DNA of 37,632 nt from Gammaproteobacteria bacterium (lineage in GTDB: Bacteria > Pseudomonadota > Gammaproteobacteria > SZUA-152). A program made the position numbers and the translations under genes. Positions within the stretch are counted from its first letter, which is position 1; every line of letters begins with the position of its first letter. Of this stretch, positions 1 to 37,632 are shown piece by piece. The DNA is taken from NCBI GenBank assembly GCA_021647505.1, contig JAKIUN010000035.1, positions 1 to 37,632 on the forward strand, written 5' to 3'. The notes under the pieces are model-generated. The model did no database searches. It was not told the origin of the DNA and worked only from the letters and a program-made list of their open reading frames with translations.

Positions 1-109
1 GTCTTCTACTACGTTATCGTATGGGCGTATCATTAAGAAAATCCATTTTTTCGTAGACCTCTTGTATCATTTTTTATCTATAGCTTTCAAGGTTAGGTGT
101 AAATATTAT

Positions 110-540
110 TTAATTTCCATTCCTTACCATATGAATCGCTTTCTTACCCATCTCTTTATCATGAGATCGCCGAACCGTTTTTCCATCGATTGCGACGACA
201 CCACCCACTTTGTCAGCGATATTCGTTACCCAGCTTGTAAAGAACTCCTGAAATACCGCTGGTGATATAATGGAGAACAATCTCCGGAAAGTATCATGCG
301 ATGGAATTCCATTTGGCAAATCTAAAAATGTCGAGAACCAATCTTTTTTAGCCTTGCCGAAGGACTCAATTGCATTCCAGTCATCCGCTCCACATATAAC
401 TGCGCAAATTGTTATCGCAATGATATCTTCCAGTTTGTGGGCACATTTTTTTCCATGCGTGGGTCGGGCATCATACTCAGATGGTCAAGAAGTGTTTTGT
501 TTTTACCGGTTTGGTTTTTCATAAATGCTCGCAGAAACAT
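110..540 (-). pseudogene. ISAs1-family transposase, N-terminal fragment, frameshifted
   Basis: This is the decayed 5' part of an insertion-sequence transposase. Reading from an ATG at 540, the N-terminal stretch runs to MMPDPRMEK. The frame then slips by one base in a run of seven T (446-452 on the plus strand) and continues as CAHKLEDIIAITICAVICG and on to the ISAs1 hallmark VVAIDGKTVRRSHDK. After AIHMV the similarity stops and a stop codon follows at 110. About 143 of the roughly 370 residues usual for the family remain, so the catalytic core and 3' end are lost. No terminal inverted repeat was found. It lies at the left end of the polysaccharide locus and probably marks an old rearrangement point. 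The family call rests on the DGKT(V/L)RRS motif and the N-terminal DUF-like segment. Confidence 0.8.
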
Positions 541-899
541 GAATATTCATGCCATCATGCAGCAATTAGCCCCTACGTGCTCAAGCTTTGCGCAAGAATT
601 TCGCTATATCTGGTTGAAAGTCATGAACATTTCATGCGTTCGCCCTGGGAGCACGCCCCAGTCGCACTATCCAGCATCCAGCTCGGGGGAAAGCCCCCGA
701 GATTTTCGCTATGCGGTTAAACTCTTCTGTGTAGCGTGGCATTTCATATTCACTTTCCGCCCCTCAGAGTTTATATTGATAAATTAAACCAGCAGATATC
801 TATCCTGACACAGAGGGATACTCCTGCGCATATTCTCAGCCACTTGCGTCCACTGAAGGGAAAGCTAAACCCCCGATAAAACAGCTATTTCCACGTCAA
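541..899. other. Intergenic stretch without a supported gene
   Basis: No coding region could be supported between the transposase relic and the end of the glycosyltransferase gene. The only clear structure is a perfect eight-base-pair hairpin at 682-701. No T-run follows that hairpin on the minus strand, so it is not a convincing terminator for the polysaccharide operon. Open frames here look like random or relic sequence. Confidence 0.5.
682..701. repeat. Perfect GC-rich hairpin
   Basis: CTCGGGGG at 682-689 pairs perfectly with CCCCCGAG at 694-701 around an AAAG loop. On the plus strand it is followed by ATTTTCGC, which is only weakly U-rich. It could be a terminator for a lost plus-strand gene or a small repetitive palindrome. 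The flanking TTTTCGCTATGCG resembles TTTCGCTACGCG in the palindrome cluster near 14985. Confidence 0.5.
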
Positions 900-1808
900 T
901 TACTGGTTTGAAAATCCGGATGATAGTCTTGATATTAGTGATTTGTAGAACATACGTGCAATACCAATTGACCCAAAATGTTTAATGCTAATTTTCATAA
1001 TTTTTTCCTGATAGTAATCAGCCAGTTGCGTGTTTCCTCTTCTTGTGTGATAAGAAGATAGAGCGTAGAAGGTAAGCAGTCTCATCTCATTCTTTTGCTG
1101 TTTAGTTTTCTTGGAAAATATTCCGCCATCGTGTATGCGGTACATTGCTGGTTTAATATCTTTCATAAACTTTCCTTTCCCATACTCTCCTAGAACTGAC
1201 CAAATGAAAAGATCTCCAAATTTAGCCATTTGTGCTTCGAAAGGGAATGGATCAACTATATTTCTAAAGCACGTTGTTAAAGTAAATATAGGGGTAGCTT
1301 TTTGAAGCTCTATAGGCTCTAAATCTTTTAACGCTCCCCAAAAATTAGTATCAAGATAACCACCTTTGTCAAATGGCTGACTATCATGGTATGTAATGAC
1401 ATACTCTGGATGTGATTCTAAAAAATCAACCTGAATCTGAAGTTTTTTTGGATCTGTCCAGTAATCATCGCCCTCGCACAGAGCAATATACTTTCCTTTA
1501 GCACGAGAAAAATTAAACCTTGAATTTATTCCTCCACCCTTTGAATATTGATTTTCAACTTGATAAATAGGTTTTATAATATCTGGATATTTTTTTTCAT
1601 AATTTTTTATTATTGTTGCAGTAGCATCGGTAGAAGCATCATCGTGTATCAGTATTTCAATAGGGAAATCTGTTTCCTGAATCAAAAAACTGTCAATAGT
1701 TTCAGATATGTATGGCTCATGGTTGAAAGTAATACAGCATATACTAAGCAAAGGAGAGGAATAAGCCTTCCAAGGCTGCATGACTTGTTTTTGATTTCTA
1801 TCAAACAT
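900..1808 (-). CDS. Family 2 glycosyltransferase
   Basis: A cytoplasmic glycosyltransferase of the GT-A fold that should add one sugar to the lipid-linked repeat unit. The 302-residue protein opens with LLSICCITFNH (residues 20-30), the first strand of the nucleotide-binding fold. It has DDAS at 56-59, the usual acidic position contacting the nucleotide, and EGDDYW at 112-117, which holds the metal-binding Asp pair. There is no membrane segment. It is the last gene of the minus-strand locus and its start overlaps the end of the flippase gene by 8 bases, so the two are probably translationally coupled. Base composition is markedly AT-rich. Donor and acceptor sugars cannot be deduced. It is the only glycosyltransferase recognised in the window, fewer than a repeat unit would normally need. 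Confidence 0.88.
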   Translation of the reverse strand: MFDRNQKQVMQPWKAYSSPLLSICCITFNHEPYISETIDSFLIQETDFPIEILIHDDASTDATATIIKNYEKKYPDIIKPIYQVENQYSKGGGINSRFNFSRAKGKYIALCEGDDYWTDPKKLQIQVDFLESHPEYVITYHDSQPFDKGGYLDTNFWGALKDLEPIELQKATPIFTLTTCFRNIVDPFPFEAQMAKFGDLFIWSVLGEYGKGKFMKDIKPAMYRIHDGGIFSKKTKQQKNEMRLLTFYALSSYHTRRGNTQLADYYQEKIMKISIKHFGSIGIARMFYKSLISRLSSGFSNQ

Positions 1809-3333
1809 TTACTTTTCTACTTTTATGAATAGCATCGAATATGAGTTCTCTGCACGCACTTGAAACCAAAATATTCGTCATTACAACCATCACCCCTATG
1901 CTGATCAAAATTATAAATACTTCCATTCTACCCATTCTATCAAAACCAATATCCAAGTTGTTAATAATCAGCAAGCCTATTACTGTACTTGAAAAAATTG
2001 GAGCAATATCTTTTAAAAGCCAAGGCCAATGTACACCAGGAGCAAATTTACTATGTACGATAGGAGTCCAGATAATAAATGTGATAAATCTAAGTATGAA
2101 CCATGTTAGTGCCACTCCTAATGCACCATACTCAAATGCAACATATACAACTATAGGAATTTGAATACTTGCAGAAATTGTGATATAGATAACATGCATT
2201 TTTAATTTACCATGTGCAAACTGCAGGTAAAACTGGAATGCACTAATCGCCAATATTCCATTTCCCAACGCAAACCAGAAAAGTATCGGCCCTGCCCATT
2301 CTGCCGCATCTTTGTTGCCCGTCCAAGCAAACAATAACTCGGTCGAAAACAGAGCAACTATTCCAGTCAAAGGTAGCATTACCACCGCCATTAGCTGTGT
2401 CGATTTCCTATACAATCTGAGCATAATATTTTCTTTACCCTGAGATAAAAGGTAAGTCATTCTAGGCAAAATTGCTTGGCTAATAGGATTTGATATACTC
2501 AAAATTCCTGCCGAAACAACTGCCACCAAAGCAAAGTAACCATATTCTGATAACGGCAAAATATTCGAAAGTATCATTTTATCCAATTGAGTGAGCAACA
2601 CCCATATTCCTGAGGTATACGCAATTCCAGCAGCAAAAGGAATTATTGGTTTGAGCGCACCCCAAAAAAAACAAAATCCAATTTTACCCGTATTTGGCAT
2701 AGAATGATAAAACATCATCAACAAAACAATTAATTCGATAACGCTAATAATAAGTTGATAAACAAAAAAACTTACTATATCTTGCGTTATGAACTTTAAT
2801 AGCAAAAATGCACCGACTGACTTCACTGTTACAATAACAATGTTAACAATATTTAACTGGACTTGGTTTTCCATGCCCTGAATTCCGCTACGATATAGTG
2901 ATGAAAACAAACTCAACCCGACCATCACACCCATCAGCACAATGCAAGTTTCCACTTCCGTTACATCTAGCAACGTAACCTTCAACCAGTGGTTCGCGGC
3001 CCAATTGCTGCTAATAGCAATACTTAAACTTGCAATTAAGGCAATAGAAAAAAAAATAAATTCAAGACTTCTTAACAGCCTTTTTAGCTCTATAAAATCG
3101 ATATTTTGTCCACGTATTTTTGCTGTCTGCCGTGACAGCATGGGTGACATTCCCATATTAAGCAGTGCCATCCAAGCTAATAGAAGCATGAAAAAACCAA
3201 CTAAACCAAAAGCTTCAGCCCCGAGGAACTGAAGATACAAAGGAAAAATAATAATTCCAATGATTGCTGTGTAACCAAGTCCAATATAATTGGCAATTGC
3301 GTTCCACCTTAATGACTTGGTGCTATTCATCAT
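1801..3333 (-). CDS. Polysaccharide flippase (Wzx-type, MOP superfamily)
   Basis: An integral membrane protein expected to flip undecaprenyl-linked oligosaccharide units across the inner membrane. The 510 residues are almost wholly hydrophobic helices, about 12-14 by eye, separated by short charged loops. The protein starts with SLRWNAIANYIGLGYTAIIG, typical of the polysaccharide-synthesis/oligosaccharide-flippase family, and its length fits that family (about 400-510). It sits between the methyltransferase gene (5-base gap) and the glycosyltransferase gene (8-base overlap), which supports a role in the same pathway. Wzx proteins diverge quickly, so the substrate cannot be inferred. A teichoic-acid or O-antigen exporter of the same superfamily would look identical at this level. 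The gene is AT-rich like its neighbours. Confidence 0.88.
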   Translation of the reverse strand: MMNSTKSLRWNAIANYIGLGYTAIIGIIIFPLYLQFLGAEAFGLVGFFMLLLAWMALLNMGMSPMLSRQTAKIRGQNIDFIELKRLLRSLEFIFFSIALIASLSIAISSNWAANHWLKVTLLDVTEVETCIVLMGVMVGLSLFSSLYRSGIQGMENQVQLNIVNIVIVTVKSVGAFLLLKFITQDIVSFFVYQLIISVIELIVLLMMFYHSMPNTGKIGFCFFWGALKPIIPFAAGIAYTSGIWVLLTQLDKMILSNILPLSEYGYFALVAVVSAGILSISNPISQAILPRMTYLLSQGKENIMLRLYRKSTQLMAVVMLPLTGIVALFSTELLFAWTGNKDAAEWAGPILFWFALGNGILAISAFQFYLQFAHGKLKMHVIYITISASIQIPIVVYVAFEYGALGVALTWFILRFITFIIWTPIVHSKFAPGVHWPWLLKDIAPIFSSTVIGLLIINNLDIGFDRMGRMEVFIILISIGVMVVMTNILVSSACRELIFDAIHKSRKVNV

Positions 3334-3338
3334 ATTTG

Positions 3339-4121
3339 TTATAAACCACCACCATAGGACTCATTTTTCCTTAATATAAATAGTGGTCTATTTAAAAATT
3401 CACCTAAAGAATCATCTCGGTTGATATTTTTATCATCAAGTTCGACATATACCACTTGCCCTCCTTCTCCTTTCACTGGTATCCCAATACCTATAATTTC
3501 CCATACATCACGCACTGAATTAATCACGAAATCAATTAACTCTCTTTTGGTGCCATTTTCAAACAAACCAATATTCTTATTCCCTTTCCAGCAAAACCCT
3601 AATTGAAAAACAAGGTGGCCTGTCGTTTTTACCATGCTATTTAACTGGATTGCCATTTGTTTTTTTGCAGCATCAATTGACAAGGCATTATCCCCATAGT
3701 CATCTCCTAGATGATGGAGCACGTTTAAAAGAAACACCACACCATATCGCTTCGTTTCTTCTGCTTCAAAAACATAATAACCGTTGGTAACCTCTATTTT
3801 ATCAGAGCACTCAAGAACATCAGAAGCCGTACTAACAAATTTTGAATGTGCTCTATTACCTTCGTAATGATGCACAGAAATAGCACCTGCCTCAATCGAT
3901 TCAAACGTAAAATAACCAGAGTTTCCACCAACATCCAGGATATTCTTATTTTTCACCTCAACATGTTTTAATATATAGTCTAATCTTTCACGCTCATATC
4001 TGGATTTTACTTCAATCTGTCCTGTACCAATGATTGCACTTAATTTATCAGAAAGAATCTGATAATTTGAATGCTTACTATTTTTTGCATACAGTTCTTT
4101 GAGCTGAGTTAAAGAATTCAT
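3339..4121 (-). CDS. Class I SAM-dependent methyltransferase
   Basis: A soluble 260-residue protein with the Rossmann-like methyltransferase fold. Motif I is ILDVGGNSGY at residues 61-70, where the glycines bind S-adenosylmethionine. The post-I acidic position is seen in HHYEGNR (84-90), and LLNVLHHLGDD (131-141) is the motif IV region. The N-terminal 50 residues are charged and helical. It starts one base after the stop of the ATP-grasp gene and ends 5 bases before the flippase start, so it belongs to the same transcript. It probably methylates a sugar, or the group installed by the neighbouring aminotransferase and ATP-grasp enzyme. It could act at O, N or C, and nothing in the sequence decides which. 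Distant resemblance to tRNA-uridine or DUF1698-type methyltransferases was considered, but context favours sugar decoration. Confidence 0.8.
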   Translation of the reverse strand: MNSLTQLKELYAKNSKHSNYQILSDKLSAIIGTGQIEVKSRYERERLDYILKHVEVKNKNILDVGGNSGYFTFESIEAGAISVHHYEGNRAHSKFVSTASDVLECSDKIEVTNGYYVFEAEETKRYGVVFLLNVLHHLGDDYGDNALSIDAAKKQMAIQLNSMVKTTGHLVFQLGFCWKGNKNIGLFENGTKRELIDFVINSVRDVWEIIGIGIPVKGEGGQVVYVELDDKNINRDDSLGEFLNRPLFILRKNESYGGGL

Positions 4122-5237
4122 CTACCTCATTCCCTCTTTAAAAATTTCAATAGTATCCAAACGTTTTAAAACATCGCATTGTATCCATTCATCCAGATGC
4201 ATTAGCAGCCCCCTTTCATCTCCTTTGTGAAAGGATAATTTACCCCCATCTCGAAGAATGCTATGTACACCACCAAACCAAAAATATTTAGTTTTCTTTG
4301 GCATATCAAAACATGGCACATTGTCGACAAAACCATAGTCATGTAACAATGCCTCGAAAAAATTCATTCCAGCATCAACAAATAGTTGCGATGGCCCCCA
4401 GAATCGTGGATTTGCTTCGATCATGTAATTTCCATATCTACTGGCCTTTAGTTCCACCATAACTAAACCAAAAAAGCCAATCTCCTTGAATAAGTGCTCA
4501 TATAGTAAGGTTTCTTTTGTTTTATGGATGTCAGCTGTCACAGCTGCAACCATTGATTGACCACCCGGCTGTTGAACTAAATTTTCTTGTGAAAACTTAA
4601 ATATTTCTCCATTTCTATGGAAATAATAAAGTAGATATTTACTATCACCCTCCACATATTCCTGGAAATAGAAATCTTCCGGATCGCAATTACCTATAAA
4701 TTCTTTTTTTTGTTCCTTATTAAAAATTAAAAATGGTGTGTAAATAGACCCGTTTCTTGTAAAATATTTTCTCGGCTTGGCAACGAATGGGAATTTAGTA
4801 TCTGCTATTGAGTTATATTCATACGGTATCAATATCCCTTGTCCTTTACAGAGTTCACTAAAAGACTTTTTATCTGACACTGAAGTATATATGGAGGCAT
4901 CGGATAGTGGCACAATTACATCCATTTGCTCCAATGCTGCACGTTCTTCCTGCAAAAAACGATTTAATGTCTCTGTTGAAGGCGCTATAAAGCACTGTTT
5001 AACTCCATGGTTACCCTGAATCAAATTGATATAGCTCTGCATACTTTCCAGGTCTAATATCTGACTTTCTCTAATTATTTCAACATGATTCTTATATGAT
5101 GTTTTAAATATCGGATCTTCTTTGCTCCTGGCAATTATTGCGTATCTGATTCTATATTTTTCAAGTGTTCTAATAAACGATATTATAGCTCTATTATTAT
5201 AGCCAGAAAAAATAATGATTATTTTATCAAAAACCAC
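4122..5237 (-). CDS. ATP-grasp ligase
   Basis: An ATP-dependent carboxylate-amine/thiol ligase of the ATP-grasp fold, 371 residues, cytoplasmic. The N-terminal pre-ATP-grasp domain begins IIIIFSGYNNRAIISFIRTL. The ATP-binding lysine is probably K154 in FPFVAKP. The flexible loop and second lysine region is YFQEYVEGDSKY (190-201). The metal- and phosphate-binding motif is IEANPRFWG (273-281). The overall pattern is that of carbamoyl-phosphate-synthase-like ATP-grasp proteins. It lies between a sugar aminotransferase and a methyltransferase, with the methyltransferase starting immediately after its stop codon. An attractive inference is that it couples an amino acid or other carboxylate to the amino sugar made by the aminotransferase. 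The family also includes peptide and cofactor ligases, so the substrate is open. Confidence 0.8.
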   Translation of the reverse strand: MVFDKIIIIFSGYNNRAIISFIRTLEKYRIRYAIIARSKEDPIFKTSYKNHVEIIRESQILDLESMQSYINLIQGNHGVKQCFIAPSTETLNRFLQEERAALEQMDVIVPLSDASIYTSVSDKKSFSELCKGQGILIPYEYNSIADTKFPFVAKPRKYFTRNGSIYTPFLIFNKEQKKEFIGNCDPEDFYFQEYVEGDSKYLLYYFHRNGEIFKFSQENLVQQPGGQSMVAAVTADIHKTKETLLYEHLFKEIGFFGLVMVELKASRYGNYMIEANPRFWGPSQLFVDAGMNFFEALLHDYGFVDNVPCFDMPKKTKYFWFGGVHSILRDGGKLSFHKGDERGLLMHLDEWIQCDVLKRLDTIEIFKEGMR

Positions 5238-5296
5238 GGGGAAATCTCACTAGATATACTGACTTCTCACCTAAAAAAATGCTTGTCAACATAATT

Positions 5297-6472
5297 TTAT
5301 GACTCACTTTCTATCAATATTTGTATCACTGATGTCACTGTTTTAACTATTTTATAATCTATTGCCGTCCCCGTAGGTAACACAATAACCCTATCAGCAA
5401 CATACTGAGTATTTGCCAACATTAGCCCAGCGTGAGGGTACAACTCTCTATAAGGCATCATGTTATGGCAACCTGGCCAGAAGTATTTCCTTGCCAGGAT
5501 ATTTTCTGTATGCAAGGCTTGAATAATCTTGTCCCGAGTTACCGGGCACTTTTCACAGACTTCCATCACCACATACTGATAGCTGTTGAATTCTGATTCG
5601 TCGAAGGTCAGGAGACTGATACCGGGCAAACTGGATAGTCCCTCATAGTAGGCCTGATAATTGCGCTGATTGGCCTCAACCACGTTATCGATAGCATCCA
5701 GATTAACCATTCCCATCGCTGCTACAATTTCAATCATTTTACCATTAGTACCAGGATGAATGACGTTATCCACCCCCGAAAAACCAAAGTTTCGCATCAG
5801 ACGTATGGTTTTGGCAAGATCATCATTGTTAGTAAGAACTGCACCGCCTTCAAAGGTATTGAAAAATTTGGTGGCATGAAAGCTCAACACTTCACAGGCC
5901 CCAAAATTTCCGACCATCGTGCCTTTGTATGAACAACCAAAAGCATGAGCGGCATCGAACATCAGCTTGAGACCATGTTCATCAGCAATAGTTTGTAATG
6001 CCTCAATAGGTGCGTTACGGCCCCAGAGGTGAACACCAATAATGCCTGTGGTGCGCGGGGTGATCATGCGCCGTACAGCATCAGGATCAAGGGTATGAGT
6101 GACAGGATTGATATCTGCAAATACTGGAGTGATAGCCTGCCAGTGTAAGGCATGGGCAGTAGCAATGAAGGTGTAGGAAGGGATGATTACTTCACCTTCC
6201 AGGCCCAGCGCGCGAATGGCTATTTCAAGTGCTACCGTGCCATTGCACATGGCTACACAGTGTTTGACATCGTGGTGGGCGGCTATTCTCTGCTCGAATT
6301 CCTTTAGTACTGGACCATCATTGCTTAACCAGCGACGATCAAAAATTTCTTCTGTATACTTCAGAAAGGCTTCGCGGCTACCGATATTTGGGCGGCCAAC
6401 ATGTAGCGGTTTCTCAAAGGCAGGAGAGGCCCCGTTTATGGCTAGATCTTGTGGTGATAGAATCAATTTCAT
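5297..6472 (-). CDS. DegT/DnrJ/EryC1/StrS sugar aminotransferase
   Basis: A PLP-dependent aminotransferase acting on a nucleotide-linked keto sugar. The 391-residue length is typical of the family. Landmarks are RRWLSNDGP (47-55), the PLP-phosphate region CNGTVALEIAIRALGL (76-91), the acidic residue contacting the PLP ring nitrogen in FDAAHAFG (172-179), and the Schiff-base lysine K202 in HATKFFNTFEGG. It lies 92 bases downstream of rfbB, whose product dTDP-4-keto-6-deoxyglucose is the likely substrate or precursor, as for the 4-aminotransferases VioA and DesI. A 3-keto substrate (FdtB/QdtB type) would need an isomerase that is not seen here. No clear ribosome-binding site precedes the ATG. 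A possible promoter lies just upstream (6483-6512), so it may begin a sub-operon with the ATP-grasp, methyltransferase, flippase and glycosyltransferase genes. Confidence 0.88.
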   Translation of the reverse strand: MKLILSPQDLAINGASPAFEKPLHVGRPNIGSREAFLKYTEEIFDRRWLSNDGPVLKEFEQRIAAHHDVKHCVAMCNGTVALEIAIRALGLEGEVIIPSYTFIATAHALHWQAITPVFADINPVTHTLDPDAVRRMITPRTTGIIGVHLWGRNAPIEALQTIADEHGLKLMFDAAHAFGCSYKGTMVGNFGACEVLSFHATKFFNTFEGGAVLTNNDDLAKTIRLMRNFGFSGVDNVIHPGTNGKMIEIVAAMGMVNLDAIDNVVEANQRNYQAYYEGLSSLPGISLLTFDESEFNSYQYVVMEVCEKCPVTRDKIIQALHTENILARKYFWPGCHNMMPYRELYPHAGLMLANTQYVADRVIVLPTGTAIDYKIVKTVTSVIQILIESES

Positions 6473-6482
6473 TTTGCAATAT

Positions 6483-6512
6483 TATTTAACGAATCTATAT
6501 GTAGTTTGACAA
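6483..6512 (-). promoter_or_regulatory. Possible sigma-70 promoter upstream of the aminotransferase gene
   Basis: On the minus strand TTGTCA (6512-6507) is followed after 18 bases by TAAATA (6488-6483), a fair match to -35 and -10 boxes. It ends 10 bases before the aminotransferase ATG, which would leave almost no leader. The gap is AT-rich, so chance matches are likely. Confidence 0.25.
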
Positions 6513-6564
6513 TTAATTTACCTTGCACAACTCTTCCTCAATCAAACATAACTCAGTTTTCCAA

Positions 6565-7572
6565 TTATTGCCCCAGATACCATTTAAGGGTTTTCTGCAT
6601 GCCTGACTCAAAGGTTTCTTCTGGCCACCAGTGTAACGACTCCTCAATTTTTGACTGATTAATGGCATAACGCCAATCATGTCCAGGGCGATCCTTTACA
6701 TAAGTTATCAATAAATTATGTGATCTATTGGCAGGCTGCATGCTATCCATGAGCTTACATATTTTCCTGCAAATATTGATATTTGCCCATTCATTGCAAC
6801 CACCAATGTTATAGGTTTCACCAACATCTCCTTTTCTGATCACAAGATCAACACCTCGACAGTGATCTTCCACATATAGCCAATCACGAATATTGCTGCC
6901 ATCTCCATAGACTGGAATGGACTTCTGTTCAATGCAACTTCTGATTATGGTTGGAATGAATTTTTCTCCATGCTGATAAGGGCCATAGTTGTTGGAGCAG
7001 TTGGTTATGGTCATGGGCAGGCCGTAGGTGTGTTGATAGGCGCACACCATATGATCAGATGATGCCTTACTTGCAGAATAAGGAGAATTTGGCGCAAAGG
7101 GGGTTTGTTCCGTGAAAGGAGGGTCATCAGGACTTAGCGTCCCATAAACTTCATCGGTGGAGATGTGGTGGAATCGACAATCGGTCACATTCCAGGCCTT
7201 CTCTTCCAGCCAGTACTGGCGTGCTGCCTCAAGCAAGGTGAATGTGCCCATAATATTGGTGCGTACAAATTCAGCTGGATCGTCAATAGAGCGATCTACG
7301 TGCGACTCCGCAGCAAAATGTACGATGGTGTCGATTTCATGCTCACGCAGTAATCCATTCACCAGCTCTTGATTGCATATATCACCTTGCACAAAGGTAT
7401 GCCGCTGTGGATCGGGAAGTTCCCTCAAGTTATCCAATGATCCAGCGTAGGTCAACAGATCCAGATTGACTATTTTTATATCCGGATGGCAGGCCAACAC
7501 GTGCCGGACAAAATTGCAACCAATAAAACCCGCACCGCCGGTAACTAACATATTTTTTGGCGTATAAGTCAT
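6565..7572 (-). CDS. rfbB: dTDP-glucose 4,6-dehydratase
   Basis: Catalyses the second step of dTDP-L-rhamnose synthesis, converting dTDP-glucose to dTDP-4-keto-6-deoxyglucose with bound NAD. The 335-residue short-chain-dehydrogenase-type protein has the NAD-binding glycine motif TGGAGFIG (11-18) and the dehydratase signature STDEVYG (138-144) with its Asp-Glu pair. The catalytic YxxxK is Y165-S-A-S-K169. It is slightly shorter than E. coli RmlB (361). Its ATG overlaps the rfbD stop by four bases, indicating translational coupling. The product feeds both the rhamnose branch (rfbC, rfbD) and probably the aminotransferase encoded next. Confidence 0.96.
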   Translation of the reverse strand: MTYTPKNMLVTGGAGFIGCNFVRHVLACHPDIKIVNLDLLTYAGSLDNLRELPDPQRHTFVQGDICNQELVNGLLREHEIDTIVHFAAESHVDRSIDDPAEFVRTNIMGTFTLLEAARQYWLEEKAWNVTDCRFHHISTDEVYGTLSPDDPPFTEQTPFAPNSPYSASKASSDHMVCAYQHTYGLPMTITNCSNNYGPYQHGEKFIPTIIRSCIEQKSIPVYGDGSNIRDWLYVEDHCRGVDLVIRKGDVGETYNIGGCNEWANINICRKICKLMDSMQPANRSHNLLITYVKDRPGHDWRYAINQSKIEESLHWWPEETFESGMQKTLKWYLGQ

Positions 7573-8450
7573 GCCTTAAGTTCCTCGACAACTTTTATTA
7601 AACTATCTCTCCAGTTCGGCTGGCAGATGTCAAATACTGCTTGGATTTTTTCACAATTCAAGATAGAGTTTTTAGGACGAGGGGCTAATGCCGGATATTC
7701 CTTGCTTGGAATCGCTATCACAGAACGAACTTTGATTTCATAGTCTTGCCTGCGCGCCTCATCAAAAATTGCCTCGGCAAAAGCATGCCATGTTGTATCC
7801 GGTACACCGCAGTAATGATAGATGCCCCAAGGCTGTTCTATAATATCCAGTCTCTTTACAATCTTCCAGATAGTATCTGCAATATCGCGCGCAGCTGTAG
7901 GGCCTCCATGCTGGTCATTTACAACTCTCAATTCTTCACGTTGCGCACCGCAGTGCAACATGCTTTTGACAAAATTGTTGCCATGCGCTGAATAGACCCA
8001 CGCCGTACGCAGTACTATCGTTTTAGTGCATGTATTAATTGCTGCTTGCTCACCTGCCAGCTTGCTCTCGCCATAAATGCACAGTGGCCTAACTGGGTCA
8101 TCTTCACTGTATGGCGTCTGCTGTCTACCATCAAATACGTAATCGGTGGAAATATGAATGAATGGAATCCCAATATCGGTGCAGGCTCGAGCTAGGTTTC
8201 CCACTCCTATCTCATTTACAGAAAAAGCGCCTCCTTTGTCTTGCTCAGCTTTATCCACCGCCGTATAGGCAGCGGTATTGATGATTACATCCGGAGCCAA
8301 TTCTTCCACTTCATCATTGACTGCCGACGAATCACAAATATCCAGCTCTCTTCGAGTCCGCCCAATGGCTTGTACATAAAAATCTGGTGCCAAGCGCAAT
8401 AGCTCTGTCCCAACTTGTCCACGAGAGCCAGTAACAAGAACACGCTTCAT
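7569..8450 (-). CDS. rfbD: dTDP-4-dehydrorhamnose reductase
   Basis: Last step of dTDP-L-rhamnose synthesis: NAD(P)H-dependent reduction of dTDP-4-keto-L-rhamnose. The 293-residue protein has the nucleotide-binding motif VTGSRGQVG (6-14), the conserved STDYVFDG (101-108), and the catalytic Y126-G-E-S-K130 in IYGESKLAGE. Length matches RmlD proteins (about 299). It overlaps both rfbC (4 bases) and rfbB (4 bases), so the rfbCDB block is translated as a coupled unit. Confidence 0.96.
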   Translation of the reverse strand: MKRVLVTGSRGQVGTELLRLAPDFYVQAIGRTRRELDICDSSAVNDEVEELAPDVIINTAAYTAVDKAEQDKGGAFSVNEIGVGNLARACTDIGIPFIHISTDYVFDGRQQTPYSEDDPVRPLCIYGESKLAGEQAAINTCTKTIVLRTAWVYSAHGNNFVKSMLHCGAQREELRVVNDQHGGPTAARDIADTIWKIVKRLDIIEQPWGIYHYCGVPDTTWHAFAEAIFDEARRQDYEIKVRSVIAIPSKEYPALAPRPKNSILNCEKIQAVFDICQPNWRDSLIKVVEELKA

Positions 8451-9007
8451 GGTTCATATACCGGTAAAATTTCTACTGGTGTCCTCGCTAACGGTAAATA
8501 GTTTCGATCTTTCGTAGACAGTGATGGAGGTACTGCGATCGGCCAGTCGATATTTATATCGGGATCATTCCAGACAATACCTCCTTCACAATCCGGACAG
8601 TAATAGTCAGTACATTTGTACTGAAAGTCGGCCACATCCGAAAGTACGCAGAACCCATGTGCAAAGCCAGGCGGCACCCACAATTGGCGGTGATTTTCAG
8701 CCGACAGTTCTGCACCATACCACTGCCCAAAGGTCGGCGAACCTGTACGGACATCCACCGCCACATCAAAAACACTGCCCCGACTTACCCGCACCAATTT
8801 CCCTTGTGGATGTTTGAGCTGAAAATGCAGGCCACGCAGCACTCCTTTGCTTGAACGAGAGTGATTGTCCTGCACAAATGGCATTAGGATTCCGGCTTCC
8901 TCGAAGAATTTTTTCTGCCAGGTTTCCACGAAGAAACCACGCTCATCACCAAAAACCTTTGGCTCAATCAGCAATACATCGGGCAGCGAGGTTTTCATTA
9001 TCTGCAC
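8447..9007 (-). CDS. rfbC: dTDP-4-dehydrorhamnose 3,5-epimerase
   Basis: Double epimerisation of dTDP-4-keto-6-deoxyglucose at C3 and C5. The 186-residue cupin-fold enzyme shows DERGFFVETW (21-30), QDNHSRSSKGVLRGLHFQ (46-63) with the catalytic-base His H61, K70 in HPQGKLVRV, and WVPPGFAHGF (110-119). The chosen start is GTG at 9007. An AGGGG lies seven bases upstream of it (9015-9019, complement), whereas the ATG at 8998 would be too far from that site. The GTG lies within the rfbA stop codon, so the two genes are coupled. Confidence 0.95.
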   Translation of the reverse strand: MQIMKTSLPDVLLIEPKVFGDERGFFVETWQKKFFEEAGILMPFVQDNHSRSSKGVLRGLHFQLKHPQGKLVRVSRGSVFDVAVDVRTGSPTFGQWYGAELSAENHRQLWVPPGFAHGFCVLSDVADFQYKCTDYYCPDCEGGIVWNDPDINIDWPIAVPPSLSTKDRNYLPLARTPVEILPVYEP

Positions 9008-9891
9008 TATGGTTCCCCTTTTCCTTCTGATAGCACCTGCATCAAATAACGCCCATACTGATTTTTTAATAATGGCTGGGCTAACACCTCCAACTGACCA
9101 TCATCAATATAGTCCATCCGCCATGCAATTTCCTCGGGACACGCAACCTTCAAACCTTGGCGTTTTTCAAGTACTTCCACAAAGTGTCCAGCTTCCAGAA
9201 GAGAATCATGTGTTCCTGTATCAAGCCAAGCGGTTCCTCGCCCTAACCGCATCACATTCAATTCATTATTCCCCAAATAAGCAAGATTAATATCCGTTAT
9301 TTCATATTCGCCTCGCGCTGACAGTTGTATGCCAGCAGCAATATCAATCACCCTATTATCGTAAAAATACAGACCAGTAACAGCATAACTTGATTTTGGC
9401 TGCTCAGGTTTTTCTTCGATAGATAATGCTTTGCATGTACCTTTTTCAAATTCTACAACACCATAACGTTCAGGGTCACTTACACGATATGCAAACACTG
9501 TAGCACCTGATGCTTGTTTAGCAGCCTTCTGGAGAATTTTATGGAGACCTTGCCCAAAATAGATATTGTCGCCCAGAATAAGGGCCACTGGAGAATTCCC
9601 AACAAAATTTTGACCAATGAGAAACGCCTGCGCCAACCCTTCTGGTTTCGGTTGTTTTGCATATGAGAGTTCAAGCCCCCATTGGGATCCATCACCCAGC
9701 AATTGCTGGAACTGGGGCAAATCGCGGGGGGTTGAGATAAGAAGAATTTTCCGAATCCCTGACAACATCAAAGTGGTTAACGGGTAATAAATCATGGGCT
9801 TATCGTAAACAGGCAATAGCTGTTTGCTTACGCCGCATGTAATCGGGTATAAGCGCGTACCCGAACCGCCCGCCAGTATTATTCCTTTCAC
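9007..9891 (-). CDS. rfbA: Glucose-1-phosphate thymidylyltransferase
   Basis: First committed step: dTTP plus glucose-1-phosphate to dTDP-glucose. The open frame extends to 9984, but the conserved protein begins [15 protein letters not shown], so I place the start at the GTG at 9891, giving 294 residues, the usual RmlA length (about 290). An AGGGA-like site lies upstream. The N-terminal GGSGTRLYP is the nucleotidyltransferase signature and binds the triphosphate. [10 protein letters not shown] carries the metal-binding Asp, and the sugar-binding EEKPEQPKS follows further on. It heads the rfbACDB block. The 219 bases between it and the tyrosine-kinase gene hold no gene and may contain its own promoter, but no convincing boxes were seen. 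Confidence 0.95.
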
Positions 9892-10110
9892 GGTATTCCC
9901 TGCAATTGATTTCTGAATTTGATTCTTAGGTATTACTCTACCCGTCGCACTGAAGTAAGCAGCAAAATACTTGGCTATTAACACGAAGAAAGAACGAGTA
10001 ATTACCCATGAAGGGTGGTTACACGAACTATCTATCCAATACGCCCACGAAATTCGACAGGTTCACAGTGTGTTGAATCCGCGCAGTGTCGATAAGGAAA
10101 AGCAAATACT

Positions 10111-10872
10111 TTAGTAATAAATTTCTTGATTCTGAGCTTTGGCTTTATTCACCACAATCCCCAGAATATTGGACGATTTTAACAAATCAACTGCCTTTGT
10201 GAGTTCATTTTTTTTCGTTTTCCCATCCTCAACTACAAGCAAAATAGCATCAACATAAGGTGAAAATGCCAAGGCGTCATCAGTTATTAGTACGGGAGGA
10301 AGATCAAATATTATTCTTCTTCTCGCATAGCGCATTTTCATCTCTTCAACAAGCTGAATCATTTTCAGGGAGGAAAGAATTTCAGAAGAATTAACTATCC
10401 TTTCATTGCCTGGCAATATAATAAAACGCTCTATTCCAGGATTGAAAAGTATATCGCTTAGAGGAACATCGGATAAAAAATAATCACTTATACCGGCAGA
10501 TGGATAACAATTGAATTTTTTGGCTATGCTCGGCTTTTTCAAATCCAAATCTACCAGTAACACAGACTGGTCTACTTCCATCGACATACTTATCGCAAGA
10601 TTTATCGATGTCAATGTTTTTCCTTCACTCTGCCCTGGACTAGTAACAGCCAAAGTACTCCAGCCATTCACCTTCATAAGCCGGGATATTCGGGTTCGAA
10701 GCATTTTGTACTCTGCCGTACTCACACTCTTATCATTGCCAGTAATAACCCTGCTTTTTATTAACTCGCTATGAGGAACCTTAAATGATTCAGTTTGAGT
10801 GTATTTAATCTGCAGTTCAGATAGTGACCCCGGGATTAAATGGCTTATTACTGATGAATTACTATTTGTCAT
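10111..10872 (-). CDS. CpsD/CapB-type tyrosine kinase (exopolysaccharide)
   Basis: A bacterial tyrosine autokinase that normally controls polysaccharide polymerisation and chain length together with its membrane activator. The 253-residue protein is a stand-alone cytoplasmic P-loop domain. Walker A is TSPGQSEGKT (77-86), Walker A' LLVDLDLKKP (105-114) and Walker B IIFDLPPV (187-194). The N-terminal EYKMLRTRI (54-62) matches the kinase oligomerisation motif. The C-terminal tyrosine cluster is reduced to two residues, the final IYY (Y252, Y253). Its likely activator is the Wzz/GumC-like protein encoded 95 bases upstream. This is the split-gene arrangement of CpsC/D and of XrtA-linked systems, not the fused Wzc form. 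Confidence 0.88.
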   Translation of the reverse strand: MTNSNSSVISHLIPGSLSELQIKYTQTESFKVPHSELIKSRVITGNDKSVSTAEYKMLRTRISRLMKVNGWSTLAVTSPGQSEGKTLTSINLAISMSMEVDQSVLLVDLDLKKPSIAKKFNCYPSAGISDYFLSDVPLSDILFNPGIERFIILPGNERIVNSSEILSSLKMIQLVEEMKMRYARRRIIFDLPPVLITDDALAFSPYVDAILLVVEDGKTKKNELTKAVDLLKSSNILGIVVNKAKAQNQEIYY

Positions 10873-10967
10873 TTCTTATCTTCTTTAATCTCTATGGATT
10901 GAGAACCAAGCTTCCCAATATTGACTTCGAGACTGTTCATTATTCCTGCGTGTTGTATCTAGCCTGC

Positions 10968-12623
10968 TTACCCGGTGTTACCTGCCTGCAATCTTGGATT
11001 TCGCCCCTTACCTGTCCGGCCATCCACTTTGATGTAAGATATAGAGGCAATCGGAACTATATCTGTGATTTCCAGTACGCCTCCTTCACCCCTGACGGTA
11101 TCATCCATGTTTTCCCTTAAGGCCGCTACGACAACGCCACTACCAAGAGCTAAGATATAGCCGATGAAAACAATTGCCAGGCGATTCGGTTTGACGGGTA
11201 CTTCAGAATACTCTGGTGATTCGATCATTGTAAAACGTTCGCCCTTATGCTCCGCTTCCAATGCCTCAGATAATTGCGCTTTTGCTTGCTTAGCCTTTAG
11301 CTCTCGATACTTGATAATCGAATTTTCGTAATCTCGACTAAGCAAACGAAACTCTCGTTCTACCTGGGGTGTTTGGGTAAGTCGATCCTCATACAAGACC
11401 AATTTTGATTCCAATTGCTTTATCTTATATTCCAGTGCGCGCTTTTCGCTGCTAACCGCCGCAAGTTGTGCTTGCAACTGTATATAAACAGGGTTATCAG
11501 GTTTGGTAATTTCTTGGACTTGAAATGCAGCCGCTCTTGCTTCTTCTAAGGCTTGTTTTGTTTTTAAAGATTTTTGCGCAAGACGTATTACGTCGGGATG
11601 TTCGGGGGAATATTTTCTTTTTACGGCATCATACTCCGCTGAATAAAGACTAAACTGCACTTCCAATTCATCAACTGGATCAACTTGCCCGACTTCTCTC
11701 TTTAATGCTTCAACTTCCTTCCGAACCTTTATTAAATCAGGCATTTTGTGACTGTAGATGGCAGACATACTGATCAACTTGGCTTGCAATATCTTAAGTC
11801 GATCCGCCGCCCCCAAAATACGCTCCCCGCTTTCCGAGTATAAAATAGCATTGGGACTAAGCTGGGACAATTCAGAAGTCAGATATATTTCCCTCTCTTT
11901 TAGCGTACTAATTTGCCGATCAACTTCCGTCAGGTCTCTTTCTGTTCTATCCATCAGCTGTTGGTTCATTTGAAACAATTCTGGCAATCTCCCACTATTG
12001 CGTTCTTTAAATTCAGCAAGTTGTTGCTCTTGTATTGTCATTTGTCTACTAATTCTTTCCGCTTCATCGGTAAGAAAACCTGCGGTTTCCACCGCCAGCC
12101 TCGTGCGAGATTTTAGATTTTCGCTGAGATACAAAGAGGCCAGTTCGTCTGTTACTTTTTGTGCTAATAACGGCGATTTACTGGTGAAAGATAATGTAAA
12201 GGCTATTGTGGCCTGTGTCGAACGACCGCTGCGTGGATCAATCATATCGATACTAACCATATTCAGACTGATATTACTACGCATCTTTTCAATCAGTGCC
12301 TCTACCAGTAGAGTTTTTTTCTCTTCCTCGTAAAGCGAAAATTTATTGATAATATCCGATAGATTGGAGCGAGTCATAACACGCCGACTGATAATCTCGA
12401 CACGTTGATCGGCAAAAGTAGTAATCGTTGTAGGAACGAGCTCCTGGGGTATTTCTTGTTGCTCAATAAGTATCGTGGCTGTTGAGCGATAGATTGATGG
12501 TAACAAATACGCCGTTATCGTACTCGCTGAAAATACAATAAAGATAACCGTAAGCACCCAGAACTTTTGGCGCAGGATAATCGCAATGTAATCTTTTAAG
12601 GTTTTATCGTTTTGTGTTTGCAT
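10968..12623 (-). CDS. Wzz/GumC-like polysaccharide chain-length/co-polymerase protein
   Basis: An inner-membrane, mainly periplasmic co-polymerase that sets polymer length and activates the tyrosine kinase. The 551-residue protein has a Wzz domain from residue 1 with a first membrane helix about 20-42 (FWVLTVIFIVFSASTITAYL). Long heptad-rich coiled coils run roughly 190-440. A second helix about 480-505 (LAIVFIGYILALGSGVVVAA) follows the proline motif PVKPNRL, typical of GumC/EpsF-like proteins. The 45-residue C-terminal tail is cytoplasmic and has no kinase domain. The kinase is encoded separately just downstream. Length fits GumC-type proteins of XrtA/EPS loci better than the ~330-residue O-antigen Wzz. 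Confidence 0.9.
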   Translation of the reverse strand: MQTQNDKTLKDYIAIILRQKFWVLTVIFIVFSASTITAYLLPSIYRSTATILIEQQEIPQELVPTTITTFADQRVEIISRRVMTRSNLSDIINKFSLYEEEKKTLLVEALIEKMRSNISLNMVSIDMIDPRSGRSTQATIAFTLSFTSKSPLLAQKVTDELASLYLSENLKSRTRLAVETAGFLTDEAERISRQMTIQEQQLAEFKERNSGRLPELFQMNQQLMDRTERDLTEVDRQISTLKEREIYLTSELSQLSPNAILYSESGERILGAADRLKILQAKLISMSAIYSHKMPDLIKVRKEVEALKREVGQVDPVDELEVQFSLYSAEYDAVKRKYSPEHPDVIRLAQKSLKTKQALEEARAAAFQVQEITKPDNPVYIQLQAQLAAVSSEKRALEYKIKQLESKLVLYEDRLTQTPQVEREFRLLSRDYENSIIKYRELKAKQAKAQLSEALEAEHKGERFTMIESPEYSEVPVKPNRLAIVFIGYILALGSGVVVAALRENMDDTVRGEGGVLEITDIVPIASISYIKVDGRTGKGRNPRLQAGNTG

Positions 12624-12699
12624 TTACAAATTTTTTGTATAATTAGTCGATTAACAACAGATAATGGCAACAATCTAGCCTATAGAAAATATATCTACG

Positions 12700-13857
12700 C
12701 TAATTGTTTATTGTATGCCTACTCAGTTTTTCAGGAGGAAAATAGATGAACTCGAACACGAGTGCATTAGAATCAACCGCATTTAACATCCAGCCACTTT
12801 CATTATACCTGTAACGGTATCCACCTCGCATCGACCAATAATCTGTAACCTGCCAATGCAATCCCACATCAAACTGACTGTATCTGCGCCCTTCATTTGC
12901 AAGGTTTTTTGCAAGATTTTTTTGCTTGAGTAGACTTACACGGATCGAGGACTTTAATTTGTCAGTCATGGATCGCGAAACATTGGCAGAAACTCTGTCC
13001 CTTTCAACCATTGAGCCTGACCCGACCGGGTTAATCATCCGACTCAACTCTACCTTCCACGTTGTCTGTTCATATTCTTTATTTATTCCCAATCTAAATA
13101 GTATGCCATTTTTATCGCCATATTGCTTTGAATCAAAATCACTTTCTCGTACTCCGAATAACACTTCGCTTTCCATTGAATCTGTTAAACTACGCCTATA
13201 CATGGCAGATAAACTAACGTGATCTGATTGATTGGAAACATCTGCAGCCTCAAACTGGGAGACATTCAGTGATACGCTTAGCTCCCCCTTATCTCCCGTC
13301 TCCGTCACAACCGCTATATCTGTGGTCTTATGGTTGTAATCAACCAGCCCGATTGTCCCCGCATCCATGTATTCTACCCGAAGAAAATTAAACGTGGCCT
13401 TTAGATTAGTCCGATCGCTAAACTCATAGATCAATGAGGGAATGAGCATAATTTTTTCACGCGTTTTTCGCGTTTGAACAAGTCCGGTATCTTCTAATTC
13501 GCTGACTAACGACGTATCACGCACATAGTTTACATTAAAGCGCCAGTATGTCTTTTCAGTAATCAGTAAAGAGCTAAGATTTAGAAAGTAATCATTACTA
13601 TCCAGATTTTTTTCTCCTGAATATTTTGAAAATATCGCTCTGGGCACTATATTTATCTCAGTCTTTTCCGTTTGCATTCCCAGCTTCCCTGTAATGTCTA
13701 GCTGAGTACCCAATACACTGTCATGGGCGTCCGCAGTTAATCGCTTATTGTCATTATATTCGGTTATAAGAGACACTCTTGGCTGGGATAACCACTCTGC
13801 CGCACCCGAATCAAGTGGGATGCAGACAGCTATCAGTATTAATATGTGCCATCGCAA
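12700..13857 (-). CDS. Outer-membrane beta-barrel protein of exopolysaccharide export
   Basis: A predicted outer-membrane barrel, probably the pore through which the polymer leaves the cell. The frame is open back to an ATG at 13959, but that would overlap the export-protein gene by 83 bases and place 34 polar residues ahead of the signal peptide. The TTG at 13857, 19 bases after the upstream stop, starts directly at the signal peptide (RWHILILIAVCIPLDSGAA), giving 385 residues. The mature part shows alternating polar/hydrophobic strands with many aromatic residues, for example PRVSLITEYNDNKRL at the start and ALVFEFIYF near the end. It resembles the VpsM/EpsL-like barrels of exopolysaccharide loci. 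Assignment is by pattern and context; the start is uncertain. Confidence 0.75.
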   Translation of the reverse strand: MRWHILILIAVCIPLDSGAAEWLSQPRVSLITEYNDNKRLTADAHDSVLGTQLDITGKLGMQTEKTEINIVPRAIFSKYSGEKNLDSNDYFLNLSSLLITEKTYWRFNVNYVRDTSLVSELEDTGLVQTRKTREKIMLIPSLIYEFSDRTNLKATFNFLRVEYMDAGTIGLVDYNHKTTDIAVVTETGDKGELSVSLNVSQFEAADVSNQSDHVSLSAMYRRSLTDSMESEVLFGVRESDFDSKQYGDKNGILFRLGINKEYEQTTWKVELSRMINPVGSGSMVERDRVSANVSRSMTDKLKSSIRVSLLKQKNLAKNLANEGRRYSQFDVGLHWQVTDYWSMRGGYRYRYNESGWMLNAVDSNALVFEFIYFPPEKLSRHTINN

Positions 13858-13876
13858 TTTATCAGCTGGCCAACAC

Positions 13877-14458
13877 TCAAGGGACGACAACGATGTCCCC
13901 GCTTTGTAACAGTATATTTTGGCTGAGGTTTTTTCCCTTTTCGACGGCGGAATACTCAAATAGATACACTTTTTGTTTATCGTTTTGCCGTCTTAATATC
14001 CTGATGTCATCCAGTGAAGCGAATTTAGCCGTGCCACCAGCAATACTCAATGCCTGCATCACATCAAGCTGGCGACTCATAACAAATTCACCGGGTTTAT
14101 TGACTTTACCTATCACGTAAATTTTGTTGCCATCAGGTTGCTTTACCGCCACATTGACGGATAAATCGGGAATGTATTTTACCAATCCGTCTGTTACTTC
14201 CTTTTTTAGTTGCTCGGTTGTTTTCCCCAAGGCGGAAAGTTCTCCAACCAGCGGAAAAGACAAACGTCCATCAGGTTTTACCAACACCTCTAACTGCATA
14301 TCGGGTTCGCGCCACACAGATATTGACAGAATATCACCGGGTTGGATCTTGTAACCAAATTTGTATAGCAGGTTCTTCTCTTCTGCCAAACATGCCAAAG
14401 ATGTTATTAGTAATAAAACCAAGAACAGAAATTTAATGAGCAGATTTTTTCTTTTCAT
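13877..14458 (-). CDS. Polysaccharide export protein, short Wza type (poly_export + SLBB)
   Basis: A periplasmic protein that forms part of the polymer export channel. The 193-residue precursor has a Sec signal peptide (about 1-25, KFLFLVLLLITSLACLA). The Cys at 23 does not sit in a good lipobox (Ser at -3), so lipidation is doubtful. The poly_export domain begins YKIQPGDILSISVWREPDMQ (35-54) and the SLBB fold covers IYVIGKVNKPGEF. The protein ends at SGDIVVVP, with no C-terminal amphipathic helix. E. coli Wza is 379 residues and uses such a helix to cross the outer membrane. The barrel gene starts 20 bases downstream and may supply the missing outer-membrane part. This is the first gene of the minus-strand locus. 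GGGA lies upstream of the ATG. Confidence 0.9.
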   Translation of the reverse strand: MKRKNLLIKFLFLVLLLITSLACLAEEKNLLYKFGYKIQPGDILSISVWREPDMQLEVLVKPDGRLSFPLVGELSALGKTTEQLKKEVTDGLVKYIPDLSVNVAVKQPDGNKIYVIGKVNKPGEFVMSRQLDVMQALSIAGGTAKFASLDDIRILRRQNDKQKVYLFEYSAVEKGKNLSQNILLQSGDIVVVP

Positions 14459-14954
14459 TTTTCATCCCAAATCTAAAGATATTTACTCTCATTAATGTTC
14501 GGATCCATAGCGACTCTAAATGGCTTGCGTCATACACACTTCCGGGCACCGTATATTGGATAGTTAGCATATCGTAATTTCTTATATGGAGAATACAATA
14601 AATCCACGACAACTTCCAAGGGTTTCTTAGTCGTAAACACTTACCGCAGGCCGTCCCCCCAACAGCAGCTTAAAAAAATTATCTGACGTCAAGCATCACA
14701 ATACCATCGCTCCATCGCTGACAAATAGGTATTTTTCACACTAATAACTCCAGCATCCCAGCATTAATGACGGTCGACACTCTGTCGGTACTTCGAAGAA
14801 CATCACTAATAGATGATCCACTCTATGAGTCTCATTCTTTTTATGTAATTCTATGGATTTTAAGTCCATCATTTTTGACGTCCAAGCTTCAGGGTAAGCC
14901 CTCAAACAAGCCAGAAACCGATAACCTATTGAATTTGTTAACACTATAAAGATC
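14459..14954. other. Upstream region of the exopolysaccharide locus, no gene
   Basis: About 500 bases of moderately AT-rich sequence precede the first export gene. The promoter of the locus should lie here, but I saw no convincing -35/-10 or -24/-12 pair. Short open frames on both strands (for example 14741-14944 minus) have no recognisable motifs and no ribosome-binding sites. Confidence 0.4.
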
Positions 14955-15069
14955 CCCGGGGCAAGCCCTCTCGCTTAGGCTCGACTTTCGCTACGCGAAA
15001 GCGGGGTATTCTGTAGTCAAAAGCAAAAAACTACGCCGCAAGCGGCGGGGAATAGAACCCCTAGGGGTT
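14955..15069. repeat. Cluster of short palindromes
   Basis: Three perfect palindromic units lie within about 85 bases. CTTTCGC/GCGAAAG (14985-14991 and 14995-15001) encloses a TAC loop. GCCGC/GCGGC (15035-15046) encloses AA. AACCCCTAGGGGTT (15056-15069) is a continuous 14-base palindrome. The density suggests a short repetitive or mobile palindromic element, or a structured RNA, and not a protein gene. No T-run marks it as a terminator. Confidence 0.5.
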
Positions 15070-15377
15070 TAAGCAATTACCCGCACACCGGCAAAGAGCC
15101 CTAAAGTTACCCCCCAGGCTGCCATTGGAGAAAAACCGGCTAAGCTCGCCATCCTTATCAGTTGTGTGAGGCGAAAGATGGTTCTCAAGCAACGTATCGA
15201 AGAACCCGAAGAAGAGACCGAGGTTGTACAGGAAATCCTCCGCAACCAGGTCACGCTTGCGGGATTCTACTCCTACGGTAAGATTGCCCTCCTTTACACC
15301 CGGCGGCGTTTGCGAGTTGCATAATCAGACCATGACCATCACGGCTTTTAGCGAAATCTGACACGCATGTCTATACT

Positions 15378-15533
15378 GCACCCATTGTTGCGACGGCAAT
15401 TGAAACGCCAGTTCGTGATGTAGAAAATGCTCCAGAGGTGCTGGCGTCATTGATCCAGGTGATAAATGATGCTTATCACGAATTCGATAATGATCATGTG
15501 CTTCTGGAACGATCACTGAAACTCAGTTCTGAT
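15378..15533 (+). pseudogene. N-terminal remnant of a GGDEF/EAL-type c-di-GMP signalling gene
   Basis: Read on the plus strand, this stretch encodes PEVLASLIQVINDAYHEF and then DNDHVLLERSLKLSS. The pattern AYxxFDxDxxLLERSLxLSS is the coiled linker commonly found just before PAS, GGDEF and EAL domains in proteobacterial diguanylate cyclases and phosphodiesterases. The frame is closed upstream by a stop at about 15331 and has no start codon. Downstream it runs directly into the ISL3-type sequence. Together with the EAL tail at 15896-16052 it is best read as the two ends of one gene whose middle has been lost. Confidence 0.55.
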
Positions 15534-15889
15534 GGTTATTCGAAGCATTGTGTGAAGACCTATGGGGCCATTTTCAGGCCACCACAGTAAAACTGTATGC
15601 TATTTCTGAATCCATCGAATGAACGATAGCCCCTGGCATTCGACTTGACGGTCTGAATTTTCGAGTTCAGTCCTTCGGCAACCGCGTTACTGATTCGATG
15701 TTGAAAATAGGTCAGCAAGTTAGGTAAGTGGCTTTTAATCATTCTGGCTTTTGCCTTGATCGGCTCTAAACGGCTTCTAATAGCCCATGAATACCATTTG
15801 TCAAAATGTCGCTCAGCACATCCTGTATAGGTATATGTCCAGAAGTGTCGAAAGAGCTCCTTAATGGCGCAGGCCCTGGCGACCTTTAA
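15534..15889 (-). mobile_element. ISL3-family insertion sequence, 3' end only
   Basis: The minus strand encodes the last ~110 residues of an ISL3 transposase, from LKVARACAIKELF through YSWAIRSRLEPIKAKARMIK, LPNLLTYFQHRISNAVAEGL and NSKIQTVKSNARGYRSF to the stop at 15560. These are hallmark C-terminal DDE_Tnp_ISL3 motifs. The plus-strand sequence from 15534, GGTTATTCGAAGCATTGTGT, resembles an ISL3 terminal repeat, so one true end of the element is probably present. The 5' three quarters of the transposase and the other terminus are missing. The break at about 15889 joins directly to EAL-domain coding sequence. Confidence 0.75.
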
Positions 15890-15895
15890 GTCAGA

Positions 15896-16052
15896 ATTTC
15901 TAAGGCTGGATGTAGTTGCTGAAGACATCGAGACCGAACATCAACAACAGCACCTGCAGGCCATCGGCTGCTACTATGCGCAAGGTTGCCCGATGCCCGC
16001 CGACGAGGCATTACAACGCCTGTTGCGAGAAAGAGGTATCGAATATACCTAA
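15896..16052 (+). pseudogene. C-terminal remnant of an EAL-domain phosphodiesterase gene
   Basis: The plus strand encodes RLDVVAEDIETEHQQQHLQA, then IGCYYAQGCPMPADEALQRL and LRERGIEYT before a stop. This is the end of an EAL domain. The usual text is VVAEGVET...LGC...GQG...PLPA..F..LL. Gly is replaced by Asp in AED, and the residues normally between QG and the PLPA-like motif appear shortened. No upstream EAL sequence remains, because the ISL3 remnant begins immediately before it. An ATG at 15864 opens the frame, but the first residues come from the insertion sequence, so a functional product is unlikely. Confidence 0.7.
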
Positions 16053-16080
16053 CCCGGATATTTCATGTAGTTCCGGGTTA
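16050..16080. repeat. Nine-base-pair inverted repeat after the EAL remnant
   Basis: TAACCCGGA (16050-16058) pairs perfectly with TCCGGGTTA (16072-16080) across a 13-base loop. The left arm includes the stop codon of the EAL remnant. It lies 32 bases past the end of the minus-strand cytochrome/FGE-fold gene. No T-run follows on either side, so it may be a Rho-assisted or bidirectional stop signal, or a repeat. Confidence 0.45.
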
Positions 16081-16111
16081 ACTTGAATTCAGATAGGCTG
16101 GCCACCGATGC

Positions 16112-17143
16112 TCAGGAGCCTGACGCATTCCTGGCGCAACGAAAACCGAAACTGTCATTTTTGACTTTTTTTGCGAAGAAGGAGCGATTAAAGACCGGCG
16201 CGGAAATTCCACAGCGGTAAAATGAGCAATCGAACCAGGAGCCCCCTTTCAAGGTTTTATAACGCTCGCCATAGCTCTCGGAGGCATGTGTATTGCCCGG
16301 ATAGGAAAGATACCACGATGCAGTCCATTCCCAGACATTGCCCGACATGTCATAAACTCCGTAAGGGCTGATACCACCCTTGAAGGCGCCGGCAGGCGTA
16401 GTATCGCCAGGTTTGCCGATGGCTGACCAGCGCAACGGCGTATTGGCGCGGGAGATATCGAATTCATTGCCCCAGGGATAGGTACGACCATCGATGCCTC
16501 GCGCGGCCTTCTCCCACTCGGCATCAGTGGGCAAACGCTTGCCGGCCCATTGACAATAGGCCTGCGCATCGTACCAGCTGACATTGGTCACCGGGTGATC
16601 CACTTTGCTGCGGGGAAAGGTGCGGTTACGCCAGTGTGTCGGCGAACGACGATTTGTTGCATCATTGAATTTCTTGTACTGCAAGTTGGTCACTTCATAC
16701 TTGTCGATATCATAACTATTCAGCTGAACACGGTGCTGCGGCCCCTCGTCCGGTAGCCGGTCATCACTACCCATGATAAATTCACCGGCGGGAATTCGCA
16801 GCATTTCATTGGGTGCATCACCGAGGCGGGAAAAACGTGGATAGATGGGAAAGCGCATGCCGATATCGGGCGGTACAGGTTTATCCGGTTTCGCGACCGT
16901 CGACTGTACCGCCTTCAGTTCAACACCCTGATGCAAACCCAGCGCTTTCCCCTGACCATGGCAGTTGTTACAACTGTCGAGGGTGGAAAATAGGATGGCC
17001 TGCAGTTCTTGCTTGTTCTCGTGGCAACGCAAGCACTGGCTATCTGAATGAGCGTAACCCTCCTCTGCGGTAACGGGTTGCACGGTCAACAATGCCATCA
17101 GTACGATCATCAATAAATACATTATCGAGACAACCTTGTTCAT
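16112..17143 (-). CDS. Secreted diheme c-type cytochrome fused to a formylglycine-generating-enzyme-fold domain
   Basis: A 343-residue exported fusion. The signal peptide is about 1-26 (MYLLMIVLMALLTVQPVTA). Two c-type heme attachment sites follow, CLRCH (37-41) and CNNCH (58-62), then a proline-rich linker. A complete FGE-sulfatase/SUMF1 domain runs from about 112 to 339: RIPAGEFIMGSDD (116-128), KYEVTNLQY, VTNVSWYDAQAYCQWAGKRL, PTDAEWEKAARG, SGNVWEWTASWY and FGFRCAR. C306 and C311 have the five-residue spacing of the copper-binding cysteines of true FGE, shifted one residue relative to the GGS motif. The ATG overlaps the tilS stop by four bases, so the gene is translated with tilS. Role unknown: a heme-linked periplasmic redox or protein-modifying enzyme is inferred, but most SUMF1-fold proteins are not formylglycine enzymes. 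Confidence 0.88.
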   Translation of the reverse strand: MNKVVSIMYLLMIVLMALLTVQPVTAEEGYAHSDSQCLRCHENKQELQAILFSTLDSCNNCHGQGKALGLHQGVELKAVQSTVAKPDKPVPPDIGMRFPIYPRFSRLGDAPNEMLRIPAGEFIMGSDDRLPDEGPQHRVQLNSYDIDKYEVTNLQYKKFNDATNRRSPTHWRNRTFPRSKVDHPVTNVSWYDAQAYCQWAGKRLPTDAEWEKAARGIDGRTYPWGNEFDISRANTPLRWSAIGKPGDTTPAGAFKGGISPYGVYDMSGNVWEWTASWYLSYPGNTHASESYGERYKTLKGGSWFDCSFYRCGISAPVFNRSFFAKKVKNDSFGFRCARNASGS

Positions 17144-18468
17144 GAATTATTTTCCAGCTGAAACAAGATACCCTCTTGCCCGGCCTCGGCCATAACTGAG
17201 CAGGCCACCCAGTGACCGCTGACGGCCACCAGCTCATCGCCGGCAAACACTAGCGGGATCCGGTTCCGCTGCCATGGCGGCACAGCGGCCTCCTGAAACA
17301 GTTTCTTCAGTGAATGATGACCCTCGCGGCCTGCTACGCAGAGTTTCTCCCCCCCCTGACGGAAACGTACGGAAAGTCGTTGCCCCTGCAGGCAATCACA
17401 CGCTACACCTGTACCCGTAGTAGTCTGCACCCGCAGGTGACCAAGGCCCGACAGAGCTAACGGTGCCGACAAATCCCACTCATACTGCAAAGTGGCATCG
17501 AAATCCAATAGGGGGCGCATGACATAAAGCGCATCGCGGTAACGCCGTGCCTCTGCCCCGGGCCATTGCAATAGTGGCAGCGCATCCCACGCGGCACCGA
17601 TCACGCTTCGCCACAATCCCTGTAACTGTACCTCGGAGGGCACGGGCAGTGCCCGTGCATGAATCCAGTAATGCAGTACATTGCGTGCACGCACTTCACC
17701 CAGCGCATGCAGGCCCTTCACCGACAGGGTGTCTGCTGACAACTGCAGGGAGTGCAGATCGGCCTGTGCCTGCGCCTGGAGGATTTCAGCGGCCTCGGCA
17801 CAACGGCGCGCACTGCGCGACAGGGTACTGGCCAGGCCGGGAAAATGCTGTTTCAGGCGAGGCAGTATTTCATGGCGCAGGAAATTGCGCTCGAGGCGGG
17901 TGTCGAAATTGCTTTCATCCTCCAGCCATGACAGGCCGTTGGCCTCGGCATAGGTGATAAGGGCTTCGCGCCGAAATTCCAGCAAGGGGCGTGCATGCCA
18001 GCCCCTGGAGAATTCCGATAACATCGGCATGGCCGCCAACCCCTTCGGGCCGGCGCCGCGCAATAACTGCAAAAGGAGGGTCTCGGCCTGATCGTCCTGA
18101 TGGTGTGCGGTAAGCAGACAGTCACCGGACTCGACCAGCCCGGCCAGGGCACGATAGCGGGCATTCCGCGCCGCCGCTTCCGGGCTTTCGCCCGTAGCCG
18201 GGGCTGCGTTCACTTCACACAGGGTAAACGGCAGGGACAGTTCGGCACACTGGCGGGCACACCGATCAGCCCATTGCCCGGCTTTCGGGCTGAGGCCATG
18301 ATTGACGTGAACCACGCAAAGCCGGGGTTCATCCATGTACTCACGTAGCGCGGCCAGGGCATGCAGCAACACCAGCGAGTCCACTCCACCACTGAAGGCA
18401 ATCCAGTAACGGCTGGGTGTCATGTCCGAGGGGAGTGCGTCGCTCAGTGCCTTGGTAGTAAAACGCAT
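17140..18468 (-). CDS. tilS: tRNA(Ile)-lysidine synthase
   Basis: ATP-dependent modification of C34 to lysidine in the AUA-reading tRNA-Ile, an essential cytoplasmic step that changes both codon and charging specificity. The 442-residue protein (E. coli 432) has the PP-loop SGGVDS at 26-31 and HVNHGLSPKAGQWADRCA, typical of the N-type PP-loop ATPase domain. LTAHHQDDQAETLLLQLLRG and ERNFLRHEILPRL follow. A TilS C-terminal domain with FRQGGEKL and KLFQEAAVPPWQRNRIPLV completes it. It begins 28 bases after accA and its stop overlaps the cytochrome/FGE-fold gene. Confidence 0.96.
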   Translation of the reverse strand: MRFTTKALSDALPSDMTPSRYWIAFSGGVDSLVLLHALAALREYMDEPRLCVVHVNHGLSPKAGQWADRCARQCAELSLPFTLCEVNAAPATGESPEAAARNARYRALAGLVESGDCLLTAHHQDDQAETLLLQLLRGAGPKGLAAMPMLSEFSRGWHARPLLEFRREALITYAEANGLSWLEDESNFDTRLERNFLRHEILPRLKQHFPGLASTLSRSARRCAEAAEILQAQAQADLHSLQLSADTLSVKGLHALGEVRARNVLHYWIHARALPVPSEVQLQGLWRSVIGAAWDALPLLQWPGAEARRYRDALYVMRPLLDFDATLQYEWDLSAPLALSGLGHLRVQTTTGTGVACDCLQGQRLSVRFRQGGEKLCVAGREGHHSLKKLFQEAAVPPWQRNRIPLVFAGDELVAVSGHWVACSVMAEAGQEGILFQLENNS

Positions 18469-18496
18469 AACGGAAAACCGTGGTTCTAACGTTGGC

Positions 18497-19456
18497 CTAG
18501 CGTTCGGTAAAGTTGCCGTATTGCATCAGACGCTGGTAGCGGTTTTCCAACAATTTGTCGAGTGGGATGCTGTCGAGCACGTCAAGATTTTCCAGCAATG
18601 CCGCCTTCAGATTGTTGGCTATGCCATCCGGGTCACGGTGGGCGCCACCCAGTGGTTCGTTGACGACTTGATCCACCAATTCCAGCTCTTTTAGTCGCTC
18701 GGAAGTAATACCCATCACCTCGGCAGCCGTGGAGGCCTTTTCCGCACTCTTCCACAGGATGGTGGAACAACCCTCGGGGGAGATGACCGCATAGGTACCG
18801 TACTGCAGCATCAGCAGACGATCACCGACACCAATAGCCAGCGCACCACCGGATCCTCCCTCACCAATCACGGTGCAGATGATGGGCGTCTTGAGCTGTG
18901 CCATGACAAACAGATTGCGGGCAATGGCCTCGCTCTGTCCACGTTCCTCGGCATCGATGCCGGGATAGGCGCCGGGGGTGTCGATGAAGGTGAGGATCGG
19001 CATCTTGAAACGCTCGGCCATTTCCATCAGGCGTTTGGCCTTGCGGTAGCCCTCAGGGCGCGGCATGGCGAAGTTGCGCTTGAGTTTTTCCGTGGTGTCG
19101 CGGCCCTTTTGCTGGCCAATCACCATCACTGGCCGGCCGTCGAGACGCGCCACACCGCCGACGATGGCAGGATCATCGGCATAGGCGCGATCGCCGTGCA
19201 GCTCTTCGAAATCGCTGAACATACGCTCGATATAATCCAGCGTGTAGGGGCGCTGGGGATGTCTCGCCATCTGCGAAACCTGCCAGGGGGTGAGTTTGGA
19301 GAAGATGGATTCGGTAAGTTCGCGGCTTTTGATTTGCAGGCGCGAGATCTCTTCGGTGATATTAATTTCGGCATCGGAACCCACGTAGCGAAGCTCTTCG
19401 ATCTTGGCTTCCAGCTCGGCGATAGGTTGTTCAAATTCGAGGAAATTCATGTTCAT
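18497..19456 (-). CDS. accA: Acetyl-CoA carboxylase, carboxyltransferase subunit alpha
   Basis: The alpha half of the carboxyltransferase that transfers CO2 from carboxybiotin to acetyl-CoA, the committing step of fatty-acid synthesis. It works in an alpha2-beta2 complex with AccD. The 319 residues equal the E. coli length. Conserved pieces include [39 protein letters not shown] and [20 protein letters not shown] (oxyanion-hole glycines), followed by [17 protein letters not shown]. Two in-frame ATGs (19456 and 19450) lie together and neither has a strong ribosome-binding site. It sits between dnaE and tilS, as often seen in gammaproteobacteria. Confidence 0.97.
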
Positions 19457-19574
19457 AGGGAATAACCAAGGGTGTCGGGTTGCTGAAGATGGGGGCGATT
19501 TTACCTGTTTTGGCGGGAGACTGCCTAGTTTAATCGCTGCATTAAGCAGACTTGGCAGACAGATGCAGGGAGTT

Positions 19575-19640
19575 CTGTGGGAGCGGCTTCAGCCACGAAC
19601 GGTATCCCATCCATCTTCGCGGCTGAAGCCGCTCCCACAG
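19575..19640. repeat. REP-like palindrome between dnaE and accA
   Basis: CTGTGGGAGCGGCTTCAGCC (19575-19594) is perfectly complementary to 19621-19640. The arms extend to 25 bases with one mismatch (19575-19599 and 19616-19640), leaving a 16-base loop. The GTGGGAGCGGCTTCAGCCGCGA type is a well-known REP sequence in Pseudomonas and related gammaproteobacteria. It lies in the 253-base gap between dnaE and accA and could act as an attenuator or mRNA-stability element as well as a repeat. Confidence 0.85.
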
Positions 19641-19709
19641 ACTGATCCTCTTTCTTACCGCAATCGTGGGCATGACCCGCTCCAAGAGAAACAGGGTATT
19701 TGCACCAGA

Positions 19710-23246
<3,537 letters not shown>

Positions 23247-23468
23247 GGGCGCAAGTTTCCGCTCTCACGCGGGGAACTTCAAGACTTGACAGCGCACAGA
23301 AAAGCAATAAAGGAGGTTCCTCGGCAAGCTGTGAGTACGTGGGGAGCGCCCGCCTCGCCTGCTCACGCCTGATGCAGCACCAAGTAAGATAAGTACTTTC
23401 CGCAATTGGGCAGGTAAGCTGGCAGGCGGGGGGAATCCACTCAGAAAGAACGCCCTCTAACCTTCAGC

Positions 23469-24491
23469 TTAGGATGGGAGAAACTCAACAGGGTATGTCA
23501 CCGTAATGGGCTCACCCTCTCTCACGCCAAAGTCAAAATGTTTTACACGAGCGAGCAAACGTGACTCTAATTTTGCATTGTTCAGCTCGCTGGATCTTAT
23601 TACCACCCCAGACACCTTGCCAGATGCCTGGATAGTAATATCGAACACAATCCTTCCCTTGAGTCCAGGATTTTTCCGGCGAGCCTGACGATATACAGAG
23701 TAAAGCCTACCCTTATTCCGATCCATCACATAAGCAATATCCTCATCTGTTCGGAAATTACCAGACGTAGAGGTGAATTTCTTTTTCCTGTCTGAACCTT
23801 CTTGCTCCTCCACAATATCAGTGTCAACACTCACCCCTGCTGTCAATACCGGAGCAACCACAACACGTTTCTGAGTGCCTAGTGTGGTAGAGCTAATGCT
23901 TGAAGAAAAGTTCTCTGTCATAACTGTTTCGGCAGCACCGGCTGTCTCAGGCCCAACATCCAGAATGCCTGTATCTATCCTGGCCATGTTTCCGGCATCG
24001 GATACACGGCGTATTTTTCTCCCAACCATTGCGCTGACATCCGTGGTATCCATCAAGTCCGCCAATTCATTACTCAGCGCCAGCAATCCGCTTCTTTCAG
24101 CCCTCGCTCTCGCCGCATTCGGTACATCAGTCCGTTGTATCTTGTTCTCAGTTATTCCTGGTTTCAGCTGAGCCTTGGGTTTCGGCGTCGGCTCCCGCTT
24201 CACCTTTGGTTCCAACTTTGGTTTCGGTTTTGGTCTTGGCTTTGGTTTTGATATGGCTTCCTGACTGACTCTTGGTTTAGGGGATTCACTCTCCAAGATA
24301 AACTGCGCCACTCTTTCGGGCACGCTCACATGAATCATGCGCTCTTTTTTTGGCAGCTCAACCGAGGACAAAAATACACCCGCCGATAACACGACAGCAA
24401 GAACGACAATATTAATAATGACAAAACGCTGAGCACGACCATTATCAGGACACCACCTTAACGCCTGATCCTCATAATTCAGCGCCCTCAT
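23469..24491 (-). CDS. TonB-like energy transducer with AgmX/PglI-type C-terminal domain
   Basis: A membrane-anchored periplasmic protein expected to carry force from the ExbB/ExbD motor to partners in the cell wall or outer membrane. It has 340 residues from the ATG at 24491; a TTG three bases earlier is also possible. A single membrane helix covers about 23-44 (FVIINIVVLAVVLSAGVF). A Pro/Lys-rich arm follows (about 71-112, with KPKPRPKPKPK), as in TonB. The C-terminal ~90 residues (RLYSVYRQARRKNPGLKGRI, then VSGVVIRSSELN) match the AgmX/PglI C-terminal domain found in Myxococcus gliding proteins. It is the last gene of the set, beginning 6 bases after the second exbD stop. The organisation is that of TonB systems, but no TonB-dependent receptor is nearby. 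Confidence 0.85.
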   Translation of the reverse strand: MRALNYEDQALRWCPDNGRAQRFVIINIVVLAVVLSAGVFLSSVELPKKERMIHVSVPERVAQFILESESPKPRVSQEAISKPKPRPKPKPKLEPKVKREPTPKPKAQLKPGITENKIQRTDVPNAARARAERSGLLALSNELADLMDTTDVSAMVGRKIRRVSDAGNMARIDTGILDVGPETAGAAETVMTENFSSSISSTTLGTQKRVVVAPVLTAGVSVDTDIVEEQEGSDRKKKFTSTSGNFRTDEDIAYVMDRNKGRLYSVYRQARRKNPGLKGRIVFDITIQASGKVSGVVIRSSELNNAKLESRLLARVKHFDFGVREGEPITVTYPVEFLPS

Positions 24492-24497
24492 CAAACC

Positions 24498-25001
24498 TTA
24501 CCCTTCCACTGTCTGTATCGCGGAAAAAGCGATAGAAGTGTAATTTGCCTGGCGGCAGGTAATTAAAACCTTTCGTAATAACTGATACGGAATATTCTCA
24601 TCCCCCATAATTGTGACCGGACGACCGATGGCCTCACCGCTTATCGTAGACGATGATCTAGATGCATGAAATTTCAACTCTTTCTCCAAACCCGCGATCA
24701 ACGGACGGGGGTCTGACAAGATGTCATCTATCTTTGCGACCTCTACCCCCTGCACCAAAATACGATCGCGGGTAAGTGTAATGACCAGAGTCTCCCTGGG
24801 AACCTTTTCAGCAATCGTTGTCGGCAACCTAAGGTCTTTGTTATTCGGTAACTGTTGAACGCTGGATGAACTGATTAGTAGAAAAAATACCAGGATGGTA
24901 AAAATATCCATTAAAGAGACAAGGTTAATGCCGGATTTTCCGTGCAGCTTTCTAAATCGCTCCATCCGTTGGACTCGACTTGATATTTTCAATGTTTTCA
25001 T
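24498..25001 (-). CDS. ExbD/TolR-type motor subunit (with the conserved Asp)
   Basis: A 167-residue single-pass inner-membrane protein of the ExbD/TolR family. Such proteins sit inside an ExbB/TolQ ring and carry the proton-accepting Asp. The cytoplasmic N-terminus is followed by INLVSLMDIFTILVFFLLIS (25-44), in which D32 occupies the position of the essential Asp (ExbD D25, TolR D23). The periplasmic domain is about 100 residues long, the usual size. It starts 9 bases after the stop of the first exbD-like gene, with an AGGCGG site upstream, and precedes the TonB-like gene by six bases. It is presumably the active proton-carrying subunit of the pair. Confidence 0.87.
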   Translation of the reverse strand: MKTLKISSRVQRMERFRKLHGKSGINLVSLMDIFTILVFFLLISSSSVQQLPNNKDLRLPTTIAEKVPRETLVITLTRDRILVQGVEVAKIDDILSDPRPLIAGLEKELKFHASRSSSTISGEAIGRPVTIMGDENIPYQLLRKVLITCRQANYTSIAFSAIQTVEG

Positions 25002-25010
25002 TTAAGCCGC

Positions 25011-25523
25011 CTATTCCCTTTCTGTCTTATTGGACAGATTCGGCGCATCGCCAATTGATATATTCGGAAACAACTCAATGGTTTCAACGGTGGCCAAACG
25101 GACAACCTTTGCACTACGCACACGATCCATTACAGCTATTAAGGTCTTGTAGCTAACAGAGGGTTCCAGCAGCAATGTAATACTTTTTTTCTCAGGAAAA
25201 CGTGTTTTAATTTCCACCAAAAGATCAGTAAACAAGTCCCATCGGGTTTCATTATCGGTACGCTCAAAACGTCGGATCAAACCTAACTCACCATCCTGAA
25301 GATCAAAACTTTTCTCGCGCAATACCAGCTCCAGCTGAAGCGTAACCTTTTCCTGACTATTCTGCTTAGCATCGAGCGCCGGCAAATTCAACTCCAATAC
25401 AGATATTCTGGAAAAGACTGCCGTGATCAACAGAAATGGAACCAGTATCACCATTAAATTCATGAAGGCAGTGATATTTAGCTCTTCGGCTTCAGTCGTA
25501 TATTTTTTGCTGAATCTCTTCAT
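25011..25523 (-). CDS. ExbD/TolR-type motor subunit with Asn replacing the conserved Asp
   Basis: A second ExbD/TolR paralogue, 170 residues from the ATG at 25523. A TTG nine bases earlier is possible, but the ATG is better spaced from AGGG. The membrane helix reads LNITAFMNLMVILVPFLLIT (15-34). The family pattern is PFVDVMLVLL, so N22 stands where the proton-carrying Asp is expected. A periplasmic domain follows, with ISVLELNLPALDAKQN at its start. It lies 11 bases after exbB. It may form a mixed dimer with the Asp-containing paralogue encoded next, giving an asymmetric stator with one proton path. Whether the substitution is fixed in the family cannot be judged here. Confidence 0.85.
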   Translation of the reverse strand: MKRFSKKYTTEAEELNITAFMNLMVILVPFLLITAVFSRISVLELNLPALDAKQNSQEKVTLQLELVLREKSFDLQDGELGLIRRFERTDNETRWDLFTDLLVEIKTRFPEKKSITLLLEPSVSYKTLIAVMDRVRSAKVVRLATVETIELFPNISIGDAPNLSNKTERE

Positions 25524-25534
25524 GCAAATCAACC

Positions 25535-26152
25535 CTATTCCCGAATCATCAGATTGATTGTTTTAATCGCGGCATTTTCAAGATTAGCGACCAGGCGAGC
25601 GGTTTTAGTCACCAAATATGAGTGGATCAGCAACAGGGGTATAGCCGCCATCAAACCAAAGGCTGTTGTATTCATGGCGACTGAAATACTGGCGGACAGC
25701 AGATCCGCTTTCTCAGCCGGGTCAGCAGATGCGACCGCAGTAAAGGCCTGTATCAGCCCCACAATGGTGCCAAGCAAGCCAAGAAGCGTTGCAACATTGG
25801 CATATGTTGCCAAATAATGTGTGCGCTGCTCCAACTCGGGCATGGCATCCATCATCCCCTCCTCCATCGCCGCCTCGATTATCTCGCGCCGAGTATTTGC
25901 ACCATATCTGCAGAAACCATAATTAAGAATACTGGCAAGAGGGGTATCTACAGATTCCGTCAGCTTAACCGCGCGCGGAATATCGTCCGCCTTTAGCATA
26001 GGCACAAGTTGCATCCAGGTTTTCCTGGTGAGACTCTGAGCCTTGCGTAAATATATAAACCGTTCTAAAGCAATGGCCATCCCGATTGAAAATATAATGA
26101 GTATGGGGTACATAAATGGCCCGCCAGTTTGAAAGAACTTAACTACTTCCAT
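25535..26152 (-). CDS. ExbB/TolQ/MotA-type proton channel subunit
   Basis: The polytopic ring subunit of a proton-driven motor, 205 residues. The frame is open to 26188, but the ATG at 26152 is preceded at ideal distance by GGAGG (26160-26164, complement) and leads straight into VVKFFQTGGPFMYPILIIFS, the first membrane helix. GLLGTIVGLIQAF in the second helix and AFGLMAAIPLLLIHSYL in the third are the classic MotA/TolQ/ExbB core motifs, including the conserved TIVG and AIP. The cytoplasmic loop between helices 1 and 2 contains the usual GTHYLAT-like segment (EQRTHYLATYANVATLLGLL). It heads the motor genes, 237 bases downstream of the kinase gene. Confidence 0.93.
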   Translation of the reverse strand: MEVVKFFQTGGPFMYPILIIFSIGMAIALERFIYLRKAQSLTRKTWMQLVPMLKADDIPRAVKLTESVDTPLASILNYGFCRYGANTRREIIEAAMEEGMMDAMPELEQRTHYLATYANVATLLGLLGTIVGLIQAFTAVASADPAEKADLLSASISVAMNTTAFGLMAAIPLLLIHSYLVTKTARLVANLENAAIKTINLMIRE

Positions 26153-26159
26153 AAAAAAT

Positions 26160-26164
26160 CCTCC
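26160..26164 (-). promoter_or_regulatory. Ribosome-binding site fixing the exbB start
   Basis: A full GGAGG lies seven bases before the ATG at 26152 (minus strand). The alternative start at 26188 has no such site, so the shorter protein is preferred. This is one of the strongest Shine-Dalgarno matches in the window. Confidence 0.75.
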
Positions 26165-26389
26165 AAAATATTTTTCTATCCACAACATATAAACAGCTAG
26201 CCCCTGCAGGCCTATACAATGAGCTATAAAATCACAAAAAAACTGAAAAGACTTAGCGCAACAAATCCTGACGGTACAGGAAACGTCATATACCTGAACA
26301 ACACTGCGGGAAATGTAGCCAAGTAGATTTTTTATACGTCTGACAGAGTTCTAAAACACTATGAATCAGCCATTATCTTGTATTGAAAT

Positions 26390-29065
26390 TTACTTAACAG
26401 CCAGTTCTCTCAAGACACGGAATCCAGTGACATCGTCCGGCTGGCCCGAGTGATACTGCCAGCTCGAAACCTGACATTCATCCATGGGGGTAATATACGA
26501 CCCACCCATGACGACCAATTGTCCATTTTTTCCATATCCCCACTCCTGAACATTTCCTAAATAATTGACCAAACCCCAAGAATTTTTCTTACCCGTAGTG
26601 ATCTTGACAAGCCTGTCACCTTTTTGAATGCCACGACTTCTAAACTGACAGTTTCGGTTTGGATCATGGGTTCTTGTCGTTGAAGCGGCGGCATAGCGCC
26701 ACTCATTCTTGGTCGGAAGACGATATTTCTTACCCGTCTCTTTGCTGAGCCAGTTTAAATATCCCTTGATCACCTTAACCGATTGACCAGTGACGGGGAC
26801 ATCAGCATTACCCCGCTCAGACAAAGAACAGTTATTGGTTTCCAGGCAGTATTGATTAAATTCAGCAACAGAAACTTCATACCTTCCAATTGCAAAGCTC
26901 CTGATATTTTCAGTGTCAGGAACAACAACCAAATCAGGCCCATCTCCTGTGGATTTTACCTGATCCCTGCACACGGCTCTTTCCCCTCTCGCGCCAAATC
27001 CCGCTATGTAGTTATTACAGGCATCATGAAGGTGTATTTTAATAGATGTAATTACTGCATTATTCTCAAAAATCCGTAGGGCATATTTTCTTGACTCAAT
27101 CGCTCGCTCGGGAAACCTTCGCCCCTGCTTTGATATGCACGCAGCCAGAGAATTCACGATATCCCCTTTAATTATCGAGTATTTGTCCTTGTTCAGTGAC
27201 TGCAGCTTCCTGATGGCCATCTCAAAATCCCGCATATTAATTCCTGCATGACACTCCAATTGTTTGTTGACGTTGACAAGTGCAAGACTGTATTCATCGA
27301 TTAAACGCCGGGCCTGTATTTCCCCACTTCGTTTCTTAATGGCTTTTTGTCTTTCATTGCGAGCATTCAAACGATCAACTTTCTCTTTTTCATTATTAGC
27401 CAGCCGAGATAATTTTTCATTTTCGTTTATAGCTTCCGATAACTTAATTTCCTCTCTTGCTAAATCAGTGGAATTATCGCTATATCTTATTGCATTTTCA
27501 ATCAGACGTCTCGCACTACGAAATTTAAGCGAGCTTATTTCAGCCTGTATTTTATTCAAATACAGTGAAAATATTCTGCTCCTCATCTCTGTAAGCCAGC
27601 TATCGACTGGGGGTAACAACGTATCCACCCCCTGATACTCCTTCCATACATTCCCCTCCCAGACACTAGAAAATATGGGGTTTTCAACAAGCGCTTCCAG
27701 TGCCTCCTTGTATAAACCCAGCCGAATAGAAAACTCCAGCTCACTTCTAATATCGTGCTCGGAAAAAGACACCGGCTCTACAGTCTCTGTCCCATTGTTA
27801 AGGTATGAAAATCCGACAACACTAACCAATAAAACCATAGAGATTGCGAGCATATATCGAGGCTTTCGCTCTATAACCAACTGCTGATAGAATTCCCCGA
27901 CAGATCCGATACGATCCTTGCGTTCAAAGGCCAATGCCTTTTCCAGAACTTTCCACTGTCTCTTCTTCAAGTCTGTGATACGGTCGGGTTTTAGGCGCTG
28001 TTTCCTTGCCAGGTCGGCTGGCTGTTTGCCAAAAGGATGTCTGCCAGTAAATAACTCATAGACAATACAGCCCAGTGCATATATGTCATCCCTGACGTCT
28101 GGTTCCTGACCCTCAAGCATTTCACAACTGGCATATGCTGGTGTTAGCCCTCCCAGGCTTCCCGCATCAAATATAGTCTTATGAACCGATAGTCCATCCG
28201 TTTTCTCAATAGTCGTTACAGCTCTTGCAATACCGAAATCAAATATTTTTGCTGTACCATCCGTTGTTACAAATATATTTCCAGGCTTGAAATCTGCGTG
28301 AACAATATTCTTTGCATGTGCATATTGCAGTGCCCGGCAAATATCCTGGACAATTATCCACACATCATCCCAGGGGAGTCCTGTCGTCCTGTACTGCTTA
28401 ATCAATCTATCGAGCGGCTTTCCCTCCATGTACTCCATGGTCATGAAGAACACATCCCCATCTCTGTCAAAATCAAAGACCTGAACAATATTCTGATGGG
28501 AAAGGCTTTGAGTTTTACTAGACTCACGTTGAAGGGCAATAAATGCCTCGGGATGTGAATTAAATTCCGAGTTCAACATTTTTATAGCGACATAGGGATA
28601 TCTATCTTTAGCCTCTACTTTCAATCGGTCCCTAGCCTTATAAACAACCCCCATTCCACCGACACCAAGCACTTTCTCCAAGAGAAAGCGGTCTTTTAAG
28701 ACACGATTTTTGGCTGTGACATGAGGAAAATAATACTCCCGGCTTCCCGGTATCCGGTCGGCTCCGGACAAGGCAGAAGACAATGGCGCCGGCAAAAAAC
28801 GGGTACTATCCTTCCCTGTGCCAATTTCCAAAGCGCGGTATCGAGTCGCATCAGGATCCGTTTGATCTCCTGCAGCCTGGCGCTCTCCCGCCTTCTCTCC
28901 ATTCTCCCCATTCTCTCGATTAAATTGACTCCGCTGATGTAGCCTGGTTTTATTCTTGTCTGCTAACACGGTATGGCCCGACGAGAATCCCTCCTCGGCT
29001 TCCTTACCATCTTGACTCACTGCCTTGGCGTCCGAGTCAATGTTTTCATCGTTGGGTTCATTCAT
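26390..29065 (-). CDS. Membrane Ser/Thr protein kinase with C-terminal SUMF1/FGE-fold domain
   Basis: An 891-residue Hanks-type kinase. An acidic/polar, probably disordered N-terminus (1-115) precedes the kinase domain (about 125-400). Kinase landmarks are the Gly loop GVGGMG (134-139), K162 in VAIK, DFG at 276-278, and the activation-segment end TPAYASCE. The catalytic loop reads HADFKPGN, so HRD is replaced by H256-A-D258, keeping the catalytic Asp but losing the Arg (a non-RD kinase). One membrane helix (about 404-422) follows, then a ~250-residue helical region with coiled-coil character. A SUMF1-like domain ends the protein (IGRYEVSVAEFNQYC, KYRLPTKNEWRYAAA, NYLGNVQEWGYG, TGFRVLREL). That domain lacks the FGE cysteine pair, so it is probably a binding module. 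The gene is followed by the motor genes and faces the TPR gene set, suggesting it senses or regulates that machine. Confidence 0.9.
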   Translation of the reverse strand: MNEPNDENIDSDAKAVSQDGKEAEEGFSSGHTVLADKNKTRLHQRSQFNRENGENGEKAGERQAAGDQTDPDATRYRALEIGTGKDSTRFLPAPLSSALSGADRIPGSREYYFPHVTAKNRVLKDRFLLEKVLGVGGMGVVYKARDRLKVEAKDRYPYVAIKMLNSEFNSHPEAFIALQRESSKTQSLSHQNIVQVFDFDRDGDVFFMTMEYMEGKPLDRLIKQYRTTGLPWDDVWIIVQDICRALQYAHAKNIVHADFKPGNIFVTTDGTAKIFDFGIARAVTTIEKTDGLSVHKTIFDAGSLGGLTPAYASCEMLEGQEPDVRDDIYALGCIVYELFTGRHPFGKQPADLARKQRLKPDRITDLKKRQWKVLEKALAFERKDRIGSVGEFYQQLVIERKPRYMLAISMVLLVSVVGFSYLNNGTETVEPVSFSEHDIRSELEFSIRLGLYKEALEALVENPIFSSVWEGNVWKEYQGVDTLLPPVDSWLTEMRSRIFSLYLNKIQAEISSLKFRSARRLIENAIRYSDNSTDLAREEIKLSEAINENEKLSRLANNEKEKVDRLNARNERQKAIKKRSGEIQARRLIDEYSLALVNVNKQLECHAGINMRDFEMAIRKLQSLNKDKYSIIKGDIVNSLAACISKQGRRFPERAIESRKYALRIFENNAVITSIKIHLHDACNNYIAGFGARGERAVCRDQVKSTGDGPDLVVVPDTENIRSFAIGRYEVSVAEFNQYCLETNNCSLSERGNADVPVTGQSVKVIKGYLNWLSKETGKKYRLPTKNEWRYAAASTTRTHDPNRNCQFRSRGIQKGDRLVKITTGKKNSWGLVNYLGNVQEWGYGKNGQLVVMGGSYITPMDECQVSSWQYHSGQPDDVTGFRVLRELAVK

Positions 29066-29754
29066 CTGACTATAATTTCTTAAATCGGCCTGCTTGATGA
29101 GTAAAATACTTCAGCAAAAATTGCTTGAATGGCGCCAGGGAACCCATTGGAATGAGCACAAATGAGTACTAATGAGGGGGTACAGAAAGCCAATCACACT
29201 AAAATTCAAGCATAACGGCGTATATTACAACTCTTTTAGGGCAAAAATCTGCTAAATGCATGACATATCAGAACTTACTCTCACACAAACAGCGTTCCCG
29301 GAGAGTCAACGCGCCAAAGTGAATATTGCTTGCATTCAAATACCATCCATGGATGGCCAACCTAAATCCTGAAGAAGGCCCCACAATCAATTGATAACAA
29401 AGTGAATTTTACAAAGCGTCTGACGCCAGCAGGAGAAACTACTCCTGGGGAATCAACTTCCTGCGGATCCCGACCTCCGCCAAGATGGCGGTGACTCCTC
29501 CCGCATCACCAAAACGCCTATCACCGGCTACTCCGCCCATGTAGTCGCATGTACACAGTTGTTACATTGTCTTGCTGAACAAGGCCCATCACCTGACCAA
29601 TATTCCAACCAGAACACCTCCCCTTCAGGGTCTGCAATCCGGCACCTCAACAATAGACGCACAAAGGCAACAATGGTATGTTTCGAAACGTCAGCTTGCA
29701 CCTTTACTTCCACGTACTTCCACGAGAATAGTATTTTTCCGTCCGGATCCGACC
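29066..29754. other. Divergent intergenic region between kinase and TPR gene sets
   Basis: This 689-base region should carry promoters for both directions. It contains three ten-base-phased copies of AATGAG (29151-29176). It also has small hairpins: CAGGAG/CTCCTG near 29430 and CCGCCA/TGGCGG near 29480. An open frame in phase with the first TPR protein begins at 29572, but it has no signal peptide and no ribosome-binding site and is treated as untranslated. No classical promoter was convincing. Confidence 0.45.
29151..29176. promoter_or_regulatory. Three AATGAG direct repeats at ten-base spacing
   Basis: AATGAG occurs at 29151, 29161 and 29171, each unit ten bases long (AATGAGCACA, AATGAGTACT, AATGAGGGGG). 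Spacing of one helical turn would place the repeats on one face of the DNA, as in binding sites for response regulators that bind in tandem. The site ends 86 bases upstream of the kinase start and 579 upstream of the first TPR gene. Functional reading is inference. Confidence 0.35.
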
Positions 29755-31173
29755 ATGTTATTTCACACTTCACTCCCCTATAAATCAACTATCTTGATTT
29801 GTGGAATATTACCCTTTTTTATATCGTTCTTTCCCTTTCCCGCCTTGGCAGACGCAATCACCTTCTCCAGAATCGATGAGCTCGACAAGCGGTTCCAGGA
29901 TTTTTCATCGGAGTATTACAAAACATTAATACTCCAGAGAAAGAAATCTAAAACCCCTGTTTTTCACCAACTATCACAGCTTGATCGCACGGTTCGTCAG
30001 CTAGAAGAAAAACAGCAGCACGTAGAGGCTATTACACTGATCATATATAATCTGGACTTGATCAGGGACAATACCGAGACACCGTCTACACTTTATTTCA
30101 TTAAACTGTTACTGGAACGCAATGAACTGGAATCGGCGACAAATCTATTTGATAGCATCCAATCGAACAGTAACAGAGTTATCATATCCAACGTCCAATA
30201 TGAATTTGCTAAATACCATCTAAAACGAAAGAAATGGAAAAATACCCTAAAGTACCTCGATGGAATCGTTGCAGACCTTGTAATGCATGACGCGCACTAC
30301 GCACTGCTGATAAAAGGAATTTCACTACAAAACTTAAAAGAACATAGACAGGCTATAAAAGTTTACAAGCAAATCCCCAATACATCGAAGTATTTTGCGC
30401 ATGCCACATTGAATATCGCTGTCGCCTATATTCGTCAAGATTGGTGGACTGATGCACATATTGCCATAAACGAGATATTACAGAAAAGCCGCAACAAAGT
30501 ATCGAATGAAATGGCAAACCGGCTCTTTGTCATGCTGGGTTATTCGCTTATGCGAAAGGAATATTACCGAAATGCCCGTGATGCCTTCCGCTCCGTAAAC
30601 CTGGATAGCCACTATGCCAATCAAGCACTGCTGGGATTAACCCTGACCGCGGCCAGTCAAAATGATTATATTGGCGCATTAAATGCGGCTAATATCTTGA
30701 AAGAAAAGGCGGATAAGGATTTACCCACAGAAGAATCCTACCTACTGATACCCTATATTTATAGCAGGCTTGATCAGCACCTCACGGCTTCCGCAGGCTT
30801 TGACCAAGCCATTAATCATTACACGCGGCGTATTCAAGAATTAGAAGCCATTTTAAGCACAAATAATCATCTTGAAAAAAGAGTCAGTATTATCGCAAAC
30901 AACAACATGCTTCGCATCGATGACTATGAGCTGGACTTCAGCAAGCAGTATCCAAAATCTTTCCTAGAAAACCTTACAGCATTAAATGAGCTGGAAAGAT
31001 ACATAAATAACCAGGCAATCAAGAAAATATTTGATCGACTCTATGCCGACCATCAAGCAACCCTGGATGAGATAATTCGTGAACTATTGAATCAGAGGAT
31101 AAGCTACTTATCCAGCTATACCGACCAATCAAGGTATGGACTGGCGCGCATATATGACAGCAGCCCAGAATGA
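29755..31173 (+). CDS. Secreted TPR-like repeat protein
   Basis: A 472-residue exported helical-repeat protein. The frame extends upstream to 29572, but the ATG at 29755 leads directly into a Sec signal peptide (ILICGILPFFISFFPFPALA), so it is the preferred start. The mature part is a series of paired helices of TPR type, for example ALLIKGISLQNLKEHRQAIK, then HATLNIAVAYIRQDWWTDAH and LFVMLGYSLMRKEYYRNARD. A charged coiled region follows near the C-terminus. No lipobox is present, so it should be soluble in the periplasm. It is the first gene of the plus-strand set, ending 7 bases before the start of the large TPR lipoprotein. It is likely a scaffold for the motor complex, comparable in type, though not shown homologous, to the TPR proteins of Myxococcus Glt. 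Confidence 0.8.
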   Translation: MLFHTSLPYKSTILICGILPFFISFFPFPALADAITFSRIDELDKRFQDFSSEYYKTLILQRKKSKTPVFHQLSQLDRTVRQLEEKQQHVEAITLIIYNLDLIRDNTETPSTLYFIKLLLERNELESATNLFDSIQSNSNRVIISNVQYEFAKYHLKRKKWKNTLKYLDGIVADLVMHDAHYALLIKGISLQNLKEHRQAIKVYKQIPNTSKYFAHATLNIAVAYIRQDWWTDAHIAINEILQKSRNKVSNEMANRLFVMLGYSLMRKEYYRNARDAFRSVNLDSHYANQALLGLTLTAASQNDYIGALNAANILKEKADKDLPTEESYLLIPYIYSRLDQHLTASAGFDQAINHYTRRIQELEAILSTNNHLEKRVSIIANNNMLRIDDYELDFSKQYPKSFLENLTALNELERYINNQAIKKIFDRLYADHQATLDEIIRELLNQRISYLSSYTDQSRYGLARIYDSSPE

Positions 31174-31180
31174 TCTCTCC

Positions 31181-33988
31181 ATGGCTCTGAAGACGCCCCT
31201 ATATATTCTTCTTCTGCTGTTGCTTGCAGCATGTAGCACTCCGCAACCTCCTCGCACACTGGGTGATATTGATATAACTGGTAATCATCGGCATCGCATC
31301 ATTACCTCATCTGCACCAAGATCAAATGAGGAAATCAGGCAGGCCTATGCAAGATACCTCAGTCATTCAGGCAAGAGTGGCAGGTCTCGCGCGACGGCCA
31401 TCAATCGCCTCGCTGAGCTGGAATTTGAGCTAGGCAGCAAGATCGCGCACGAAAATGACCTTCTGAATAGCACTAATGACGAAAAAATTGATATCGCATA
31501 CATCGACAGACTGAATAAAATGATCGAGCTTATCACCTATTCATTAGCCGAATACCCAAACGCTCAAGGCAACGACAAACTCTTATACAACCTAGCGAAC
31601 GCCTATGAGCAAAAAGGTGATTCGAAGAAATCCGTGGCTGTGCTCGATGAAATAGTCAGAGAATATTCCGATTCACAGTATTACATTGAAAGCCAGTTTC
31701 GGGTTGCAGAAGACCACTATTCAAAGAGGGACTATATCTCCGCTGAAGATGCATATACGAATGTAATTTTCTCAAAAAGTGGCAACAAATTCATAGAAAA
31801 GTCTCTCTTAAAAAGAGGATGGGCCAGGTTCAAGCTTAATTACTACCAAGAAGCCGCTGATGATTTTCTAGCGGCAGTCACCTATCATAGCTTTACTGAC
31901 CCAGATGAACTTAAAGGCATCGAGAAGGATATTTTTGACGAATATTTTCGTGCTATCGGGCTCTCATTCTCCTATATGGGAAGCCTGAATGAGGTTCACC
32001 AGCATATTGATAACAGGTCAAAACTTAAATACATCTACCAGATATATAAAAGCATTAGCGATATCTATTTCAAGCAGAATCGTTATTCGGATTCTGCTGA
32101 GACACTGATCTATTTCACTAAAAAATATCCGGATTCCCGGCACATACCCGAGTCCCATGAGAAAATTATCGACATTTGGCGACAAGCAGGTTTTCTCACC
32201 AAGTACTACGCTTCTATTGACTCCTTTTACTCGGAATACAACCCCAATAGTCGTTATTGGGCAAGTAAAAGTGTAGATCTAAAGACACAAAGAGAAATTG
32301 ACCATTCATTGAAAGAGTACACGCTACTGATGGCAATGCATTTCCACAGAAACTATCAAGCCACGAAAAAAGAGCTGGCGTTTTCCAATGCGGAAAAGTG
32401 GTATCAACGCTACTTGAGCCATTATTCTCAACACTCGCGAAAAGACAATATTCATTTTCTATACGCAGAGTTATTGTCGGAACACAACAACGATGAAGCC
32501 GCGCTTTACCATTACGAGATAGCAGCCTACGATGCGGGTATCATCCTGGATAAAGACGCTGCTTACAGTACAATTTTCATTACCAGCCGCCTGTATCTAT
32601 CTGAACAACAGGGTGGCCGAAAATTAAAATGGCTGAATCAACATATCAAGTATGCAACCCTTTACGGGCAACTCTATCCAAATGATGAGCAGTCCCCCAG
32701 CATCGTGACACATGCAGCAGAATTGGCCTTTAACGCCCAGATGTATAATGAGGCCATTGAACTAACAAGCCTCATTTCAGGTAACGCTGACTCACTCGCC
32801 ATTGAAAACGCCCGCATTATTCGCGGACAATCGTATATGGCACTAAAACAATATACTCGTGCCGAGAACATTTACCACTCTCTTTTGGACTCGGCAAGTG
32901 CGACTTATATCACTCAATATCAAATTGTCGACAAACTCGCCTTTTCAATATATCAGCAAGGCGTTGCGGAAAAAAACAGCGGTAACATACCGCATGCCAT
33001 TCGGCATTTTAGACGAATCCCGCAAATCGTTCCTGAATCAAATATTGCCCCTGCCGGTATGAATGAGGCAGTAACATTAAGTATAAATAATGAAATGTGG
33101 GAAGCTGCTATTAAGATGATAAAGGAGTATCAGGCACGTTACCCTCAGCACGATCTTAACGTGGATATGAGCAAGAAACTGTCACTCGCATATTTAAGAT
33201 CAGGACAAGATATAGCCGCTGCCCAGGAATATGAAAAAATATCGAAATCCGGGGAAGGTTTAGAAATTAAAATCGCCGCGCTATGGAAGGCCGCTGAACT
33301 CTATGAGTCCAATAATGAAACCTTATTGGCCATTAATGCGTACTCAGAATTTGCAGACACATATCCGACACACTACTCACAGAAAATGGAGGCCATGTAC
33401 AGGCTCGCCACCCTTTATGACACCATCAACACACCGGACAGCGCCAACCTTTGGAGGCATAGAATACTGAGTGCCGATAAAGATATCACTAGGGAGAAAA
33501 AAACTGAGCGGATGAATTTTATTGCTTCATCAAGCGCTCTCGTATTGGCGAATAATGAATACAAAGCCTATAAACAATTGAAGCTTATACTGCCACTGAA
33601 AGAGAGCCTGAAGAGAAAGAAAGCGTCACTCCAAAAGGCAGTTAGATTATTTGGACAAGCATCTGTATATGGCGTAGCGGAAACGACAACCGAAGCCACA
33701 CACAGTATCGCCGAAATCTATAATATATTTAGCCAGGCCTTATTGCATTCTGAGCGCCCACTTGGCCTGAATAATGACGAACTGGAACAGTATGAAATTC
33801 TCTTAGAAGATCAAGCCTTCCCCTTTGAGGAGAAAGCCATCGAGTTTTTTGAAGTCAATCTTTCATATATCAAGGATGGCCTTTATGATTCGTGGATTCA
33901 AAAAAGCCGTTATCAATTGATGATATTATTTCCGGCCAAATATCAACGACAAGTAAAAACAGATACTTATATCAATGTATTACACTAG
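31181..33988 (+). CDS. Large TPR lipoprotein
   Basis: A 935-residue lipoprotein built almost wholly of TPR-like helical repeats. The longest frame starts at 31136 inside the previous gene. The ATG at 31181 begins the signal peptide itself (MALKTPLYILLLLLLAAC) with a good lipobox LAAC, giving C18 as the lipidated residue. Ser at +2 predicts sorting to the outer membrane. Repeats include KLLYNLANAYEQKGDSKKSV, FRVAEDHYSKRDYISAEDAY and AALWKAAELYESNNETLLAI, consistent with Sel1/TPR and YfiO-like folds. The size and role resemble the large periplasmic TPR scaffold proteins of the Myxococcus Glt/Nfs machines (GltD type), which is inference from architecture. The 3' end overlaps the next gene by 14 bases. 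Confidence 0.85.
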   Translation: MALKTPLYILLLLLLAACSTPQPPRTLGDIDITGNHRHRIITSSAPRSNEEIRQAYARYLSHSGKSGRSRATAINRLAELEFELGSKIAHENDLLNSTNDEKIDIAYIDRLNKMIELITYSLAEYPNAQGNDKLLYNLANAYEQKGDSKKSVAVLDEIVREYSDSQYYIESQFRVAEDHYSKRDYISAEDAYTNVIFSKSGNKFIEKSLLKRGWARFKLNYYQEAADDFLAAVTYHSFTDPDELKGIEKDIFDEYFRAIGLSFSYMGSLNEVHQHIDNRSKLKYIYQIYKSISDIYFKQNRYSDSAETLIYFTKKYPDSRHIPESHEKIIDIWRQAGFLTKYYASIDSFYSEYNPNSRYWASKSVDLKTQREIDHSLKEYTLLMAMHFHRNYQATKKELAFSNAEKWYQRYLSHYSQHSRKDNIHFLYAELLSEHNNDEAALYHYEIAAYDAGIILDKDAAYSTIFITSRLYLSEQQGGRKLKWLNQHIKYATLYGQLYPNDEQSPSIVTHAAELAFNAQMYNEAIELTSLISGNADSLAIENARIIRGQSYMALKQYTRAENIYHSLLDSASATYITQYQIVDKLAFSIYQQGVAEKNSGNIPHAIRHFRRIPQIVPESNIAPAGMNEAVTLSINNEMWEAAIKMIKEYQARYPQHDLNVDMSKKLSLAYLRSGQDIAAAQEYEKISKSGEGLEIKIAALWKAAELYESNNETLLAINAYSEFADTYPTHYSQKMEAMYRLATLYDTINTPDSANLWRHRILSADKDITREKKTERMNFIASSSALVLANNEYKAYKQLKLILPLKESLKRKKASLQKAVRLFGQASVYGVAETTTEATHSIAEIYNIFSQALLHSERPLGLNNDELEQYEILLEDQAFPFEEKAIEFFEVNLSYIKDGLYDSWIQKSRYQLMILFPAKYQRQVKTDTYINVLH

Positions 33989-34574
33989 AATTATTATCAT
34001 ATTAAGCCTGCTGTCGTTATCCGCCTGTAGTCAGCATATTGGGCAGAAATATGATGAAACATCAGTGCAAAGCGAGGATTTTACAAGCAACCCCGAATCC
34101 GAAATCAGGCTATATCAACAGGCCATCATGCATCTTAGAGATAACGATCTGGATATGGCAAAAGATATTCTAGTTGCTTTCACAAAAAAGCGTCCTGAGC
34201 TTGCTGGCCCATGGGCCAATCTGGGGCTCATCAAAATCAAGAACAATGATCTGGATGCGGCAGAAAAATTATTGAAAATAGCCGTGGAGAAAAACCCTAA
34301 AATGGCTCAAGCATTTAACCTGCTTGGCTTCATCGAAAACAAACGAGAAAACCTACAGCAGGCTAGGCAGTTTTACATCCAGGCAATTCAATATAAAAAC
34401 GACTATGCTATCGCACACTACAACCTCGCCCTGCTCTATGACACCTATTTCCAGGAAATAGAGAAGTCCATACTACATTATCAGCGCTACCTGGAATTGA
34501 TTGATTATAGCGATCAAGAAACTATTGATTGGCTGGATGAGCTAAAATTTTCATTAAAGAAAAAAACCTCATGA
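33975..34574 (+). CDS. Small TPR lipoprotein
   Basis: A 199-residue lipoprotein. The signal peptide MYYTRIIIILSLLSLSAC has the lipobox LSAC with C18 and Ser at +2, predicting the outer membrane. At least three canonical TPR units follow: PWANLGLIKIKNNDLDAAEK, AFNLLGFIENKRENLQQARQ and AHYNLALLYDTYFQEIEKSI. The start lies inside the end of the large TPR lipoprotein gene (14-base overlap), and the stop overlaps the next start (ATGA). Such overlaps point to fixed stoichiometry. It resembles PilF-like and GltE-like TPR lipoproteins. The absence of type IV pilus genes here argues against PilF. Confidence 0.87.
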   Translation: MYYTRIIIILSLLSLSACSQHIGQKYDETSVQSEDFTSNPESEIRLYQQAIMHLRDNDLDMAKDILVAFTKKRPELAGPWANLGLIKIKNNDLDAAEKLLKIAVEKNPKMAQAFNLLGFIENKRENLQQARQFYIQAIQYKNDYAIAHYNLALLYDTYFQEIEKSILHYQRYLELIDYSDQETIDWLDELKFSLKKKTS

Positions 34575-34834
34575 AAAACATGAATCTGGTTACTGGTATT
34601 TTATTCCTGTTACTCACCTGTACCAGTATTTACGCCAGTGATAAACGGGAGCTAGATACTACGATTATCAAAGGAAACAAAGAAGCACCACAAATTTTAT
34701 ACATGGTGCCGTGGCAAGAGACAAAGACTTCAACAAAAAAGGAAGAGCAAAAACTCGTATTACACAGTTTATTTGGGGATTTATTTGACCCGATACTGCC
34801 CGAAAAGCTTGATCAAAAAATGGAAAATGAATAA
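34571..34834 (+). CDS. Small exported protein of unknown function
   Basis: An 87-residue protein with a Sec signal peptide (MNLVTGILFLLLTCTSIYA), leaving about 64 mature residues. The mature part begins SDKRELDTTIIKGNKEAPQI, followed by LYMVPWQ, and the tail is charged. It has no cysteine after the signal peptide and no known domain. Its ATG overlaps the stop of the small TPR lipoprotein (ATGA), so it is coupled to the TPR set and probably belongs to the same envelope machine. It is a genuine gene by signal peptide, coupling and codon pattern. Function is not known to me. Confidence 0.8.
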   Translation: MKNMNLVTGILFLLLTCTSIYASDKRELDTTIIKGNKEAPQILYMVPWQETKTSTKKEEQKLVLHSLFGDLFDPILPEKLDQKMENE

Positions 34835-34891
34835 CTGAATGCTCACCAGCTAAAGCCAAATATTAAATTCTATTTGCTGCCAGATAATTTT

Positions 34892-36760
34892 TCAGAACCC
34901 ATACTGAATATCGAAAAGTATTCTCATTTTTTTCTCTTCAGGCGCGATATCTGACCGTGAAAAACTGCTTGCAACGGGAAAGGCGAACTGAATATTTCCC
35001 TTGAACCCAAGCCCATACGCAAGCTGAAAACCGATTCCCACATCACTGAGTTTACCCGTTAAGACATCTTCATCAACAATCGGACGTTGCTTGCCGTATG
35101 CATAATCAGCAAAAACAAACGGTTTAATCATTTTTTGAATACTGACGCCCACAAAATCCGGACTATTAAATACCCAGTCTATACCAATATATACAGCATC
35201 ATCGGCTGAATATATATTAGGTGAAAAGGCACGCACACGGGACAGGCCGGCTAATGATAACCTGACCATGGAAGACAGATTGGTGCCGGAATATTGTGCA
35301 CTCGTGCGGAAAATAAGCCGGGTGTTCGCATCAAAATATGGAATACGCCAAAACATCAGGGATGTATATTCCGCTGATAAAATGTAATATTTTTTATCCC
35401 GCTCGGCACCCGCCCCAAACACAAATGTACCAGATGTCAACCTGACATTCCCCTGATGGAGTAACTGGGAAGATTCTCGCAAAATATCGTAGTTAAACTG
35501 TAATGAAGTATTTTCCAGGCGTTCATCAAGTCGCCCGCCGACATCAGGTATATCCCCTATTTGCAAGTCAGACTCAAGGTCTTCATATTTTAAGACCAGA
35601 TTGTAACTTTCGACCCGACTTCTTCTAAGAATATATATTGCTGAGATATCCTTGGCATTAACTATCCCATTAAGGTTGAGGCTGGTTAGCGAGGATGACT
35701 GATCAACCACAAACTGATTTTTTGAGATACCCGCACCGATCTTAAATCTGGGGCTTAAAATATTCATTTGATAATTCAAGCGCCAATATTTTGTATTATT
35801 CGGGCGCGATGAATTTAAGATGCTCAGCCTAAAAAGATCAGAAAATCCAAGTATATTATTTACTTGAAAATCTGCGTACAGGCGATATAAGCCGGTCTCA
35901 TCCGTTCCATGATTATCAAGCCTCAGATTTGCAGAATACCTGTCTTCATCTCTAATATTTATGTTTAGTTTGGTATCACCAACCTGAGCGCCAGGTTCAA
36001 AATAGCCATCCGCGCTTACACCTGGGAAATCGTTGATTAGGTACAAGTTCTCTTCAACCATGCTGTTGGTTACCGGCATTGTCAACATGCCATCAAAGAC
36101 CGAACTAATCACTTTGTCCGAATACAGCTGGTTACCATGGGTTTTCACCTCACCCAATACTCCGATCAACAATGTAAGAGTAACAATGCCATCCCTTACT
36201 TCTTGCTTGGGTATATATGCCTTCGCAAGAATAAAGCCTCGCTCGCGATAAAAGCGGGTGATTTTGTCTGCAATGGACTCTATCTGGCTCAGCAATATTC
36301 CACGCTTGGTTCGCTGCGTTCTGACCAGCCAGATTAGCCGCTGTACTTCACTCGGTGTGACGTGACGACCTTGAGTTTCATCTTCTATATCCACTAATAA
36401 ATCCGACAATTCCCCCAACTCATCAATGGTATAACCGGAGGGTAGATGTTTATCCTCATCCATCAAGTCGGCACGTATTTCTTCGACCATCTTCCTCAGA
36501 GCTTCCCGGGTAATACCCAATTCCGGATATTCAATAAGGCCCTGTATTCTGAACTCTGACACGGCCAGACGCGGCCCCGCGGATGGGTCAGGACTTCGCT
36601 CCTTTACCCCTGGAATATCTAAATCCCTCAGCATGCTCTTTTTTTTCAACTCGGGAGTTTCAGTTATTTCAGGCATTTCCAAAATTCCCGCCATAACCTG
36701 TGAAACGTATACGCAAGCACCAAAGAGAAGTATCATGCTTATGTGATTAGGGGTTAACAT
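34892..36760 (-). CDS. TpsB/ShlB/FhaC-family outer-membrane transporter
   Basis: A two-partner-secretion type translocator of the Omp85 superfamily, 622 residues from the ATG at 36760. The TTG at 36775 would add five residues. The signal peptide is about 1-24. Two POTRA-like regions follow. The first opens with VSEFRIQGL (67-75) and resumes at SIADKITRFYRERGFILAKA (162-181), interrupted by about 80 extra residues rich in Asp and Glu. The second is about 203-275 (GEVKTHGNQLYSDKVISSVF). The C-terminal barrel has VRAF where VRG[YF] is usual in loop 6, and FADYAYG as the downstream FxDxG-like motif. It converges on the TPR gene set, with 57 bases between the stops. No TpsA partner with a hemagglutinin N-domain is visible in the window. 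Confidence 0.9.
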   Translation of the reverse strand: MLTPNHISMILLFGACVYVSQVMAGILEMPEITETPELKKKSMLRDLDIPGVKERSPDPSAGPRLAVSEFRIQGLIEYPELGITREALRKMVEEIRADLMDEDKHLPSGYTIDELGELSDLLVDIEDETQGRHVTPSEVQRLIWLVRTQRTKRGILLSQIESIADKITRFYRERGFILAKAYIPKQEVRDGIVTLTLLIGVLGEVKTHGNQLYSDKVISSVFDGMLTMPVTNSMVEENLYLINDFPGVSADGYFEPGAQVGDTKLNINIRDEDRYSANLRLDNHGTDETGLYRLYADFQVNNILGFSDLFRLSILNSSRPNNTKYWRLNYQMNILSPRFKIGAGISKNQFVVDQSSSLTSLNLNGIVNAKDISAIYILRRSRVESYNLVLKYEDLESDLQIGDIPDVGGRLDERLENTSLQFNYDILRESSQLLHQGNVRLTSGTFVFGAGAERDKKYYILSAEYTSLMFWRIPYFDANTRLIFRTSAQYSGTNLSSMVRLSLAGLSRVRAFSPNIYSADDAVYIGIDWVFNSPDFVGVSIQKMIKPFVFADYAYGKQRPIVDEDVLTGKLSDVGIGFQLAYGLGFKGNIQFAFPVASSFSRSDIAPEEKKMRILFDIQYGF

Positions 36761-37632
36761 AAAATTTTTCCACAAAATTGCATCTTTAATATTCCTATCG
36801 AAAGCAAATACTCTTGGTAGCGCAAGAGGTAGTTATCGAGGACACAGCGCCGCGCCTGACACCTTTTCAGGAAACAACAGGTCTATAGGATGACCAAGCC
36901 ACTCAGCACAATGAATCTTGGCCTATATGACTTGTGCTGAGCAAGTAGCCTGGCCCGTCTTTGAGTCACACCTCACGTAAGTCATTGATTCTACCTCAAG
37001 AGCAAAAATAAACACCTTGAGTAACAATGAGATACAATGGCAAATCAAAGCGTAGGGCCATAATCTTCGCCACACATCTTGACAGCCCCAAATAACCTGA
37101 TCCAATGGGGCTGCATTCGAGCAAATTCAAAGAGTTATTGAAAAAATGAAATCTGTAGTGCCATAAGGTGCGCGTACAACACGCTAACTTATTGATTGGT
37201 AGGGTAATTGCGTCCAAGAAACTCAAAGATGGGCTGGGCTGAGCTTGCGAAACCCAGGGCCTTACTCGGCACAACCTCACCTCTCACATTGATCATCTCC
37301 TGCCCAATCCATCAGAAGCTTTCCTCAATTCATTGACCGATGGAAACTCAAACAGGGGCAATCCATAACCACAGCTGGCTTAACCATCCATGTCTGCGGG
37401 AGGGGTAACAGATGAAATCAACGCGCCTTTCAATGTTGAGCAAATCACGCAATGTCCCGCGCATTAATATCTCCCGGGTTTCGCAGGCTCAACCCAGGCT
37501 ACTTGCTTAATATCCACCATTAATTGCGCCACCAAATAATGGCACACTTCCCCCAAATTCGACAGGGATGCGCGGGTTCCATCAGGGCCAGAGATGATGA
37601 AATATCTTACCCAGACATACTGGAGGCCCGCA
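36761..37632. other. Right-end region without a recognised gene
   Basis: About 870 bases with no coding sequence I can support. Two short open frames on the minus strand (36923-37105 and 36996-37280) have no recognisable motif, signal peptide or ribosome-binding site. The promoter for the TpsB-type gene should be near its left end. A pair of inverted short repeats (37231-37502) occupies the right part. Confidence 0.45.
37231..37502. repeat. Two inverted copies of a short palindromic repeat
   Basis: CTGGGCTGAGCTTGCGAAAC plus CC (within 37231-37260) is repeated in inverse orientation at 37473-37502, with 2 mismatches over the 22-base core. Each unit is itself an imperfect palindrome (GGGTT...AACCC). 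The consensus TGGGTTGAGC.TGCGAAACCC resembles a short intergenic repeat seen in many gammaproteobacterial genomes. The two copies bound about 210 bases of non-coding sequence, as a miniature mobile element might. Confidence 0.55.

Follow-up and report, generated by a model that had tools for sequence, protein, structure and literature searches.

A gammaproteobacterial "core complex" composed of AglRQS together with GltC/D/E/G-like proteins was reported by Luciano et al. in 2011, and its function was not known (PMC3169522). Relays running from the outer membrane to a Ser/Thr kinase, TagQRST-PpkA and TssW-PpkA, are described for T6SS (PMC10482370, PMC12607579). The formation of AglQ/AglS-type heterodimers is listed as an open question in a 2022 review (PMC9389320). 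According to the Teredinibacter turnerae genome paper, the T6SS kinase has an extension into the periplasm; ExbB, TonB and TPR do not appear in that text. We found no report of a T6SS with ExbB/ExbD/TonB/AgmX or TPR modules in the open-access literature, supplementary figures of the key papers excluded.

The window, by which we mean the whole stretch of 37,632 nucleotides analysed (genome G000), carries an island of two divergent arms, with the kinase and motor genes on the minus strand and the TPR set and a small exported protein on the plus strand. The preliminary description had listed a Ser/Thr kinase, ExbB, two ExbD and a TonB-like protein, divergent from three TPR proteins and the small exported protein; all of these ORFs are open at the positions given there, and profile searches agree with the domain identities of every island gene except the small protein, which has no family match. 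That description overlooked the FGE domain of the kinase and a TpsB gene (34892-36775, minus strand) just outside its interval. No sizeable unassigned genes lie between the parts of the island, and since the same gene set recurs in dozens of genomes, the island is not a chance collection. The divergent intergenic region spans 29066..29754, and it is between kinase and TPR1 that T6SS genes are situated in relatives. Elsewhere in the window, positions 900-14458 hold what appears by sequence to be a polysaccharide cluster (glycosyltransferase, flippase, rml-type sugar genes, Wzc/Wza-like proteins), and 15560-15928 a fragment of an ISL3-family transposase. An Rfam search of the window returned no RNA family. 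An iron-uptake (TonB) reading of the island was dropped because its genes include no TonB-dependent receptor, and a defence-system reading because the PADLOC matches are generic kinase-domain matches only.

The kinase (26390..29065, minus strand) is a transmembrane Ser/Thr kinase with a C-terminal FGE-like domain (Pkinase 5.4e-41, FGE-sulfatase 1.8e-14). Its landmarks are HADFKPGN, DFG and a transmembrane helix near residue 408, and the FGE-like domain is predicted to be periplasmic because it is located after this helix. No gene for a cognate FHA protein or phosphatase was found near the kinase. We also note that a second FGE-like protein is encoded in the window at 16112-17143, an apparently exported protein in which CxxCH motifs precede the FGE-like region. 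The ring subunit of the motor is of ExbB/TolQ/AglR type (25535..26188, minus strand; Pfam MotA_ExbB 2.1e-28), with TolQ and ExbB as its closest solved relatives. A small ORF of 83-96 aa between kinase and ExbB recurs in many T6SS-linked loci (L164-L168, L174, L178, L179).

Two ExbD proteins follow on the minus strand. In ExbD1 (25011..25532; Pfam ExbD 4.3e-15) the alignment places an Asn at the position of the transmembrane Asp (FMNLMVILVPFLL), and in ExbD2 (24498..25001; Pfam ExbD 3.7e-16) the Asp is kept (LMDIFTILVFFLL). Across the window and about 48 related loci (49 rows, one locus being present twice), the position normally taken by the proton-carrying Asp is Asn in 49/49 ExbD1 rows and Asp in all ExbD2 rows aligned. 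The pattern fits an asymmetric pair with a putative single proton-carrying subunit, and its constancy bears on possible AglQ/AglS-type heterodimers. The last gene of this arm encodes a GltG-like, TonB-like protein with an AgmX/PglI-type C-terminus (23469..24494, minus strand; NCBIfam NF033768 1.9e-18, 66 bits against a cut-off of 40), for which the PDB holds zero sequence relatives.

On the plus strand, TPR1 (29755..31173) is an exported TPR-solenoid protein with TPR matches and a nearly all-helical AlphaFold2 model (pLDDT 88.7). Its start is placed at ATG 29755, which yields a signal peptide, the program-called TTG 29572 lying too far upstream. TPR2 (31136..33988), a GltD-like lipoprotein of 950 aa, and TPR3 (33975..34574), a GltE-like lipoprotein, each match TPR families and carry a lipobox; the AlphaFold2 model of TPR2 is helical throughout (pLDDT 86.7, pTM 0.53). 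The solenoid models of TPR1 and TPR2 would suit a scaffold role and prove no span. Searches of the PDB with TPR2 gave generic TPR matches only, and the structures that Foldseek matched to the TPR1 model were all generic TPR solenoids, among them a Campylobacter flagellar-motor periplasmic scaffold at low TM-score. TPR3 matches the NCBIfam GltE model weakly (2e-4), far below cut-off, and TPR1-3 have no other Glt-model match. The Group A genes (GltA, B, F, H-K) have no NCBIfam match, within the subset of Group A families covered, save the shared AgmX C-terminal domain of GltJ. The small exported protein (34571..34834) carries a conserved GNKEAPQILYMVPW-type motif and its gene follows TPR3 (or TPR2) in each of the three kinds of cluster, so that it is supported by conservation. 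A 24,315-aa open frame in the relative G014, at first taken for a giant TPR protein, proved to be a masked-N run.

The window contains the set that marks the Agl/Glt core complex, namely ExbB, two ExbD and a TonB-like protein with AgmX/PglI C-terminus, with TPR proteins within the cluster, and its basic machine is the already described gammaproteobacterial core complex (PMC3169522). The usual form of this complex is a single operon without kinase, in the order ~180-aa signal-peptide protein, TPR1, TPR2, TPR3, small protein, ExbB, ExbD1, ExbD2 and TonB-like protein. A TPR2 relative is present in 85 of 369 sampled gammaproteobacteria (about 23%). The genome of the window also has a canonical copy on contig C31 as well as a motor-less copy on C76. 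The latter TPR set (G000:C76, L027) has motor-less relatives at L052, L054, L056 and L058, and that of L058 lies downstream of a DUF3570 protein, a thioredoxin-like protein, two beta-barrel-like proteins and an HZS_alpha-domain protein. The preliminary description had proposed a single machine related to Agl/Glt and had named rare neighbourhood of the motor and TPR sets in other genomes as the outcome that would speak against it. That outcome did not arise, and a single machine is supported: about 30 canonical operons have the two sets side by side, and co-inheritance extends to genomes in which 27 kb separates them.

The closest relatives of the window outside its genus are found within T6SS loci. 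For window TPR2, the nearest counterpart is that of G003, from the same genus, at 84% identity; the next genomes follow at 44-54%, after which there is a gap to <=38%. In 8/8 of the 44-54% loci (G150, G260, G099, G159, G222, G366, G019, G016) the TPR set belongs to a T6SS locus, where it is situated downstream of ClpV, directly or up to four genes later; T6SS genes were identified by Pfam. A scan of 84,980 species genomes yielded 41 named loci. ClpV or TssG occurs in the same stretch as TPR2 for 23 loci of the TPR2 tree, including those of Teredinibacter waterburyi Bs02, Teredinibacter ISS155, Saccharophagus K07, Aliikangiella coralliicola, A. marina and the MAG Cellvibrio 79. A T6SS-type ExbB (64-95% identity) is present in 17/19 of these genomes, and where coordinates are comparable it shares a contig with TPR2 at a distance of about 27 kb; the remaining two also have the motor end, complete in Cellvibrio 79 and cut by the contig end in G402. 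The order TssM-TagF-PppA-kinase-ExbB-ExbD1-ExbD2-TonB-like was observed in 16/16 loci fetched as a test, with an FGE-like domain on every kinase. TPR1-TPR2-TPR3-small is at the ClpV end, in most cases with no gene between it and ClpV, and motor and kinase are at the opposite end of the T6SS locus. A single contig carries both ends in G019, in G016 and in the independent genome G758; in the last, found by a separate later search that serves as an out-of-sample test, the whole island falls within 35 kb. As a control, T6SS genes occur in 0/32 canonical or motor-less loci. The genomes compared are mostly MAGs. These observations show that the window island represents a subtype of the gammaproteobacterial Agl/Glt-like core complex whose usual place is inside a T6SS locus, with its kinase in the PpkA position.

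The window kinase shares 52% identity over 781 aa with the T6SS-locus kinase, and both possess the predicted periplasmic FGE-like domain. Like PpkA-type kinases, it is a transmembrane Ser/Thr kinase with a periplasmic extension, and it is orthologous to the kinases that adjoin TagF-PppA. Among the contexts mapped, the kinase is restricted to the T6SS-linked subtype and its descendant; it is not a general controller of Agl/Glt-like machines. TssA-TssM, ClpV, Hcp and VgrG are present at the loci of relatives and absent from the window island.

Trees of TPR2, the concatenated motor proteins and the kinase, built quickly and with SH-aLRT support only, nest the window and its genus relatives in the T6SS-linked clade. 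The sister of the window group is the G150/G404 T6SS locus in each case (SH-aLRT 100 for TPR2, 99 for the motor, 99 for the kinase). Since genes of both T6SS-locus ends return the same sister, the motor and the TPR set travel together. The TPR2 tree also places a small group of canonical-type operons (L155-L159, G222:C45), on a long branch, inside the broader T6SS-linked side, which leaves open in which direction the earliest transitions went. The sole TssF of G000 has 34% identity to the cognate type and its sole TssM 35%, whereas the cognate type itself ranges over 64-100% (TssF) and 53-87% (TssM) in the relatives, which indicates that the resident T6SS of G000 differs from the cognate one; as the genomes are drafts, absence of the cognate system depends on completeness, 98% for G000 and 94% for G003. 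The comparisons show that the window cluster is a stand-alone descendant of the T6SS-locus module from which the weapon genes were lost. Despite this loss the module is kept under purifying selection in the lineage of the window: dN/dS against G003 is 0.06-0.31 for ten genes, and the island values are somewhat above those of the canonical copy in most comparable cases. We also note a window-like locus, L186 (G408:C16), in which the kinase and TonB-like genes are each in two frames, owing to decay or assembly error.

Next to the TPR arm, the window encodes a TpsB outer-membrane transporter (34892..36775, minus strand) with both the POTRA domain (POTRA_2 3e-10) and the ShlB barrel (ShlB 4.8e-22) of two-partner secretion, and the contig ends before its candidate TpsA partner is reached. 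In G003, TpsB is followed on its far side by the candidate TpsA, a large repeat protein (L029:14355-19823) that runs off the contig and has no Pfam match within its readable part; the end of this protein finds a 76% match on G000:C90. Proteins orthologous to the window TpsB, with 51-57% identity, are encoded at a distance of about 3.5-16 kb from the TPR sets of L131, L132, L143, G099, G159 and G366, in L143 just past the PAAR, VgrG and Hcp genes. A TpsB of 35% identity follows the TonB-like gene on the same strand in Saccharophagus K07. G007 has TagF-PppA-kinase-TpsB-TPR3-small with no motor at the locus (L196, G007:C204 160-7770), and its T6SS is the next relative (TssM 49%, TssF 59%). A TPR1-TPR2 fusion after a large repeat protein was also seen in this genome (G007:C61, L038). 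The TpsB adjacency may be incidental, as most T6SS-linked loci have no TpsB in the flanks examined. The Agl/Glt kinship recognized in the preliminary description stands; that description missed the T6SS link and the adjoining two-partner secretion system, and these change the most likely client of the machine.

We give an even chance to the reading in which a proton-driven TonB/TPR relay of this T6SS-derived, stand-alone kinase/motor/TPR module acts on a TpsB/TpsA surface complex, with the kinase as its signalling outlet. Powered by the proton gradient, ExbB and the ExbD1/ExbD2 pair would push the TonB-like rod through peptidoglycan; at the outer membrane the rod would act on the TPR solenoids of the lipoproteins, and these in turn would engage a surface complex, in the window presumably a giant TpsA exported by TpsB. 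The periplasmic FGE-like domain of the kinase may sense the state of the relay and signal it to the cytoplasmic side. Where a T6SS is present, as in the relatives, the relay would place the weapon at a contact site or trigger it there, taking the part of TagQRST or TssW; in the window its task would be to put the two-partner surface protein under tension, to display it or to sense it. We infer force transmission, TpsB/TpsA coupling and the periplasmic readout by the kinase, leaning on Agl/Glt, TagQRST and TssW. More tentatively, there may be a class of T6SS with its own proton-driven gliding-type motor and a TPR relay that mechanically senses or places contact sites and fires the weapon through a kinase; the window would be a weaponless descendant that keeps the force-sensing relay for a two-partner adhesin.

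The module could instead act in trans, its kinase and motor activating or placing a different T6SS resident in the same genome. G000 does contain such a system, with FHA-TssJ-K-L-M-TagF-PppA on C96, where no kinase adjoins PppA, and TssA to ClpV on C104, and TssM is present in 3/3 window-type genomes. However, TssM of the resident T6SS also occurs in G001, G002 and G004, where the window-type kinase was not found, and another kinase (G000:C28; kinase-domain identity 45%), which is common to the G001, G002 and G004 genomes, is a better candidate partner, which leaves action in trans unlikely. We rate somewhat lower still the reading of the preliminary description as an autonomous gliding or polymer-assembly machine unlinked to T6SS or two-partner secretion. 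The core genes are shared with the gliding and spore-coat machines of Myxococcus (PMC3169522) and an exopolysaccharide cluster lies in the same window, but it is in T6SS loci that the form with the kinase is located, the same paper argues that the core by itself probably does not power motility, and the exopolysaccharide genes are set apart from the island by what look, from sequence, like the housekeeping genes tilS, accA and dnaE. It is highly improbable that the island is just what is left of a lost T6SS locus, decaying and no longer functional: the T6SS genes are lost and two genes of G408 are split, but the ten genes are intact in the window and G003 at the dN/dS values given above, and both divergent arms are retained in three genomes.

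The basic machine has been known since 2011, and what is new is the T6SS-linked subtype, which joins the gliding-machine family to T6SS. One subtype of the gammaproteobacterial core complex, whose function has been open since then, now has a clear partner in the T6SS. As the two occur together in cultured Teredinibacter, Aliikangiella and Saccharophagus, the function of this subtype is directly testable. For T6SS research, the T6SS-derived relay favoured here would add a proton-driven motor to the known means of choosing the place and time of firing.

Comparison with known systems reveals partial likenesses. With two-partner secretion of the FhaC/FhaB type the window shares a TpsB with POTRA and ShlB barrel, which in G003 stands beside a large repeat protein; it differs in that the relatives have it near T6SS and TPR genes, and the candidate TpsA is incomplete in the assemblies. 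The TssW-PpkA-Fha axis of Acidovorax citrulli (PMC12607579) has in common an outer-membrane anchor which, together with PpkA, decides the T6SS assembly site; the available part of that source mentions no motor, and the likeness would be one of functional analogy. With TagQRST-PpkA-PppA-Fha of P. aeruginosa, the shared features are a path from outer-membrane lipoprotein through the periplasm to a transmembrane Ser/Thr kinase and a T6SS locus with TagF and PppA, whereas window-type T6SS loci are flanked by an ExbB-ExbD-TonB motor and TPR solenoids and have the FGE-like domain fused to the kinase. The Agl/Glt core complex (PMC3169522) shares with the window the ExbB-type, two ExbD-type and TonB/AgmX-type proteins and several TPR proteins, clustered and co-inherited. 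In contrast to that complex, the window adds a kinase and two divergent arms, is devoid of the extra exported gene that canonical operons have before TPR1, and falls in a clade of its own that is linked to T6SS loci.
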